Source of the DNA: Empedobacter brevis NBRC 14943 = ATCC 43319 | GTDB taxonomy: Bacteria > Bacteroidota > Bacteroidia > Flavobacteriales > Weeksellaceae | Length of the DNA: 64,000 nt | Direction: 5' to 3' | NCBI RefSeq assembly: GCF_000382425.1 | Contig: NZ_KB908306.1 | Span: forward strand, 19,603-83,602 | Part shown: in pieces, positions 1 to 64,000 of the stretch | Position numbering within the stretch: position 1 is the first letter of the stretch | Layout of the letters: each line of letters starts with the position of its first letter | The notes under the pieces: generated by a model | Databases searched by the model: none | The model's input: only the letters and a program-made list of their open reading frames with translations | What the model was told of the DNA's origin: nothing | Position numbers and translations under genes: made by a program

Positions 1-666
1 TATTTAACCAAAGACTGGAAAACAAAGTTCGATCAAAAGCTGAATCAAAAGCTGGGAGTTCCTCCGAAAAAGTTTAAATATGAAGGAAAGGAATATACGC
101 CACAAGAATTTGCAAAATTTTTGAAAATTAATCCGGACGATTACGTAACCTTAACATCTTTTCAACAAGCGCCATATTATTCTCAATTTATTTTACAGGT
201 TCCGGATAATTTTTCAAACGGATTGTACTATAATTTACCTTTAGATGAGTATATGAGAGTGTTAGATGAAGCTTTGTTCAATGGTTATACAGCAGCTTTT
301 GATACTGACGTTTCGGAAAAAACATTTTCTAAAAAATACGGAATGGCAATTTGGCCGTTAGAAGGATTAGAATCAGATTATTTTGTGCAGATTTTGCCTG
401 AAAGATGGGTTTCAGCAGAAGAACGACAGGCTGCTTTTGAGGATTATTCGACAGGGGATGATCACTTAATGCATATCACAGGAGTTTTGAAAGATCAGTT
501 AGGAAATCTATATTATGATGTAAAAAATTCTTGGGGAACAGAAGGTTTAGGAAATAATGGACATATTTATATGTCGAAACCATTTTTCAGAATGAAATCA
601 ATTGCTTATACAATTCATAAAGATGCCTTGTCTAAAGAAGTAAAAAAGCAATTAGGAATAAAATAA
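1..666 (+). CDS. C1-family peptidase (bleomycin hydrolase/aminopeptidase C type), C-terminal part
   Basis: The gene enters from the left edge, so only the last 221 codons are visible. The reading frame is open from base 1, so the first in-frame start-like codon seen here is not the true start. The fragment contains DDHLMHITG, whose DDH histidine (463-465) fits the catalytic His of papain-like enzymes, followed by VKNSWGTEG, which carries the catalytic Asn. The catalytic Cys would lie upstream of the window. Family members are cysteine aminopeptidases that trim peptides, and Bacteroidota forms are often exported. The stop is 12 nt before nadA, so it may be co-transcribed. The family call is firm; the substrate is unknown. 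Confidence 0.85.
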   Translation, partial: YLTKDWKTKFDQKLNQKLGVPPKKFKYEGKEYTPQEFAKFLKINPDDYVTLTSFQQAPYYSQFILQVPDNFSNGLYYNLPLDEYMRVLDEALFNGYTAAFDTDVSEKTFSKKYGMAIWPLEGLESDYFVQILPERWVSAEERQAAFEDYSTGDDHLMHITGVLKDQLGNLYYDVKNSWGTEGLGNNGHIYMSKPFFRMKSIAYTIHKDALSKEVKKQLGIK

Positions 667-678
667 AATTCGCAACAA

Positions 679-1683
679 ATGAATACATTAGAACAAGCGA
701 TCGAAAAATTAGAATATAAAGGTTATTTGGATATTGAAATTCCCAAAGGAACTGATTTGATTAAAGAGATAAATAGATTACGAAAAGAGAAGAATGCCGT
801 TATTTTAGCACATTATTATCAATCTGGAGAAATCCAGGATTTGGCTGATTATTTAGGCGATTCATTGCAGTTGGCGCGAGCTGCGGCTAAAACAGAAGCT
901 GATATGATTGTCTTTTGCGGAGTTCATTTTATGGCTGAAGCTGCAAAAATTTTGAATCCTTCTAAAAAAGTTGTCTTACCGGATACAAAAGCAGGATGTT
1001 CTTTAGCAGATTCTTGTTCTGCAGAAGGGTTACGTGGTTTACGTGAACAGCATCCAAATGCGATTGTCGTGAGTTATATCAATTGCGATGCAGGTGTTAA
1101 AGCGGAGTCTGATATTATTGTAACGTCTTCTAATGCTGAAGCGATTATTAATTCATTACCGGAAAATCAGGAAATTATTTTTGCACCTGACCGTAATTTA
1201 GGAAGGTATTTGAATCAGGTTTGTAACCGAAAAATGATTTTATGGGATGGAGCTTGTATTGTTCATGAAGCATTTTCTTTGGAGCGAATTGCACAACAAA
1301 TGGCAGATCACCCAAATGCTAAATTAATTGCACATCCGGAAGCGCAAGAGGATTTGCTGAAATTTGCTCATTTTATTGGCTCAACATCCCGATTACTGGA
1401 TTATGTTGTTGAAAACGAAGCACAAGAATTTATCGTTGCAACAGAAGAAGGTATTCTGCATGAGATGCAAAAACTTGCCCCGACTAAAACCTTAATTCCT
1501 GCTTTAGTACAAGATGAATCGTGTAACTGCTCAGAATGTTTTTACATGAAATTATCAACTTTAGAAAAATTGTATTTGTGCATGAAATATGAATTACCGG
1601 AAATACAAATCGAAGAAAATTTACGCGTAAAAGCTTTGGCTTCGATTAATCGAATGCTGGAGCTATCAGAAAAAATCAAATAA
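679..1683 (+). CDS. nadA: Quinolinate synthase NadA
   Basis: NadA condenses iminoaspartate with dihydroxyacetone phosphate to give quinolinate, the second step of de novo NAD synthesis in the cytoplasm. The 334-residue length is normal. Visible marks are LAHYYQ near residue 44, VFCGVHFMAE (Cys80), WDGACIVHE (Cys193) and a C-terminal CNCSECFYM cluster (Cys282-287), which fit the three ligands of the 4Fe-4S cluster used as a Lewis acid. It is followed by nadB with a 1-nt TAATG overlap, so NadB can pass its unstable product directly. Confidence 0.97.
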   Translation: MNTLEQAIEKLEYKGYLDIEIPKGTDLIKEINRLRKEKNAVILAHYYQSGEIQDLADYLGDSLQLARAAAKTEADMIVFCGVHFMAEAAKILNPSKKVVLPDTKAGCSLADSCSAEGLRGLREQHPNAIVVSYINCDAGVKAESDIIVTSSNAEAIINSLPENQEIIFAPDRNLGRYLNQVCNRKMILWDGACIVHEAFSLERIAQQMADHPNAKLIAHPEAQEDLLKFAHFIGSTSRLLDYVVENEAQEFIVATEEGILHEMQKLAPTKTLIPALVQDESCNCSECFYMKLSTLEKLYLCMKYELPEIQIEENLRVKALASINRMLELSEKIK

Positions 1684-3248
1684 TGGCAGTTCAAGATGTT
1701 TTAGTCATAGGTTCCGGAATTGCAGGTTTATCCTATGCATTGAAAATTGCGATTAAGTACCCTGATGCAAAAATTACGATTGTAACCAAAGCCAATAAAG
1801 ACGAAACCAATACCAAATATGCACAAGGTGGAGTGGCAGTGGTGAGTGATTTTGAAAAAGATAGTTTTGAGAAACACATTGAAGATACGCTCCGTGCCGG
1901 AGATGGTTTGTGTAAATTGGAAGCGGTTGAAGTTGTCGTAAAGGAAGCGCCGGAACGAATCGGTGAAATTATTGATTGGGGTGTCCGGTTTGATAAAAAC
2001 AAAGAAGGTATTTACGATTTAGGTCGTGAAGGCGGACACACAGAAAACCGAATTGTTCATCACAAAGATGTGACAGGATGGGAAATAGAGCGTGCAATGT
2101 TAGAAGCGATCAAAGATTATCCAAATATTCAGGTTTTCACCCATCATTTTGTAGTTGATTTGATTACCGAACATCATTTGAACAGGGATTTGTCTGATGA
2201 AACAACTTGCTATGGTGCATACATTTTAGATCTGAATACGGATAAAGTGGAACGTCATTTGGCAAAAGTTACTTTGTTGGCAACAGGAGGAGTTGGACAT
2301 GTATATAAAAATACAACCAATCCGGTTATTGCAACAGGAGATGGAATAGGCTTGGCTCGTCGCGCGAAAGCAATTGTTTCGGGAATGCAATTTATTCAAT
2401 TTCATCCAACAGCTTTTTATAGTGAGTTTGATGGACAGTTGTTTTTGATTTCTGAAGCAGTTCGAGGATTTGGAGCAAAATTACGCACAAAAGACGGCGA
2501 GTTGTTTATGCATAAATACGATGAGCGAGAAGAGCTAGCTTCGCGCGATATCGTTGCCCGGGCAATTGATAATGAAATGAAATTGAGAGGGGATGATTAT
2601 GTTTACATTGATTGTCGCCATCTGGAGAAAGAAAAGTTTCTAGAACATTTTCCTAATATTTACGAAAAGTGTAAGTCTGAAGGATATGATATGTTTACAG
2701 AATTGGTTCCTGTGGTTCCTGCTTCGCATTATTTATGCGGAGGGATTGATGTTGATTTGAATGGGAAAACATCGCTTGAGAATTTATTTGCTGTTGGTGA
2801 ATGTTCAAATACTGGTTTGCATGGTGCAAACCGATTAGCTTCAAATTCATTGTTGGAAGCAATGGTTTTTGGTCATCGGGCAGCTCTAAAGACGGTGGAA
2901 AAATTAGAGCAAAATCAATTTTCCATTTATAACTTCGATTTTCCTGAATGGAATGAGGATGGAATGAAAGTACAAGAAGAATTGGTTTTGATTTCCTATT
3001 TACGTAAACAATTGCAAGCCATGATGAGCGAATTGGTAGGAATTGTGCGTAGTGATAATCGTCTGAAGATAGCTCAAGATCGTATTATCGAAATTGAAAA
3101 AATGGTAAAAGAAATTTATTATTTTACAATTATTTCCCCAAAATTGTTGGAACTTAGGAATTTAGTTGATGTTGCGCATTTAATCATTGAACAAAGTATC
3201 CATCAAAAAGAAAATCGTGGTACGTTTTATAACAAAGATTTAAAATAA
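1683..3248 (+). CDS. nadB: L-aspartate oxidase NadB
   Basis: This FAD enzyme oxidises L-aspartate to iminoaspartate, the substrate of NadA. The 521 residues start with the dinucleotide-binding VIGSGIAGLSYA (about residues 8-19). YAQGGVAVV, the succinate-dehydrogenase-like FQFHPTAF region and TGLHGANRLASNSLLE near the C-terminal part of the FAD domain follow, all typical of the family. The start codon overlaps the nadA stop, and the next gene begins immediately after its stop. NadB is the dioxygen- or fumarate-using route, which suits an aerobic flavobacterium. Confidence 0.97.
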   Translation: MAVQDVLVIGSGIAGLSYALKIAIKYPDAKITIVTKANKDETNTKYAQGGVAVVSDFEKDSFEKHIEDTLRAGDGLCKLEAVEVVVKEAPERIGEIIDWGVRFDKNKEGIYDLGREGGHTENRIVHHKDVTGWEIERAMLEAIKDYPNIQVFTHHFVVDLITEHHLNRDLSDETTCYGAYILDLNTDKVERHLAKVTLLATGGVGHVYKNTTNPVIATGDGIGLARRAKAIVSGMQFIQFHPTAFYSEFDGQLFLISEAVRGFGAKLRTKDGELFMHKYDEREELASRDIVARAIDNEMKLRGDDYVYIDCRHLEKEKFLEHFPNIYEKCKSEGYDMFTELVPVVPASHYLCGGIDVDLNGKTSLENLFAVGECSNTGLHGANRLASNSLLEAMVFGHRAALKTVEKLEQNQFSIYNFDFPEWNEDGMKVQEELVLISYLRKQLQAMMSELVGIVRSDNRLKIAQDRIIEIEKMVKEIYYFTIISPKLLELRNLVDVAHLIIEQSIHQKENRGTFYNKDLK

Positions 3249-4106
3249 ATGAAGAAATTTTTTCTGTTCATCTCATTATTTTCGTTTGTTCTTTCTTTGG
3301 CACAATCAAAATCCGGAGCGAAGAAAATGCCAGTTTATTTCGGGTGCGAAAGTTTGACAGAGAACAAAGAGTTAGTGTCTTGTCTAAATAAAAATCTGAA
3401 TCAGGATGTTCAGACGCAAATTGCGTTCTTTTCAAATATTGCAGATTATTTACATATCGAAACAGTACAATCAAAATTAGGTTTTACCATAACGAAAGAA
3501 GGGAATTTTTCAAATCTGACAACAGATGGAGCTAATCCGATTTTTAATAGTGTAGCGATGTCTAGTTTGGTTTTGTTGCAAAATAAAATGGAACGTGCCA
3601 AGTTAAAAATTGAACCTGCTAAAGATGAGCAGAATAAGGCAATGGATGTTAACCTAAACCTTCCTTTACGTTATGAAGCAGCTGAAAAAGACAATGACTT
3701 TGAAAATTTTCCTTCATCCAATCGTGTTTTATTTACATTGAAAACGGATGAAGAGACAATAGAAGTAAGAATTGACAAAGATTATAATATCAAGACGTAT
3801 GGGAAGACAGGAAATCGAGAATATTATTTGGGACGATTTTCTAATTTATTCGAAATGGCAAGTGTGGATCCATATGCAACAGCCTTCGAAGCAGCTTTTA
3901 AATCGGGTGTTATTGACATCACAAAAGGTAAAATAGAGGAGAAAGAATATAAACTTCAAATTAAACATTTCTTCGAAAATGATCCTTCTGTACAGGTTTT
4001 AATTACTGTTGTACGAGAAGAAAACGGAACTTGGGCCGAGTATTATGAATACAAAACCAAAAAAGAATTTAATCAATCAAAATTTGCACCCTTAACATAT
4101 AGATAA
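3249..4106 (+). CDS. Secreted protein of unknown function in the nad operon (paralog of 4966-5754)
   Basis: The 285-residue protein begins with a clear signal peptide (KKFFLFISLFSFVLSLAQS), so it is exported. After it comes YFGCESLTENKELVSCLN, a two-cysteine motif that recurs in its paralog two genes downstream and resembles the GCE...C segment seen in some flavobacterial TonB-like proteins. No enzymatic motif is visible. It directly abuts nadB and overlaps nadC (TAATG), so it is translated with NAD synthesis genes even though its product is extracytoplasmic. Function unknown. Confidence 0.8.
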   Translation: MKKFFLFISLFSFVLSLAQSKSGAKKMPVYFGCESLTENKELVSCLNKNLNQDVQTQIAFFSNIADYLHIETVQSKLGFTITKEGNFSNLTTDGANPIFNSVAMSSLVLLQNKMERAKLKIEPAKDEQNKAMDVNLNLPLRYEAAEKDNDFENFPSSNRVLFTLKTDEETIEVRIDKDYNIKTYGKTGNREYYLGRFSNLFEMASVDPYATAFEAAFKSGVIDITKGKIEEKEYKLQIKHFFENDPSVQVLITVVREENGTWAEYYEYKTKKEFNQSKFAPLTYR

Positions 4107-4969
4107 TGAATTTTCCTCCATATATCACACAAGAAAAATTACAACTTTTTATTCGCCAGGCTTTTTTAGAAGATGTAGGTGATGGCGATCATTCAACACT
4201 TGCTTGTGTTCCTTATGACTCGGTTCAAGAAGCTGAGTTGAGAGTAAAAGATAACGGAATAATTGCGGGCATCGAATTAGCAAAAATTATTTTTGCAACA
4301 TTTGATCCTTCTTTAAAAATCGAAACATTCAAAATGGATGGCGATAAAGTACAGTTTGGCGATATTGCTTTTAAAGTGAAAGGTTCTTCTCAATCGATCC
4401 TGACTTGTGAACGACTGGTACTAAACTGTATGCAGAGAATGTCGGGAATTGCTACTTATGCCAATGAAATGATGGAGTTGGTAAAAGGAACAAATGCTAA
4501 GATTCTGGATACACGAAAAACAACTCCGAATTTTAGGATGATTGAGAAATGGGCAGTTAAGATTGGCGGAGCAGAAAATCATCGTTTTGGATTGTATGAT
4601 ATGGTGATGTTAAAAGATAACCATGTAGATTTTTCTGGAAATATTACCAAAGCTGTTGCACAAACCAAAGATTATTTGGCGAAACATCATTTAAATTTAA
4701 AAATTGAAGTAGAGACGCGAAATATGAATGAAGTAAAAGAAGCATTAGAGGCAAATGTAGATTTTATTATGTTGGATAATTTTGATTTGGAAACGATGAA
4801 AGAAGCAGTTCAATATATAGAAGGACGAACTAAAACGGAGGCGTCCGGAGGAATCACGAAACAATCGGTACGAGAGATTGCTCAGACCGGTGTAGATTTT
4901 ATTTCATCAGGAGCAATCATTCATTCGGCCGCGAACTTTGACCTTAGCTTGAAAGCGGTTAAAGAATGA
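4106..4969 (+). CDS. nadC: Nicotinate-nucleotide pyrophosphorylase (carboxylating) NadC
   Basis: NadC converts quinolinate and PRPP to nicotinate mononucleotide with loss of CO2, completing the pathway begun by the upstream genes. The 287-residue length is typical. EDVGDGDHST near the N-terminus, LDTRKTTPNFRMIEKWAV, GGAENHRFGLYDMVMLKDNH and EASGGI near the C-terminus are the usual substrate-binding signatures. Its start overlaps the preceding stop and its own stop overlaps the next start (ATGA), so the operon continues. Confidence 0.97.
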   Translation: MNFPPYITQEKLQLFIRQAFLEDVGDGDHSTLACVPYDSVQEAELRVKDNGIIAGIELAKIIFATFDPSLKIETFKMDGDKVQFGDIAFKVKGSSQSILTCERLVLNCMQRMSGIATYANEMMELVKGTNAKILDTRKTTPNFRMIEKWAVKIGGAENHRFGLYDMVMLKDNHVDFSGNITKAVAQTKDYLAKHHLNLKIEVETRNMNEVKEALEANVDFIMLDNFDLETMKEAVQYIEGRTKTEASGGITKQSVREIAQTGVDFISSGAIIHSAANFDLSLKAVKE

Positions 4970-5754
4970 AAAAAATTATAGCGGTATTTTTACTTTCTTC
5001 CATCTCATTTGCTCAAACTTCAAAATTATATAAGACTGTTGTATTTCCTGGTTGTGAAAAGTATCAGACAAATGAAGAGTTAATAGGATGTTTTAATCAG
5101 ACAACCAAACTATTAATAGAAAGTTATTTTAAAAGTAATCAAAACTTATTTGAATATTTTCAGACGCCTGATTTTAATGAAAAAGCTTTGTTTCAGATTA
5201 ATACATCCGGAGAATATGTTTTTCATCCGAATGAATCCAATTCCGAACTATTTTCTTTTATTGTAAAAGATGTTTTTCGTGTGATGAATGTGTATCTAAA
5301 AAATAATAATCAGTTTATAAAACCGGCAGAATTACCAGATGGAAGCAGTGCTGCACTGAATTTTAATTTACCCATTGTTTTTAAATCTTCCAATAAAATA
5401 CCGGTTTTAGACAAGAATCCTATTCGATTTACATTAAATTCTAACCAAAAATTTACCGTTCGACAAACGAAAGATTTTAAGTTTATGGTGTATAATGAAA
5501 AAGATGAGTTGATTGAGACGTTGAATTCATTGGTGGAATTGGTTTCGAATCCATTGATTATAGGTGAAAACGAAAATAATTTAGTGGTAGATAAAGAAGT
5601 AAATGGTAAACAGATTAAAATTATTATAGCTCATCTTTTTAGAAATGTGAGAAGCAACTTCTTGGTAAAAGTGTATGAAAACAATGTAAAAATAGCTGAA
5701 TATAAAAAAATGGATGATTTTGCTAAAAGTAAATACGCCAAGTATATTTATTAA
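4966..5754 (+). CDS. Secreted protein of unknown function, last gene of the nad operon
   Basis: A 262-residue exported protein with signal peptide KKIIAVFLLSSISFAQ. The mature N-terminus has VFPGCEKYQTNEELIGCFNQ, which aligns with the GCE...C motif of the protein encoded at 3249-4106. The later part also matches loosely (LNFNLP, RFTL, a KDF/KDYN segment), so the two are paralogs. The start overlaps the nadC stop by 4 nt. A terminator-like hairpin follows at about 5811. Function unknown. Confidence 0.8.
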   Translation: MKKIIAVFLLSSISFAQTSKLYKTVVFPGCEKYQTNEELIGCFNQTTKLLIESYFKSNQNLFEYFQTPDFNEKALFQINTSGEYVFHPNESNSELFSFIVKDVFRVMNVYLKNNNQFIKPAELPDGSSAALNFNLPIVFKSSNKIPVLDKNPIRFTLNSNQKFTVRQTKDFKFMVYNEKDELIETLNSLVELVSNPLIIGENENNLVVDKEVNGKQIKIIIAHLFRNVRSNFLVKVYENNVKIAEYKKMDDFAKSKYAKYIY

Positions 5755-5810
5755 GTTTTTATGATAACATTTCCTTTTTAACAGTTTTTTAATAGCAGAA
5801 TAAAATGATC

Positions 5811-5851
5811 AGAAACTCTTTTTACCAAATAATGAAGGGTTTCTTTTTTTT
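5811..5851 (+). terminator. Rho-independent terminator after the nad operon
   Basis: A 10-bp stem (AGAAACTCTT with AAGGGTTTCT, one G-U type pair) is followed by a run of T. It lies 57 nt after the last gene of the operon. Confidence 0.65.
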
Positions 5852-6245
5852 GTTTACTTAAATTTCAAATGAAATTAATATTTATCTATTTAATTGATAG
5901 AGGTTTAAATGCTTTATTTTTTATTAATACTGATTCTAAATAATAGGGTTTTTAATTGCTTTTCTGATTTTTGATGAAAAGCGAATCATTAACTGATAGT
6001 AAAATTTATTTAAAAGTAATGTCTCTATTGTGTTAATTGTTCATTAAATATTGACTTGAAATGAAATATCATTATTTTATACAGCTAAAAGTTTATTTAT
6101 TGATAATTAAATTGATATATTTTTATTAATTACAAAATAAGGAATTTAATTGTTAATGAAGGTTAAAAAATTTACAATAATTTAACAATAATCTCATTTA
6201 AAGTGTAGAAATTTGCGGAAGTAAACTTTTAAACTATTTCAAAAG
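5852..6245. other. AT-rich intergenic region upstream of the first TonB-dependent receptor
   Basis: No coding potential is apparent. The last 35 nt (TTTGC at 6212-6216, then GTAAAC and CTATTTCAAAAG) resemble the sequence upstream of the second receptor (TTTGC at 9066-9070), which suggests a shared promoter with a degenerate -7 box. Confidence 0.4.
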
Positions 6246-8693
6246 ATGAGGTTAAACTCAACTAAGCTTTTACTTGTAGGAGCTTTTGCCTTAATGGCAT
6301 CATTATCTTTCGCCCAGGTTGTTGAACCAACAGATTCTACAAAGGTTGAACAGGACGAAAATGTATCTTTAAATGAAACATTAATTATTGGGAAAGGGGT
6401 GATCGATTTAGTAGAGGATCGTAAAACACCTGTTGCTGTATCGACAATTACTAAATCAACAATTGAAGATAAAGCGGTTGGAAATGTAGATTTTCCTGAA
6501 ATTTTCACAACAACACCATCGGTATATGTTTCAGGTCAATCATCAGGATTTGGTGATTCTCAAATGTTTTTACGTGGATTTAGTAGTCAAAATACAGCTT
6601 ACTTATTAAACGGACAGCCAATCAATGGAATGGAAGATGGTAACTTGTATTGGTCTAACTGGTCTGCTATGACGGAAGTTGCCAATGCAGTTCAGATTCA
6701 ACGTGGATTAGGTTCTTCTAAATTAGCTATTTCTTCTGTAGGTGGTACTGTAAATATTGTAACAAAAGCTACAGATAAAAAACAAGGGGGATTTGTAAGG
6801 TACAATGTAGGTAATGATAGTTATATGAGCGCTACAGTATCTTATAATACAGGTATGAAAGGAAAATGGGGAGCATCTTTCTTGTTTAATCACTGGCAAG
6901 GTCACAGGTCGTTTGCTCAAGGAACTGATGGACGTGGACAGGCATATTTTGTATCTGTTGGATATAAACCAAATGATCGTCATAATATTAACTTTATGAT
7001 TTTTGGTGCGCCACAAGAACATGGACAGAATTACTCTACAAAAAGTGAGAAGCAATGGGCTGATGCAGAAAAGTATGGGTATGGTAAAAAATACAATACA
7101 ACCTATGGTTATTTCAATGGTAAAGGTGAAAATTTAAGAACAAATTTTTACCACAAACCAGTAGCTAATTTAAACTGGGATTGGAATATTAATGAGAATT
7201 TAAACTTATCCACAGTGCTTTATGCTTCTACAGGAACAGGTGGAGGAACTTCAGGTGTTGGTAGAGCTACAAGTACTTTGAAAAATGGATTGATTGATTT
7301 TGATTTAATTCAAAGTAATAATATGTTAGATCCAGATGGAATTGGAAATAATGGAGGAAAGGATATAAATGGAGTAAACAATGTTTCTAATGGAGCTATC
7401 CGTACATCTGTAAATAACCATTTTTGGTATGGAGGTGTAACAAATTTAAACTTTGATACTAAAACTGGTTGGAACTTCAATTTAGGTGCGGATATCCGTT
7501 TTTATCAAGGTAATCATTTCCAACAAATGAACAAATTATTTGGATTAAATAGTTGGCAAGACTTTAATAAGATTGATGGAAAAAATAATCAAGCTGTAAT
7601 TGTTAATGAGACCTTTGGAACAAATCCTTGGTCTGCATTATTCAAATCTGCAGGAAAATCCCAAAGGACAGGTAGAGATTACAGTGAGGATATCAACTAT
7701 CAAGGTGGGTTTGGACAGGTAGAATATTCGAATGAGATTTTTACGGTATTTGCTCAAGGAGCAATATCAAATCAGTTTTATCAAAAATTTGATACATGGA
7801 ATTACGGAGGTGTAGAAGCTTCTTCTAAGAAAGTAAATAAAACAGGATGGAATATTAAAGGAGGTTTATCATTTAATATTAATGAAGAAAATACGATTTT
7901 CGGTAATGCCGGAAGGTATTCTCGTCAGCCATTCCTTGATAATGTATTTGAATATAATAAAGTAGATTTACGTGAGCCAAATGTAGATAATGAAGAGATT
8001 ACAGGTTTTGAAGTAGGTTATAAATATGAAACAAGAAATTTAAGAGTTAACATTAATGCCTATCATACAAAATGGGGTAATCGTTTCTTAGGGATTTCAG
8101 GATCTGTTACACAACCAGATAATTCTACAAGACCAATATTTACTTCTTATACTGATATAGCTCAAATTCATAAGGGTGTTGAGATTGATTTTGATGCTAA
8201 GGTTTCTCAGGCATTCAGCTTATATGGTTTTGCTTCTTATGGTGATTGGAAATATGATGGAACTACACCATTTGAGTCTATGTATACTGATGATGATACA
8301 ATCTTCGAAAAAGGAAATGTTGATTTAACTGGAACTTATATTGGAGAAGCTGCTCAGTTTACATTTGGAATGGGAACGAAGGTTAATTTTACAAGAAATC
8401 TATATTGGGATGTAGATTTTATGTATAACGCCCGTACTTATGGACAAGTAAATCCAGAAGATGTAGTTAAGAGTGCGTTAAAAGGAGAGGTTTATCAAGC
8501 TGAAAAAATTTCACCTTTCGCACGAGTTAATACTGGTTTGGCATATGAATTTAAATTTGGTAAGCAAAAAATCAAATTTAGAGGAAATGTTCGTAATTTA
8601 TTTAACGAGCAATATGTAAGTAGAATTGATAGAAATGGCTACGGATATGCAGTAGGTAGAACTTGGAATGCAGGTGTTACTTATAATTTCTAA
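6246..8693 (+). CDS. TonB-dependent outer-membrane receptor (copy 1)
   Basis: An 815-residue outer-membrane receptor with signal peptide ending SLSFAQ. A plug domain spans roughly residues 55-180 (FLRGFSSQNTAYLLNGQPIN, then LGSSKLAISSVGGTVNIVTK), and a 22-strand-type barrel ends in the usual aromatic C-terminus (AGVTYNF). Such proteins import substrates with energy from TonB-ExbBD. No SusC-type N-terminal extension, substrate lipoprotein or regulator sits beside it, so the ligand is unknown. It is a tandem paralog of 9101-11608. The first roughly 95 nt of the two genes are almost identical, whereas the loops diverge strongly. Confidence 0.92.
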   Translation: MRLNSTKLLLVGAFALMASLSFAQVVEPTDSTKVEQDENVSLNETLIIGKGVIDLVEDRKTPVAVSTITKSTIEDKAVGNVDFPEIFTTTPSVYVSGQSSGFGDSQMFLRGFSSQNTAYLLNGQPINGMEDGNLYWSNWSAMTEVANAVQIQRGLGSSKLAISSVGGTVNIVTKATDKKQGGFVRYNVGNDSYMSATVSYNTGMKGKWGASFLFNHWQGHRSFAQGTDGRGQAYFVSVGYKPNDRHNINFMIFGAPQEHGQNYSTKSEKQWADAEKYGYGKKYNTTYGYFNGKGENLRTNFYHKPVANLNWDWNINENLNLSTVLYASTGTGGGTSGVGRATSTLKNGLIDFDLIQSNNMLDPDGIGNNGGKDINGVNNVSNGAIRTSVNNHFWYGGVTNLNFDTKTGWNFNLGADIRFYQGNHFQQMNKLFGLNSWQDFNKIDGKNNQAVIVNETFGTNPWSALFKSAGKSQRTGRDYSEDINYQGGFGQVEYSNEIFTVFAQGAISNQFYQKFDTWNYGGVEASSKKVNKTGWNIKGGLSFNINEENTIFGNAGRYSRQPFLDNVFEYNKVDLREPNVDNEEITGFEVGYKYETRNLRVNINAYHTKWGNRFLGISGSVTQPDNSTRPIFTSYTDIAQIHKGVEIDFDAKVSQAFSLYGFASYGDWKYDGTTPFESMYTDDDTIFEKGNVDLTGTYIGEAAQFTFGMGTKVNFTRNLYWDVDFMYNARTYGQVNPEDVVKSALKGEVYQAEKISPFARVNTGLAYEFKFGKQKIKFRGNVRNLFNEQYVSRIDRNGYGYAVGRTWNAGVTYNF

Positions 8694-8711
8694 GTAATAT
8701 AAATATAATTT

Positions 8712-8744
8712 AAAAAGGCGAACTTTAAAGTTTGCCTTTTTGTT
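8712..8744 (+). terminator. Rho-independent terminator after receptor copy 1
   Basis: AAAAAGGCGAACTTT pairs with AAAGTTTGCCTTTTT (15 bp, one wobble) and is followed by T-rich sequence, 18 nt after the stop codon. Confidence 0.8.
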
Positions 8745-9100
8745 TATTATCAATCACTTGTCTCGGCTGAATAAAATAGATGAAATTAATTTAAATTAAT
8801 TCTAAATAAATTTATTTTAAGAATAATTATTCAATTATTATTGCATTAATATTCGTTTTTAAGTATTTAACGATTTTTGAAGAAATAAAAAAATATAGGA
8901 TTAATGCTTTTAAGTTAAAAATATAATAATTTTTTTACATTAAAATTAGCATACTAATAGAATTTAAGGTTAATTATGAGTCGTTTTTTAAAGTGGTTTT
9001 TTGTATAATAATTATACCGAATTAACACAACATTTATAATGGTTTTAACAGATTTACACCTCAACTTTGCAGCGGTAAACATTTAAAACTATTTCATAAG
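8745..9100. other. Intergenic region between the two receptors
   Basis: AT-rich and without coding potential. It ends with TTTGC (9066-9070), GTAAAC and CTATTTCATAAG directly before the start, matching the leader of copy 1. This suggests the two receptors have related promoters. Confidence 0.4.
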
Positions 9101-11608
9101 ATGAGGTTAAACTCAACTAAGCTTTTACTTGTAGGAGCTTTTGCCTTAATGGCATCATTATCTTTCGCTCAGGTTGTTGAACCAACAGATTCTACAAAGG
9201 TTGGACAGGACGAAAACGTATCTTTAAATGAAACATTAATCATTGGAAAAGGGGTGATTGATGTATCGGAAAATCGTAAAACACCAGTTGCTTCTACTGT
9301 AATTACAAGAGAGCAAATCCTTGATAAAGGTGTAGGGAATGTAGAGTTTCCGGAATTATTAAAAAATTCACCATCTATTTATATTGCAGATCAAGCTTCA
9401 GGTTTTGGTGATGCTAAAATGTATATGAGAGGTTTTGATCAATCGAATACTGCGTTCTTATTGAATGGACAACCAATCAATGGAATGGATAACGGTAGTT
9501 TGTATTGGTCAAATTGGCAATCAGTTTCTGATATTGCAAATGTAATTGACGCTCAACGTGGTTTAGGGTCATCTAAATTAGCAATTTCATCAGTTGGTGG
9601 TACTGTGAATATTGTTACAAAAGCAACAGACAAAAAAGAAGGTGGTTTTGTGCGTTATTTAGCAGGAAATGATTCCTACCAAAAACAAACTATTGGTTAC
9701 AATACAGGTATGAAAGGTAAATGGGGTGCATCTTTTATGTTTGATAATTGGTCTGCACACAGAAGTTTTGCTCGTGGTACAGAAGGGAAAGGACAGTCTT
9801 ACTTTGTTTCTGTTGGATACAAGCCAAATGAACATCATACTTTTAACTTTATGATTTTTGGAGCACCTCAACAACATGACCAGAATTTTTCTAAACCAAT
9901 GGAGTCTAAACGTGATAAAAATGGTGTTGTTACTACACCAGGTTATGATATCACAGGCCGTAAAGGGAATTCTAATTATGGATTCTACAATGGAGAATCA
10001 ATGTCTGCTCGTACGAATTATTACCACAAACCAGTTGCTAACTTAAACTGGGATTGGGCAATTAATGATAAAATGTCATTGTCTACAGTTGTTTATGCTT
10101 CTACCGGAACAGGAGGAGGTGTAGGTGTTTCTGGAAATGGTATTGGTTATACTCCTGGAGGAGGTTATACTAGTAATGGAGAGATTAACTGGGCAAATGT
10201 TTATGCAAATAACGCAACTTTAAAAGATGGAATTTCTGACGGATATAGAAATGGTACTGTTTTAGCGTCATCTGTTAACAATCATTTTTGGTACGGAGGT
10301 GTTTCTAACTTTACTTACGATACAAAAAAAGGATTGACATTTAATGCAGGTACAGATATTCGTTTTTACACAGGTGAACATTATCAACAGCTTAATGATT
10401 TATTAGGAGCTAGAGTCCGTACAGATGTAAGAAATGCTAATGTTAGTAGACCAGCTGGATATGAGGTTACAAAAACATTTAGTGCAGATCCATGGAATTC
10501 TCTGTTCAATAAAGCAAAAAGAAGTGAGAGAATTGGTTTTGATAATTCAGAACGTATTAATTACCAAGGTTTCTTTGGTCAAGCAGAATATTCGAATGAA
10601 TTATTCTCAGTGTTTTTTCAAGGAGCATTATCTTGGCAAGAATATGAAAAATATGATAACTGGAATTATACAGCAGAAAGAGCTGAGAAGGAAGGGATTA
10701 AATTCAAAAATGGAAAAGCTTATTCTGGTGAACATACTCAAATAGGATACAACTTAAAAGCTGGAGCTTCATTAAATATAAACAAAGAAAATAGTGTTTT
10801 TGTTAATGTAGGTAAATATTCTCGTCAACCATATTTGAATAATATTTTTGTTCGTAACACAGTTAATTATATTGACACAGGAATTAATAATGAAATTTTA
10901 CAAAGTGTAGAAGCTGGTTACCGTTACAAATCTCGCACATTAAGAGTGAACGTAAATGCATATTATACAGAATGGGATAACCGTTCGATGACTTATAATG
11001 GCCAAGATTTTAAAGATGGAAATGGAAATCCACATTCAAATGTACGTTTTATCGCAACTGGATTATCTGAAGTTCACAAGGGGATAGAAGCTGATTTCGA
11101 AGCTAAAGTAACACGTGATTGGACAATTACTGGATATGCTTCTACAGGAGATTGGATGTACAAAGGGAAATATAATTTCCAAGTACAAGATACAGACACA
11201 CAGGATTTACTTCCAGGGTTTGAAGGTAAAGAGAGTTCGTTAGATGCTCATGTAGGTAATGCTGCTCAATTTACTTTTGGTATGGGAACAAGAGTAAATG
11301 TCACAAAAGGATTGTCTTTTGATACGAACTTTAACTATTATGCTCGTTTATATGAAAATGTGGACTTGGTTGATGCTGTAAAAGCAGCAACAGAAGGGAA
11401 AGAATATGTAAATGTTCCAATTCGCCCATTCGCAACTGTTGATTTAGGGATGTCGTATAAATTTAAAATTACAAATAGTCAATCAATTAAATTTAGAGGA
11501 AACGTTAACAACTTGTTCAATGATCAATACATTTCTCGTAAAGACAACTACGGTTATTTCTGGGGGAACGGTAGAACTTGGAATGCAGGTGTAACTTACA
11601 ATTTCTAA
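9101..11608 (+). CDS. TonB-dependent outer-membrane receptor (copy 2)
   Basis: An 835-residue paralog of the preceding receptor. The signal peptide and about 50 mature residues are nearly identical to copy 1 (through LIIGKGVID). The plug (MRGFDQSNTAFLLNGQPING, LGSSKLAISSVGGTVNIV) and the C-terminus (GRTWNAGVTYNF) are also close. The barrel loops differ, including an extra glycine-rich segment near residues 345-360 (GGGVGVSGNGIGYTPGGGY). This fits two related ligands or variants of one surface receptor. It has its own upstream region and terminator, so it is probably transcribed separately. Confidence 0.92.
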   Translation: MRLNSTKLLLVGAFALMASLSFAQVVEPTDSTKVGQDENVSLNETLIIGKGVIDVSENRKTPVASTVITREQILDKGVGNVEFPELLKNSPSIYIADQASGFGDAKMYMRGFDQSNTAFLLNGQPINGMDNGSLYWSNWQSVSDIANVIDAQRGLGSSKLAISSVGGTVNIVTKATDKKEGGFVRYLAGNDSYQKQTIGYNTGMKGKWGASFMFDNWSAHRSFARGTEGKGQSYFVSVGYKPNEHHTFNFMIFGAPQQHDQNFSKPMESKRDKNGVVTTPGYDITGRKGNSNYGFYNGESMSARTNYYHKPVANLNWDWAINDKMSLSTVVYASTGTGGGVGVSGNGIGYTPGGGYTSNGEINWANVYANNATLKDGISDGYRNGTVLASSVNNHFWYGGVSNFTYDTKKGLTFNAGTDIRFYTGEHYQQLNDLLGARVRTDVRNANVSRPAGYEVTKTFSADPWNSLFNKAKRSERIGFDNSERINYQGFFGQAEYSNELFSVFFQGALSWQEYEKYDNWNYTAERAEKEGIKFKNGKAYSGEHTQIGYNLKAGASLNINKENSVFVNVGKYSRQPYLNNIFVRNTVNYIDTGINNEILQSVEAGYRYKSRTLRVNVNAYYTEWDNRSMTYNGQDFKDGNGNPHSNVRFIATGLSEVHKGIEADFEAKVTRDWTITGYASTGDWMYKGKYNFQVQDTDTQDLLPGFEGKESSLDAHVGNAAQFTFGMGTRVNVTKGLSFDTNFNYYARLYENVDLVDAVKAATEGKEYVNVPIRPFATVDLGMSYKFKITNSQSIKFRGNVNNLFNDQYISRKDNYGYFWGNGRTWNAGVTYNF

Positions 11609-11629
11609 GATAAAATTTTATAAAGAATT

Positions 11630-11661
11630 AAAGACGAACTTTTATAGTTCGTCTTTTTTTT
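11630..11661 (+). terminator. Rho-independent terminator after receptor copy 2
   Basis: Perfect 11-bp stem AAAGACGAACT/AGTTCGTCTTT with a 5-nt loop and a run of T. Confidence 0.85.
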
Positions 11662-11690
11662 GTTTTTACCTTTGATAAAATTTATACAAA

Positions 11691-13269
<1,579 letters not shown>

Positions 13270-13275
13270 ATTTTT

Positions 13276-13641
13276 ATGAGCATTAGTTACGATTTCGGTA
13301 AAGAAGCGGAGGATTTTGCTGTTGAGTACCTGCTTAAAGAAGGGTATACAATTCTTGTGCGAAATTACTTCTATAGAAAAGCCGAAGTGGATATTATTGC
13401 TCAATTAGAAAATGAAATTATTATTGTAGAAGTTAAAGCGAGAACGTCAAATTATATTTCAGAACCGGAAGCGGCTGTTAATGCTAAGAAAAAGAAATTG
13501 TTAATTCTTGCAGCGGATGATTTTATTCAGAAAAATAATTTTATTTGTGAAGCAAGATTTGATATTTTAGCACTTTTAAAAACACAACAATCTTGGAGCG
13601 TTAATCATATCAAAAATGCATTTAATGCTTCAGAAATTTAA
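13276..13641 (+). CDS. YraN/UPF0102 family nuclease-fold protein
   Basis: A 121-residue protein with the family pattern: an N-terminal GKEAEDFAVEYLLKEGYTIL helix, RKAEVDIIA, and IIVEVKART, which together form the D/E-xK core of a restriction-endonuclease-like fold. Family members are often suspected of DNA or recombination roles, but no reaction is established. It lies in the same direction as upp and the DedA gene. Confidence 0.85.
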   Translation: MSISYDFGKEAEDFAVEYLLKEGYTILVRNYFYRKAEVDIIAQLENEIIIVEVKARTSNYISEPEAAVNAKKKKLLILAADDFIQKNNFICEARFDILALLKTQQSWSVNHIKNAFNASEI

Positions 13642-13662
13642 TCAACTTTTATGGAAGTACTC

Positions 13663-14322
13663 ATGAGTCTTTTTGACTTTATTATGCATATTGACCAGCA
13701 TTTATCAGAATTTGTAAATGAATATGGTTTATGGATTTATGCTATTTTATTTTTAATCATTTTTGTGGAGACCGGTGTGGTTGTTATGCCTTTTTTACCA
13801 GGAGATTCTTTGCTGTTTGCAGCCGGAATGTTAGCAGCTCAGGAAACAAATAATCTCAATGTATGGATTCTTATTGCTATTCTTTTAGTCGCAGCAATCC
13901 TGGGTGACACCTTAAATTATTCGATTGGACGGAAAGTTGGTTATAGAGCAACTAAAATTAAAATTTTTGGGAAAAACTTTGTAAAGGAAGAACATTTGAA
14001 TAAAACGCATGAGTTTTATGAAAAATACGGTTCAAAAACAATTGTCATTGCACGTTTTGTACCTATTGTAAGAACTTTAGCACCTTTTGTAGCAGGAATA
14101 GGAAGAATGGGCTATTCTGTTTTTCTTACCTATAATGTAGTTGGAGCGGTTCTATGGGTTGTTGGCTTAACACTTGTCGGCTATTTCTTAGGAAATATCG
14201 AATGGGTTCAAAATAATTTCTCTAAAATTATCCTATTAATTACTGTGCTTTCTATTCTTCCAATTATAATAGAAGTTTTAAAAGAAAAGTTCGGAAAAAA
14301 AACAATAGCTGAACAAGAATAA
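13663..14322 (+). CDS. DedA family membrane protein (copy 1)
   Basis: DedA/SNARE-associated proteins are polytopic inner-membrane proteins linked to lipid carrier flipping and membrane homeostasis. VMPFLPGDSLLFAAGMLAA and GDTLNYSIGRKVG, then FGKNF...KYGSKTIVIARFVPIVRTLAPFVAG, are the family signatures, including the key RFVPxxR arginines. Aligning it with the next gene puts the start at the second ATG (13663, MSLFDFIMHID), although 13651 is possible. A terminator follows. Confidence 0.92.
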   Translation: MSLFDFIMHIDQHLSEFVNEYGLWIYAILFLIIFVETGVVVMPFLPGDSLLFAAGMLAAQETNNLNVWILIAILLVAAILGDTLNYSIGRKVGYRATKIKIFGKNFVKEEHLNKTHEFYEKYGSKTIVIARFVPIVRTLAPFVAGIGRMGYSVFLTYNVVGAVLWVVGLTLVGYFLGNIEWVQNNFSKIILLITVLSILPIIIEVLKEKFGKKTIAEQE

Positions 14323-14333
14323 AAAAACAATGT

Positions 14334-14358
14334 AACTCGACTTCGGTCGAGTTTTTTT
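14334..14358 (+). terminator. Rho-independent terminator between the DedA genes
   Basis: AACTCGAC, a TTCG tetraloop, and GTCGAGTT, followed by TTTTT. A strong stem-loop 12 nt after the stop codon, only 14 nt before the next start. Confidence 0.9.
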
Positions 14359-14371
14359 ATACATTTATTTG

Positions 14372-15010
14372 ATGGAAATTTTAGATTATATACTTCATAT
14401 AGACAAGTATTTAGAAACAATTCTAAACGATTATCAAAATTGGTTTTATCTGATTTTATTTTTATTGATTTTTATCGAAACAGGTTTAGTTGTCATGCCT
14501 TTTTTACCGGGAGATTCGTTGTTATTTGCAGCCGGAATGCTTGCAGCTGCGTTTCCAGAGCAACTGAATATTTATATTGTGCTGGGGTTATTATGGGTAG
14601 CTGCAGTTGCAGGCGATACGGTGAATTATACAATAGGTAAAATACTAGGCATAAAATTGGTCACAGTTACGCTTTTTGGGAAAAGAATTATTAAAGATAC
14701 TGCTATTCAAAAGACGGAAGATTTTTTTACGAAATATGGTTCAAAAACAATTGTCATAGCTCGCTTTGTACCTATTGTAAGAACTTTGGCTCCTTTCGTG
14801 GCAGGAATTTCAAAAATGCATTATGGCACATTTATTCAATATAATGTCATTGGAGGTACAATTTGGGTGGTTGGCATTACGTTGTCAGGATATTTTTTGG
14901 GAACTGTTCCGCTGATTAAAAACAATTTTGAGATTGCGGTCATGGCCATTGTTTTATTCTCATTATTTCCGATTGTGATTGAGTTGATAAAAGAAAAACG
15001 TAAGAAATAA
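14372..15010 (+). CDS. DedA family membrane protein (copy 2)
   Basis: A paralog of the preceding gene with the same order of motifs: MPFLPGDSLLFAAGMLAA, GDTVNYTIGKILG and KYGSKTIVIARFVPIVRTLAP. The ATG at 14372 is used because it gives MEILDYILHID, colinear with copy 1. The two lie in tandem but are separated by a terminator, so they may be expressed differently. Redundant DedA copies are common and often mask single mutants. Confidence 0.92.
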   Translation: MEILDYILHIDKYLETILNDYQNWFYLILFLLIFIETGLVVMPFLPGDSLLFAAGMLAAAFPEQLNIYIVLGLLWVAAVAGDTVNYTIGKILGIKLVTVTLFGKRIIKDTAIQKTEDFFTKYGSKTIVIARFVPIVRTLAPFVAGISKMHYGTFIQYNVIGGTIWVVGITLSGYFLGTVPLIKNNFEIAVMAIVLFSLFPIVIELIKEKRKK

Positions 15011-15048
15011 TTTTGTATCTTTTAAATCATTAAATGAATAATCAATAT

Positions 15049-15570
15049 ATGAAACAGTATTTTCTATTTTTCGCCCTATTTTTTTCTTTTATTGTAAATG
15101 CACAAGATGGTTATCCAGTACCTCCAAAATCAGCCAATCGATTATTTTATATTCAGCATAATGAAAATAAAAATACATTTGTTTATGATGCTGTTTTTTC
15201 TTCAAAAGACATATTAGAAACCAATAACCCGGTTGATATTTACCGGATTTTGTACGCTGAGAACGGAGAAAAGAAACCTCTTTCGGCAATTCAGAAAAAA
15301 TTAGCTTACGGATTGGATATTGAAAAAATAGAGAAGAATGTTTATCACTTAACTTTAGTCTCTTATCCGAAACAAAAACTTATACTAAAGCTTGATGCAC
15401 ATAAAAATCCAATTGTTGAAACAACTGTGAACAACAAGTTGATAACTCTAAATCGCGTATTTCTAAAGCAAAAAAAAGGGACAACAGGAATTTCAGTTAA
15501 GCTTGATTACATTTTATTTTACGGAAAAGATAAAAACGGGAAATCAATACATGAGAAAATTGTTCTCTGA
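15049..15570 (+). CDS. Secreted DUF4833 family protein
   Basis: About 173 residues with signal peptide KQYFLFFALFFSFIVNAQ; the ATG at 15049 starts directly on it and is preferred over 15034. The mature part carries the DUF4833 pattern: LFYIQHNENKNTFVYDAVF, then NPVDIYRILYAENG, then LSAIQKKLAYG. The family has no known reaction. It stands between the DedA gene and the GNAT-like gene in the same orientation. Confidence 0.8.
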   Translation: MKQYFLFFALFFSFIVNAQDGYPVPPKSANRLFYIQHNENKNTFVYDAVFSSKDILETNNPVDIYRILYAENGEKKPLSAIQKKLAYGLDIEKIEKNVYHLTLVSYPKQKLILKLDAHKNPIVETTVNNKLITLNRVFLKQKKGTTGISVKLDYILFYGKDKNGKSIHEKIVL

Positions 15571-15614
15571 AAAAATCTTCATAAATTAGAATTTTATAAG
15601 TCAATCTAAATTAT

Positions 15615-16736
15615 ATGATCGAAATAAAAGAGGTGAAATCGTCAAAAGAAATGAAAAAATTTGTCGATTTACCTTTTGAAGTGTACAAAGACAATCCGTA
15701 TTGGGTGCCCTCGTTAAAAAAAGATGAATTGGCTGGTTTTGATTGTAATAATACAATTTTTAAAACAGTAGAAGCCAAGTTTTTTTTAGCTTACAAGGGA
15801 GATGAAGTCGTAGGTCGCATTGTGTCTATTATCAACTGGACAGAAGTTAAAGAGCTTTGTAAATCAAAAATCCGTTTTGGATGGTTGGTTTTTAAAGATG
15901 ATATTAACATTTTGAAAGCTTTATTAACAGCTGTTGAAAACATAGCGATAGAAAAGAAACTAAGTTATATAGAAGGGCCAATGGGGTTTTCGAATATGGA
16001 TAAAGCCGGTTTATTAACAGAAGGTTTTGATAAAATTGCGACTTTAATCGGTTTATACAATTATGAGTATTACCCAAAATATTTGCAACAATTAGGGTAC
16101 GAGCCAAAAGCTGAATGGTTAGAGTACTTTATTGACATAGAAAATTTGAGTTCTGTAAAGCAAATGGATAAGTTGTGTGAAATGCTGAAAAAAAGGTATG
16201 AGATAGAGACTTATAAGTTCAAAACAATTGATGAGATGTTGCCTTATGTGGATGAAATGTTCGATCTGTTAAATGTGACATATGCTGAGTTACAAAGTTT
16301 CGTGCCAATCGAAAAATTTCAGGTAGAGCACTATAAAAAGAAATATTTAAAATTTATTCATCCCGATTTTATCTCATGTGTGAAAGATAAGAATAACAAA
16401 ATGATTGCGTTTGCGATTACAATGCCTTCTTTTTCGAAAGCTTTTCAAAAAACGAAAGGAAAATTATTTCCATTTGGCTGGTGGCACTTGATGCAGGCAC
16501 AAAAAAAGAACGATCATGTCGAGTTTTATTTAATTGGAATTGATCCTCAATATCAAAATAAAGGTGTAAATGCTTTAATTTTTAAGGAACTTTACGACCG
16601 TTTTACAGCGAGAGGAATCAAAACATTGGAAACAAATCCTTTGCTTGAGGAAAATATGAAGGTTCAGCAATTATGGAAGAACTTTGATCCAATTGTTCAC
16701 AAACGAAGAAAAACATTTTATAAAAATATAGACTAA
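15615..16736 (+). CDS. GNAT-fold N-acyltransferase-like protein
   Basis: A 373-residue protein similar to a widespread Bacteroidota family of acyl-CoA N-acyltransferase-like proteins. An N-terminal half with FLAYKGDEVVGRIVSIIN and IEGPMGFSNMDKAG is followed by a C-terminal half with EFYLIGIDPQYQNKGVNALIF. The latter resembles the Q/R-x-x-G-x-G/A acetyl-CoA loop. The substrate is unknown; homologs are sometimes mislabelled as GTP cyclohydrolase. Confidence 0.75.
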   Translation: MIEIKEVKSSKEMKKFVDLPFEVYKDNPYWVPSLKKDELAGFDCNNTIFKTVEAKFFLAYKGDEVVGRIVSIINWTEVKELCKSKIRFGWLVFKDDINILKALLTAVENIAIEKKLSYIEGPMGFSNMDKAGLLTEGFDKIATLIGLYNYEYYPKYLQQLGYEPKAEWLEYFIDIENLSSVKQMDKLCEMLKKRYEIETYKFKTIDEMLPYVDEMFDLLNVTYAELQSFVPIEKFQVEHYKKKYLKFIHPDFISCVKDKNNKMIAFAITMPSFSKAFQKTKGKLFPFGWWHLMQAQKKNDHVEFYLIGIDPQYQNKGVNALIFKELYDRFTARGIKTLETNPLLEENMKVQQLWKNFDPIVHKRRKTFYKNID

Positions 16737-16740
16737 AAAA

Positions 16741-16768
16741 AAGGTTAGGAGTAAATCCTAACCTTTTT
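16741..16768. terminator. Bidirectional terminator
   Basis: AAGGTTAGGA and TCCTAACCTT form a perfect 10-bp stem, flanked by A-rich sequence on the left and T-rich on the right. It lies between the convergent GNAT-like and CsbD-like genes and can serve both. Confidence 0.85.
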
Positions 16769-16786
16769 CATTGAAAAAAGAGTTGA

Positions 16787-16981
16787 TTAATCCTCTTTCC
16801 AATCTTTGATTGTTTTTTCAATTTCTTCTCTTGTTTTTCCGGTTTTTTCCTGAATCTTTCCTACAATTTCATCGTATTTACCTTCAGCATAAACTTTGTC
16901 GTCATCAAACCAATCTCCATACTGTTGTTTCACAGCTCCTTTAATACGATTCCATTTTCCTTCTAATTCTAATTTGTCCAT
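16787..16981 (-). CDS. CsbD-like stress-response small protein
   Basis: A 64-residue, charged, helical protein. LEGKWNRIKGAVKQQYGDW and the repeated EGKYDEIVGKIQEKTGKT units are the CsbD family pattern. CsbD proteins are induced by general stress in other bacteria, but their molecular role is unknown. It is convergent with the GNAT-like gene. Confidence 0.88.
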   Translation of the reverse strand: MDKLELEGKWNRIKGAVKQQYGDWFDDDKVYAEGKYDEIVGKIQEKTGKTREEIEKTIKDWKED

Positions 16982-17089
16982 AATTGTTTTTTTTAAAATT
17001 GTTTAGTATTATGATTTATGAGGAGCAAATATTAAACCGTAGAATATTAATAAGTTATAAATTAATGTTAAATAACCTATGAAAATGTT

Positions 17090-17203
17090 TTAAAAGAGCA
17101 CGAAGTAAATCAATAAAATAATGATAACGACGACGACAATAAATTCAAAAACAGGAATATTTCTACCTCCTGATTTTAGATTTCTTTTCTTTTTAGAATA
17201 CAT
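17090..17203 (-). CDS. Small membrane protein (37 aa)
   Basis: A short reading frame encodes a basic N-terminus (YSKKKRNLKSGG) followed by a single strongly hydrophobic helix (FIVVVVIIILLIYFVLF). That composition is typical of a one-pass inner-membrane mini-protein and unlikely by chance. It lies between the tRNA-Leu gene and the CsbD-like gene in the same direction. No ribosome-binding site is evident, which is normal in Bacteroidota. Function unknown. Confidence 0.4.
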   Translation of the reverse strand: MYSKKKRNLKSGGRNIPVFEFIVVVVIIILLIYFVLF

Positions 17204-17285
17204 ACCAAACCAACCTTTATAACCAAATAATAACCTAATTTAATGAAAATTATTGCAATTTGTATAAAACAATAAGCCATAAAAA

Positions 17286-17318
17286 AAGGATTTGAAAACA
17301 AAATGTTTTCAAATCCTT
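17286..17318 (-). terminator. Terminator downstream of tRNA-Leu
   Basis: AAGGATTTGAAAACA and TGTTTTCAAATCCTT form a 15-bp stem with a 3-nt loop. On the minus strand it is followed by a T run, 7 nt after the tRNA 3' end. Confidence 0.85.
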
Positions 17319-17324
17319 TACTTG

Positions 17325-17406
17325 TACGGGCGGAGAGACTCGAACTCTCACACCTTGCGGCACTAGATCCTAAGTCTAGCGTGTCTACCAATTCCACCAC
17401 GCCCGC
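17325..17406 (-). tRNA. tRNA-Leu (anticodon UAG)
   Basis: On the minus strand the gene starts GCGGGCGTGGTGG and ends CTCTCCGCCCGTA. The acceptor stem is 7 bp with a terminal G-U pair. The D-loop has GGTAGACAC. The anticodon arm CTAGA-CTTAGGA-TCTAG gives anticodon TAG. A long variable arm (TGCCGCAAGGTGT), typical of leucine tRNAs, and the GTTCGAGTC T-loop follow. CCA is not encoded. It reads leucine CUN codons. Confidence 0.95.
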
Positions 17407-17497
17407 TTAAATCTCACTGATTTGGATTGCAAATATACACAAGTTTTCGTTCTAACAAAATTTAGAAATAAAATTTTTTTAATCTTTTTTTACATTC

Positions 17498-17505
17498 TAA
17501 ATTTG
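17498..17505 (+). promoter_or_regulatory. Bacteroidota -7 box for the DUF3127 gene
   Basis: TAAATTTG matches TAnnTTTG exactly, 18 nt before the ATG, and gives a very short leader. The -33 box is not clear. Confidence 0.45.
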
Positions 17506-17523
17506 TACAAAGCTTTTACAAAA

Positions 17524-17895
17524 ATGGAAATTACAGGAAGAATTAAAAAAGTATTTGAAACTCAAAACATTACTGCAAGTTTCAAAAAAAGAGAATTCGT
17601 TGTTACAACGCAAGAACAATATCCGCAAGATATTTTAATTGAACTTACACAAGATAAGACAGATGTGTTGAATGCTTACAAACCTGGTGATGAAGTGAAA
17701 GTTTCAATAAATATTCGTGGTCGTGAGTGGATCAATCCAGAAGGTGTAGCAAGATATTTCAATACCATCCAAGCTTGGAGAATTGAAAATATGGCAAATG
17801 CAGCAGCACAAGCACCTCAAGGCTACGATAATTTTGCACCAGCGCCTCCGGTAGATACGTTTTCTAACGGTGATGATGATGATTTACCATTCTAA
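17524..17895 (+). CDS. DUF3127 family OB-fold-like protein with SSB-type acidic tip
   Basis: A 123-residue protein. The ATG at 17524 gives MEITGRIKKVFETQ, the usual DUF3127 start; the upstream in-frame ATG overlaps the promoter. DUF3127 proteins are small beta-rich proteins found beside or in place of single-strand binding proteins in Bacteroidota. The C-terminus is a flexible Pro/Ala segment ending DDDDLPF. This closely resembles the DDDIPF protein-docking tip of SSB, so it probably binds DNA and recruits partners. That role is inferred. Confidence 0.82.
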   Translation: MEITGRIKKVFETQNITASFKKREFVVTTQEQYPQDILIELTQDKTDVLNAYKPGDEVKVSINIRGREWINPEGVARYFNTIQAWRIENMANAAAQAPQGYDNFAPAPPVDTFSNGDDDDLPF

Positions 17896-17921
17896 GGAGA
17901 AACAAAATGTCAATTAATACT

Positions 17922-17951
17922 AAACGTGTTCTTTATTGAACACGTTTTTTT
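17922..17951 (+). terminator. Rho-independent terminator after the DUF3127 gene
   Basis: AAACGTGTTC and GAACACGTTT form a perfect 10-bp stem with a 6-nt loop followed by T residues. Confidence 0.85.
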
Positions 17952-17979
17952 AATTTTAATTAATTTTTAAAAGAAGAGT

Positions 17980-18609
17980 ATGTATTGGTTAAGTTCTGAT
18001 TTAGTCTTTCCTGACTACGATGAGGTCACAAGTGAAGGAATACTCGCAATTGGAGGAGATCTTTCGCCAGAACGTCTAATTTTGGCTTATCAAAAAGGAA
18101 TCTTTCCATGGTTCAATGAGGATGATCCTATTATTTGGTGGTTTCCACAAGATCGTTTCGTCTTGTTTCCCGAAAATTTGCACGTTTCGAAATCGATGAA
18201 AAAAGTTTTCCGTGACCAAACATTTTCTTATACAGAAAACAAAGCATTTCGAGATGTGGTTCTGAATTGCTCACAAGTTGATAGAAAAAATCAAGATGGA
18301 ACATGGATTACAACTGATATGATCGAAGCATATTGCAAATTGCACGAAATGGGAATTGCTAAAAGTATCGAAGTTTGGCAGAACAATGAATTAGTTGGCG
18401 GTTTTTATGGTGTAGATATGGGGGAAGTTTTCTGTGGCGAAAGTATGTTTGCGAAAGTAAGCAATGCATCAAAAGCTGGATTTATACAATTTGTAGCCAA
18501 ATATCACAAAAAATATAAATTAATCGATTGCCAGGTTTATACTGAACATTTAGCTAGTTTAGGAGCTATGGAAATTCCGAGTGATGTTTTTTTAGACTAT
18601 TTACAATAA
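17980..18609 (+). CDS. aat: Leucyl/phenylalanyl-tRNA--protein transferase
   Basis: Aat transfers Leu or Phe from aminoacyl-tRNA to proteins with N-terminal Arg or Lys, creating N-end-rule substrates for ClpAP/ClpS. The 209-residue length fits. GILAIGGDLSPERLILAYQKGIFPWFNEDDPIIWW is followed by the GGFYGVDMGEVFCGESMFAKVSNASK catalytic and tRNA-binding block. The gene stands alone between a terminator and the remnant that marks the start of the accessory region. Confidence 0.95.
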   Translation: MYWLSSDLVFPDYDEVTSEGILAIGGDLSPERLILAYQKGIFPWFNEDDPIIWWFPQDRFVLFPENLHVSKSMKKVFRDQTFSYTENKAFRDVVLNCSQVDRKNQDGTWITTDMIEAYCKLHEMGIAKSIEVWQNNELVGGFYGVDMGEVFCGESMFAKVSNASKAGFIQFVAKYHKKYKLIDCQVYTEHLASLGAMEIPSDVFLDYLQ

Positions 18610-18618
18610 TCAACCAAT

Positions 18619-18720
18619 ATGAGAGAGTTTACAATAACTGAAATTGAACAAGCACATGAACAAGTAAAATCAGGTGCAGATTTTCCTAATTATAAAGAAA
18701 AATTACAAAGTAAAGTGTAA
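18619..18720 (+). pseudogene. Truncated DUF1398 family gene
   Basis: The 33-codon frame encodes an N-terminus (FTITEIEQAHEQVKSGADFP) that fits the start of DUF1398 proteins, which are normally about 130 residues. After FPNY the similarity stops and a TAA follows. The rest of the domain is not seen downstream, so this is a truncated remnant. It coincides with the transition from core genes to an accessory block and may mark an insertion or deletion junction. Confidence 0.6.
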
Positions 18721-18896
18721 CAATTTAATATTCAATACCATAATTATATTATTTCAATTAAGGGGTACGATTTAGAGCGTTTCCTATACTATTTTGACTT
18801 ATCAGATGTCTACCTTTTGTCTGCAAATCACTCATAGTGCAAATTTAACTAAAAGTTTTCAAAACAACAACCCTCTATTCATCAGCATTTGGGACT

Positions 18897-18937
18897 GGTG
18901 CAAGGTGCAAGTATATATAATACTTGCACCTTGCACC
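18897..18937. repeat. 41-bp perfect palindrome
   Basis: GGTGCAAGGTGCAAGTAT, a 5-nt spacer, then ATACTTGCACCTTGCACC: an 18-bp perfect inverted repeat. Each arm also contains two direct GGTGCAA units. An outer stem TTCATCAG (18878-18885) with CTGATGAA (18942-18949) encloses it. No T tract follows, so it is not a typical terminator. Its place before replication-like genes suggests a protein-binding or replication site. Confidence 0.8.
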
Positions 18938-19065
18938 TGCCCTGATGAAACTGAATTTAATTCCTTCAAGGACACTTTTTCTGAAAAATGAATAAAATTA
19001 TTATGCAGAATTTTTATTTTATTTCTCTAATCGTCTAATTAAAATAAAATTTTAAGATTGACTGT

Positions 19066-19098
19066 TATTGTCTATTTCTTGTCTGGTATTGTCTATTT
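19066..19098. promoter_or_regulatory. Paired TATTGTCTATTT direct repeats upstream of the HTH gene
   Basis: Two identical 12-bp units begin at 19066 and 19087, 21 bp apart (two helical turns), 63 nt before the HTH gene. The spacing suits cooperative binding of a regulator or replication initiator on one DNA face. Confidence 0.5.
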
Positions 19099-19160
19099 GA
19101 GAATAGAGATCATTTATTTATTAAACTTAATTTTGTTAATAAAGAATAAAAACAAATATA

Positions 19161-19517
19161 ATGGAAGTAATCACTATTGAATCAGAAGCTTATCAAGACT
19201 TGATGTCAAAAGTGGATACAATCTTCGATTATGTTATTTCCCAGCAAAACACAGACAAAAATGAGGATGAAAGTTGGGTGGACAGCTATGAGGTATGTAC
19301 CTTTTTGAAGATTAGTGACCGCACACTGCAAAGATTACGCAGTGAAAACAAAATCAACTATTCCCGTATAAGGGGAAAAAATTATTACAAAATCAGTGAA
19401 ATTAGACGAATGCTAAAGGAAAACTTAATACGTCGGAGTGAAGAATCCTTACAAGAACTGATTCAAAATCATCAAAAGAATGGTAGACAAAAACAAAGTA
19501 CTGAAATGTACCCATGA
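19161..19517 (+). CDS. Helix-turn-helix domain protein (excisionase-like)
   Basis: A 118-residue protein. The N-terminal third is acidic and helical. A winged HTH at about residues 40-90 (SWVDSYEVCTFLKISDRTLQRLRSENK... YYKISEIRRML) is of the MerR/excisionase type used by many Bacteroidota mobile elements. The C-terminus is charged. It overlaps the next gene by 38 nt, so the two are translationally coupled. It may control the element or act in replication or excision. Confidence 0.75.
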   Translation: MEVITIESEAYQDLMSKVDTIFDYVISQQNTDKNEDESWVDSYEVCTFLKISDRTLQRLRSENKINYSRIRGKNYYKISEIRRMLKENLIRRSEESLQELIQNHQKNGRQKQSTEMYP

Positions 19518-21516
19518 TGGACTGGATATTTTCAAACATTACCTTGCAGTAGATTGGCGTGTAGGTAGAAATTTCAAAAATCCTTTTTATGATGATACAA
19601 AGGCATCCTGCAACATTTATTTTGACCGACGAAGTGGTATGTATCGCATGAAGGATTTTGGCGATTCCAGTTATGCAGGAGATTGTTTTTCAATTGTGGC
19701 TAAAATTAAAAATTTGGATTGCGCCAAAGATTTTACAGAAATTCTGAAACAGATCAATGTAGACATGAATTTGGGGTTGGAAAACGGCTCTGCTTTACCC
19801 CAAAACAGATACTCTCCAAGAGCACAAACAGAGAGTAAAAATGAAAATTGCACCAAAGAACTATCACACATCTTTAAACCTTACTCTATATTTGAACGTA
19901 GCTTTACATTAAAAGAAATTGAGTTTTGGAAACTTTATGGTATTACCCGTGAAATTCTAAAATTATACAAAGTGATTTCATTGGATGAATTCACAAGTGA
20001 AAATAAAGATTCCAAACCTTTTACAATACGATCTTCAATAGAAGAACCTATGTTTGGGTATTTCGGTAAAAAATATGTGAAAATTTACCGTCCATTTTCA
20101 CAAATCCGATTTCTATACGGCGGAAATATACCTGAATCCTATTGTTTCGGATTGGAACAATTGCCCGCCAAAGGAAACACATTGTTTATTACCGGAGGTG
20201 AAAAAGATGTTCTATCCCTAGCTTCCAAAGGTTTTTATGCCATTTGTTTCAACAGTGAAACCAGCTCGATATCCGAAAACCTGATAAAAAAGCTCTCCTA
20301 TCGTTTTAAACACATTCTGATTTTGTACGATGTAGATAAAACAGGCTTAGAAGCTTCACACAAGCATCAGAAACAATTATCCGGTTTTGGAGTAAATCGT
20401 TTAGTTCTTCCTCTTTCGGGCACTAAACAGGAAAAGGATGTTTCAGATTTTTTCAGAATGGGAAATACCAAAAATGACTTTAATCAATTGTTTCTTGAAT
20501 TTTTAGACCAATTATATAATGAAACTATGGCAATATTGAAACCTTGTGAAATCGACTTTACACAGCCTCCCATAGAATCTCAAACACTGATTTCCATTAA
20601 TAACGTTCCTTTGGGAACACAAGGCAATCTAATGGGGCTAACAGGTGGTGAAGGTACAGGAAAAAGTAATTATGTAGGAAGCCTTATTTCCGGAACATTA
20701 CAACAGGATGATTATATAGATACTTTAGGAACCAACATCCTTCCCAATACAGATGGCAAAGCTGTTTTACTTTACGATACTGAGCAGTCCGAAACTCAAC
20801 TTTACAAAAATATTTCAGGCATTCTGAAAAGATCCGGAAGAGAAAATATGCCGAAATATTTCAAAGCATACTGTTTAGCCGGAATGTCAAGAAAAGAACG
20901 AATGCAAGCAATATTACAGAGTATGGATAAATTTTACTATCAGTTTTCGGGGATTCATATGGTGGTAATAGATGGAATTGCCGATTTGATACGCTGTGCC
21001 AATGATGAAGCCGAGAGTGTTGCTTTAATTGACGAACTCTACCGTATGGCAGGAATATACAAAACCTGTATTGTCGGAGTTTTGCATTTCACTCCCAACG
21101 GATTAAAGCTTCGTGGACATCTCGGGAGTGAATTACAGCGTAAAGCAGCAGCTATTTTATCGATTGAGAAAGATGATAATCCCGAAGTATCTGTTGTTAA
21201 AGCATTAAAAGTAAGGGATGGAAGTCCTTTAGATGTACCTCTTATACAGTTTTCATGGAGTAAAGAAAAGGGAATGCATGTTTTTTTGGGGCAGAAAACT
21301 AAAGAAGAAAAAGAAAAACGCAAAGAAATGGAACTTGCAAACATTGCCCGAAATGTATTTTCACAACAAAAGCGTTATACCTATGCCGGATTATGTGAGA
21401 AGCTCCAAGGCGCAATGGCTGTCAAAGACAGAACAGCTAAAAGCTACATTAAATTTATGCGTGAAAAAGAGTTGATTGTCAAAGATTCCCAAAATAATTA
21501 TGAACTAAAAAAATAG
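19480..21516 (+). CDS. Toprim/RecA-fold primase-helicase-like protein
   Basis: A 678-residue replication protein. The N-terminal 75 residues resemble a primase zinc-finger region (YFDRRSGMYRMKDFGDSSYAGDCFSIVAKI) but lack a clear zinc cysteine set. A Toprim domain at about residues 230-300 has LFITGGEKDVLSLASKG and ILILYDVDKTG. A RecA/DnaB-like ATPase follows, with Walker A GGEGTGKS near residue 390 and Walker B MVVIDGIADLI near 493. The tail looks like a winged helix. This layout suits a plasmid- or element-encoded primase-helicase. Confidence 0.8.
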   Translation: MVDKNKVLKCTHDGLDIFKHYLAVDWRVGRNFKNPFYDDTKASCNIYFDRRSGMYRMKDFGDSSYAGDCFSIVAKIKNLDCAKDFTEILKQINVDMNLGLENGSALPQNRYSPRAQTESKNENCTKELSHIFKPYSIFERSFTLKEIEFWKLYGITREILKLYKVISLDEFTSENKDSKPFTIRSSIEEPMFGYFGKKYVKIYRPFSQIRFLYGGNIPESYCFGLEQLPAKGNTLFITGGEKDVLSLASKGFYAICFNSETSSISENLIKKLSYRFKHILILYDVDKTGLEASHKHQKQLSGFGVNRLVLPLSGTKQEKDVSDFFRMGNTKNDFNQLFLEFLDQLYNETMAILKPCEIDFTQPPIESQTLISINNVPLGTQGNLMGLTGGEGTGKSNYVGSLISGTLQQDDYIDTLGTNILPNTDGKAVLLYDTEQSETQLYKNISGILKRSGRENMPKYFKAYCLAGMSRKERMQAILQSMDKFYYQFSGIHMVVIDGIADLIRCANDEAESVALIDELYRMAGIYKTCIVGVLHFTPNGLKLRGHLGSELQRKAAAILSIEKDDNPEVSVVKALKVRDGSPLDVPLIQFSWSKEKGMHVFLGQKTKEEKEKRKEMELANIARNVFSQQKRYTYAGLCEKLQGAMAVKDRTAKSYIKFMREKELIVKDSQNNYELKK

Positions 21517-21523
21517 AAGCTAT

Positions 21524-21778
21524 ATGAATATCGATCTAAAAAAACCTCTATTTCAATTAACTGTTGAAGAATTTCTGTCATTACAACAATCCAATACTTC
21601 CGAAAAGAAATATGAATACGGATTGAAAGGTTTAGCCAAAATACTCGGTTGTTCACGTTCTAAAGCATCAGAATTAAAATCAAGCGGAATATTGGATGAT
21701 GCCATCATTCAAACCGGAAATCTTATCATTATTGATAAAGAAAAAGTATTGCAGATTCTGGCTTCACATAAAAAATGA
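21524..21778 (+). CDS. DUF3853 family protein
   Basis: An 84-residue protein with an HTH-like core (YGLKGLAKILGCSRSKASELKSSG) and the N-terminal LFQLTVEEFLSL typical of DUF3853. The family is common on Bacteroidota mobile elements beside replication genes. It starts 7 nt after the primase gene and overlaps the next gene by 4 nt. It is probably a DNA-binding accessory factor; the exact role is unknown. Confidence 0.8.
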   Translation: MNIDLKKPLFQLTVEEFLSLQQSNTSEKKYEYGLKGLAKILGCSRSKASELKSSGILDDAIIQTGNLIIIDKEKVLQILASHKK

Positions 21779-22470
21779 ACTATTCGCGATTAATAAAAAA
21801 ATTTTGGAACTATAACGAAAAAGACCCATTGGGAGCTGTTTCAGTTGCCCTTTATCTTTTTTTGTTGGAAATATGGGAGAAAAATAAAGAAAATGATTTT
21901 AATCTTTCGGACACTGAAATTTGTGAACGTTTGAAAATTACCAGACCTACTATTATTTCTTTGCGTCAAAAGCTTATGACTCTAGGGATGATTCAATATC
22001 AACCAAAAAATGGACTTCCTGGATATTATAAAATCATTACGGAATATTCTCCCATCATATCTGCTTTTGAAAAACCTAAAAACGCCATTTCAAAAAAGAA
22101 AAAAAATAGAGAAAAATCACTACTTAAAAAGGAAACTATACAAAGCCTGGAATTAAATTCTGAGAAAAGTTCTAAAAATGATGTTCCTATTTCGGTTTTT
22201 GGAAATATTCCTTCTTTAGAAGAGTTTACTGAATATGCAAAAACATTGGAAAACTACATACCTGAATTAGAAATTCTTATCATAGAAAAATATGATAGTT
22301 GGATTAAAAACGACTGGAAAAATGGTTACAATAAATCGATAACAAACTGGAAATCTTCAATAAAAAACGCTATACCTTTTCTTCAAAGTGAATTAAACTC
22401 GAGTAACACCATTTCATCAAAAATTGTTCTGCAAACTATCAGACGTCCGAAATCAAATGTTGATGAATAA
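21775..22470 (+). CDS. Winged-helix/DnaD-like replication-associated protein
   Basis: A 231-residue protein. An N-terminal winged helix (LSDTEICERLKITRPTIISLRQKLMTLGMIQYQPKNG) is followed by a lysine-rich linker and a C-terminal helical region (LEILIIEKYDSWIKNDWKNGYNKSITNWKSSIKNAIPF). The latter resembles the DnaD/replisome-adaptor ends of phage and plasmid proteins. It forms an operon with the primase and DUF3853 genes and may help load the helicase. Confidence 0.6.
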   Translation: MNYSRLIKKFWNYNEKDPLGAVSVALYLFLLEIWEKNKENDFNLSDTEICERLKITRPTIISLRQKLMTLGMIQYQPKNGLPGYYKIITEYSPIISAFEKPKNAISKKKKNREKSLLKKETIQSLELNSEKSSKNDVPISVFGNIPSLEEFTEYAKTLENYIPELEILIIEKYDSWIKNDWKNGYNKSITNWKSSIKNAIPFLQSELNSSNTISSKIVLQTIRRPKSNVDE

Positions 22471-22595
22471 TCGGCTATACATGAGAAAACAAGATTTTAT
22501 TGAATGATTGGAAAAATTTTTACGAACCTTTGAATTACACTGGTTTTTCTCTTTATTTTATTTCCTTATTCTTTGGCTTTTACACCAAATTTCAG

Positions 22596-22603
22596 TAAAT
22601 TTA
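22596..22603 (+). promoter_or_regulatory. Putative promoter of the PH-domain gene
   Basis: TAAATTTA at 22596 with TTTG at 22572 and a 20-nt gap fits the Bacteroidota -33/-7 arrangement with one -7 mismatch. It lies 20 nt before the start codon. Confidence 0.4.
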
Positions 22604-22623
22604 CAAATACCATTCTGTAAATA

Positions 22624-23088
22624 ATGAAAGACCTGCTTAAAGACTTAAATACAACTTCTGACCCTGTAAATTACGAAGCCAAAATCCATTGGATTTCTTA
22701 TGTGGTTCCTGTTTTCTTTATAATAATTGGTTCAATAGGAGTTTTCGCATTTTTATTATTAGGGTATAAATATATGCTTGGTTTTATAGGTCTTATTTAT
22801 CTGTTTCTTATTTATCTTTTTATCAGGGGGATAATTCGTTTCTTAAGATTCAGAAGTACAAAAATTTATGTCACAGATCATCATCTAACGTTTTCTACAG
22901 GAATATTAGGAAAAACACTTTCTGACCTCTCATTAAGCAAATTAGAAGGAATGCACCTGCATCAAAGTCTTTTAGGAAAAACTTTAAATTTTGGAACGCT
23001 GGTTGTAACTACCGGAGATGTAACCAACATCTATCTCATTGAAAAACCGATGGAGTTGAGAACTATTTTACTCAATTATAAAAAATAA
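22624..23088 (+). CDS. Membrane protein with bacterial PH (YdbS-like) domain
   Basis: A 154-residue protein. Two transmembrane helices lie at about residues 27-48 and 52-75. The cytoplasmic part is a bPH2 domain (RSTKIYVTDHHLTFSTGILGKTLSDLSLSKLEGMHLHQSLLGKTLNFGTLVVTT). It is monocistronic with its own promoter, in a stretch of cargo genes. Function unknown. Confidence 0.72.
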   Translation: MKDLLKDLNTTSDPVNYEAKIHWISYVVPVFFIIIGSIGVFAFLLLGYKYMLGFIGLIYLFLIYLFIRGIIRFLRFRSTKIYVTDHHLTFSTGILGKTLSDLSLSKLEGMHLHQSLLGKTLNFGTLVVTTGDVTNIYLIEKPMELRTILLNYKK

Positions 23089-23248
23089 ATTTATTGTTTC
23101 ATCCGTAACAGATTTCAATTGAATCAACTTTTCAATCTCTTTTCAAAAACATTTTAAAGGGAAGTAACGGAAATATTATGGAAATGTGGTCATATCCGCT
23201 TTAAACTGCAAAAGGAAAAACATCTCCGGATAGATTTTGAGTCCAAAA

Positions 23249-23280
23249 TAAAAAAGTAATTGGAAATTACCCAATTACTT
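23249..23280 (-). terminator. Terminator of the GNAT gene
   Basis: AAGTAATTGG and CCAATTACTT form a 10-bp stem; on the minus strand a T-rich tract follows. It overlaps the stop codon at 23275-23277. Confidence 0.7.
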
Positions 23281-23973
23281 TATCTTGTTTTCAAGATCCC
23301 AGTAAAAATCTTCTAATTTCCAAGTGTGACTTCTAATTTCGTAGACTAAATCTTTTATTTCATCCGAATAATCAGTTTTTCCAAACTTCATTTCAATTTC
23401 AGTATGAATTGTCCATAAAGATCTACCCAAGTAATTAATGTGATTTTTTAATTCAATCATTCTATCATAAGATAATTCTGAATCTTTGCCTGAATCAAAG
23501 TTTTCAGAAGTATAAAGGTTTTTTGAAAGAAAGTATTCACCACTATTCTTATCACTCTTAATAAAACCTAGTCTTAGCGCAACTTTTTCAGATGCGATAA
23601 AATTATCTTTTCCGATTTCATTTTCGTTTATTGTAATTCTTTGCTCATCTCTATTAAAAAACAAATGTGGAATAATGGTTTGTTGCATTGCTTCCGTTAG
23701 ATATCCTTTCCCCCTGCATCCTGAGAGTACATACCAGTGCAAATCTCTAAACATATCAAAAACAATTGCAACAAAATTGTTATCAGTGTTCTTTATTAAA
23801 TAAAATGTATCTGGTCCATCTGAAGAAGTTACACTGTCGGTCATTTTAGGTTCATCTAACCAGATTTTAGCAAAATCTACATACTCACTTAGAGGTCGAG
23901 TATATATAAGACCAACTGTTTTGTCATTATCATTTAATTTTGAAAGTAAAGTTTGAAGAGATTCATTTGTCAT
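23275..23973 (-). CDS. GNAT family acetyltransferase-like protein (RimJ/RimL type)
   Basis: A 232-residue protein. The central part (residues 60-135) has a GNAT-like course: FYLIKNTDNNFVAIVF, then LSGCRGKGYLTEAMQQTIIPHLF as the acetyl-CoA loop and helix, then ASEKVALRLGFIKS. The C-terminal 90 residues are helical and charged and not typical of the family. It lies 28 nt downstream of the DUF6904-like gene, so the two may form an operon. Substrate unknown. Confidence 0.7.
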   Translation of the reverse strand: MTNESLQTLLSKLNDNDKTVGLIYTRPLSEYVDFAKIWLDEPKMTDSVTSSDGPDTFYLIKNTDNNFVAIVFDMFRDLHWYVLSGCRGKGYLTEAMQQTIIPHLFFNRDEQRITINENEIGKDNFIASEKVALRLGFIKSDKNSGEYFLSKNLYTSENFDSGKDSELSYDRMIELKNHINYLGRSLWTIHTEIEMKFGKTDYSDEIKDLVYEIRSHTWKLEDFYWDLENKIK

Positions 23974-24001
23974 TTTTTAGCTATTAATTTGATTAAACCA
24001 G

Positions 24002-24676
24002 TTACCATTCAATTTCATATATCTTATCATCATCATTAAGTTCCAAGTTTTCTACGTTACAACCATGCTTTTTTGCCTCTGATTGAAGAAAATTTAGAAG
24101 CTCATCATATTCATCTGAAAAATATATAGAAGCTCTCATCAAGTCTGCTAATTTTCTGAAAGAGTTCTTTCCACCTTTCATTTCAAAAAATGAAGCATTA
24201 ATATTTCTCATATACTGATACAAATATTCGTTTCCAGCATTAATAGCATCATTAATGTATGGTAATAGCTTCTTTGCTCCAATAGAATCATAGCTCTCCA
24301 TTGCTTGTTCTATCCAATATTCGAGATGTAAAAATATCGATATTTCAGCTTTATTACTCTCAACCATCCTCATATTATATCGTAATGTAGCAATAGAAAA
24401 AATAATATGTACCCACGAGATTTTAAAACCTAAATAAGGGATTTCTTCAAATGAATAATGACTATTTTTTCTTACTAATCTATTTCCATAAGATGCTTTT
24501 CGGATTTCGTATGAAAAACTGCTTATCAAACTATTTTTGTTCTCATAACCTTTAACGTGGGAGAAAGATTCATTATTCCAGAATTTTGATATTACTTCGT
24601 ATAAATATTCCAAATCATCATGAGTTCCCCATATTTCGACTCCTAATCCTTTTTTTGTTGGTACGGCATAAATCAT
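24002..24676 (-). CDS. DUF6904 family protein
   Basis: About 224 residues; the ATG giving MIYAVPTKKGLGVEIWG is chosen because homologs begin there, although the frame continues 8 codons upstream. EIWGTHDDLEYLYEVISKFW, SFSYEIRKASYGNRL and FKISWVHIIFSIATLRYNM match the DUF6904 pattern as I recall it. No catalytic motif is visible. It is mostly helical and lacks a signal peptide. Function unknown; it is cargo in the accessory block. Confidence 0.65.
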   Translation of the reverse strand: MIYAVPTKKGLGVEIWGTHDDLEYLYEVISKFWNNESFSHVKGYENKNSLISSFSYEIRKASYGNRLVRKNSHYSFEEIPYLGFKISWVHIIFSIATLRYNMRMVESNKAEISIFLHLEYWIEQAMESYDSIGAKKLLPYINDAINAGNEYLYQYMRNINASFFEMKGGKNSFRKLADLMRASIYFSDEYDELLNFLQSEAKKHGCNVENLELNDDDKIYEIEW

Positions 24677-24700
24677 CTTAAATAGCTTTGTTTTAAACAA

Positions 24701-25409
24701 ATTTAAGCAAAGAAAATTTTCCTCAGAATTTGTAATTATAATAATATATAAATCAGCAGCCTATTTTCAATAAAACGTAAGTTGTTATTCCTAGCAAACA
24801 ATTAAAACAAATAACTACTACAACTTTTAAAAATATGCAACTACTAGTTTAGTATCAATGTGTTAAATTTAATATTACTATCAAATATTAACAAAATTAG
24901 TTCTCTGAAAAGTGAAAAATATAATATGTTTGTAAGAACACTATAAAACGAAAAATTAACACAATGAAAACACTTACTTTCTTTTCTGGACACAGGTTAT
25001 CGTGTACCGGATGTACCGCGCGAAGTAAAATCAGCAATTGATTTAACCTATTGTATCTCAATAAAAATTAATGCGTTTTCGATTTAACCGAAGCACTTTA
25101 AGTAAACCTATACATAAAACCAACTATCATAGGTCGGCTTTATGTATATTTATAAGGTTAATAAACCGCCAAATACTGCAACATCCTCCAGCGATGCAAA
25201 TGAAATGGTTATTACTTTCTAGGTCTTAAATTATATAATATTCACCCCTCATTATTTCTCAAATATTTTATTTTAAGAAATAATTAACTATATTAGTACA
25301 ATAACTGTACTCCGTATATTATAGAACTTTTTACAAAATACAAAGAAGAAACATTTTATTAGAAATGAGATAATGCTACCTGTAACTTAAAACCAAACTA
25401 TTAATAAAT
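24701..25409. other. Intergenic region with possible gene remnants
   Basis: AT-rich with several stop codons. Around 24964-25085 a start (ATGAAAACACTTAC) and a second frame reading LDTGYRVPDVPREVKSAIDL suggest a decayed gene that needs a frame change. A hairpin TACATAAA/TTTATGTA lies at 25111-25146. Nothing else is recognisable. Confidence 0.4.
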
Positions 25410-26150
25410 ATGAGACAGATTAAAAACATTCCAACCATCACCCTTGGAATTTTAGGGTTTTATTTTTTAACAGGCTGTTCTTGCGGAAACAAATTGACAA
25501 GCTGTCCCGATGGTAGACCTGTTAGCTTTCCTAAAAATGAAAAGTGTGCAAAGAAGTATTATGAAGATGCAGTAAAGAACTTAGATGTTAATTTAAAGGC
25601 CACAGTTAATGTTATTGAACAAGTAACTGTCGGCGTTGATAATTTAGGTGTCAAAACTGAAGCAAAACTACTTAAAGATAAGTTAGACAATGAAACAATA
25701 AGGCTTCAAGAGACTTTAAAAGCTTCGTTTCTAGCTTTAAGGAGCGATCCTTGTGGAAATGGGGAAAGACATTATAAAATAATTGAGGCTGTTAATGACA
25801 AAAACTATAAACTTCAAGAAATTAAACAAAACTTACTTAATACTTCAACAGTTGAACAAAAACAAGAAACTTTAGGTGGGTATGCCAGAGGTAAAGAGGA
25901 TGGTAAAAATATGAGAATTTTAGTAAAAGCTATTGAAAAATACTATACTGACAATCAGAAATACCCTGCAACACTTTCTGATTTGAATATAAATGATGTC
26001 CTTTTAAAATTGGGAAATAGTAGACTTGATTATAAGTTGAATAACGAGAACTCATTTCTTTTAATATTTGCGGGTGAAGACTATTTATTGCATACTTCAG
26101 ATGATAAAGTCTATAAAGGCATAAATGAAAACACAGAACAACCAAACTAA
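25410..26150 (+). CDS. Lipoprotein with pseudopilin-like C-terminal domain
   Basis: A 246-residue lipoprotein. The signal peptide ends in the lipobox LTGC (Cys23), followed by SCGNKLTSC. The middle is a long charged helix (about residues 48-150). Residues 170-240 (AIEKYYTDNQKYPATLSDL... YLLHTSDDKVYKG) resemble the C-terminal part of GspG-type pseudopilins. That similarity is by eye, and a true pilin would need an N-terminal prepilin segment, which is absent. Function unknown. Confidence 0.6.
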   Translation: MRQIKNIPTITLGILGFYFLTGCSCGNKLTSCPDGRPVSFPKNEKCAKKYYEDAVKNLDVNLKATVNVIEQVTVGVDNLGVKTEAKLLKDKLDNETIRLQETLKASFLALRSDPCGNGERHYKIIEAVNDKNYKLQEIKQNLLNTSTVEQKQETLGGYARGKEDGKNMRILVKAIEKYYTDNQKYPATLSDLNINDVLLKLGNSRLDYKLNNENSFLLIFAGEDYLLHTSDDKVYKGINENTEQPN

Positions 26151-26503
26151 TAAGCTACAACTATTAAAAGTTGTGTTTTAGACTAGCTAAATTAAAGTAT
26201 TAAAATTTTAAATATCAATCCATTAATTCAAACACTACACATCTTCCATTCAAAGATAGTGTAGAAAATATCCATGCAATTCTGTTTATTTATATAATAG
26301 AATTGCATGAATATTTTAATTAGATACCGTGGATAAGAAAACTAATAAACTAATGAAACTATTTCGTAGAAAGAAAATGGCAAATGAAACCACAAATCTG
26401 GATACACTTATCCTGCAAAAAACCTCGCAACCTGTTTGGTAAAATGTGGAGTGGAGTGTGTGGAGTGGAGCATTTTGACAAAGTGGTTGCACCACTTTAA
26501 CCT

Positions 26504-26554
26504 GCGAAAATGTGTTTCCGACCATAGGAAGGAATTACATTTTTGGCGTTCGAT
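26504..26554. repeat. REP-like hairpin repeat, copy 1
   Basis: About 51 bp with the core GACCATAGGAAGGAATT between imperfect inverted arms (GCGAAAATGT and ACATTTTTGGC). It aligns without gaps to 28121-28171 at roughly 84% identity. Confidence 0.6.
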
Positions 26555-26582
26555 AGAAAGAATGCTTATTTAGAAAAGATTT

Positions 26583-26617
26583 AAAAAAAGCGATAGAAAA
26601 TAATTTCCTATCGCTTT
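26583..26617 (-). terminator. Terminator of the DUF6876-like gene
   Basis: AAAGCGATAG and CTATCGCTTT form a 10-bp stem; the minus-strand transcript then reads a T run. It lies 32 nt after the stop codon. Confidence 0.75.
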
Positions 26618-26648
26618 ATAACTATACATTGTGAGGTTTCTGTAAGTA

Positions 26649-27008
26649 TTAATGTTCACTTGGAAGCAATAATACATTCCCTTCTTTCCAAATTGTAAAT
26701 TCACTGAAGAAGAAATCAGAAAATTCAATATTTTGAATTATTAGAATATTGTTATTTCCATCTGTTGCAGAAAGTTTGAATTTGGTATCTTTTACCCTTT
26801 CTATTTTCCATACCTGGAATTCTTCTTTTTTAAACTTTGTTTCAAATTGATAAGAAGTTATGCAGTCCATGAACCAATAACATTTTTCTTCATCGGCAAT
26901 GGTTTTCACTCCATCTGTTAAAATGATTCCGAACATATAGGGATAGTAAGATTCTGTTCCTAAAAATTCGTTATAAAATTCATTTGCTGAAATACTTGGA
27001 TTTTTCAT
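26649..27008 (-). CDS. DUF6876-like protein
   Basis: A 119-residue cytoplasmic protein with FLGTESYYPYMFGIILTDGVKTIADEEKCYWFMDCITSYQ. This fits the FTGTE...TDGVK...YWLLD...Q pattern of DUF6876, a family found on Bacteroidota elements near PRTRC genes. The second half has WKIERVKDTKFKLSATDGNNNILIIQNIEFSDF. Function unknown. It stands alone between a terminator and a 95-bp repeat. Confidence 0.6.
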   Translation of the reverse strand: MKNPSISANEFYNEFLGTESYYPYMFGIILTDGVKTIADEEKCYWFMDCITSYQFETKFKKEEFQVWKIERVKDTKFKLSATDGNNNILIIQNIEFSDFFFSEFTIWKEGNVLLLPSEH

Positions 27009-27208
27009 AATTCGAAAATTTTTAATTGTTAATAATTGTTTTCTACGATGAACACCATTCGCTTGTTCTTGTTTTTGAATTATTTTTCAGAAATGTCAAT
27101 GAACGCTTTACTTTTTTATCTGAACGGTGTGTCGTTTTTCATTGCTTTTTGACGATAGAAATTTCGATTTTGAACAATACCGTAATGGAAGCATGGAATG
27201 AAGGCTGG

Positions 27209-27303
27209 GAAATCTTTTTGTCCACAGGATTTAGGAGTGTCTGAAAAAATTATTGGAACAAAGTGGAGGTCATTTTTTATAGAAACCCAAAAAGATTTTT
27301 TTG
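27209..27303. repeat. 95-bp direct repeat, copy A
   Basis: The segment AATCTTTTTGTCC...GGATTTAGGAGTGT...AAATTATTGGAACAAAGT...GAAACCCAAAAAGATTTTT recurs at 33539-33632 in the same orientation with only a handful of changes. The two copies bracket the DUF/PRTRC/SSB block. Confidence 0.85.
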
Positions 27304-27452
27304 TGCAAAAACGAGATTTATAATTTTGCAAACTGAAAACGGCGCTACCGCGCAGCTATTAAAAAAAAGTGGTAATGCCGGGTGATAAAATCAAAAACAC
27401 ACAAATGATTATCTTTATTTGTACATTTAGATTCTTAACCAATAAAAATACC

Positions 27453-27992
27453 ATGAAGAAAATTTTACTTTTATCAGCATTATCAATTGTATCATTAGGA
27501 TATAGCCAGACGAATTGCGATACGCTAAAAAAAGAAAACGAAAATTTACAATCAGCAAACAAAACTTTGATTTCGGAAAATGATTATCTGAAAAAAGTTC
27601 TTGACATTAATCATCCCAGTGTTGAAGTAGAAAAAGAGAATTCCGTATTCAAAATAACGAAAATAACTGGTAATAAGGCTGAAAAACAGATTACTGTTAC
27701 ATTTCTTATTGAAGCAAAAGATGAGAACAAAAAAATGACTATTGAAGATATTGTTATTGTAGATATTGAGGGAAATGAATATAAAATTGATCTTTATAAA
27801 TCGAGCAGAACATACCCTGAATTAGCATTAGATGTACCTCTCAAATTAACTTTTTCATTTAAAGAGATAGAAGGAGAACCTTTATATATTAAAATATTCA
27901 GATTCAGAACTACATCACAACCTGAAAGAAATTTATTCGAGAAGAAAAGAGCAGATTTAGAATTCAGGGACTTAAAAGTTCTTTGGAATTAA
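27453..27992 (+). CDS. Secreted protein with N-terminal coiled coil
   Basis: A 179-residue exported protein; the ATG at 27453 starts on the signal peptide (KKILLLSALSIVSLGYSQ) and is preferred over upstream in-frame starts. Mature residues begin with a short heptad-like coiled coil (CDTLKKENENLQSANKTLI). A beta-rich domain then has two clusters of hydrophobic strands (ITVTFLIEAKDE, PLKLTFSFKEIEG). No catalytic motif is visible. It lies between the 95-bp repeat and the PRTRC genes on the opposite strand. Function unknown. Confidence 0.65.
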   Translation: MKKILLLSALSIVSLGYSQTNCDTLKKENENLQSANKTLISENDYLKKVLDINHPSVEVEKENSVFKITKITGNKAEKQITVTFLIEAKDENKKMTIEDIVIVDIEGNEYKIDLYKSSRTYPELALDVPLKLTFSFKEIEGEPLYIKIFRFRTTSQPERNLFEKKRADLEFRDLKVLWN

Positions 27993-28120
27993 TCTTTAAT
28001 GATTCACTTTAGACATTGATTTATAAAATCAACTCATTTACTTCGCAACTTCTTTTCCAAAACATTCCTTGTCAAAGGATCGAAATGTTTTTAGAAATAC
28101 TGTTGCATCCGTTTAAAAAT

Positions 28121-28171
28121 GCAAAAATGCGTTTACGACCAAAGGAAGGAATTGCATTTTTGCCGCCCGAT
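28121..28171. repeat. REP-like hairpin repeat, copy 2
   Basis: Perfect arms GCAAAAATGC and GCATTTTTGC enclose GTTTACGACCAAAGGAAGG, matching the copy at 26504-26554. It lies just downstream of the PRTRC ThiF gene and may end its transcript. Confidence 0.65.
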
Positions 28172-28177
28172 TTTTTA

Positions 28178-28996
28178 TCAGGCGACTTTTATGGGTTGGG
28201 TACGGAAACCTTTCAGATTGTGAAAAAATCCTCTGTATTGGGTCATTCCATTGCGGAATAAGTTCCATAATAGTGAACAACCCATCTGTGTAATAGAAGA
28301 ATTGATAAATAAATCCTGTTTTTCCAATGCTTCGGCAAGTGAACAACTTGGGCTATTGTCCAGCTCTTCGGATTGCTTCAGCAAATCCCCAAATTCTTCG
28401 GTAACAAATGGCAGGCTTGCCACCGTTTCGTACTTTTCGGAATTGGGTTGTTTGATAGTTCCTATTGTAGATAGTAGCACTTGCCCTGTGTGTTGACTGT
28501 TTCCGTAATCGAGCCAATATTTGGGTTCATCCCTGTTGTGTAGGTGTTTGCCCATCGCTATAAGCATTTCGGCAATGTCAAACCGCGCCTGTACACTGTC
28601 CACACAGGTAATATAAATGGTTGCTTTTGCGTTTTCGGGAAGTTCTCCCAACGCATTGCGTCCAAACTTTTGGGTTTCGGCTTTCCAGTTTGTTCCCATA
28701 AAACGGTTGACACGGTTTATCAAGGCAACGGATTTGTACAAGCCTATTTCACTTGGAGCAAATCGCTGTCTGCCCAAATTGGCGGTAGTAATAACATCAT
28801 CGTCCCACAAACGAACCTGCAAGCCTGCGTGTCCCAATTCAATTAAGCTGTGGTTCATTTCCATTAAAGCTGTCAAAACCTTTGAGCCTGTGCCACCAGC
28901 ACCGATAAGGTTTACCGTAATCGGGTTGGTCGGACTAATCAGGTAATTGTCCGTAAAATGGACTTTTGCTTTTTCTGTATTCATTGTTTCCATCAC
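28178..28996 (-). CDS. PRTRC system ThiF family protein
   Basis: A 272-residue E1/ThiF-fold protein. VNLIGAGGTGSKVLTALMEM near residue 30 is the nucleotide-binding loop, LWDDDVITTANLGRQRF is the family acidic and Arg motif, and ITCVDSVQARFDIAE follows. The adenylation Cys pairs of canonical E1 enzymes are not evident. It is the last gene of the PRTRC set (E, C, large protein, B, ThiF) and overlaps the B gene by 4 nt. PRTRC modules occur on plasmids and integrative elements; their activity is unknown. Confidence 0.88.
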   Translation of the reverse strand: MMETMNTEKAKVHFTDNYLISPTNPITVNLIGAGGTGSKVLTALMEMNHSLIELGHAGLQVRLWDDDVITTANLGRQRFAPSEIGLYKSVALINRVNRFMGTNWKAETQKFGRNALGELPENAKATIYITCVDSVQARFDIAEMLIAMGKHLHNRDEPKYWLDYGNSQHTGQVLLSTIGTIKQPNSEKYETVASLPFVTEEFGDLLKQSEELDNSPSCSLAEALEKQDLFINSSITQMGCSLLWNLFRNGMTQYRGFFHNLKGFRTQPIKVA

Positions 28997-29706
28997 AATA
29001 GATTTTTAAGGGTTTTGTTATTCGGTTTTAACACTTCCTTTGGAAAGGCTTCATCTGTCTGTATCAGCTTTTTCCAAAGGGTTACACAATTGCCTTTTAT
29101 CGGATTATGATTTCCCAACAAATGACTGAAATAGCTGTTAAAAAAATAGGTTTCCCATGCTTGTGTAAATTCTTCCACCGAAGCGGAATTTTTGATGTTT
29201 ACATCTACCGTTCCCATACAGACCTTGCCGTCTTCGTACATATTGAAAAAAGGAGCATGATACAATTCGCTGTTTTCGGTCGGTCGCCTGTCAGTTGTCA
29301 TAGCAAATACGCTCAAACTATTCTTAGTTGCTTTCCAAAGCATGGGCGGTACTTGTGCTTTTCCGTTGGGAATTTGCAGACTATCCACAAAATACAATTG
29401 TCTTTGCTGTGCTGTTGTGTACCATATCACGGTACCGTTGCCCGAATTGATATGCAGAATGCTGATCGGTAAAATACCGTTAGGTTGTAAAAATGCCCTG
29501 TCCGCTGTATGTAACGACTTCGCCAATGCATTGGCTTCCTGTACAGTCAACGGGTGGGCATTTACAGGGTTTCCGTTAGTATCCATATCAAAATGCTCCA
29601 CGTACATATTAGTTGTATTCTCGTCTTTATTTTGGTAAAAAACCAAAGCGGATACTGGATGGTACAATACGCCAAAATCTTTAGTTATGTTCTTTACATT
29701 GCTCAT
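28993..29706 (-). CDS. PRTRC system protein B
   Basis: A 237-residue protein in the second-to-last place of the PRTRC set. LHINSGNGTVIWYTTAQQRQLYFV and VPPMLWKATKNSLSVFAM followed by APFFNMYEDGKVCMGTVDV fit the PRTRC B family. It overlaps both neighbours by 4 nt, so the module is translationally coupled. No known reaction. Confidence 0.85.
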   Translation of the reverse strand: MSNVKNITKDFGVLYHPVSALVFYQNKDENTTNMYVEHFDMDTNGNPVNAHPLTVQEANALAKSLHTADRAFLQPNGILPISILHINSGNGTVIWYTTAQQRQLYFVDSLQIPNGKAQVPPMLWKATKNSLSVFAMTTDRRPTENSELYHAPFFNMYEDGKVCMGTVDVNIKNSASVEEFTQAWETYFFNSYFSHLLGNHNPIKGNCVTLWKKLIQTDEAFPKEVLKPNNKTLKNLL

Positions 29707-30875
29707 TTTAATTCTTCTTTAAATTCATATAGTAAACTGCATAATTCGTCTAACAAGACAAATAACCGTTTTTCAAAATCAAAATCGTTGCCTGCTATCC
29801 TGCTTCCATCAATGGCTTTATAAATGGTAGGTTCATCTATTGCTCCGCACTCGTTAAACTCGTTGTTAATACAGTCTTTCATGCTGTCGTATAGCCACCC
29901 TTCGGTATCTGCACAAAAAGAGATGTATTTTTCCATACGGATAGTTTCGCTGTCGTACAAGTCATTATAAGGATCTGTTTCACGGATTGGCTCATTTCTG
30001 AAAATACGCGCTGTCGGATATTCCGTATAAAGGGCAAAAGCATTACAGGCTATACGCCAACATTCGTGGTCAAACGTATCACGAGGTTTAAATTGGCGCA
30101 GACGTTGTTCAAAGATTTTTAAATTGACAGGATTGCTAATCTTTCGTAACATCTTGTCACCAACTTGCTCCGATTTTCTTAACTCGCTTTTGCAGTTCTC
30201 CGTGTCCTCGTCATCTTCCTGCTCTATCCAATCATTGTGCGTTTCATAGTGCCAATACAGATAACTTTCTTCCTGTCTGTAATAAGGTATATCAGCTATA
30301 CGGTACAGGTAGCTGAAAACCGATAGCAATAAGTGTGCATTCTTTTTTTTCTTTGGATATGCAAGCATTTGAAAAAGAGGAATAACAGGAATGTAATACA
30401 GCGTGGCATATGTATCGTAGACTTCCTTTTTCGCCAAAAATGTTTTTCTTCTGCTTTTTGCCAAATACAGATTATCCCAATTCTTCACTGTACGTTTTAG
30501 TTTTGTTTGCATATTACACATTGCTAAAGCTACATTATAGGGATAATTAAATGCCTGTGTACACATTGGCTCAATGCTATAACTTTTGGCAACTTTGAAA
30601 AGGGACGTATAAAAATCTCTCTCCATTTTTGTGGATTGCTGACAAGCCTGTACAGATTGCTCTATTTTCAGTTTAGGCAGAAAGGTACACTTTAGAAAAC
30701 CATCGGTAACATGGCTATCGGTACGGATTTCTGCTTGTCTTTCTGCACTTCGTTTGTATCTTTTGGCTTTTGCATCCAATTTGCGAACTCGTTTAACTGG
30801 CGGTGTAGCTGTTGTTGTCGTGGCTGTTCGGGCAATCTGATAATCCCCGATATGATGTTGCGTTGCATAGTTCAT
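29703..30875 (-). CDS. Large PRTRC-locus protein (position of PRTRC F)
   Basis: A 390-residue cytoplasmic protein between the C and B genes, where other PRTRC modules carry their F-type protein; I cannot confirm the family from sequence alone. It has a basic, low-complexity N-terminus (TATTTTATPPVKRVRKLDAKAKRYKRS), a helical middle rich in Tyr and Trp, and an acidic stretch (EQEDDEDTENCKSEL). It overlaps the B gene by 4 nt and starts 17 nt after the C gene stop. No catalytic motif is seen. Confidence 0.7.
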   Translation of the reverse strand: MNYATQHHIGDYQIARTATTTTATPPVKRVRKLDAKAKRYKRSAERQAEIRTDSHVTDGFLKCTFLPKLKIEQSVQACQQSTKMERDFYTSLFKVAKSYSIEPMCTQAFNYPYNVALAMCNMQTKLKRTVKNWDNLYLAKSRRKTFLAKKEVYDTYATLYYIPVIPLFQMLAYPKKKKNAHLLLSVFSYLYRIADIPYYRQEESYLYWHYETHNDWIEQEDDEDTENCKSELRKSEQVGDKMLRKISNPVNLKIFEQRLRQFKPRDTFDHECWRIACNAFALYTEYPTARIFRNEPIRETDPYNDLYDSETIRMEKYISFCADTEGWLYDSMKDCINNEFNECGAIDEPTIYKAIDGSRIAGNDFDFEKRLFVLLDELCSLLYEFKEELK

Positions 30876-30892
30876 CGTTTTACAATTTTGAT

Positions 30893-31111
30893 TTATCCTT
30901 TTGTTCCCATCACACTTTCAAATTGATACTGTACTGTATCGTCTTTGATTTGTGGTGCAGAAATTTTTGCCGTTGTGAGTATCGGGTACATATTGGCGTA
31001 GAAATTCAGTACGGCTTCCACACTCCAACGTGGTTCGGGGTCGGTCAGTCTAATGTCCTGTCCTTTATCTTTGAGTATAAATACTCTCTCTAATTGCGTT
31101 GCTAATAACAT
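30893..31111 (-). CDS. PRTRC system protein C
   Basis: A 72-residue protein with the family pattern: ATQLERVFILKDKGQDIRLTDPEP, then SVEAVLNFYANMYPILTTAKI, ending in GTKG. It has the size of a ubiquitin-like small protein and, given the ThiF partner, has been discussed as a possible conjugation-type substrate. The terminal Gly supports that idea but does not prove it. It lies between E and the large protein in the same operon. Confidence 0.85.
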   Translation of the reverse strand: MLLATQLERVFILKDKGQDIRLTDPEPRWSVEAVLNFYANMYPILTTAKISAPQIKDDTVQYQFESVMGTKG

Positions 31112-31129
31112 ACTATTCTGATTTGGCTG

Positions 31130-31759
31130 TTAATACTCTTGTTCATTCTCGTAATACACATCCTCGTCTTCGCTTTCGGGGTACTGGGGATAAAGTGCTT
31201 CTTTATTCGGTTCGGATGGATTTGGCGTTGTTTCATGTTCCATTGTACCGAATAGGTTGGGTTCAAATTTTGCGGAAAGTGCTGACCTGCGTTTTCGCAA
31301 TATTTCCGCATGTTCGGGATAATAGGCAGGTTCAGGTACAGCCGACCAAGCTTTTCTATATTCTCCTGATTTTTCGAGTTCGTCCGCTTTTTTCATGGCT
31401 TCCGCAAATTTTTTGTCTTTGGTTTCCTGATCCTTTTTCTGCTTATCGGTTTTACCCTTTTCCATTGCAGAATGCTTTTTGGTTTCTTCGACTTGTTTCA
31501 GAAATTTTTCCATATCCACCATTACACCCGAAACGGTTTTGATAGGTGCTTTTATCTGCTCAAAAAATCCCTCGTCAAATTCCTGTGGTGTGGCGTTAAA
31601 TGTCAATGGTGGAATACCGTTTTTTGCCTTATCTCCACATTGCTCATTGTTGAGCAATACCGATACGATTAGATTATTTTCTGCTCCTTTGGAAATGTTT
31701 AGTCGCAATACTCCCGTAAAATCCAACTGTGCTATCTGATTAAAAAAATTAGTGTTCAT
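31130..31759 (-). CDS. PRTRC system protein E
   Basis: A 209-residue protein. The conserved N-terminal domain (FFNQIAQLDFTGVLRLNISKG... NLIVSVLLNNEQCGDKAKNGIPPLTFNATPQEFDEGF) is followed by a lysine-rich helix (about residues 85-130) and an acidic Pro-rich tail ending in Glu/Tyr residues. It heads the PRTRC set, 18 nt upstream of C. No enzymatic motif. Confidence 0.85.
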   Translation of the reverse strand: MNTNFFNQIAQLDFTGVLRLNISKGAENNLIVSVLLNNEQCGDKAKNGIPPLTFNATPQEFDEGFFEQIKAPIKTVSGVMVDMEKFLKQVEETKKHSAMEKGKTDKQKKDQETKDKKFAEAMKKADELEKSGEYRKAWSAVPEPAYYPEHAEILRKRRSALSAKFEPNLFGTMEHETTPNPSEPNKEALYPQYPESEDEDVYYENEQEY

Positions 31760-31779
31760 TGTTCTGAAATTTTAATGAG

Positions 31780-31965
31780 TTATTCTTGTTCTTTAATTGC
31801 TGTCAGTTTCTCGTACATATCCGTCCAATAAGCATTCTGTCTTTTGTCGAACTCCGAAAAACTTTTGTTCTCATGGCTATATCCTGTATTGCGTTTGGCA
31901 ATTTTGATTGCTTCTTTTAGGTCAATTACTTCGATTGGGCAACCGTTTAAATCCATTATTTTCAT
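31780..31965 (-). CDS. Small element-associated protein (61 aa)
   Basis: The protein begins MKIMDLNGCPIEVIDLKEAIKIAK and has a predicted alpha/beta start with a charged helical C-terminus (FDKRQNAYWTDMYEKLTAI). It is in line with the PRTRC operon, 20 nt upstream of E, and in a run of short genes of similar composition. Unrecognised. Confidence 0.6.
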   Translation of the reverse strand: MKIMDLNGCPIEVIDLKEAIKIAKRNTGYSHENKSFSEFDKRQNAYWTDMYEKLTAIKEQE

Positions 31966-31976
31966 AGCTATCTGTG

Positions 31977-32183
31977 TTAAAATGGTAATTTCTCAGCGGT
32001 GTAAACACCATTTTCATAATAGCCTATAAGCCGTTCCCAATTCCGTATGAAACTATTCGTGTCTACATAGTATAATTTAGTTCGGTTACAATAGATGATG
32101 TGAATAGCTTCATCTTTGTATTGTGTTTCAAGGCTCTTGCCTTTAGCCAGACTTTTCGCTTCCTCTATTGTTTTTGCTTTCAT
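31977..32183 (-). CDS. Small element-associated protein (68 aa)
   Basis: Lysine- and tyrosine-rich: TIEEAKSLAKGKSLETQYKD, then YCNRTKLYYVDTNSFIRNWERLIGYYENG. It resembles short accessory proteins of Bacteroidota conjugative elements. Spacing to the next gene (11 nt) supports operon membership. Function unknown. Confidence 0.6.
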   Translation of the reverse strand: MKAKTIEEAKSLAKGKSLETQYKDEAIHIIYCNRTKLYYVDTNSFIRNWERLIGYYENGVYTAEKLPF

Positions 32184-32233
32184 ATCAGTTGTTTTTATAG
32201 TAGGCTACCACCATTTAAGGCGATAGCCCTTGA

Positions 32234-32524
32234 TTAAATATTTAGTATCTTTTCGGCAATTAATTTTGATTTGCAGAAATCCTCACGATACAGATGTTTA
32301 TACTTTTCGATTAAATATTCCTCTGCCAAAAGTTCATTGTAATAAGGTCTTAGAATGTCTTGTGCATATTCTCGGTAAAGCTCAAACTTGGTCATTTCAA
32401 AGTCTTTAAAATATTTCTTCGCCAACTTAATCCCGAAATTGCATCTTTTGATTGCCACTCTTATTCTCATGTGTTCTAATAAGCTATCTTGCATGTGTTC
32501 GCTTAATACTGTTGTCTTTTTCAT
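32234..32524 (-). CDS. Small helical element-associated protein (96 aa)
   Basis: Almost entirely helical and charged (IRVAIKRCNFGIKLAKKYFKDFEMTKF, AEEYLIEKYKHLYREDFCKSKLIAEKIL). Same direction and similar composition as its neighbours between SSB and PRTRC E. Unrecognised. Confidence 0.6.
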   Translation of the reverse strand: MKKTTVLSEHMQDSLLEHMRIRVAIKRCNFGIKLAKKYFKDFEMTKFELYREYAQDILRPYYNELLAEEYLIEKYKHLYREDFCKSKLIAEKILNI

Positions 32525-32577
32525 TTCGTAATGATTTATTTTTGATGGCTACCACCGATTAAGACGGTAACCTGTGA

Positions 32578-32793
32578 TTAATTAGATTCACTTATATAAG
32601 TTCCACTCGTTTTGAAAGGATTTGTTCCCTCTGTCATTCGGATTTCCGACTTGAATATCTTGGAAATTCTTCTTGCATAGCGTATTGCAGTGGTTCTATC
32701 ACAATAAGTTTTATAATAGACTGGTGTATTCTCCCATTCCCTTGTATCTTTTCGGCTCTTGACTTGAAAATTAAATTGTGCTTGTGTTTCCAT
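32578..32793 (-). CDS. Small element-associated protein (71 aa)
   Basis: The sequence runs METQAQFNFQVKSRKDTREWENTPVYYKTY then DRTTAIRYARRISKIFKSEIRMTEG. This looks like a compact alpha/beta fold with a basic helix that could bind nucleic acid. It is the first small gene after SSB. An overlapping frame (32634-32819) is a shadow. Function unknown. Confidence 0.6.
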   Translation of the reverse strand: METQAQFNFQVKSRKDTREWENTPVYYKTYCDRTTAIRYARRISKIFKSEIRMTEGTNPFKTSGTYISESN

Positions 32794-32844
32794 AATTTTA
32801 TTATAAAAGGCTTCTTCAAAGGAAAACAGCCTTTGGATTAAAGT

Positions 32845-33243
32845 TTAAAATGGTAAATCGTCTTCGGTTTCTTGTTCTGCTATGCTGTTATTCCCACCAT
32901 GTGCAGTAACCTTTATAGTTTCGGTTCTTTTATGACTGCTTCCATGCAGTTTGATTTTTGACGTATGGAAGTTCAATCCTGATTTAAGTTCGCCAGATTG
33001 GTCTATCCAAGCATTACTGCTTATTCTTCCCGATAATTCTACCAAAGTACCTTTGGTAAGAAACTCAGCTATTTTTGAATTTATCCAATAAGAGCAATTA
33101 TAATAAGTGGTTAACTCTTTTCGTCCACCTTGCCTGTCTTTGTAGCTTTCATTAATAGCTACTGAAAAATTTACGACTTGTTTGTCGTTTGCAATTGTTC
33201 TGATTTCTGCATCTCTTGTAATTCTGCCAATAATTGTACTCAT
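32845..33243 (-). CDS. ssb: Single-stranded DNA-binding protein
   Basis: A 132-residue OB-fold SSB; the ATG at 33243 gives MSTIIGRITRDAEIRT, the usual start, although the frame extends 9 codons upstream. VVNFSVAINESYKDRQGG, YYNCSYWINSKIAEFLTKGTLVELSGRISSNAWI and the terminal EDDLPF tip are diagnostic. As an element-borne copy it probably protects single-stranded DNA during replication or transfer and heads the operon that runs into the PRTRC genes. Confidence 0.92.
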   Translation of the reverse strand: MSTIIGRITRDAEIRTIANDKQVVNFSVAINESYKDRQGGRKELTTYYNCSYWINSKIAEFLTKGTLVELSGRISSNAWIDQSGELKSGLNFHTSKIKLHGSSHKRTETIKVTAHGGNNSIAEQETEDDLPF

Positions 33244-33538
33244 ACTCTTTTGTTTAAAATGGTTAGTCATTTATTTTGTTATCTAATTTTCGAGTGAATT
33301 GATTCGGTTTCGAGGACACTCGGCTTTTCTTTTTTAATTTTTCTCTTAATGAGAAAAACAATATTTTTTGTTGTTTTTACTTTTATTTTTTCATTGATGT
33401 CAAAGAACGTTTGTAATAGAATTGATTCGTATAACTGAGGTTCAGGCTTTTTTCTTTGCCGATGACCATAGGAAAGTATCAGGCATACAAAACCCGATTC
33501 GATTCCGTTTAGAAAAAACAGAATTCCGAATCGGGCTT

Positions 33539-33632
33539 GAAATCTTTTTGTCCGAAGGATTTAGGAGTGTCCGAAAAAATTATTGGAACAAAGTGGAGAG
33601 AATTTTTTTAGAAACCCAAAAAGATTTTTTTG
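33539..33632. repeat. 95-bp direct repeat, copy B
   Basis: Matches copy A (27209-27303), including TTAGGAGTGT and AAATTATTGGAACAAAGT and the GAAACCCAAAAAGATTTTT end. It is preceded by an inverted repeat (CCCGATTCG...CGAATCGGG) absent from copy A. Confidence 0.85.
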
Positions 33633-33812
33633 AGTGAATGAGGCTGTCCTACATTTGCAACAGTAAAAAAACAAAACCGTAGTTGGAAAGCAATTTCCAG
33701 AAGTTTTTCATTCAGAAAAAATAAAAGTAATTTCATTGAAAAAAACGGAATTTATCAAGACGTTTTTGGAAAGTTTAATGGATATTGATTACATCCATAT
33801 TTTGTTAAAATG

Positions 33813-33852
33813 AACATAGCAGAAAGATTTAAAATAATCGATCTGCTATGTT
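33813..33852 (-). terminator. Hairpin downstream of the TetR gene
   Basis: AACATAGCAGA and TCTGCTATGTT form a perfect 11-bp stem with an 18-nt loop, 43 nt after the TetR stop. The T tract on the minus strand is weak, so terminator function is tentative. Confidence 0.45.
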
Positions 33853-33894
33853 GCTATTTATTAGAAAATGGTTGACTATTATTACAGCATAAAA

Positions 33895-34602
33895 TTATTT
33901 GAGCGTTTTCTGTGTTTTGGCTTTTTCAAAAGACTCGTATATAATCCCTTTTATCGCTTTCTCTATTTCTAAAAGACCTTTATCTTCATTAATGTCGATT
34001 CCACACACCTTACTACCATTCGATTTTGAGTGGATTGACAGATAATAAATTCCTCCAATTAACAATGCCAATCTCGCTCTTATATTTACATCGGTATGTT
34101 CAAAATAATGATCGATTAAACTCAATAATTGCTCTCCCGTTTCTTCTCTTTTATCCGCAAGAACTCGTAACATTTTCTTGTTTTCTCCAAGTTCCCAATG
34201 AATAATTTTTTGCCAAATTTTATCTTTTAAAATGATTTCAAGCTGAGCTTGCAATACATCATTTGTTTCACTTGCACCGGCGTTTTCTGCATTTGAAAAT
34301 ATTCTTTGCATCATTGGTTTAGCTCCTGATTTCCAAAAATCTTTTTGCATTATATATTCTTCAACCAGGTTATCTACTCCTCCAAAATATGTCCAAACCA
34401 ATTGCTTATTCACTCCTGCTGCAAGGGCTATATTAGGTGCTGTAAGTCCGGCATATCCTTTTTTTTGAATCACCTTTCCAACAGAAGCAACCATTCGTGC
34501 CATTGTTCTTTCTTTATCTCTTAAAGGGCCTTGTGATGGCTTTCTGGGTTTTCTCTTGGGTTTGCCTGAATCACTTGAATTAATAGTATTGTCTTGAACC
34601 AT
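33895..34602 (-). CDS. TetR family transcriptional regulator (RiPP locus)
   Basis: A 235-residue regulator. After a basic, disordered start (KPKRKPRKPSQGPLRDKERT) comes a TetR HTH at about residues 38-80 (VIQKKGYAGLTAPNIALAAGVNKQLVWTYFGG) and a helical ligand-binding domain. It is a close paralog of the regulator at 62699-63397, with the same GGVDNL/EYI/KDFW, IIHWELGE and GIDINE segments. It follows the oxoamine synthase by 32 nt, so it may sense that enzyme's product. Confidence 0.88.
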   Translation of the reverse strand: MVQDNTINSSDSGKPKRKPRKPSQGPLRDKERTMARMVASVGKVIQKKGYAGLTAPNIALAAGVNKQLVWTYFGGVDNLVEEYIMQKDFWKSGAKPMMQRIFSNAENAGASETNDVLQAQLEIILKDKIWQKIIHWELGENKKMLRVLADKREETGEQLLSLIDHYFEHTDVNIRARLALLIGGIYYLSIHSKSNGSKVCGIDINEDKGLLEIEKAIKGIIYESFEKAKTQKTLK

Positions 34603-34634
34603 TTTATTATTTGTTTCGAATATTCTACATATAC

Positions 34635-35891
34635 TTACGCAAGTTCTAACTTTTTGCTAATATAATCAAATACATTTAAGGCTTTGTCTAATTGGTCTTT
34701 TGTATGGGTTGCCATCAGGCTCATCCGAATTCGGGAATCTTTAAGACTTACCGCAGGATACATAATAGGATTTGTGTAGATACCATTTTCAAGTAAAAGT
34801 TTTGCCGTTTCAGAATTTTTATACGTATCTCCAATTTTTACAGGAATAATAGCCGATTCTGTCGCTCCAATAGTTAAACCAATGTTTTGTAATCCTTGTT
34901 TAAAGTAGTTAATGTTATCCCATAATTGTTTTTGCCAATGCGGTTCTTCATCTATAAGATCAATCGCTTTAGCGACTCCTAAAACTGTAGCGGGCGCAGA
35001 TGCGGAAAAAGCGTATTGTCTTGATTGATATTTTAAATAGGTAACAATGCTTGGATCTGCAACCAAATAACCTCCTACATTTCCGAATGTTTTACTAAAA
35101 GTCCCGGTTATAATATCCACTTTATCCAATACATTGAAAAGCTCCATCGCTCCACGACCTGTTTTTCCAAGTACGCCAATTCCATGTGCGTCATCAACTA
35201 GAATTAACCCTCCATAGTGATGTGTTATCTCAATGATTTCTTTTAATTTAGCAATATCTCCGTCTTGTGAATAAACTCCATCAATAATAACTATTTTTGT
35301 TTGATATTCATCTTGAGATCTTGATAAAATACGCTCCAAAGATTCGGTATCATTATGGAGGAAACGTTTTGAGTTTGTCCCTGTAAGGCCTTCATATATG
35401 CTGGCATGAACTGCCATATCTACAATCGCAATATCTTGTTTTTTTAATAAACCAAGTAAAGAAGCACTGTTTGCTGTATAACCTGTAGTATAAATAATGG
35501 TTGAACCTTCAGGTTTTTTGAAAAATTTCGAAATTTTATCTTCAACTTGTTTATGGTAATCAAAATAGCCGCCGATTAATGGAGAAGCCCCGGCACCGGT
35601 TCCAAATTGATCAATCGCCGACTTAACAACTTCTTTAATTTTTGGATGTTGAGTAAAGCCTAAATAGTCATTACAAACAAAACTGATATACGAACCGTTT
35701 TTGATATGTTTCGTTTCGGCAAGTTCTACTTCCGAATTACAACCTGAATCAGCTTTTAAAAGATAATTCAGAAATCCATTATTATCTAAATAGTCAAGAT
35801 AGCCTTGAAAGGCTTCTGCTCTTTGAAAAATATTCATTCCTTGAATGTCTTCAAAATCTTTTGTACTTGTTTTTGTGTAATCGAATTTCAT
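34635..35891 (-). CDS. Alpha-oxoamine synthase family PLP enzyme
   Basis: A 418-residue class I/II-fold aminotransferase-like enzyme of the KBL/BioF/serine palmitoyltransferase/CqsA group, which condenses an amino acid with an acyl-CoA. Evidence: VCNDYLGFTQHPKI, FGTGAGASPLIGGYFDYHKQVEDKI, IYTTGYTANSA, LVDDAHGIGVLGKTGRGA, and the PLP lysine in TGTFSKTFGNVGGY. There are no biotin or sphingolipid genes nearby. It is transcribed with a TetR gene, downstream of the exporter of the RiPP cluster. It may make a lipid or a signal; the substrates cannot be read from the sequence. Confidence 0.85.
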   Translation of the reverse strand: MKFDYTKTSTKDFEDIQGMNIFQRAEAFQGYLDYLDNNGFLNYLLKADSGCNSEVELAETKHIKNGSYISFVCNDYLGFTQHPKIKEVVKSAIDQFGTGAGASPLIGGYFDYHKQVEDKISKFFKKPEGSTIIYTTGYTANSASLLGLLKKQDIAIVDMAVHASIYEGLTGTNSKRFLHNDTESLERILSRSQDEYQTKIVIIDGVYSQDGDIAKLKEIIEITHHYGGLILVDDAHGIGVLGKTGRGAMELFNVLDKVDIITGTFSKTFGNVGGYLVADPSIVTYLKYQSRQYAFSASAPATVLGVAKAIDLIDEEPHWQKQLWDNINYFKQGLQNIGLTIGATESAIIPVKIGDTYKNSETAKLLLENGIYTNPIMYPAVSLKDSRIRMSLMATHTKDQLDKALNVFDYISKKLELA

Positions 35892-36024
35892 AGTAGGTAA
35901 TTTTAAATTGTGTGTATACGCGATACCATAACTGATAGTGTTAAAATAGTTAAGTAGTTCGCTTAATATTTTGAGATTAAATATTAAAAAAGAATGAAAT
36001 TGAGGAGATGTAAATCAGGTGATA

Positions 36025-38205
36025 TTAATTACCAAGCTCCAATTGGTTTTTCACTAAATTGTAATATTCGCTTTTAATTGATACTAATTTTTCATGATTG
36101 CCTTGTTCGACAACTTTCCCATGTTTAAGCACTATAATCTGATCGGCATTTTTAACAGTACTCAAACGGTGCGCTATAATCACTACTGTTTTTCCTTTAA
36201 AAAAGGATTGTAAATTATCATGAATAATTTTTTCATTTTCTGCGTCCAAAGCCGAAGTGGCTTCGTCAAAAAACAAATATTCCGGGTTTTTGTAGACTGC
36301 TCGTGCAATCAAAATTCTTTGCTTTTGTCCTCCCGAAATACCTATACCTGCTTCACCTATTTTTGTACTATATCCTAAAGGAAGCCCCGCAATAAACATA
36401 TGGATATTTGCCATCTTAGCAGCATATTCTAATTTTTTCCAATCTATATTCAGATCTCCTGTTGCAATATTTCGTTCGATTGTATCAGAAAAAATAAACC
36501 CTTCCTGTGAAACCACACCATATTTTTTTCGCCAACTATCAAAACTATATCTCTCAAACGGGGTATTATTAATTGTAATACCACCTTCAACAGGTTCGTA
36601 GTATTTTAGAAGAAGTTTCATCAAGGTTGTTTTTCCACTACCACTTTGACCTACAATTGCCGTTATTTTTCCATTTTGAATTGTTAAATCAATATTTTTT
36701 AAAACATAAGGTGATCTGGGGCCTTCGTACTGGAAACTTATATCAGATAGCATTATGGGAGCATTATTAAAATCGCAGGCAAGCCCAGTTGTATTTGACA
36801 AGTCTTTATTGTGTATTTCGTTTAAACGATTAAAACTGAGTCTTGCATCAAGAGCAGTTCTGAAAAAAGAAATCAGTTGATTTATAGGAGAATTCATCTG
36901 ACCTATAATATATGAGATGCTCAGCATATTCCCTAAAGAAAGAGCGCCGCTAATAACACTTTTGGCTACAATAAACGTTACTATAATGTTTTTTAAGTTA
37001 TTTATCAGGTTAAAACCGTTAAGTTGAAACTGGTCAACATTCAAGACTTTAAGATTAGTTGTATAAAGGTGCTCCTGAATTTCCTTCCATTTATTTTTTT
37101 TGTATTCTTCAAAGCTATTTAACTGTATTTCTTCAATACCATTAATAAGTTCATATGTATTGGATTGATCTTTAGCTTGCAAATCAAATCTTTTGTAATC
37201 CAGTATCTTTCGCTGCCGCTGAAAGAAAAGTGCCCATCCAACAGAAATTACTGTAAGTATCAGGTACACAAGTAAAATAAAAAGGTCATAATACGCAAGA
37301 ACTAAGAAGAAAACTGAAAATGTTACCAGCGAAAAGACGGTCAGCAGGGCATTTGATGTAATAAATACTTCAATTCGTTTATGATCTTCAATCCTCTGGA
37401 TTAAATCACCTGTTCTTTTCGAATCAAAATATTTTAGAGGCATAACCATGAGCTTAGATAAAAAATCGGAAAGAATATTGATGTTTATACGTGTTCCGAT
37501 ATGCAGAAAAAACCTGTTTCTGAAGATTTCAATAACCGTACTTCCTATAAATAAGGTAATCTGGAAAATAACAATCAATTGGAGAATTCCAAGGTCTTTG
37601 TTCTGAATTCCAGCATCTACCATATATTGTGTTAGAAAAGGAAGTACTAAGGTAATACAACTTCCTATAATCAGTCCTGCGAATATTTTTAAAATATCCG
37701 GTCTGAAAGGTTTTAAATAGTTCAGAAGAAACCTGTAATCATTCCGGTGCTCAGGGATTGTATTTTCATAAAATAAAGGAGTAGGCTGGAGAACCAAACA
37801 TACTCCTTTATTAATACCTGAAGTATTCCAGTTGCTAAGAAAATCTTTTTCATTAAGTTTAATATAACCATGTGCCGGGTCTGCAACATAAAAGAAATTC
37901 TTTCCGAACCTTTGTTGAATTTTATACAGTACAACGAAATGGGCTTGATTCCAATGTAATATACAAGGAAGAGAGATTTCGAATAAACCTTGAAAAGTTA
38001 GCTTCAGTGCTGTACTGTTAAAACCAAGTTCCTCCGCACATTGCGATATCCCTAATAAACTCACGCCATTTCTTGTCAGGTAACATTTCTCTCGTATGTA
38101 CGAAAGGTCATATTTTTTACCAAAATGGTTTGAAATCATCGTAAGGCACGAAGGGCCACAATCCATTTCATCAAGTTGATAGACTAACTTTATTTTCTTT
38201 TTCAA
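36025..38205 (-). CDS. C39 peptidase-containing ABC exporter (PCAT)
   Basis: A 726-residue inner-membrane exporter that removes double-glycine leaders and pumps the core peptide out. The N-terminal C39 peptidase has the catalytic Cys16 in DEMDCGPSC, the His in HWNQAHFVVLY and the Asp in VADPAHG. The transmembrane domain covers about residues 160-440. The ATPase has GQSGSGKTTL (Walker A), ISGGQKQRILIARA (signature) and YLFFDEATSALD (Walker B). The start overlaps the rSAM gene by 35 nt, which couples maturation and export. Confidence 0.95.
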   Translation of the reverse strand: MKKKIKLVYQLDEMDCGPSCLTMISNHFGKKYDLSYIREKCYLTRNGVSLLGISQCAEELGFNSTALKLTFQGLFEISLPCILHWNQAHFVVLYKIQQRFGKNFFYVADPAHGYIKLNEKDFLSNWNTSGINKGVCLVLQPTPLFYENTIPEHRNDYRFLLNYLKPFRPDILKIFAGLIIGSCITLVLPFLTQYMVDAGIQNKDLGILQLIVIFQITLFIGSTVIEIFRNRFFLHIGTRININILSDFLSKLMVMPLKYFDSKRTGDLIQRIEDHKRIEVFITSNALLTVFSLVTFSVFFLVLAYYDLFILLVYLILTVISVGWALFFQRQRKILDYKRFDLQAKDQSNTYELINGIEEIQLNSFEEYKKNKWKEIQEHLYTTNLKVLNVDQFQLNGFNLINNLKNIIVTFIVAKSVISGALSLGNMLSISYIIGQMNSPINQLISFFRTALDARLSFNRLNEIHNKDLSNTTGLACDFNNAPIMLSDISFQYEGPRSPYVLKNIDLTIQNGKITAIVGQSGSGKTTLMKLLLKYYEPVEGGITINNTPFERYSFDSWRKKYGVVSQEGFIFSDTIERNIATGDLNIDWKKLEYAAKMANIHMFIAGLPLGYSTKIGEAGIGISGGQKQRILIARAVYKNPEYLFFDEATSALDAENEKIIHDNLQSFFKGKTVVIIAHRLSTVKNADQIIVLKHGKVVEQGNHEKLVSIKSEYYNLVKNQLELGN

Positions 38206-39547
38206 AATCCTTTCTTCGCTTTTTTATATAATAATCCAATAACAGCTTGTCCTTATAATTGAATTTAAAACTAGGACAGGCCGGCGTACCTTCAAACCAG
38301 GATTTTGGGCAGCCTCCTCCGCAGACAGGTAGATGGTTACAGGTTTTACACCAGGTAGAACCAGACTCTAACGTATTATCCCAATCTCGCAGTGTTGCAT
38401 TTTTATTATAGGTTTCAGCAGGTTTGAACAGGTTTCCAATAAGGCTGTCGCCGGCTTTATAGGTGTCGGAGTACGGAAATTCCCAACAGGCATAAATATT
38501 TCCAAAGGCATCCCAAACCTCACTGTCTTCCATATCCACCATACAAACCGAAAATTTTCTTGTAGGCAGTATTTCCACAGAGATGTTATATTCGTAACAT
38601 TTAAATAACCAGTCTATTTCTAATTGGGCAAAGAAGTTTTTATCGAGTCCATCCTTACCAGCATCATTACCGCCAAAATCTACTATTGGTGCAAAATAAA
38701 CAGAAACTTTATGAGATATACCACAGTCTTTTATTTGTTCAATAAGACCATCGACAAACTGATAATTCGTCTTATCAATATTAACCCGAATACTGATTCT
38801 ACAATTATGCTTATCATATGTATCGGTTTTAACCACTTCAACAATATTGTTCATAATAATATCAAAAGTAGGTTCGCCTGTTTTAGTAAACCGTCTTTGA
38901 TCGTGACTTTCAGCGGTACCGTCCAGGGTTATCTGATAATTGGTTACACGGCAAACTTCTACCAAATCTTTGAACAATTTTGGTTTTAGGCTTAATCCGT
39001 TAGTTATCATATCGGAAATGTATCCCATATTTTTTGATTCACAAAGTTCAATCAGTCGTTGCGATGTTTTTTTAATGGAAGAATAGCCTGTTAGCGGTTC
39101 ACCTCCATACCATGTAACTGCCAAACCTTCATACAAACCCTCTTTTTGATTTAGTAAAAACTGTATCCTTTCCTCGTATTTATTAATTACTTCGTCTGTA
39201 GCATAATCCTTTGTGTGATTTTGACCGCAATAGTGACAGCCGAGCTGGCAGTTTGCAGAGGGTTGTATAGTCATTGAAAGAAAATTGGATTTTGCCCTCA
39301 TCTCTTTGTTTAAGGACGTAACAAAATCAAACTCGTTTTGCTCGTTTGGTATAATAAATTCTTTTTCCTCGAGTGTACGCAATAGTTCCGGTTCAACTTC
39401 ACTGAACTGATTGACAATAAGTTTTTCATATATGCGCTCGTCTATCATAATTGAAGTAGCTGTTCTTGTAGAGAATATTATTCTTTTATTTTCTAAACCA
39501 ACCTCGCTTAAATTATCTGTAGATAAATGGTAATTTGAAAATTTCAT
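38171..39547 (-). CDS. Radical SAM/SPASM peptide maturase
   Basis: About 458 residues; the ATG at 39547 (MKFSNYHLS) is used because the frame extends upstream only through a TTG. NCQLGCHYCGQNH gives the Cx3Cx2C motif that binds the SAM-cleaving 4Fe-4S cluster. The C-terminal SPASM domain has WEFPYSDTYKAG, CKTCNHLPVCGGGCPKSW and a late C-P-S-F motif that ligate auxiliary clusters. Such enzymes build thioether or C-C crosslinks in RiPP precursors. It starts 20 nt after precursor A and matches what would be expected of the GG-Bacteroidales type maturases. Confidence 0.93.
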   Translation of the reverse strand: MKFSNYHLSTDNLSEVGLENKRIIFSTRTATSIMIDERIYEKLIVNQFSEVEPELLRTLEEKEFIIPNEQNEFDFVTSLNKEMRAKSNFLSMTIQPSANCQLGCHYCGQNHTKDYATDEVINKYEERIQFLLNQKEGLYEGLAVTWYGGEPLTGYSSIKKTSQRLIELCESKNMGYISDMITNGLSLKPKLFKDLVEVCRVTNYQITLDGTAESHDQRRFTKTGEPTFDIIMNNIVEVVKTDTYDKHNCRISIRVNIDKTNYQFVDGLIEQIKDCGISHKVSVYFAPIVDFGGNDAGKDGLDKNFFAQLEIDWLFKCYEYNISVEILPTRKFSVCMVDMEDSEVWDAFGNIYACWEFPYSDTYKAGDSLIGNLFKPAETYNKNATLRDWDNTLESGSTWCKTCNHLPVCGGGCPKSWFEGTPACPSFKFNYKDKLLLDYYIKKRRKDFEKENKVSLST

Positions 39548-39566
39548 AAGCAAATCGTTTTACATT

Positions 39567-39785
39567 TTATGGATTGATTTCAAATTCTTCATTAGCAACA
39601 GACTTCGTATAAGTGCCACAGTTAGAATCTTTGAAAACGCCACAGTCTCCACTGAAAACGCCACATGTTTTTAGGTTTCCGCATCCTCCGAGCAGTTGGG
39701 AAGATTCATGGTCAGAAATAACTTCAAATCTCTGTTCTGTTCCTTTATTTTTTGCTAAAAGCAATCTTAATTTTGATTTATACAT
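39567..39785 (-). CDS. RiPP precursor peptide A (double-glycine leader, 4-Cys core)
   Basis: A 72-residue precursor. The leader (1-34) has FEVISDHESSQLLGG, a double-glycine processing site at 33-34. The 38-residue core has cysteines at 35, 41, 48 and 56 (CGNLKTCGVFSGDCGVFK... CGTY) and an acidic tail (ANEEFEINP). It lies between precursor B and the maturase gene and is predicted to be crosslinked by the radical SAM enzyme and cleaved and exported by the C39 ABC protein. A matching core and identical leader geometry in precursor B argue that this is a real gene. Confidence 0.88.
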   Translation of the reverse strand: MYKSKLRLLLAKNKGTEQRFEVISDHESSQLLGGCGNLKTCGVFSGDCGVFKDSNCGTYTKSVANEEFEINP

Positions 39786-39811
39786 AATCTGAAATTTAAT
39801 AGTTAAAAAAA

Positions 39812-39901
39812 GGTTATCTAAAAGAAATCAGGAATGCCAATATTTCACTTTAAAGAAAATAAAGGGTAATGATTTTACCTCAGAAGAACTTTTAGATAAC
39901 C
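39812..39901 (-). promoter_or_regulatory. Inverted repeat between the two precursor genes (possible attenuator)
   Basis: GGTTATCTAAAAG (39812-39824) and CTTTTAGATAACC (39889-39901) are a perfect 13-bp inverted repeat 64 nt apart. On the transcribed minus strand the 3' arm is followed by a T run (39804-39811). The structure could terminate part of the transcripts after precursor B or protect its 3' end. Confidence 0.6.
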
Positions 39902-39909
39902 GGTTAATT

Positions 39910-40119
39910 TTAAGGTGTAACCTCAATGCTAGACTCTACTTCTTTAGCGTATTGTCCACAAGAACCAAGAATTGTACAAGACCCTGTGTATTGACTACAC
40001 TTTTTCAGGTTTCCACAACCACCTACCAAAGCCGATGCTTCGTTGTCTGAGATAACTTCAAAACCTCTTTTTTCAAAGTTTTCTCCCATTTGCATGTTTT
40101 TGAATTTGTTCTTAAACAT
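39910..40119 (-). CDS. RiPP precursor peptide B (double-glycine leader, 4-Cys core)
   Basis: A 69-residue precursor, first of the pair in the direction of transcription. The leader ends FEVISDNEASALVGG (GG at 33-34, as in precursor A). The core has cysteines at 35, 41, 48 and 54 (CGNLKKCSQYTGSCTILGSCGQY) and an acidic tail (EVESSIEVTP). Leader and CGNLK are conserved while the rest of the core varies, which is typical of paralogous RiPP substrates. The start is 108 nt after the outer-membrane protein stop, so read-through from that gene is possible. Confidence 0.88.
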   Translation of the reverse strand: MFKNKFKNMQMGENFEKRGFEVISDNEASALVGGCGNLKKCSQYTGSCTILGSCGQYAKEVESSIEVTP

Positions 40120-40227
40120 AATTTTAAAGATTAAGAATTAAAAAATACTACATCAACCGTGCAGCTTTCGGTATTTAAGTGTCATTTTCCAAGTATTGCG
40201 CACTACAAGGACTCTGATACAATAAAT

Positions 40228-42633
40228 CTAATTATTTGTCGCTCTGTCTTTTTCTTCAGAATTACCTGTTGTATTTTGTTTTGCCCTTATTTTAGAATTA
40301 CCAAACCGGTAACTTACTGACAAGCTAAAATTTGGGCCATATTCAAAATTGGAACGTCTGATATTAACACTGTTAATTGTTTCTGACCACCTTTGTTTGT
40401 TTGTTCCGAAAACATCTCTTACACTTAGGTTTGCAACAAGCTTCTTTTCAAAAAACATTTTCCGTACCCCTATATTGAGATTAAACACCTCCCTGTTCTT
40501 TGATATTCCGTAATAACTAGGAAAAGAATAAGCCAAATCTACATTGGCAAGAAACGTTTTGTTCTTATTCAGTATTAAAGCATTAGAAACTGAAATATCT
40601 GAACCAAATCCCTTCGTTATTTTGTTTGTATTTGGATTGTCTGATATGGTTTTAGAATAATAAATATCCAACATAAGAAAACTTTCCAGCCAATTATTCC
40701 GATAGGAAAAACTTTCACTGATTCCATAGTTATAGGTGGTGAAATAATTGAGCATAGTTGACTGTTGGTTAATGGATTGATCGTCAATAACAGTCAATAT
40801 AGTATAACCATCTGTTTCTTTCGAATAGTAAACGGAAGTATTAAAATTACCGGCGCTATGTCCCAATTCTATGTTATGTGAATAACTAGGCCGCAAAAAT
40901 GGATTACCTTCAAAATACGAAAAGGAATTATTATATATCCGGAACGGATTAAGCATAGCAAAACGAGGCCTGTTAATACGTTTGCCATAATTTAAAGAAA
41001 ATGTATGATCTTCATTCGCATTATAAACAATATAGGCTGTAGGAAAAAATTTTAGGTATGAATTTTTATCTGTTCTTTCAAGCGATTCTGAAGTACCTTC
41101 AGTTTGGGTAGATTCCATTCGTACTCCGAGCTGAAGTTCCCATTTATTATCATTGAATGACTTTTTACCCGACAGGTACAATGCTTGTATTGCCTCAGAA
41201 TATTTAAAATTATCATTACTCCCAACTGCAACAGGCAATTCCCCATCCTGATTTTCTCCGTAATATATCTTACTGATTGTTTTCGTATTTGATAATCTCG
41301 CGCCATAACTTAGATCGATATCAAATAATTTTTGTTCGACATCAGCTCTCAGTGTATAATTATTAATTCTTTGTTTTCCATTATTGCTAAGAATGCTTTC
41401 ACCTGTCTGATTATTAACAGGAAGTTCAAAATATTTGGTAATGAAACTTTGGTCATTTCGGTAATCGAAATTAAAATAATCTGCACCAATTGTCAATTTA
41501 CCGCCAATAGTGTCCAGTTTCAATAGAGAATTGAAGCTTAACGAATGGTTTTTATTTTTTTTACTGTTTCTTAAATCCGTAAGAATTCTGTTTGCATTGA
41601 TATCATTCTTATCAGTTAGCAGCACCTGGTTTTGTTGTTCAATTCCCGGCTTGCTTTCACTTCCGTAATATTCTATACTCGAACTGAATTTACTGGAAAA
41701 CTCATAATTTAAATTTAGTTTTCCGCTTATCGAATTATTTTTTCGAAGTGTGGAAGTCGTGCCAGACCAAAACTGATCAGGATAATCAATTTCTTCTGTA
41801 GCAAGATTGAAACTATCACCTCTTGAATACCCAAGACTTGAAGAAATGCCAAACTTTCCTTTATTATAATTGAAAGAACCCCCTGAAGAAAATACATCCG
41901 CTTTTTCATTATAACTATATGAACTTCGTAAAGATGCACTCCAATAATCTACTTTAACCTGTTTTAACTTAATATTGATCAAACCACTATTTCCCTCCGC
42001 ACTATACTTTGCAGGCGGATTAGTTATAACTTCTATCAATTGTATGTCTTCTGTTTTTATGGTTTTAAGATAGTCCGATAATTCACTGCCATTTAATAAT
42101 ATCATTTTGTCATTTACCATAACTGAAACAGAGCTTTTTCCAATAATCCCTACATTTTCATTTAAAATTTTTACTCTCGGTGTTATTTTAAGGGCATCTA
42201 TTGCTGTTCCTCCGCTAGCAGAAATTGAGTTTTCAACATTAAAAACTAATCGATCAACTTTACGTTCTATTAATTTTTTTCTTGCTGAAATAGTTAATTC
42301 TTCAAGGATTACCGACTCTTCAATTTCAATAATCCCTAAATCAATATCTTGATGAAGATCAATCGTTTTATTTAAGAATTCTTGTCCAAAGCTTTCAATT
42401 AAAAGTGTATATTTTCCTGAATTTGCTTTTATGTTGAAAATACCTAGGCTATCAGTATAAGTTTGAGTTATAAGAGAATCATTTTTTAATAATGAAGCAG
42501 TTGCAAACTCTACAGATTTCATTTGTTTATCAACTAACTTACCTTTTACTACATAATGTTGTGCATTTGCAAAGTTTATATTCGAAAAGAAAAGTAGTAG
42601 TATAAATAAAAGTATGGTAGAAGACTTTTTCAT
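40228..42633 (-). CDS. Outer-membrane beta-barrel family protein (TonB-receptor-like)
   Basis: An 801-residue exported protein with signal peptide ending NFANAQ. A carboxypeptidase-regulatory-like beta domain lies at about residues 28-110 (VVKGKLVDKQMKSVEFATASLLKND). A plug-like segment (ALKITPRVKILNENVGIIGKSSVSVMVNDKMI... VITNPPAKYSAEGNSGLINIKL) and a barrel ending in a Phe-rich strand follow. This is the flavobacterial outer membrane beta-barrel family. It is immediately upstream of the RiPP genes and may move the peptide across, or be its receptor or immunity factor. Confidence 0.85.
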   Translation of the reverse strand: MKKSSTILLFILLLFFSNINFANAQHYVVKGKLVDKQMKSVEFATASLLKNDSLITQTYTDSLGIFNIKANSGKYTLLIESFGQEFLNKTIDLHQDIDLGIIEIEESVILEELTISARKKLIERKVDRLVFNVENSISASGGTAIDALKITPRVKILNENVGIIGKSSVSVMVNDKMILLNGSELSDYLKTIKTEDIQLIEVITNPPAKYSAEGNSGLINIKLKQVKVDYWSASLRSSYSYNEKADVFSSGGSFNYNKGKFGISSSLGYSRGDSFNLATEEIDYPDQFWSGTTSTLRKNNSISGKLNLNYEFSSKFSSSIEYYGSESKPGIEQQNQVLLTDKNDINANRILTDLRNSKKNKNHSLSFNSLLKLDTIGGKLTIGADYFNFDYRNDQSFITKYFELPVNNQTGESILSNNGKQRINNYTLRADVEQKLFDIDLSYGARLSNTKTISKIYYGENQDGELPVAVGSNDNFKYSEAIQALYLSGKKSFNDNKWELQLGVRMESTQTEGTSESLERTDKNSYLKFFPTAYIVYNANEDHTFSLNYGKRINRPRFAMLNPFRIYNNSFSYFEGNPFLRPSYSHNIELGHSAGNFNTSVYYSKETDGYTILTVIDDQSINQQSTMLNYFTTYNYGISESFSYRNNWLESFLMLDIYYSKTISDNPNTNKITKGFGSDISVSNALILNKNKTFLANVDLAYSFPSYYGISKNREVFNLNIGVRKMFFEKKLVANLSVRDVFGTNKQRWSETINSVNIRRSNFEYGPNFSLSVSYRFGNSKIRAKQNTTGNSEEKDRATNN

Positions 42634-42910
42634 AAATTATGATTTAACTCTCTAACCAAAAAAACAAAATAAATTTTAATTATGCAATTAGATAATTAAA
42701 TAATGTTAGTATTTTTCATAAAATTAAATAAGTCTAATTTAAAATATGATTTTATTATGTTTATTATTAATAAATTACATTTTATAAAATTAATAGGAAT
42801 TATAATAATATTATTTTCTAAATAAAGAATAAACAACATGATATTAACTTTTTTATTTTTAATTTGCAATATGATTCCTTCTATACATTAACACTATATT
42901 AAATTAAAAC

Positions 42911-44619
42911 ATGAAAGTAAACAACCTTTTTTTGGGGATAGTATTATCAGCTACAACCTTTATTTCCTGTAATCAGGATGATATTTCTGAAAGCGAAAAT
43001 ATTGAACAAACGAATATCCAAAGTTCAGCACGTATTGCAGAAGGAATAATCCCTTTTACCGTTGAAAATGTAAATAAAGCATTGCCAAGAGTTCTATCTT
43101 ACTACAGAGAACATCGCCCCCAAGTAGCACAGCGTTTCGCAAACTACCAAGTAGAGCCTACCCATATTTATTATAAATTTACACCTGCTGATAGCTTGCA
43201 ATATTCTTTATTAATGGAAAAAGATGAAGAATTACAACTTACAGTTGACCCGTTTGAATTTACGCCCAAAGAACGTACTGAAGATCCGGGAGAAAATGAA
43301 ATACCAAGCTTTTACGCTGTGGTAAGTAACCAAATGTAACCCACGAAACACTTGCCTTGCTTCATTTTACAGACGAAGATAAACTGGAAGACGTTTCTCA
43401 AAATTATGACGAGATAGAATTTAAGCAAAACCTAATGTATGAAACTCGTAAAATTGCAGGACATTTAGATGAAGAGGAATTGGCAGAAGGCTATATGAAT
43501 TACCGTGAAGGCATTGAAGAAGGCAATTCGCAAGATGGAAAAGTAGTCGCAAAAGGGCTGTTTGGTAAAAAATGGAGACCTTCTGGAAATATACGTGTAG
43601 AAGATGATTGGTTGTCTGAAAGGAGAGGTACAGCTGTCTATTTACCAGTTTTGAGAGCAGAAGTCAATGTTTTGAAATGGGGGTGGCTTCGTGTTGAAAA
43701 TGGTTCGACAGATGTTAACGGAAACTTTTCTACTGGTACCACATATACCAAACACGTACATTATAATGTTAAGTTTGCAGACTTTGTGAAGGTGAAAGTA
43801 CGTCCAGGTAACTTTTTTGATATAGCAAATTGGAAATCAGATAGCCATAAACGTAGAGCCTTAAATGTTGTTTTTACTAAAAACACAAAACACCAGTTTT
43901 ACGCTTTGATCAATAATGCCGCTCATGACTATTTCAATAGAGTCGTTCCTACTTATGGTATTTATAATCCCGTATCAATTGATATATCTGGACATTATAA
44001 TGATCACAAATCAAACTATTGGTTTGGCTGGATTCCGTTTAGAAGTGAAGTTAAGATTGGTGGGAAAAATAAAGATGGTTCTCGTAAAAAAAGTGATGAA
44101 GTTTACGCTACAGTAATTCATGAAATCACTCATAAAGGACATTATAAAATGGATGGAACAGCATTTAATAGTATTGCAGGTAGTGCAGCAAAGCATAAAC
44201 TGTTTCTAAGAGAATCTTGGGCAGAGTGCGTAGAAACTATAGCTACAAATGATAAATATACACAATATTTTAATCAATATGGTTTAGGTAACTATCTTTC
44301 TTCGCCTATATGGACGTGGGGGAATAACCTTATAAGAACATGGAACGGAGGCAGACAATATACGACTCTTTCTGATATGGATGAATATAGCTCATTGATG
44401 ATAGATTTGATAGATAATTACAATCAACATAACTTTAATATTATTTATCCTGAGGATCAGGTAAGTGGTTATAGTCTTAAACAAATTCAGACTGCCTTAA
44501 ATGGTAATCATAGTGTTGATTCTTTCTATGATAAACTGTTCAACCTCTATACTAACAGTACGAAAGTACACCTAAATACTCTTAAATCACATGCAAACAC
44601 AGTTGTCAATAATTTATAA
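42911..44619 (+). pseudogene. Lipoprotein zinc metalloprotease, frameshifted
   Basis: Two frames make up one protein: 42911-43339 (lipobox ISC, N-terminal part) and a downstream frame to 44619. The first frame reads SNQM-stop at 43334-43339. The other frame, open from 43330, reads NVTHETLALLHFTDEDK, joining smoothly if one or two bases are added or lost near 43330. The C-terminal part has the zinc motif HEITH (44119-44133), followed about 25 residues later by ESWAECVE with a likely third ligand. It could be a true frameshift mutation, a sequencing error or phase variation. The second part can start at TTG 43357. It is divergent from the RiPP locus. Confidence 0.75.
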
Positions 44620-45106
44620 AACAGGCATAGCATTGCCTTTAGCGTGTATAACCTTAACATCCTGCGACCCGGGAACAGGCGGAGAAACGCCACGGTACAC
44701 CTATGAGGTTGCTATAAAAAATCAATCAGCAAGTCCAGTTTCAATCTATGGATACAACACCGCAGATCCCTATGGAACAAAACTAGAAATGGCTGAACTT
44801 AAGTACAGCTTATTGGTAGGAGCAGCATCTCTCAGTAGCATAAGTACCGTAACAATACCCAAACCTCTTGGAGATCCTGCTTTCGGGTTTATGTATCCGG
44901 GATTTGAGGATGTCGTGGTAGATTCAATTGTTCTGAAATTTTCGGATTCCAGAGGTTATTATAGCAATCTTAATGGCAATACCGTTTGGCTTTCAGGAAA
45001 GTCAACGTTATGGAACGTAAAAGAAAATGATATTGTTCAGCAAGACGGAGTTCTCATCTATCCCATTACCCAGCAAGATTACGAAAACGCGCATGTGCTA
45101 CCGTAG
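44591..45106 (+). CDS. Small lipoprotein of unknown function
   Basis: 171 residues with the lipobox LTSC at about residues 22-25, followed by DPGTGGETP and a beta-rich domain (YEVAIKNQSASPVSIYGYNTA, VVVDSIVLKFSDSRGYY). The 29-nt overlap with the end of the metalloprotease frame shows translational coupling. A terminator follows. It is likely a partner of the protease at the cell envelope, but the sequence gives no reaction. Confidence 0.75.
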   Translation: MQTQLSIIYKTGIALPLACITLTSCDPGTGGETPRYTYEVAIKNQSASPVSIYGYNTADPYGTKLEMAELKYSLLVGAASLSSISTVTIPKPLGDPAFGFMYPGFEDVVVDSIVLKFSDSRGYYSNLNGNTVWLSGKSTLWNVKENDIVQQDGVLIYPITQQDYENAHVLP

Positions 45107-45120
45107 AATTTAATGAAATA

Positions 45121-45165
45121 AAATAGGTTGCAAAAATAAATTTCTGCAACCTATTTAACTTTTTC
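45121..45165 (+). terminator. Rho-independent terminator after the lipoprotein gene
   Basis: AAATAGGTTGCA and TGCAACCTATTT form a 12-bp stem followed by a T-rich run. Confidence 0.8.
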
Positions 45166-45294
45166 TAAATCTTGTTAATCTAAACTTTAGATGGTCAATT
45201 TTACAAGATTCTCCAATTATATACATTCATTTTAAGATGTGGCAACTGAATTTGTGTATGATCAATATAGCTAACCCTTCTAAATTAAACTGAT

Positions 45295-46077
45295 ATGTAT
45301 TTACTTACCATGATTGACAAAAAATTGGAACAAGCTATGCTCCATTTATCACAATTACCCCTTTTTCATCAGACGTATCATTATACTTCAGAGAACCAGC
45401 GAACCTATTTTACCCGGAAACTGATTTGTTTTTACCTCTCTTTTTTTCAAAGGTTGGAAATTCTACCGTCAGGTTTTGACTATTACAAAAGAAAAATAGT
45501 AAAAGACTGTGTGTTGGGAACAAGTGAGGAAATTGAACATGACCTTGTTTTGAAAAAAGCTCTTAAATGGGCGGAACTTAACATCAATTTACTGAATCCT
45601 GATAAACAACATCAAATTTTTCCCATCCATTTACATTTTTTCACAACATCTAGCGTCATTATTTTAAGCGGAATGGCTGAATTGGAAAATTCAGTATTGC
45701 GACTTAATATTCATGAGTTATCTATTCCAAGAAGGATTATAAAATTAACATCCGGCAAATTACACTATCTTAATGATTCTTTAGAAGTATACTGTTCGGA
45801 AAGACATAAAAACCTCCGGGATTTGGCAAGGCATTATAATAAAGATTACCAGCAATTTCAACAGGATTGCAAAAGTTATTTCAGAAGTACTTTTTATCAA
45901 TTCTATACAAAAGTTAAAATGATACATGCAGTGGATGATATTTTGTTCAGTAAAATGTGTTTTAAAGAAATCGCTGATAAGAACGGCTTTACAGATTATA
46001 ACAATATGTATAAGATATTCAATACAAAATACGATTTTCCGTTGGATAAAATTCCTCGATTTTTGTTTGAAGATTAA
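45295..46077 (+). CDS. AraC-like helix-turn-helix regulator
   Basis: A 260-residue protein. Its C-terminal 60 residues (KMIHAVDDILFSKMCFKEIADKNGFTDYNNMYKIFNTKYDFP) resemble the second HTH of AraC-type activators. The N-terminal two thirds have no recognised sensor domain. It precedes the MauE-like and DUF6520 genes in the same direction, 140 nt upstream of the former. This arrangement is commonly seen around such genes, so it probably controls them. Confidence 0.65.
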   Translation: MYLLTMIDKKLEQAMLHLSQLPLFHQTYHYTSENQRTYFTRKLICFYLSFFQRLEILPSGFDYYKRKIVKDCVLGTSEEIEHDLVLKKALKWAELNINLLNPDKQHQIFPIHLHFFTTSSVIILSGMAELENSVLRLNIHELSIPRRIIKLTSGKLHYLNDSLEVYCSERHKNLRDLARHYNKDYQQFQQDCKSYFRSTFYQFYTKVKMIHAVDDILFSKMCFKEIADKNGFTDYNNMYKIFNTKYDFPLDKIPRFLFED

Positions 46078-46217
46078 GCGTTTATACTTTTAGCAATGTT
46101 TTTCATACTTTTAACCATAATTTACCGACTTATCACCTTGTAATACTTACTTTTAGCAATTTTACAACTGCTTAAATATTCAGAATTTTGGTTAACCAAT
46201 TAATCGAAACTGAACCA

Positions 46218-47687
46218 ATGAAAAGCATCCGTCATATTGTTCCAATCATCATCAGTTATTTATTTATACTGCTTTTTGTCTATGCCTCTCTAAGTAAAGC
46301 AAGAGAGTTCGGAGATTTCCAACTACAGCTGGGGCAATCTCCTTTATTGGGTGCGTTTGCCGTACCGGTTTCCTATGGCGTAATTAGTCTTGAGCTTTTC
46401 ATTAGTCTTTTACTGGCTATTGACAGAGTACGTAAAATAGGATTATATTTAGCTTATATATTAATGGTGATGTTTACAGCTTATATTATCATCATCCTTC
46501 ATTTTACCTCTTTTACCCCTTGTTCCTGCGGAGGCGTTTTAGAATCATTAGGCTGGACGGAACATCTTATTTTCAATAGTGTATTTGTGCTATTGACTGG
46601 CTGGGCAATTGTTCTGATGGAAGATAAGCCGTTGAAAAAAGTAATTTTCCGCTTATTGCTGTTACTTTTATTGGGAACCTTTATCATAACAGCTATCTTT
46701 CTAAGTTCTGAAAACGAAATTAAACAAAACAATGCTTTTCAAAGAAAATACATTCCGCATGGGCTTGAAAAAGTTGGGGAATATACTTTGCCTTCGAACT
46801 CCTATTATATTGCGGGTATAGACGACAAAACCATTTATTTAGGAAATTATATGGCTCCTCTTTACCTAAAACTGATAGACATAGATCTGAAAACGGAAAA
46901 AGAAATACGGGTAGAAATTGAAAATACGGAACTCCCATACAAAAGAGTGAAAATGGTTGTAAAGCCTCCTTACTTTTTTCTTGGTGACGGTACTGTTCCT
47001 GTTCTATTCAGCGGAAATACGACGAGCTGGAAAGCGAAAACTTTTTCTCAAAACGATGCGTACTATATGCAATATGCAATCTTGGATTCACTGCACCTCG
47101 CCATCACAACTACCAGTACACAAACAAAAGCGAATACTTTGGGAGTTCTTCGTAAGAATAATGATTCTATTGAGGTTACTTTGAACAATACAATTCTGGA
47201 AAAACAAGTGGACGGGATGTTTGATACAGACGGAATCTTACTGGACAATTCACAGGGAAAAACAGTATATGTTTATTATTACCGGAATAGCTATGTAGTT
47301 GCCGATCATAAACTAAAACAAGAAATCACAGGTAAAACAATCGATACGATAAGTAAAGCTCAGATAGATGTAGCGTTCTACGAAAAGAAAGACCAGTATA
47401 AATTAGGTGGAAAAAGTACAATCGTCAACAAATATGCGACCACCTTTGGTGATTACCTGTTTATCAATAGTGACAGGTTAGGAAAATATGAGGAGGATGA
47501 AGTATTGAAATCTGCCGCAATTATAGACATGTACAATACCTCTAACAATACCTATTTACAAAGTTTTTATTTCTATCATCAACCCAATCAAAAATTGTTG
47601 GAATTGAAAACCTATAAAAACCTTCTGATTGGAATTGTAGATAATACGCTATGGGTATATACACTGGATAAAAAATATTATCAATAA
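46218..47687 (+). CDS. MauE/DoxX-like redox-associated membrane protein
   Basis: 489 residues with four to five transmembrane helices in the N-terminal 180 residues, then a large extracytoplasmic beta-rich domain. The PCSCGGVLESLGW loop after helix 3 is the MauE/DoxX-type Cys pair thought to pass electrons to periplasmic disulfide chemistry. The ATG at 46218 is chosen because it begins directly with the first membrane segment. It lies 76 nt upstream of a cysteine-containing DUF6520 mini-protein, a pairing common in Bacteroidota, so the protein may help oxidise or isomerise that peptide. Confidence 0.75.
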   Translation: MKSIRHIVPIIISYLFILLFVYASLSKAREFGDFQLQLGQSPLLGAFAVPVSYGVISLELFISLLLAIDRVRKIGLYLAYILMVMFTAYIIIILHFTSFTPCSCGGVLESLGWTEHLIFNSVFVLLTGWAIVLMEDKPLKKVIFRLLLLLLLGTFIITAIFLSSENEIKQNNAFQRKYIPHGLEKVGEYTLPSNSYYIAGIDDKTIYLGNYMAPLYLKLIDIDLKTEKEIRVEIENTELPYKRVKMVVKPPYFFLGDGTVPVLFSGNTTSWKAKTFSQNDAYYMQYAILDSLHLAITTTSTQTKANTLGVLRKNNDSIEVTLNNTILEKQVDGMFDTDGILLDNSQGKTVYVYYYRNSYVVADHKLKQEITGKTIDTISKAQIDVAFYEKKDQYKLGGKSTIVNKYATTFGDYLFINSDRLGKYEEDEVLKSAAIIDMYNTSNNTYLQSFYFYHQPNQKLLELKTYKNLLIGIVDNTLWVYTLDKKYYQ

Positions 47688-47763
47688 AAGTTACTGTACA
47701 GTACCAGGAAATAGGCTGAACACCTGAAAAATAGTAAGCCAATAATGAATAAAATTTTATATT

Positions 47764-48027
47764 ATGAGAACAAAATTTTTAAAAATCGGATTGCCTGCAA
47801 TGGCATTTTTAGCGGCGGGAGTTTTTGCTTTTGCAACTGAAAAAAATGAAGCTTCTACAGAAGCATTTGCTCCCGGATACATTTTCCAGAGCGGACAATG
47901 TTTAGATGTACCTATGGAGTGTAACAATCTTGGAGGACTGGCGTGTACCTTTTCAGGTCAGCAGGTCTTTCAAATTAAAGCAAGTGCAACATCTTGTAGT
48001 AATCCTTTAACACACAGAGTTCAATAA
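47764..48027 (+). CDS. DUF6520 family exported mini-protein
   Basis: 87 residues with a signal peptide (KFLKIGLPAMAFLAAGVFAFA), an acidic spacer (TEKNEASTEAFAPG) and a mature part with cysteines in GQCLDVPMECNNLGGLACTFSG and TSCSNP. Two disulfides are likely. DUF6520 proteins are small exported peptides of unknown role. The MauE-like gene next to it suggests disulfide formation. It ends at a bidirectional terminator facing the S9 peptidase gene. Confidence 0.8.
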   Translation: MRTKFLKIGLPAMAFLAAGVFAFATEKNEASTEAFAPGYIFQSGQCLDVPMECNNLGGLACTFSGQQVFQIKASATSCSNPLTHRVQ

Positions 48028-48069
48028 ATGATTTCGTTTGTTAATTTATTGTCTCATCTTAAAAAATGT

Positions 48070-48104
48070 AATAAGGAGTGAAAAAATTCACTCCTTATTT
48101 TTAT
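48070..48104. terminator. Bidirectional terminator between DUF6520 and the S9 peptidase
   Basis: AATAAGGAGTGAA and TTCACTCCTTATT form a 13-bp perfect stem with a 4-nt loop and A/T tracts on both sides. Confidence 0.85.
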
Positions 48105-50686
48105 TTGAGGTATCTATTAAACCACTCAAAAATTTCGGTTGATAAAATTTGCTGCTTCTTTTTATCAAAAATAAAGTGTCCTTCATTGTTGAAGAGCAAT
48201 AGTTTACCTGGTTTATTTAACCTTTTTAGCGCATTATACATATACACACTTTGCGTCCAGTTTACATTATCGTCCTTATCTCCGGTCCATAATAGAAGAG
48301 GTGTTTTTATATTTTCCACCTGATGCAATGGTGAATTACGATAGTACTTCTCTTTGATTTTGTAAAAAGAATCACCCATCCGATATTGCTGGTTTTCAAA
48401 TCGCCACATCTGTTCTGTTCTCATACTCCAAGCAACATCATGATATTTACTGATTAAATCATTTGCAGCCGCTCCGGAAACAGCAGCTGCAAACAGATCG
48501 GTTTGTGTAACAATAAATGAGGTTTCATAGCCTCCCCACGAATGACCTATCAAACCCAATTTTTCTTTATCTATGAAGGTGTTTTTTAACGCTTCGTTTA
48601 TTGCCAGTTGTAAGGAAGCAGTGGCTGACACTCCCGGTTGTCCGATCTTATAAGTCAAATCAGGTAAAAAAATAAAATAACCGTTCGTCACATACTTAAG
48701 AACATTAAAACCGATTATATCAAAACCTGATGGTGCTGAATTAAGTACGACAGAATTATTATCATAAATCCAGGTAATCATCGGGTACTTTTTTTGGGGA
48801 TCAAAATTAGCCGGGTAAAGGAGTGCAGCTTTAGAAAAGTCGTTTTTCGGATTCTTATAAGACAAGATTTCACTTTTCCCCAAATCGTATCCGAGAAGTT
48901 CCTGATTACTTTGAAAAAGTAACGTCTCACTGCCTTTGGCGATATGGAACGAATAGATGGCAGGAGGCAAATTGTATTTACTTTTCTTCAATACCACCGT
49001 GTTCCTATCGGAAGATAACAAAGCGTCATTCACTTTCAATGGTTCGTATATGAGGCTATTTGTTTTTTTTCCATCCCAGAACGCATATCCTGTTTGCAGA
49101 TCATCTCCTGACATTGTGAGCAATATGCCCTTTTTTAAGTCATAGGCATAAGAAGTCAAATATTGTGAAGATTTTATATATTTCGAATCGTCTCTCCATA
49201 TTCTATAGGAGATTTTCTTTTCCTTTCCTGAAGTAATTTTCCTTTGCGCTTTACCATCCACTCCCATTAACCATACATCATACTTGTCATGGAGAATAAT
49301 GTATTTCTCGTCATCGGACCAACCCGGATTTCCGTATGGTTCTCCATCTTTTGTCCAATACAACTCCTTTTCTACAAAGGATTCGTTTAAGTTTCCTGTT
49401 AAGTTACGAGTATTATTTTTCTGGGCGTCATACACCCACCAATCATCATTTTTAAAGTAAACAAAATATCGGCCTGATGGTGAAAACCTGAAGAATCCGT
49501 TTTGAGTGTAGAGTTTTTCAACAATCCGTGTCTTTTTACCGGACTGATAATCCTTTAAAAACACATCAACATCTTCATACTCTTTGTACTGGGGTTCGTA
49601 TTTTAACCGATAAAATACGAGCGCATGAGAATGATTGGGATTAAATTTAGCACTTGGGGTTTCTTTGTCGGCGATTTCCTTCAGTTGATTTGATGAAGTA
49701 TCCCATAGAGTCAACAAAAAGGGAGCTTCCGCTTCTCGATAATTCTTCATTTTGGGATACGCCCAGGGATCGGTTGTCTCCCAAATTTGAACCCCATAAT
49801 CGTCAACGGGTTCAGCATCTTCAATACGCCTGTAAAAGAATACATTGTTTCCATTATCAGACACCAAAATTTCTTTATTGCTCATCACAGTATGGGGAAA
49901 TTTTGCCTTAACCAACGCATTGTCAATTGTCATTTTTACGCCATTCAGCTTATAAAAATGAATGGTTGTCTGATTGTTTAAAGTTTCAGAGAATACCAGA
50001 GAATTTCCGGAATCGTTCCAAGAAAGATTGGAATAACTGCTATCCTTCGCTTGCTGAATCAACTGTATCTTATTGTCTGTTGCATCTACTAGGAGAATTT
50101 CCGATTTTTCATCAGTTTTACGGTTAATAGCCATTAGATTATATGCAGGGTTCCATGTATAATCCAACACGTTATCCAGTTTTATTGAATTTCTATTCTG
50201 TAAATTTTCAACTGATATTGATTTTTTAGTGGCTGGTGCAGAATGATCCATCGTAATGAAATGCCCGTTATCACTGAACTCAAAAGAGAACACATTTGAA
50301 TACGTTCTGCGGATTTGCGTTTTTAGGTCTATTAAGATCAATTCTTTTTTAGAAGAAATAAATGCAAACCAGTTATTGTCTCCTGAAAATTTATAAGACT
50401 CAGAATGACCAAATTCCAGTCGATTTTTTCCATCTGTTTTGGATAAAAAAAGTTTACGGTCTCCATGATTATAAACGTCTACAAAAGCCACCCATCGTCC
50501 ATCAGAGCTTAAATCGGTTACATGACTATTCGTACTCCATAACGAGTCCAAATCAGCTGTATACGTTTTTTTGTTTCTGATTTCCTGCCCGGAAAGCGGC
50601 AGTAAAAGCAAGCCTATGAGTCCCATCATAAGAAGTTGAAAATACCTTTTTTGCAGAACTTTATTATATATTTTATTTTTTTTCAT
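48101..50686 (-). CDS. Prolyl oligopeptidase family (S9) peptidase
   Basis: An 861-residue exported peptidase with a signal or anchor helix in the first 35 residues. A long beta-propeller region is followed by an alpha/beta-hydrolase domain. The nucleophile Ser is in GLIGHSWGGYETS, the Asp in LLWTGDKDDNVNW and the His in NNEGHFIFDKKKQ. Such enzymes cut dipeptides or oligopeptides. It is transcribed in the same direction as the SusC/SusD genes just upstream, so it may degrade what they import. Confidence 0.88.
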   Translation of the reverse strand: MKKNKIYNKVLQKRYFQLLMMGLIGLLLLPLSGQEIRNKKTYTADLDSLWSTNSHVTDLSSDGRWVAFVDVYNHGDRKLFLSKTDGKNRLEFGHSESYKFSGDNNWFAFISSKKELILIDLKTQIRRTYSNVFSFEFSDNGHFITMDHSAPATKKSISVENLQNRNSIKLDNVLDYTWNPAYNLMAINRKTDEKSEILLVDATDNKIQLIQQAKDSSYSNLSWNDSGNSLVFSETLNNQTTIHFYKLNGVKMTIDNALVKAKFPHTVMSNKEILVSDNGNNVFFYRRIEDAEPVDDYGVQIWETTDPWAYPKMKNYREAEAPFLLTLWDTSSNQLKEIADKETPSAKFNPNHSHALVFYRLKYEPQYKEYEDVDVFLKDYQSGKKTRIVEKLYTQNGFFRFSPSGRYFVYFKNDDWWVYDAQKNNTRNLTGNLNESFVEKELYWTKDGEPYGNPGWSDDEKYIILHDKYDVWLMGVDGKAQRKITSGKEKKISYRIWRDDSKYIKSSQYLTSYAYDLKKGILLTMSGDDLQTGYAFWDGKKTNSLIYEPLKVNDALLSSDRNTVVLKKSKYNLPPAIYSFHIAKGSETLLFQSNQELLGYDLGKSEILSYKNPKNDFSKAALLYPANFDPQKKYPMITWIYDNNSVVLNSAPSGFDIIGFNVLKYVTNGYFIFLPDLTYKIGQPGVSATASLQLAINEALKNTFIDKEKLGLIGHSWGGYETSFIVTQTDLFAAAVSGAAANDLISKYHDVAWSMRTEQMWRFENQQYRMGDSFYKIKEKYYRNSPLHQVENIKTPLLLWTGDKDDNVNWTQSVYMYNALKRLNKPGKLLLFNNEGHFIFDKKKQQILSTEIFEWFNRYLK

Positions 50687-50836
50687 TTTATTATTTTTTT
50701 ACAATAATCCGCAGTACGGCATATCCTCTAAGCTCTTTGATGAGGAGAAAGAAATGTATAGCAAGAAGAAGCATAGACTATAATGGATATAAACTGCTGC
50801 ATCCGGATAATGCGCACTGCGGAAAAATATTAATTT

Positions 50837-52246
50837 TTAGTATCCCGGGTTTTGAGGTGCCAGTTTTGGATTTATCAACAATTCACTTTCAGGAATCGGA
50901 AAAAGTACATCTGTGGGTCTCCAATTCGGTTTTATGTAAGAAAGTACTTCATTGGCTTTTCCAAGTCTTTTCAGATCAAACCAGCGATGCCCTTGTTCGG
51001 TAAACAATTCCAACCTTCTTTCTTTTAAGATCGCATCCAACATCTCCTGTGAAGAAACCGCATTTGTATTGGCTAATCCTGCTCGATGGCGAATAACATT
51101 AATGTCTTGTCTTGCCCCTGAGAGGTCGTCTAAATGCACCAAGGCTTCTGCTCGGATCAGGTATTGTTCTGCCAATCGCAATACAATGGAATATTCCATT
51201 GAAGTTCCTGTATTTTCTTGTTGTTTGTATTTATAGGGAAAATACCACACCTCGTTTCCGTCTGTCACCTCACCAATCCACATTTGTTTTCTTTGGTCAC
51301 CGGGTTCAAAAGCGTTTAACAAATCAGGATTCAGTCCTACTACAAGTGGTGGTCCGGCATTAAAGATAAAACTCCCTCCTTCTAATGTATTATCGCCTGC
51401 TCTTTTTGGCTTGAATTGCAGAATGGCAGAGGTGCTTTCCTTTAAAAATTCTTTGTTCAAGTCATTTTCAAGATAGAATACCGAAGAAGCATTAATCAAA
51501 GAGCTGCTTTCCTCTTCCGCTTTCTGCCATTGTTCTGTGTACAGGTACACTCTTGCCAGAAAAGCAGAAACAACATAACGGTTGGCACGTGTACGCTCAG
51601 TTGACACATAAGTGGTCGTTAACTGAGCTTTTGCATCAGATAGATCTTTTATGATTCTTTGGTACACCTCAGTGGTCGGCATTCGGGAAACCTGTTTATT
51701 GGTTAAATAATCTGTGGTTGTGACATAAGGGACATCTCCAAAAAGATTTATCAGGTAAAAATGTGTCAATGCCCTAATAAAGAGCGTTTCTCCAATTAAT
51801 TGATTTTTAACTTCCGGAGATAGATTTTGCGAAGCGTCAATGCCTTCAATCGCAGAATTACTCATATAGATAAGGTTGTAGGCGCCATTCCAAATCGACT
51901 GTACAGAACCATCTGTGGCAGTAATCGTATGTCTGTAAAAAGCATCACCTAACATTCCTGCATAGCTATAATAATTAAGTTCATCTGTATAATACCCCAT
52001 CAGAATATTCATCCCGGATTGATTTCCTGTCAGCAATACTTCGTCCCGAAGCTTACTGTACAGTGTGGTCACAGCAGAAGTAGCTGTTTCTTCGTTTTCA
52101 AATACTTCCTGGTGCGGAACTTGACCAGTAGGACCGTCCACTTCTAAAAAGTCATCACAACCCCAAAAGAGAAAGAAGCAAAAGAATAAGGTCATCAGAA
52201 ATGGATTATTTCTAATGATTATATGATGTTTAATCGTTGTTTTCAT
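50837..52246 (-). CDS. SusD/RagB family substrate-binding lipoprotein
   Basis: A 469-residue lipoprotein; the signal peptide ends FWGC and DDFLEVDGPTGQV follows, the usual SusD start. The TPR-rich body has EAYQ-type helices (VYQRIIKDLSDAKAQL, AFLARVYLYTEQW) and the C-terminal LRLAEQYLIRAEALVHL, RLELFTEQGHRWFDLKRLG and PIPESELLINP, all typical. SusD lids the SusC channel and captures the ligand. It lies 16 nt downstream of the SusC gene. The peptidase context suggests a peptide ligand, like RagAB. Confidence 0.93.
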   Translation of the reverse strand: MKTTIKHHIIIRNNPFLMTLFFCFFLFWGCDDFLEVDGPTGQVPHQEVFENEETATSAVTTLYSKLRDEVLLTGNQSGMNILMGYYTDELNYYSYAGMLGDAFYRHTITATDGSVQSIWNGAYNLIYMSNSAIEGIDASQNLSPEVKNQLIGETLFIRALTHFYLINLFGDVPYVTTTDYLTNKQVSRMPTTEVYQRIIKDLSDAKAQLTTTYVSTERTRANRYVVSAFLARVYLYTEQWQKAEEESSSLINASSVFYLENDLNKEFLKESTSAILQFKPKRAGDNTLEGGSFIFNAGPPLVVGLNPDLLNAFEPGDQRKQMWIGEVTDGNEVWYFPYKYKQQENTGTSMEYSIVLRLAEQYLIRAEALVHLDDLSGARQDINVIRHRAGLANTNAVSSQEMLDAILKERRLELFTEQGHRWFDLKRLGKANEVLSYIKPNWRPTDVLFPIPESELLINPKLAPQNPGY

Positions 52247-52262
52247 AAGAATAATTTTTAAA

Positions 52263-55200
52263 TTATAGTTCCATTCTAAATCCGAACATCACTCGTTTCA
52301 TAGGAGGTAGAAAGCCGATCATTTGTTCCGGATCACCGCCTTTGAATTTTGTAATTGTCCATAAATTCTGTCCCTGTACAAATAAGGTAACCTTAGGCTG
52401 TCCTTCCTTGTCTAATGGTAATCGATAAGAAAGTGAAAGCGATTTTAACCGGATAAAAGAAGCATCTGATATTATAGCGTTAGAACTTCCAAATCTCGAG
52501 TAAGCTGCATAAGCGTCATAATTCCATCCTGTTGTGTACATCTGCATAAAAGCATGATCTCCCGGATTCTGCCAATGGTCAAGTACACTTGTAGAAGTGT
52601 TAAGCATCATACCCGGTGATTCCGTATAAGATAATTCATTAAGCCCTTTTTTCTTTACAAACTGAAACATAAAATCCAAATTCCAGTTCTTGTATTGGAA
52701 CGAATTCGAAATGCTTCCGTAAAATTTTGGTGTCATGTCAATATTATACTGACGGTCAAGTGATGAAATGATGCCATCTCCGTTATAATCTTCAAATTCA
52801 AACAATCCGGTTTGGGGATTTACACCGGTTAAATGGTATAACCTGGACACCGAAATGGGCATTCCCAATACAAGTTGATTAGCATAGGTCGAATTTTCAA
52901 GCCCCTCAAAACTGATGAGTTTATTTTTAGGTAACGTTAGTAAAAACGACGTACTCCATTTAAAATCTTTGCGACGGAAATTTTCGGTTCTTACATTAAC
53001 TTCCCATCCGCTATTCTCTACTGTGGCATCCAGATTTGCATGGATAGAGCTAAACCCCGTTGTTCCCGGAAGTGGTACACCGATCAACTGATTTTTCGAG
53101 CGATTCGTATAATAAGCGATTTCAAGATTGATTCGGTCTTTTAAAAGGCCTACTTCCAATGCTCCTTCATACTTGCGGTTTTCTTCCCATGCATAATAAG
53201 GATTAAATAATCTCGACGGGCTAAGTCCTATATTTCCTCCGTAGTCTGCATCTGTAATAGTATAGTTGTTCAGGTATTGGTAGTCACCAATCTGGTCGTT
53301 TCCGGAAGTACCGAAACTTGCTCTTAATTTTCCAAAGCTCAGAAATGAGGTGTTTTTCAGAAATTCCTCTTTCGAAAAAATCCATGCTGCACCTACCGCG
53401 CCAAAATTAGCAAACTGCTGTCCCGGACCGAAACGGCTTGATCCATCCCGACGTCCCGTCAGGTTTACGATATATTTCTGTTTCCAGTTGTAATTGATAC
53501 GTCCATAAAATGCAATGTAGCGATATTGAGTGCTTGCTTCATTGATGATTTGTAATTCATTTGCCGCGCTTAGGTTGGTCATAAAGCTATTGTTTGCAAA
53601 TCCCAATGCAAGTACGGCAAAACGGTCTTCATTTTGCTGCTGAAAGGTACTCCCTATGATGACGTTCAATCTGCCATCTCCTAATTTGTAAGAAGCATCC
53701 AATTGAGGTTCTATGATCCAGGAATTTCTATTGCCTTCATTTTTTACGGTCGAAGAAGACTGGCTTGTTAATCCCCAGGCCGGATTAAACCTTGTATGCG
53801 GATTCAACTGTAGCTCCGTCAGATCTGAACGATTGTATCCTACATTGGTTTTAAATTCCAGGCCTTTTATAATTTTATAGCCGATAGTCGTGTTTGCCAT
53901 TAAATTAGCAGACTCATTACGATAAGTCGCATTCAGTTCTGATAAAGGATTGTCAAACGTATTGTTTTCCCAGTTAACGTTTCCATTATCATCATATAAT
54001 TTCGGAGCATTTGGCGGAAGAATTCTTGCTCTTCGCGACAAATCAGTTGCAGGTAAAAAGTTTCTGTCTAACCCATAGTTTGCCGAGAACTGTAAAGTAA
54101 AACGATTATTTTTCGATTGATGACTGATATTAGCGAAGGCAGTTGTTCGTTTGTAATTAAAGTCTCCGGGAAAAACAGTGGTTTCTTTCATAAAGGAACC
54201 TCCGATAGAAAACAAGGTTTGTTCATTCCCGCCTGAAGCAGAGGCCCTGATGGTATTGTTGTACGCGATATTCCCCATAAATTCTTTTTGCCAGTCGGTA
54301 TAACGGTTCTGATCCCAGGTTCCGTTTATATCATAAGCATTAGAAGGGTATTCCGTTATTCCATCATTTATGAAAGCTTCACGTCGCATCTGAAGGTATT
54401 GCTCGGTATTAAGAAGTTTTAGAAACCGGGTAGCTGAAATTAATGTGGTAGAAGCATCTACCGAAAAAACCGTTTTCCCCGGCTTGCCATTTTTTGTCGT
54501 AATCAAGACAACTCCATTGGCTCCGCGAGATCCATAAATAGCCGTCGCATCCGCATCTTTCAGTACTTCTATAGAGGCTATCGTAGAAGGGTCGAGTGTA
54601 TTCAGAGGACTAATATTATTTAAATAGAAAACTGTCCCTGAAACAGATCTATCTCCCATGCTTCCGGCATCATACGGAACTCCGTCTACGATATAAAGCG
54701 GTTCATTTCCGGCGGCGATACTGTTTTGTCCACGTACCCGAACTTGAAATCCACTACCTGCCAATCCTGAATTTGGTATAATATCAACACCAGTCATTCG
54801 CCCTATAAGGGCATCTAAAGGGCTGTTTACAGGTTGGTTGCCGATTTCTTCTGCTGTTATTTTAGATATACTTCCTGTTCTTTCCTGTTCTTTTACTTTA
54901 TAATATCCGGCGTTGACAATAACTTCTTTCAGATCGGTAATATTTTGTTGCATTCTGGCATTGACAACCGTTTTATTCCCCACCGGAATCTCCAGGGTAT
55001 CATACCCCGGATTGGAAAAAACCAAAATATCACCGGGTGAGGCTTCTATCGCATAATTCCCATTTTCATCGGTTATCACATAAACACCTGTTGCTTTTAC
55101 CGATACCAATACATCCGCTATCGGGCCAATAGAATCACTTACCGTTCCGGTTATGGATTCCTGATTATCTTTGGCTGTAGTCGTCGTAAAAAGTACCGGG

Positions 55201-55601
55201 GTTTTCTTCTCTGACAACAAAGTTGTTGTTTCTTTTTCTTTTTTCAGCATAAGGAGAATTTGTTTTCCCTTAATCTGATAGCGGATAGGTGTATTTTCAA
55301 ATGTTTTTTGAAGCAATTTTTCAATTGTACCGTTTTTCATTTTTATGTTGATGATACGGTTGACATCAACATCCTTGATCATGTAAACAAATTTATAGTC
55401 TGTTTCATTTTCCACTCTGTCAATGAGATGCTTCACCGTTTGGTTCTGAAGTTCAAGGGTAATCTTGTTTTGCTGACCATACAGGTTATAAGCCTGTGTC
55501 TGCATCAAAAATACCACTATGAAAAAAACGCTGAGCTTCATTTTTATAGTAAATTGATTTAGTTCCCCCGCAGAAATTGCGTGGTTAAAAAGATTTTTCA
55601 T
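52263..55601 (-). CDS. SusC/RagA family TonB-linked outer-membrane transporter
   Basis: 1112 residues. N-terminal signal, then an STN (secretin/TonB N-terminal) domain at about residues 50-115 (ITLELQNQTVKHLIDRVENET), which interacts with FecR. A CarboxypepD-like domain at about 150-220 and a plug (PVNSPLDALIGRMTGVDI, VRVRGQNSIAAGNEPLYIVDGVP, VLKDADATAIYGSRGANGVVLITTK) lead into the barrel. The STN domain together with the upstream fecR and sigma genes shows that ligand binding signals transcription. SusD follows downstream in the operon. Confidence 0.95.
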   Translation of the reverse strand: MKNLFNHAISAGELNQFTIKMKLSVFFIVVFLMQTQAYNLYGQQNKITLELQNQTVKHLIDRVENETDYKFVYMIKDVDVNRIINIKMKNGTIEKLLQKTFENTPIRYQIKGKQILLMLKKEKETTTLLSEKKTPVLFTTTTAKDNQESITGTVSDSIGPIADVLVSVKATGVYVITDENGNYAIEASPGDILVFSNPGYDTLEIPVGNKTVVNARMQQNITDLKEVIVNAGYYKVKEQERTGSISKITAEEIGNQPVNSPLDALIGRMTGVDIIPNSGLAGSGFQVRVRGQNSIAAGNEPLYIVDGVPYDAGSMGDRSVSGTVFYLNNISPLNTLDPSTIASIEVLKDADATAIYGSRGANGVVLITTKNGKPGKTVFSVDASTTLISATRFLKLLNTEQYLQMRREAFINDGITEYPSNAYDINGTWDQNRYTDWQKEFMGNIAYNNTIRASASGGNEQTLFSIGGSFMKETTVFPGDFNYKRTTAFANISHQSKNNRFTLQFSANYGLDRNFLPATDLSRRARILPPNAPKLYDDNGNVNWENNTFDNPLSELNATYRNESANLMANTTIGYKIIKGLEFKTNVGYNRSDLTELQLNPHTRFNPAWGLTSQSSSTVKNEGNRNSWIIEPQLDASYKLGDGRLNVIIGSTFQQQNEDRFAVLALGFANNSFMTNLSAANELQIINEASTQYRYIAFYGRINYNWKQKYIVNLTGRRDGSSRFGPGQQFANFGAVGAAWIFSKEEFLKNTSFLSFGKLRASFGTSGNDQIGDYQYLNNYTITDADYGGNIGLSPSRLFNPYYAWEENRKYEGALEVGLLKDRINLEIAYYTNRSKNQLIGVPLPGTTGFSSIHANLDATVENSGWEVNVRTENFRRKDFKWSTSFLLTLPKNKLISFEGLENSTYANQLVLGMPISVSRLYHLTGVNPQTGLFEFEDYNGDGIISSLDRQYNIDMTPKFYGSISNSFQYKNWNLDFMFQFVKKKGLNELSYTESPGMMLNTSTSVLDHWQNPGDHAFMQMYTTGWNYDAYAAYSRFGSSNAIISDASFIRLKSLSLSYRLPLDKEGQPKVTLFVQGQNLWTITKFKGGDPEQMIGFLPPMKRVMFGFRMEL

Positions 55602-55755
55602 ACTTTTAATAACTGTTTTTAGTGTGATTAACTTTGTTAATTGCGCTTTTCGCCGGGGGAATGCTCCAACATTCTCCCGGTTTTTTATGCTTTCTGCATA
55701 AAAACGCTTGTCCTCAATGTGTGTCTGTTTTTCAATGCTTCATAGGCGTCTGTAT

Positions 55756-56910
55756 TTAGTGAATGATAATTTTATTTTCTTTGCGGGTATAGGTTATTCC
55801 ATTGGTCATTTTAAAATAATCAAGGATATTTTCTACGGATTCTTCTTTAAAACTGGCATTAAACATTTCATGTGCGAGTTCCTTATTCTGATTTACAATT
55901 TCTACATTGTATTTTCTTTCAAGCATAACAAGAATGTTTTCAAATGACGTATTACGGAAAACGAGTTCACCGTTTCGCCAGGCGGTATAAATTCCTGTGA
56001 CTACTGTTTCTTTTTTAACTTGTCCTGAACTTTGATTAAAACTTCCTTTTTCACCAGGTGATAAGATGAGAGTTGGCGCGGAAGCTGTTTCTTTGTTCTG
56101 AGTTAGTGAAACACCTCCTTTAACCAAAACAACTTCGGAAATTTTACTTTCCGGATAATTGGAAACATTAAATGAGGTTCCTAAAACCTTCACATCCATT
56201 TTCCCTGAATGAACGATGAAAGGATGTTTTGAATTTTTCTTCACATCAAAATAAGCTTCTCCTATCAGTGTGATGTCACGGTTAGGTTCAGAATCGATAA
56301 AATTTACGGGAAATGTAACCGAAGTTCCGGCATTCAGCTCTATTTTCGTTCCGTCGGACAGAATAAGGCTGAATGTCTTACCATAAGGAACCCGTAAAGT
56401 ATTGAATACAAGTTTTTCGCTTTGGGTATTCCCACTGAAATCAAGAGTTGTTCTGTTTTGTTCAAATGTTCCTGATTCAGATTGGATGATTTTTACCTGT
56501 GTCGGGTCAAGAATTTGTACTTCTCCCCTTTCATTGGTAAGGGTAATGTCATTGCCATTCAATTCAAAATGGGATTCAGAAGAATTACTGAAATAAAAAT
56601 ATTGCAAAGCGATTCCGGTTGATAACAGTATGAATATAAGTACAGCTGCTGCCCAATATATTCTTCTGTGGTTTTTCTTTCGGGAAATACCTGCTTTTGA
56701 GTGGATAGAAGATAAAATCCTATCCCTTGTCTTGTCACTGAATGATGCTTCTTCAAGTGCAGGTTCTAATTCTTCCATATCCGGAAGAATACTATCGGGA
56801 TCATCATTACTTTCCTTTAAATACGCTATGAGGATTCTTTTTTCATCATCCGTACATTTGTCTTCAGCAAATTTTTTGAATAATTCCCGTATGTAATTTT
56901 GCCTTTCCAA
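55756..56910 (-). CDS. FecR family anti-sigma regulator
   Basis: 384 residues. An N-terminal cytoplasmic zinc-free anti-sigma helix region, one transmembrane helix at about 83-107 (IYWAAAVLIFILLSTGIAL), then the periplasmic FecR domain (VPYGKTFSLILSDGTKIELNAGTSVTFP, IGEAYFDVKKNSKHPFIVHSG) and a C-terminal DUF4974 domain. It receives the signal from the STN domain of the SusC protein and releases the sigma factor encoded 85 nt upstream. Confidence 0.93.
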   Translation of the reverse strand: MERQNYIRELFKKFAEDKCTDDEKRILIAYLKESNDDPDSILPDMEELEPALEEASFSDKTRDRILSSIHSKAGISRKKNHRRIYWAAAVLIFILLSTGIALQYFYFSNSSESHFELNGNDITLTNERGEVQILDPTQVKIIQSESGTFEQNRTTLDFSGNTQSEKLVFNTLRVPYGKTFSLILSDGTKIELNAGTSVTFPVNFIDSEPNRDITLIGEAYFDVKKNSKHPFIVHSGKMDVKVLGTSFNVSNYPESKISEVVLVKGGVSLTQNKETASAPTLILSPGEKGSFNQSSGQVKKETVVTGIYTAWRNGELVFRNTSFENILVMLERKYNVEIVNQNKELAHEMFNASFKEESVENILDYFKMTNGITYTRKENKIIIH

Positions 56911-56995
56911 TTGATCTTAGTTTATACGTTGTTATATAAGTAATACAATTGGGAATGGAAATCGTACCGTCCGAAATTACCACTTTAACAAAATT

Positions 56996-57604
56996 TTAAC
57001 TATTGTATAAAAGAAATTGGAGAGTGAATATGATCATCAAAGTAACGTCACTATGGGCTTCAAGATAGTTGCGGATATCGTTTACAGCAATGCTTAATTG
57101 GTTTCTGACGGTTATAACAGAAATATTCAGCCTTTCGCTGATTTCCTTATTGCTGAGATTTTCTTCGCGAGAAAGCAGAAAAATTTCTCTGCGTCGCTTT
57201 GGAAGAGAATTGATAGCGTTATTCTTTATCCGCTGATAATCCTGCCAGTCTATTTCATGTTCAACAAAGTAACTATTCTCTTTACTACGGATATGGTAAA
57301 TCTGTTCTTGCAATCTCAAATCGTTGGATGCTTTCTTGTGAAAATTGAAAATTAGATTTTTGGCAATAGTAAAAAGAAATGATTTGAAAGAAAGATCCGG
57401 ATTAAGAGAATGCCTGTTCATCCATATTTTCAAAAAAACCTCTTGTACTATCTCTTCTGCTAATTCATTTTGCTTAAGAAAACGAAAGCTGTAATTGAAA
57501 ATAGTTTTACTGTATTGTTTATAAAGAAAATCAAATGCACGAGAATCCCCCTCCCTTAGTTGGGAAACCAATTCATTTTCTTTGATAGTGGTTAAGGATT
57601 TCAT
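56996..57604 (-). CDS. RNA polymerase ECF sigma factor
   Basis: 202 residues. Region 2 is FDFLYKQYSKTIFNYSFRFLKQNELAEEIVQEVFLKIWMNR. Region 4 is LPKRRREIFLLSREENLSNKEISERLNISVITVRNQLSIA, with the HTH at about 148-170. The C-terminus is hydrophobic. It heads the fecR-susC-susD-peptidase operon and is the transcription switch of the locus. Confidence 0.95.
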   Translation of the reverse strand: MKSLTTIKENELVSQLREGDSRAFDFLYKQYSKTIFNYSFRFLKQNELAEEIVQEVFLKIWMNRHSLNPDLSFKSFLFTIAKNLIFNFHKKASNDLRLQEQIYHIRSKENSYFVEHEIDWQDYQRIKNNAINSLPKRRREIFLLSREENLSNKEISERLNISVITVRNQLSIAVNDIRNYLEAHSDVTLMIIFTLQFLLYNS

Positions 57605-57721
57605 ATTGCATTTTATATGTTAAAATATTGCTATATATTCAAATTTAGCATTAATTATTAAACATATTCTTATTTAATGTTAATTAATTACATATTTACT
57701 AACTAATTAACGTTAATACAT

Positions 57722-58025
57722 ATAGGGAAAACTTTACTCTCGGTTTTCTCCTTATTTTCCTTTTATGCTACCGCTCAGCACGGTATTTTGTCGGAAAATC
57801 TATTGGAGGAAATCAGGCTGAATACCTGTACAATGCAATTCCTACACCTGATTATGGCTTCTTGATTTTGGGAAGTTCTGCTTCTGATGCGACAGGTGAT
57901 ATTCAAAAGAAAAACCAGGGTAGCCTGGATTATTTTAACCGAAAAATTGATAAGAATGGACACCAGGAATAGCAAAATTCTTTTGGTGGTGAAGCTGATG
58001 ATTTATTGAATATGTTTTATCTGAT
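57722..58025 (+). pseudogene. Decayed 5' copy of the gene starting at 63795
   Basis: The sequence matches the start of the gene at 63795. The ATG is now ATA (57722). A base is missing near the ENL segment, which shifts the frame. After the shift 57829-57920 is identical to 63906-63997 over 92 of 92 nt, and the frame continues GSLDYFNRKIDKNGHQE to an amber TAG (57970-57972) where a Trp would fit. SFGGEADDLL follows. It ends at the stop of the TonB-type gene on the other strand. It cannot make protein. Confidence 0.85.
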
Positions 58026-60689
58026 TTACAAAGAGAAACGATATTTAAAGCTTAAAAGTAAATAACGAGGCATTAAGCGATAGCTATTGGTACTATAACC
58101 GGTATCGCTTACATAATAGGTCGTAAAATTTTGTTTATTAAAAATATTATTCGCCCGTAGCCCAACCGTATATTTATCGCCTTTTAGCTTGTAGGTAAGT
58201 TCGGCATCCATAAATAAATGATGACGTTGGTTTTCACTGAGGTTACCAAAATAGTAATACTCGTTTACTACTTTTATATCCAGGCGTTCATCCAATCTAT
58301 AATAAAGATCTAAAAAGCTAATGCCATTGGTGAACGAATTAGTAAAATCGGGTGACTGTACATGGGTTGCTGTCCATTCGGTACCTATATGAAAATTGAA
58401 AGGCGAGCGGAAACTGGTGCGCCATTCCAGGTTGTACCGCTGATTGGTGTAGGTATTCTTCCGAAGCCCGGAATTATTTACCTCATTAAAAGAAGTGGAT
58501 ATGGTATAATCCGCGTCAAACTTGACAGTGCTTTTTATTTTTCGGAAATAGAAACTGGAAGCAAATAATCCTGCATATGTTTCACCTCCTTGAATAAAAA
58601 CAGCTTCTGAAAGCGAACTATTCTGCTCTAAAATGCTTCTGCTGGAAATAACATTACCTTGTGTGGAATAATTCAGATTCAATGAAAAACGAAAACGGTT
58701 CAGGTAATGTCGAATATTATACCCGATGTTAGCCATCTGCATATCGGTAAGTTTAAATTCGCCAAAACCTCTGCTGAAGCCTCGTGATGACGAGAGTAGA
58801 TAAGTGTCGTTTACTTCTAAAAAAGAAGTGTTTCGATAGCGTAGATTATAAGACGCTGAAAAGATATGGGTAGGTTTTACTTCCCAATTGAAACTAAGAG
58901 ATGGCATGGCATAAAACAGTCCCTGCTTTTTATCAGAAATTACGGTATTAAAGCGATTAAAAAGCTGATGTAGTTCAATTCGTCCGTCTATTTTAAATGT
59001 ATTCCATTTCCAGGTATAACCACTTTTCGCATACAAATCTCCTAATCCAAATGAACTGTTGGTCTGAAAGCCTTCAGGAAAAACGGTTTGATTTGCATTA
59101 AACAAACTAAATCCGGTTTTCATTTCTTCGTTATGTTGCATAAAACCAACTTGAAACTGTATTAAGTCGCCTTTTTTCTGCTTTAATTTAAAATCGGCTT
59201 CAATACCCAAAAAGTCCTTTTGGTTCTGTATAGCGTTGTTCATGGCTTCAGCATCAAATGCGAACAAATCGCCCATCAGGTAATTATCTATGGTATAAAA
59301 CTGGGGTATTTTGTTGGTGAAATAACGTGTTTTTAACAGCATTACATTTCGCTCGTTCCATTTATGCGTATAGGTTATTTTCTGGTCAAAAAAGGTATTT
59401 TTTGTAGTTAAACGCTCTAAAGTATTGGTACCGTTAAACGTTAAATCGTTCTGATTATCGGTATTGCCCTGATTCCATACCGAACTGAATTGCAGCATCC
59501 GATTTTTCGATACATCATAGGTAGCCAGTACATTCACATATCCTTTTTTTAAATGGTTTTTAAAGGAGTTCTCTTCTGTATTTTCAAAATACGTGTTACC
59601 AACATTGGTCGTACTGAAGCTCCTGTTATAAGCATAATTTTCATCAAACCCCAAAAAACCCACCATCTTCACTTTCAGTTTTTCACTTAGGGGGACAATC
59701 GTACTTAAGGAAACATGTTCGGCGTTGTTAATTCGTGTACGGTGGTCTTTCAGCTGACCAGGTCTTCCTCCGCTTAACGACATCAATTGATATAAACTGC
59801 TACTCTGACCTACCGACTCTACTTCATAGTTATTATAAAACATATCGTCTAAAGGGCCTACACGATCTTCACCAACATTGTTTAGCCCATAGGTAAGAAA
59901 GTTTTTATATTTTTTACTGAAATTCATTAGGTTTCCCGTTACATCGTACCGGTTTTCCGTTACAAGTCCGTACCCAAGGCTGATATCACCAAACCACAGG
60001 TCTTTGTATTCATCCTGTATCGTTAGATTTAAGGCTACTTTATCTGAATCTTCAATGCCTTTGAGCAATTTGTTGTTGGAATACCGACGTAATACCTCCA
60101 CTTTGTCCAATGGTTTGTTCGGCATATTTTTGGTCAGTAGAGTATAACCTCTGTTAAAAAAATCATCACCATCTATCATGACTTTTTCAATTTCGGTATC
60201 TTCAAATTTTATTTTTCCATCTTTTTCAACGGTGATGCCCGGTATGTTTTTCAGCAAGTCTTCTACCACCTGTTCCCTACCGGTAGTAAAAGCTTTGGCA
60301 TCATATACCAAAGTATCGCCCCGCAACTGAATAGGATTATCTATCTCAATAACTAATTCTTCTAACGTTTCAATGGTTTCGGACAAGATGAAATGCAGCT
60401 TGTAATTTTTTTGAGACGCCGTTACCTGCAATGATTGTTGCTGCTTGTCAAACCCCATTTTATTTACTTCTATAACGAACTCTCCTTCTTTGTCTATAGC
60501 AAGTTCATAATTGCCTTTTTCGTTGGTAAAGCCATAGTTTACTATATGATCATTGCTATCTTTTACCAATACTGATGCGTTTGAAATAGGCATTTTCTCA
60601 GATGAAACCACAGTTCCGGTACACTTGGTTTGACCCCAGCCAAGTATGGAAAATAAAAAAAAGAGAATTAGATATATTTTCTTGTGCAT
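58026..60689 (-). CDS. TonB-type outer-membrane protein with carboxypeptidase-regulatory domain
   Basis: 887 residues: signal peptide to about 22, then a CarboxypepD_reg-like domain (TVVSSEKMPISNASVLVKDSNDHIVNYGFTNEKGNYEL) at 22-105. A plug-like part follows (VEDLLKNIPGITVEKDGKIKFEDTEIEKVMIDGDDFF, NMPNKPLDKVEVL), then a barrel ending in LSFKYRFSL. This is the outer-membrane partner seen with GLPGLI proteins in Bacteroidota, and a GLPGLI gene lies upstream. The substrate is unknown. Confidence 0.85.
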   Translation of the reverse strand: MHKKIYLILFFLFSILGWGQTKCTGTVVSSEKMPISNASVLVKDSNDHIVNYGFTNEKGNYELAIDKEGEFVIEVNKMGFDKQQQSLQVTASQKNYKLHFILSETIETLEELVIEIDNPIQLRGDTLVYDAKAFTTGREQVVEDLLKNIPGITVEKDGKIKFEDTEIEKVMIDGDDFFNRGYTLLTKNMPNKPLDKVEVLRRYSNNKLLKGIEDSDKVALNLTIQDEYKDLWFGDISLGYGLVTENRYDVTGNLMNFSKKYKNFLTYGLNNVGEDRVGPLDDMFYNNYEVESVGQSSSLYQLMSLSGGRPGQLKDHRTRINNAEHVSLSTIVPLSEKLKVKMVGFLGFDENYAYNRSFSTTNVGNTYFENTEENSFKNHLKKGYVNVLATYDVSKNRMLQFSSVWNQGNTDNQNDLTFNGTNTLERLTTKNTFFDQKITYTHKWNERNVMLLKTRYFTNKIPQFYTIDNYLMGDLFAFDAEAMNNAIQNQKDFLGIEADFKLKQKKGDLIQFQVGFMQHNEEMKTGFSLFNANQTVFPEGFQTNSSFGLGDLYAKSGYTWKWNTFKIDGRIELHQLFNRFNTVISDKKQGLFYAMPSLSFNWEVKPTHIFSASYNLRYRNTSFLEVNDTYLLSSSRGFSRGFGEFKLTDMQMANIGYNIRHYLNRFRFSLNLNYSTQGNVISSRSILEQNSSLSEAVFIQGGETYAGLFASSFYFRKIKSTVKFDADYTISTSFNEVNNSGLRKNTYTNQRYNLEWRTSFRSPFNFHIGTEWTATHVQSPDFTNSFTNGISFLDLYYRLDERLDIKVVNEYYYFGNLSENQRHHLFMDAELTYKLKGDKYTVGLRANNIFNKQNFTTYYVSDTGYSTNSYRLMPRYLLLSFKYRFSL

Positions 60690-60854
60690 CAGTGATTTTC
60701 TCCTGAAATAACTTCAGGCATTTGTTGATTATTTTAATAGGTTCAGTTACAGCTCAAATGATATGATTGACAATTTTCTCTTTTAAGCTGATTGGGTTAT
60801 TTTGCTTCCTTCTTTTAAAAAGCTGGTTGAACCATCAGGATTATAAATAGTAAC

Positions 60855-61058
60855 TTATATTATACAAGGACGCTTCGGATCACTATAATCTGCCACTGTA
60901 TTAGATTCTGCTATTACATCAGTATCTTGAAAACTAAATTGAAATTTTGTATTTGGATTGTTTACTAAATTAGTATTTATTGAACTATTGTCATTGGAAA
61001 CCAAAAGGCCACCAGCAAAAACAACACATGCAATTGCACTGAATATAAACTTTTTCAT
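60855..61058 (-). CDS. Small secreted protein (67 aa) with Cys near the C-terminus
   Basis: A signal peptide (KKFIFSAIACVVFAGGLLVS) is followed by a short polar mature part ending KRPCII. The signal is nearly the same as that of the protein at 61966-62271 although the mature parts differ, which suggests a family with a common secretion and variable product. It lies between the GLPGLI and TonB-type genes in the same direction. Unrecognised; possibly a small exported peptide. Confidence 0.65.
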   Translation of the reverse strand: MKKFIFSAIACVVFAGGLLVSNDNSSINTNLVNNPNTKFQFSFQDTDVIAESNTVADYSDPKRPCII

Positions 61059-61128
61059 TTTACTTGTATTTATTTACGGTTAATATGCAAAGATTTATTG
61101 ATTTGAAAGAACGGAAACAATGTTATAT

Positions 61129-61896
61129 CTATTCCCATTCATACAAGATTTCATAACCATGTCGTTGCTCTGAATAGGTAGGAGTTTTACTACCTCTAGC
61201 TTGCATTTCACTTATAAATGATTCAAATCCTTCTTTTTCTTTTTCTTTGAATTCCTTTAATGTCATTTCAGCAGATGCATCTGCTTTTTTCTTTGTAAAC
61301 TGATCAAAATACGATTTAAAATTGTCTGAGGTTTTGGTGATTTTAGTCGCAACTATTTTAAATTTATTAGCATCATCATTAATTTCGAGAATAGCTCCGG
61401 GAAGATCCTGAAAATTTGACGGACCATATGATATAGGAAAATCTAAAGCAACCCAGGCAATCCAATTTCTACCTCTAAAAGTCGTGAGTGCTTTATGGCA
61501 TTTTATATCCATAATATTTTTGGTTTCATTCAGTATTTCCCATTTAATTACCGGTATAGTATCAACAATATAAACTTCTTCTTTCCCAAGAAAACCAAAA
61601 AATAAGCTTGTCCGTGCATTTTTGTCATAAACACTAAAACTTGATTCTTTTGTTTGAAGGTGCTGGTATAGCTCGTTTTCGTCAGGATTCATAGTATCTT
61701 TAATTTTTTGCGCTTGGCTTATTTTTACCTCGTAAATAGCTTTTTGTGAACTATTATCTATACGCAAAACAGCCGGAATTTTTGTTGCAATAATCCCGTC
61801 ACTATAGCTCATATAGTCAATCTGGATATTCTGAGAAAAAACTTGATAATTAGTAAAGAGAATAAGTATCGATATAAAGGCTAAAAATGGTCTCAT
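61129..61896 (-). CDS. GLPGLI family protein
   Basis: 255 residues with a signal peptide ending VFSQ. The central block (IKCHKALTTFRGRNWIAWVALDFPISYGPSNFQDLPGAILEI) is the family hallmark; DLPGAI stands for GLPGLI. Members of unknown function are exported and usually encoded beside TonB-type outer-membrane proteins. That is the case here, with one small gene between. Confidence 0.88.
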   Translation of the reverse strand: MRPFLAFISILILFTNYQVFSQNIQIDYMSYSDGIIATKIPAVLRIDNSSQKAIYEVKISQAQKIKDTMNPDENELYQHLQTKESSFSVYDKNARTSLFFGFLGKEEVYIVDTIPVIKWEILNETKNIMDIKCHKALTTFRGRNWIAWVALDFPISYGPSNFQDLPGAILEINDDANKFKIVATKITKTSDNFKSYFDQFTKKKADASAEMTLKEFKEKEKEGFESFISEMQARGSKTPTYSEQRHGYEILYEWE

Positions 61897-61921
61897 TATT
61901 TACAGTTTAAGGGTTAAAGGA

Positions 61922-61958
61922 AAGAAAAAATGAGACTGTCTCCTATAAAGACAGTCTC
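61922..61958 (-). terminator. Terminator of the 101-residue small protein gene
   Basis: GAGACTGTCT and AGACAGTCTC form a 10-bp stem; the minus-strand transcript then reads a T-rich tract. It ends just before the stop codon at 61966. Confidence 0.75.
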
Positions 61959-61965
61959 TTGCTGA

Positions 61966-62271
61966 TTAGTTTGAAACTAATTCATGTGTAACTTTGTGAC
62001 CTGGCCATCGAGATTCATATTCTTTTATTATTCCAGTAGACCATTCGCTACATGCTGAACCACTTTTATCAACGCTATGACCACCTATTTCCACTAAAGT
62101 ATAGACACCACTTCTATCTACAGAATAAACTCTTACTGTTAATTGACAAGGATCTTCTTTTTTTAATAAGTTTTCTGATATTTGGCTGTTTTCAGATACA
62201 ACCTCATTCGAAGCGAAAGCACTTCCTGCAAAAACAACACATGCTAATGCACTAAAAAATAGTTTTTTCAT
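61966..62271 (-). CDS. Small secreted protein (101 aa) with two cysteines in the mature part
   Basis: A signal peptide (KKLFFSALACVVFAGSAFAS) nearly identical in character to the 60855-61058 protein is followed by EDPCQLTVRVYSVDRSGVY, a second Cys (GSACSEWSTG) and a basic end. A single disulfide is plausible. It has a strong terminator and lies upstream of the GLPGLI gene. Unrecognised. Confidence 0.7.
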   Translation of the reverse strand: MKKLFFSALACVVFAGSAFASNEVVSENSQISENLLKKEDPCQLTVRVYSVDRSGVYTLVEIGGHSVDKSGSACSEWSTGIIKEYESRWPGHKVTHELVSN

Positions 62272-62698
62272 GATTTAAAAATTTTATAATAGTTAATACT
62301 TACCAGATAATCTGGCTTGAAAATAATAGTGATATTTGAGGCCTTCAAATACCGATTGGTTAACCACCTGATATTATTTTTTACAGATGGTAATTTTCTA
62401 TGATCGTAGAACCGTAAATATATAGGCTAAGGATTCGGAATGCAATATTTATAGGTGCAGATTGATCAATTTACCTCTTTTTTATTTTTTAATATACTAA
62501 TATTTAATACTTTATTTTAAATGTTAAAATTTTAAAAGCTATTGTTTTTTATCATTTAACAGTAATGTTTTTTTAGATGTAAATGGTAAAAACAGGCTCG
62601 AAAATCATCGTTTTTCTACTCTTATGCGCTTAGTATAGCATTTGTTATCATTACAACTAAATGCCGGCTACTGAATATGAGGGACTTATTTTAGGTTA
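62272..62698. other. AT-rich intergenic region between the small gene and the TetR gene
   Basis: No gene is supported. I saw no clear repeat or terminator. It probably contains the promoter of the minus-strand small gene. Confidence 0.35.
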
Positions 62699-63397
62699 TT
62701 ATTTTTCAATCCCTGCTTTTTCATACAATTCAAAAACAGTATTTTGAATTTCCCTTTTTATCTGTTCTTTTCCTTCTTCTTCGTTAATGTCAATTCCGCA
62801 AAACAATCTGCCACTCGATTTTGCATGTAATGTAACGTAATATATTCCTCCTATAAGTATAGCCAACCGTGCTCTCAGATCCAAAGTTGTATGGGTAAAA
62901 TCGGGTAGTATTGCAGCAAATAACTGTTCACTTATTTCTTCTCTTTTATCGGCCACCTCACGTAGCACTTTCTTTTCCTCTCCTAATTCCCAATGGATAA
63001 TTTTTTGCAGTGCTTTGTCTTTGTATAACGTATCAAACTGGCTTTGTAATATATTTTCAATTTCCTTCTTGCCTATAGTTTCAGGATGCTTTAACAAATC
63101 ACCACTAATACTTTTCAACGCAGATTTCCAAAAATCTTTTTGGTGAATATATTCTTCAATCAGGTTGTCTACACCTCCGAAATATGTCCAAACCAGCTTT
63201 TTATCGACCCCAGCTGCCAATGCAATATTAGAAGCGGAAAGCCCCGGATACCCTTTCTTTTGAATAACCTTGCCAACGGCTGCTATCATTCTTGCCTTAG
63301 TACGAGATTTATCACGTAAACGACCTGATGCTTCTTTTCTTACTTTAGGAGGTGGTTGTGCTGTATTTTCAATTTCCGCTTTTTTCTTTCTTCCCAT
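62699..63397 (-). CDS. TetR family transcriptional regulator (second copy)
   Basis: 232 residues; a paralog of the regulator at 33895-34602. The basic start (SGRLRDKSRTKARM), the TetR HTH (VIQKKGYPGLSASNIALAAGVDKKLVWTYFGGVDNLIEEYI) and the C-terminal IIHWELGEEKKVLREVADKREE and CGIDINEEEGKEQ match closely. The two paralogs border separate gene clusters and may respond to related signals. It lies divergent from the gene at 63795. Confidence 0.85.
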   Translation of the reverse strand: MGRKKKAEIENTAQPPPKVRKEASGRLRDKSRTKARMIAAVGKVIQKKGYPGLSASNIALAAGVDKKLVWTYFGGVDNLIEEYIHQKDFWKSALKSISGDLLKHPETIGKKEIENILQSQFDTLYKDKALQKIIHWELGEEKKVLREVADKREEISEQLFAAILPDFTHTTLDLRARLAILIGGIYYVTLHAKSSGRLFCGIDINEEEGKEQIKREIQNTVFELYEKAGIEK

Positions 63398-63794
63398 TTT
63401 TATTACGGTTTTTGCGATTATAAGTTACAAAAAATCTCTTAATAGAGAAATAAAAAACACATTATTTTATAAAAAAGTATATATAACAATTATGCAGAAG
63501 AAATATTACACTATTTAGAATACCAATATAACATATTGGAATTTAAGTAAAAAGAATACTTGACAATTAGATTATTGGATTTTAGTTGAAGTAGATTGTT
63601 TTTTGAATTTAAATATTCATACATAGTATTAATTAAAGGTATGAAATAATAATTTTAGTAAAAATAGATAAAGTCCTCATCGGGTAGTTTTTAATAAAAT
63701 CACCACATAATAGAATTTAACATTAATTGAACAATATTTCTTAATTTATTGTTAATAATTTTATATTTTTGCCATTTTATTAACAATATTATAT
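63398..63794. other. Intergenic region with divergent promoters
   Basis: AT-rich, about 400 nt. TATTTTTG at 63764-63771 fits the Bacteroidota -7 box for the plus-strand gene starting at 63795. No other element is recognisable. Confidence 0.45.
63764..63771 (+). promoter_or_regulatory. Putative -7 box for the gene at 63795
   Basis: TATTTTTG matches TAnnTTTG, 23 nt before the start codon. No clear -33 is seen at the usual distance. Confidence 0.45.
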
Positions 63795-64000
63795 ATGAGA
63801 AAAACTTTACTATCTGTTTTCTCCTTATTTCCAATGCTTACTATTTCTGCGCAGCAGGATATTTTGTGGGAAAAATCTATCGGGGGAGAATTTGCAGAAT
63901 ATCTTTACAATGCAATTCCTACACCTGATTATGGCTTCTTGATTTTGGGAAGTTCTGCTTCTGATGCGACAGGTGATATTCAAAAGAAAAACCAGGGCAG
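63795..64000 (+). CDS. Exported repeat protein, N-terminal part
   Basis: Only 68 codons are visible before the window ends. MRKTLLSVFSLFPMLTISAQ is a signal peptide; EKSIGGEFAEYLYNAIPTPDYGFLILGSSASDATGDI follows. That GG...YGFLILGSSxSxxxGD rhythm resembles the beta-propeller-like repeats of many flavobacterial surface proteins, often exported by type IX secretion, but the C-terminus that would show a sorting domain lies beyond the window. The decayed copy at 57722-58025 derives from the same gene. Confidence 0.75.
   Translation, partial: MRKTLLSVFSLFPMLTISAQQDILWEKSIGGEFAEYLYNAIPTPDYGFLILGSSASDATGDIQKKNQG

Follow-up and report, generated by a model that had tools for sequence, protein, structure and literature searches.

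The 64,000-nucleotide stretch of DNA analysed here (the window) almost certainly contains a RiPP cassette: on the minus strand, at 36025-42633, lie genes for an outer-membrane barrel, two precursors with GG-ending leaders, a radical SAM/SPASM enzyme and a C39 exporter. The precursor cores are tandem repeats of a short Cys-containing unit, and genes for an alpha-oxoamine synthase family enzyme (AOS) and a TetR-family regulator follow on the same strand. That the whole is a repeat-core RiPP with thioethers from each Cys to the residue at +3, exported by the C39 protein and switched by the AOS-TetR pair, is an explanation whose chances of being right and wrong we consider evenly balanced.

The cassette

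The first gene of the cassette (40228-42633; all features located below are on the minus strand) encodes the upstream outer-membrane beta-barrel protein that the first-pass annotation had recognised; it is of the OMP_b-brl_3 type (PF14905, 276 bits), with a CarbopepD_reg_2-like match, under the model cutoff, at its N-terminus. Precursor A (39910-40119) and precursor B (39567-39785) are likewise where that annotation had placed them, each with a 34-residue leader ending in GG, a core starting with CGNLK, and Cys at 35, 41, 48 and 54 (A) or 56 (B). The next gene (38171-39547) specifies P0003, a 458-residue peptide maturase of the radical SAM/SPASM type, which scores above the cutoffs of PF04055 (40 bits; cutoff 29.5) and TIGR04085 (47.3; cutoff 27). 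Last comes the C39-peptidase ABC exporter (PCAT, 36025-38205) with its Peptidase_C39 (PF03412, 119.9 bits), ABC membrane (PF00664) and ATPase (PF00005) domains. Two marks of a GG/C39 RiPP cluster are present: a precursor with a GG-ending leader adjoins a C39-peptidase ABC exporter, and a peptide-modifying enzyme, here the SPASM-containing radical SAM protein, is clustered with them. The processing logic that had been anticipated, GG leaders plus C39 exporter, is upheld at the level of sequence.

The cassette is more than a chance assembly, because precursors and exporter recur in relative loci that bear the maturase. Of the 13 other loci whose maturase is at least 54% identical, 12 contain precursors that keep the leader, the cysteines and the core pattern (L048 yielded none; those of L041 and L042 are identical). 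Among the 12 close loci that extend at least 3 kb downstream, 11 have an ABC exporter after the maturase; in 9/13 close and 14/22 wider loci a barrel homolog on the same strand precedes the maturase by no more than 6 kb. The plasmid collection contains no near-identical copy of the locus.

The stretch between the precursor genes (39796-39912) harbours a 13-bp stem, GGTTATCTAAAAG / CTTTTAGATAACC, followed by T7. Its minimum free energy is -21.4 kcal/mol (z = -2.95), with none of 200 shuffles folding equally well, and its sequence suggests a possible attenuator or RNA-stability hairpin. A scan for sigma-70 promoters and terminators gave signals not clearly above those of shuffles.

The repeat unit of the precursor cores

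The initial description of a four-Cys core was right about the four cysteines but incomplete, since these belong to a tandem repeat in which a Leu and a Y/F/N are conserved at fixed spacing. Each core of the locus consists of two copies of C-x2-[L/F]-x2/4-C-x2-[Y/F]: that of precursor A (CGNLKKCSQYTGSCTILGSCGQY...) is two C-x2-L-x2-C-x2-Y units, and that of precursor B (CGNLKTCGVFSGDCGVFKDSNCGTY...) also has two units, with the second 2 residues longer and Phe replacing Leu. Every one of the 27 precursors compared within the close clade has the unit C-x2-L-x2-C-x2-[Y/F/N] twice in its core (P0004, which shares 97% identity with precursor A, is outside the counts). The residue at +3 is Leu for the first Cys of all 27 and for the third Cys of 26 (Phe in one); for the second and for the fourth Cys it is Tyr in 10, Phe in 10 and Asn in 7. 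Cys spacing is 6-7-6 in 22 of these precursors.

The preference extends to more distant relatives, in whose 50 cores Y, F or N stands at +3 of 88 of the 163 cysteines (against a background of 0.14; 2000 shuffles average 26.4 and never reach 88), although such shuffle counts overstate independence because the precursors are related. At least one such residue is present in 45 of the cores and none in 5. No precursor candidate passed the filter in 21 of 57 loci, and three more merely duplicate another; three of the 21 (the window, L039 and L043) are still counted in the close set. The wide set was supplemented manually with seven cores (L049, L050, L052, L055, L058, L067 and L069); excluded from it are L066 (a chance ORF) and the remaining no-candidate loci, including L028, L029, L019 and L033. 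These last four hold peptides that break the +3 rule: L028 and L029 have nine, which contain CC and lack GG, and L019 and L033 have one each. Single-unit cores (CGLLLTCGNY and CGSFTCGLF) occur in Janthinobacterium and another proteobacterium. On a tree of the radical SAM proteins (39 rows, labelled aromatic, Asn or other manually from the cores), the Asn type requires three changes, which is the number forced by well-supported branches. We think it probable that the repeat unit is the modification site.

The GG-Bacteroidales precursor family (presumably TIGR04149), with which the precursors had been provisionally associated, does not accommodate them, because neither has an NCBIfam match at E<=1.

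The maturase and its chemistry

Among the 25 of 42 NCBIfam matches listed, the maturase passes only the generic SPASM domain model and falls far short of every specific RiPP-maturase cutoff, so that none of those named families claims it. In 36 aligned sequences C100, C104 and C107 are invariant, as are C335, C354, C400, C403, C409, C413 and C424, and also C317. The structure model has a pLDDT of 83.8, and the N-terminus is predicted to be a leader-binding-like domain. The nearest solved relative is CteB (profile E 1.6e-10; Foldseek E 7.9e-16 over 468 columns). The best 120 of 1333 related proteins (E<=1e-10) are all at least 41% identical to the maturase; a search of plasmids with it gave 66 records, all below 60% identity (34% for the best among the matches listed).

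Our tentative proposal, which draws on sequence and structure model, is that the enzyme would close short thioether rings, each joining a Cys to the residue at +3; Leu, Tyr, Phe and Asn would all offer a weakened side-chain C-H as acceptor. We know of no RiPP with an i-to-i+3 thioether ring. The C39 exporter would cut the leader at GG and export the product, which would then pass through the outer-membrane barrel.

The alternative that survives best, and which we hold possible rather than likely, retains more familiar bonds: classical sactionine (alpha-carbon) or CX3D-like ranthipeptide linkages, or disulfides, with Y/F/N at +3 acting only in recognition. CteB, the nearest fold, is titled a thioether-forming enzyme; PapB, according to the accessible part of PMC9413430, joins Cys to the Asp beta-carbon in CX3D; and Y, F or N is found at +4 of 41 of 154 wider-family cysteines. 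Against this, the close-clade alignment has no conserved Asp or Glu at +4 of Cys (no CX3D/E motif across the 27 precursors), and Y/F/N stands at +3 of the second Cys in both units of 27/27 precursors. The four cysteines could instead form disulfides, sactionine or longer rings. It is solely kinship of fold and sequence that would place the locus in the sactipeptide or ranthipeptide class.

The AOS-TetR pair

The AOS gene (P0125, 34635-35891) and its TetR partner (33895-34602; PF00440, 28.9 bits against a cutoff of 24) lie downstream of the cassette. The pairing of an oxoamine synthase with a core of this kind had been singled out as unusual, but it does not characterise this RiPP type: none of 36 relative loci, 33 of which extend at least 3 kb downstream, contains an AOS homolog, which rules the enzyme out as a fixed part and places it outside the conserved cassette, and AOS-TetR adjoins other cluster types as well. 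The nearest characterised relatives of AOS are SPT, Kbl and BioF. Its scores stay below the cutoffs for serine palmitoyltransferase of CFB bacteria (NF047600, 356 bits against 640), glycine C-acetyltransferase (NF005394, 342 against 460) and alpha-hydroxyketone autoinducer synthase (NF005526, 185.6 against 428). Among the titles and abstract starts listed, in a literature coverage with few subscription journals, none dealt with the maturase clade, with an AOS in connection with RiPPs or with AOS-TetR next to BSAP genes.

In 14 of the 16 neighbourhoods sampled the two genes are near neighbours, and in G138 they form one open frame. Of the six AOS loci that are most similar in the genomes searched, four adjoin C39 clusters (the window, L147, L148 and L150); in the first three AOS is on the same strand downstream of the exporter. 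Apart from the cassette described here, the pair is found beside two other radical SAM clusters, one of them in the same genome (where a 73% AOS paralog adjoins a second RiPP-like cluster), beside a C39/GG-peptide cluster in which no radical SAM gene was seen, and, on two of three Bacteroides/Phocaeicola plasmids examined, 2.7 and 3.7 kb from MACPF genes. No RiPP genes were seen around L151-L159 and L164-L166. Seven phage records carry AOS at 32-38% identity (two annotated Kbl, five unannotated).

We lean slightly toward a regulatory rather than a tailoring role for the pair: AOS would make a small-molecule ligand, TetR would bind a palindrome at cluster promoters, and the pair would switch such clusters on by way of the small molecule. 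Of 10 promoters from close AOS-TetR loci, 7 have the candidate palindrome, TWTCYYT-N4-RRRGAW, no more than 150 bp upstream, whereas shuffles average 0.023 and never exceed 1; among these 7 only L150 is out of sample, because the palindrome was spotted by eye in the other six. Two earlier patterns, whose spacer was 5 bases, gave noise or hardly any matches and the 4-base spacer was kept; the pattern is therefore tuned on these data. It is absent from 13 other AOS promoters (including that of L163, with AOS 73% identical and no TetR seen) and from 23 barrel-gene promoters of loci without AOS (L055 and L070 have the barrel downstream of the maturase; L041 and L042 look like copies). The counts of AOS promoters exclude L153, L159 and L162. 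Matches also occur off promoters, in L147, L150 and the window, and low-GC control loci totalling 256 kb hold 12. In the window itself the AOS promoter lacks a match; a degenerate copy with 2 mismatches at 42648-42664, at -31 of the barrel gene, is a weak candidate TetR site.

The palindrome also bears on the notion that the pair is a mobile passenger with a lipid or cofactor function of its own, hitchhiking beside antagonism genes on mobile elements. The window pair adjoins PRTRC genes, 8 of 11 other plasmid-borne AOS copies are typed conjugative, AOS of L151 has phage-like genes beside it (by eye), and Chryseobacterium-type copies are solitary, in the vicinity of genes resembling dnaX, aroG and ndk (names by eye). 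Hitchhiking is nevertheless disfavoured, and we judge it unlikely, because it predicts no shared palindrome at barrel and AOS promoters, and L147 and L148 have one at both. Still more improbable is a tailoring role, in which AOS would condense an amino acid or peptide with acyl-CoA, adding an acyl or aminoketone group, and TetR would repress only its own operon: the position of AOS after the exporter in the window, L147 and L148 and its kinship with SPT, Kbl and BioF would suit it, but not its absence from the 36 relative loci, the company that the pair keeps with unrelated cores, a C39 cluster without a radical SAM gene in sight and MACPF plasmid genes, or the many AOS-TetR loci with no peptide genes seen.

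The regulatory reading has a broader form, in which AOS-TetR is a portable Bacteroidota cassette for signalling between cells: a diffusible aminoketone-type autoinducer made by AOS would release TetR from the palindrome, the device having been fitted to many antagonism genes unrelated to one another (radical SAM RiPPs, a C39 cluster without radical SAM, MACPF plasmids and YcaO RiPPs), and in the window it would drive a RiPP made of a chain of i-to-i+3 thioether rings. Taken all together, this is quite unlikely. To our knowledge, few small-molecule signalling systems are defined in Bacteroidota; should AOS-TetR act as signal and receptor, it would constitute a transferable switch for their competition genes, and the palindromes make the idea directly testable. 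For an uncharacterised maturase clade, C-x2-L-x2-C-x2-[Y/F/N] is a short and testable substrate rule, and the repeat core predicts a compact new ring.

Relation to known systems

CqsA-type autoinducer synthases, which make CAI-1, belong to the same PLP enzyme family as AOS (113 bits to 2WK8) and offer an analogy for the making of a signal; CqsA signals via a membrane histidine-kinase receptor, not TetR. CteB (PDB 5WGG), a thioether-forming RiPP maturase, is the nearest solved relative of the locus maturase, yet at 17% identity, and the SCIFF maturase model TIGR03974, to which we take CteB to belong, gives the locus maturase 59.3 of 425 bits. The best of the 25 of 42 NCBIfam matches listed is to the radical SAM RiPP maturase TIGR04463 (229 bits, cutoff 525).

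The PapB/freyrasin-type ranthipeptides likewise depend on a SPASM enzyme whose targets are short, repeated Cys-Xn-acceptor motifs; in the accessible part of PMC9413430, however, the PapB substrates are CX3D/E, as against C-x2-L and C-x2-[Y/F/N] in the locus, and the maturase scores 86.4 bits against the PapB-type NF047865 (cutoff 340). The parts available of PMC10352776 hold no description of the tandem C-x2-L-x2-C-x2-[Y/F/N] core, and those of PMC9062424 none of a cluster matching it. What the former does describe, as far as its accessible text goes, comes closest in layout: Bacteroidales BGC1-9, especially BGC7 and the Porphyromonas gulae BGC8, combine, like the locus, a GG-leader precursor and radical SAM/SPASM enzyme with a C39 PCAT and an outer-membrane protein, and no membrane fusion protein is found. 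BGC7 and BGC8 differ from the locus in an additional YcaO enzyme and in their precursors. Both have a single gene encoding an aminotransferase domain and, after it, a homeodomain-like domain, for which a transcription-factor role was proposed by analogy with GabR (PMC10352776, same portion); our own reading of that domain description is that it fits an AOS-TetR fusion.

The cassette and its surroundings

The locus is a genuine conserved RiPP cassette of known general kind, and it carries a repeat-core subfamily for which no prior description was found. Seven minus-strand genes, separated by short intergenic gaps, follow one another in the order outer-membrane beta-barrel protein (40228-42633), precursor A (39910-40119), precursor B (39567-39785), radical SAM/SPASM maturase (38171-39547), C39 exporter (36025-38205), alpha-oxoamine synthase family enzyme (AOS; 34635-35891) and TetR regulator (33895-34602). 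On re-reading, the coordinates and cysteine positions in the first-pass annotation matched exactly. The exporter overlaps the maturase when its listed TTG start is taken, 133 bases separate the exporter from the AOS, and between the two precursor genes there is a stem of 13 bp accompanied by a run of Ts.

Divergent plus-strand genes occupy 42911-47687. One is a lipoprotein-like ORF, another encodes a 420-aa protein whose motif HEITH is by eye HExxH-like, and the remaining products are an AraC-type regulator and a MauE-domain protein. A 93-nt repeat (27209-27301 and 33539-33631, the latter just past the TetR gene; copies 84% identical) flanks a block with PRTRC genes (ThiF, protein B, protein E) and an SSB gene. 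A search for tRNA genes found a single one in the window, for tRNA-Leu (17324-17406); it lies ~1.8 kb ahead of genes with HTH and Toprim domains, which may mark the start of a mobile region.

Homologues of the maturase number 1333 proteins at E<=1e-10, the best 120 of which were listed. The family yields a match at E<=1e-20 in 55 of 320 genomes, the weaker ones being other radical SAM proteins (24-31% identity), and sampling across the phylum yields a match at E<=1e-60 in 5 of 395, own genome included in both counts. Matches were confirmed at 128 sites in named genomes, of which 80 were retained as loci. The nearest belong to Flavobacterium, Mucilaginibacter, Cecembia and a Crocinitomix MAG; Janthinobacterium and Massilia contain a branch at about 40% identity. 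A precursor search of the own genome returned the two copies and one match at E 0.3 containing a stop. Among 5.8 billion proteins precursor A has two relatives (97% and 67% identity) by a search that requires shared exact words; the loci reveal many more precursors.

A repeated unit in the precursor core

GG-leader ORFs adjoining the maturase were collected from 14 loci with maturase identity of at least 54%. Thirteen of these gave 26 distinct precursors, 27 with the added sequence P0005; L048 gave none. Every one of the 27 fits the unit C-x2-L-x2-C-x2-[Y/F/N] twice over, the second unit being two residues longer in four. Three residues after the first cysteine of a unit stands Leu (53 of 54; the exception, Phe, is in the window's precursor B), and three after the second stands Tyr, Phe or Asn (54 of 54). 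This last residue is aromatic in the window's branch and Asn in a sister branch (two Flavobacterium species, Cloacibacterium, Epilithonimonas and Chryseobacterium tagetis). On a tree of 39 maturases the Asn state needs three changes, equal to the number forced by supported branches; a single gain plus two losses could account for them.

In a distant set (50 cores, 30 loci) Y/F/N occupies +3 of 88 of 163 cysteines, making +3 the top of 13 offsets tested, followed by -2 (43/156) and +4 (41/154); five of the 50 cores have no such residue at +3, and the peptides of four loci outside the count (L019, L028, L029, L033) do not fit the pattern. Some distant precursors have a single-unit core, CGLLLTCGNY in L059 and CGSFTCGLF in L072. 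The simplest reading is that the enzyme's substrate is the unit rather than the whole core, and that the unit was duplicated in the close clade.

The proteobacterial members L059, L060 and L072 (Janthinobacterium, Massilia and a MAG) bear single-unit cores, with the precursors after the maturase in L059 and L060. A different precursor type accompanies the same enzyme family in L028 (2871-4007) and L029 (871-1416), where maturases at 39-40% identity are followed by several peptides that lack GG, are almost identical to one another and have a CC-TGSD core.

The AOS-TetR module

The surprising part of the locus is the AOS-TetR module. The AOS had been put forward as the partner of the four-cysteine core, a pairing that was not borne out: none of 36 relative loci (L037-L072) has an AOS or TetR homologue (tblastn, E<=1e-5). 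The own genome holds a second copy, L147 (AOS 73%, TetR 62% identity), laid out as in the window (barrel, GG precursor, maturase, C39-type exporter, 117-aa gene, AOS, TetR) with a different maturase (23% identity). In L148 the pair comes after a barrel, precursor, 40% maturase, 325-aa gene and exporter. In L150 AOS and TetR are oppositely oriented beside an exporter, barrel and poly-Gln GG peptide, and no radical SAM gene was seen near them. In the genomes searched, C39 clusters hold four of the six most similar AOS loci (69-100% identity); none was seen by the AOS in L149 and L163, nor at any of the 12 chromosomal copies of lower similarity (L151-L159 and L164-L166; L159 covers 8 kb only and L153 was read in part). 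TetR adjoins AOS in 14 of 16 neighbourhoods and is missing in L163 and L166. In L159 (genome G138, Chryseobacterium-type) the two are fused in frame (one open frame, 648 codons). In PMC10352776, clusters BGC7 and BGC8 are reported to carry a gene whose aminotransferase domain precedes a homeodomain-like domain; from that domain description, our own reading is a putative fused AOS-TetR.

The AOS family is unevenly spread. At E<=1e-100 it occurs in 146 of 316 genomes from the bacterial family and 8 of 395 from the phylum; the order sample gives 41 of 395, and the class sample, at E<=1e-88, gives 3 of 176. These samples overlap. Bacteroides/Phocaeicola plasmids carry AOS at 42-43% identity in 11 records; TetR is next to it in all three read, and in two of them a MACPF gene lies at a distance of 2.7 and 3.7 kb (MACPF domains were confirmed in L160). 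The module has the appearance of a portable regulator serving competition genes.

Poly-glutamine cores occur in GG-containing peptides of L150 (17118-17273) and L048 (18241-18429), the former adjoining a C39-type exporter and barrel, where no modification enzyme was recognised. L148 has a second precursor and maturase (1535-3317) upstream of the intact cluster, with a short exporter remnant only. In L164 a transposase-like gene (10205-11212; IS30-like by eye) sits between AOS and TetR.

A palindrome at the promoters

Upstream regions of AOS-TetR clusters have in common TWTCYYT-N4-RRRGAW, first spotted by eye, its spacing fixed later. It lies within 150 bp upstream in 7 of 10 regions, the pattern having been tuned on six of the seven that hold it; L150 is the sole independent one. 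It is present before window TetR2, barrel and AOS in both L147 and L148, and AOS in L149 and L150, and missing within that distance before the window barrel, window AOS and L150 barrel. Dinucleotide shuffles of the 10 regions gave a mean of 0.023 matches, never more than one, against the seven observed. None of 13 other AOS promoters tested has it, nor do 23 barrel genes from loci without AOS (21 upstream of a maturase). The two promoter sites in L148 are its only matches in 20 kb; away from the tested promoters there are three sites in L147, four in L150 and two in the window, and low-GC control loci have 12 in 256 kb. The window barrel has a two-mismatch version at -31 (compare -34 in L148 and -35 in L147).

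TetR2 (62699-63397), of the same TetR subfamily, has no adjoining AOS gene in the window; its match is 36 bp upstream, and DNA repeats D1 and D3 are 71-75% identical to the first TetR.

A proposed ring and the maturase

Leu has a tertiary gamma C-H, Tyr and Phe a benzylic beta C-H, and Asn a beta C-H adjoining the amide. Since all four residues thus offer a weakened side-chain C-H, our best guess is that a thioether would be formed from Cys to the +3 residue, at a non-alpha carbon. PapB, according to PMC9413430, joins Cys to the Asp beta-carbon in CX3D motifs and tolerates 0-6 intervening residues.

Pfam finds Radical_SAM in the maturase, and the SPASM domain model TIGR04085 scores above cutoff. 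The best full-length NCBIfam model, TIGR04463, reaches 229 of 525 bits, and among the 25 of 42 matches listed no named family fits the protein; by kinship it is a SPASM peptide maturase outside those families. Across an alignment of 36 sequences, the window's own plus 35 relatives at 61-76% identity, there is no variation at its CX3CX2C cysteines or at seven cysteines of the SPASM region. The predicted model (pLDDT 83.8) begins with three strands, then three helices, an N-terminus that by eye resembles leader-binding domains. By profile and by fold alike, the best solved match to the maturase is CteB.
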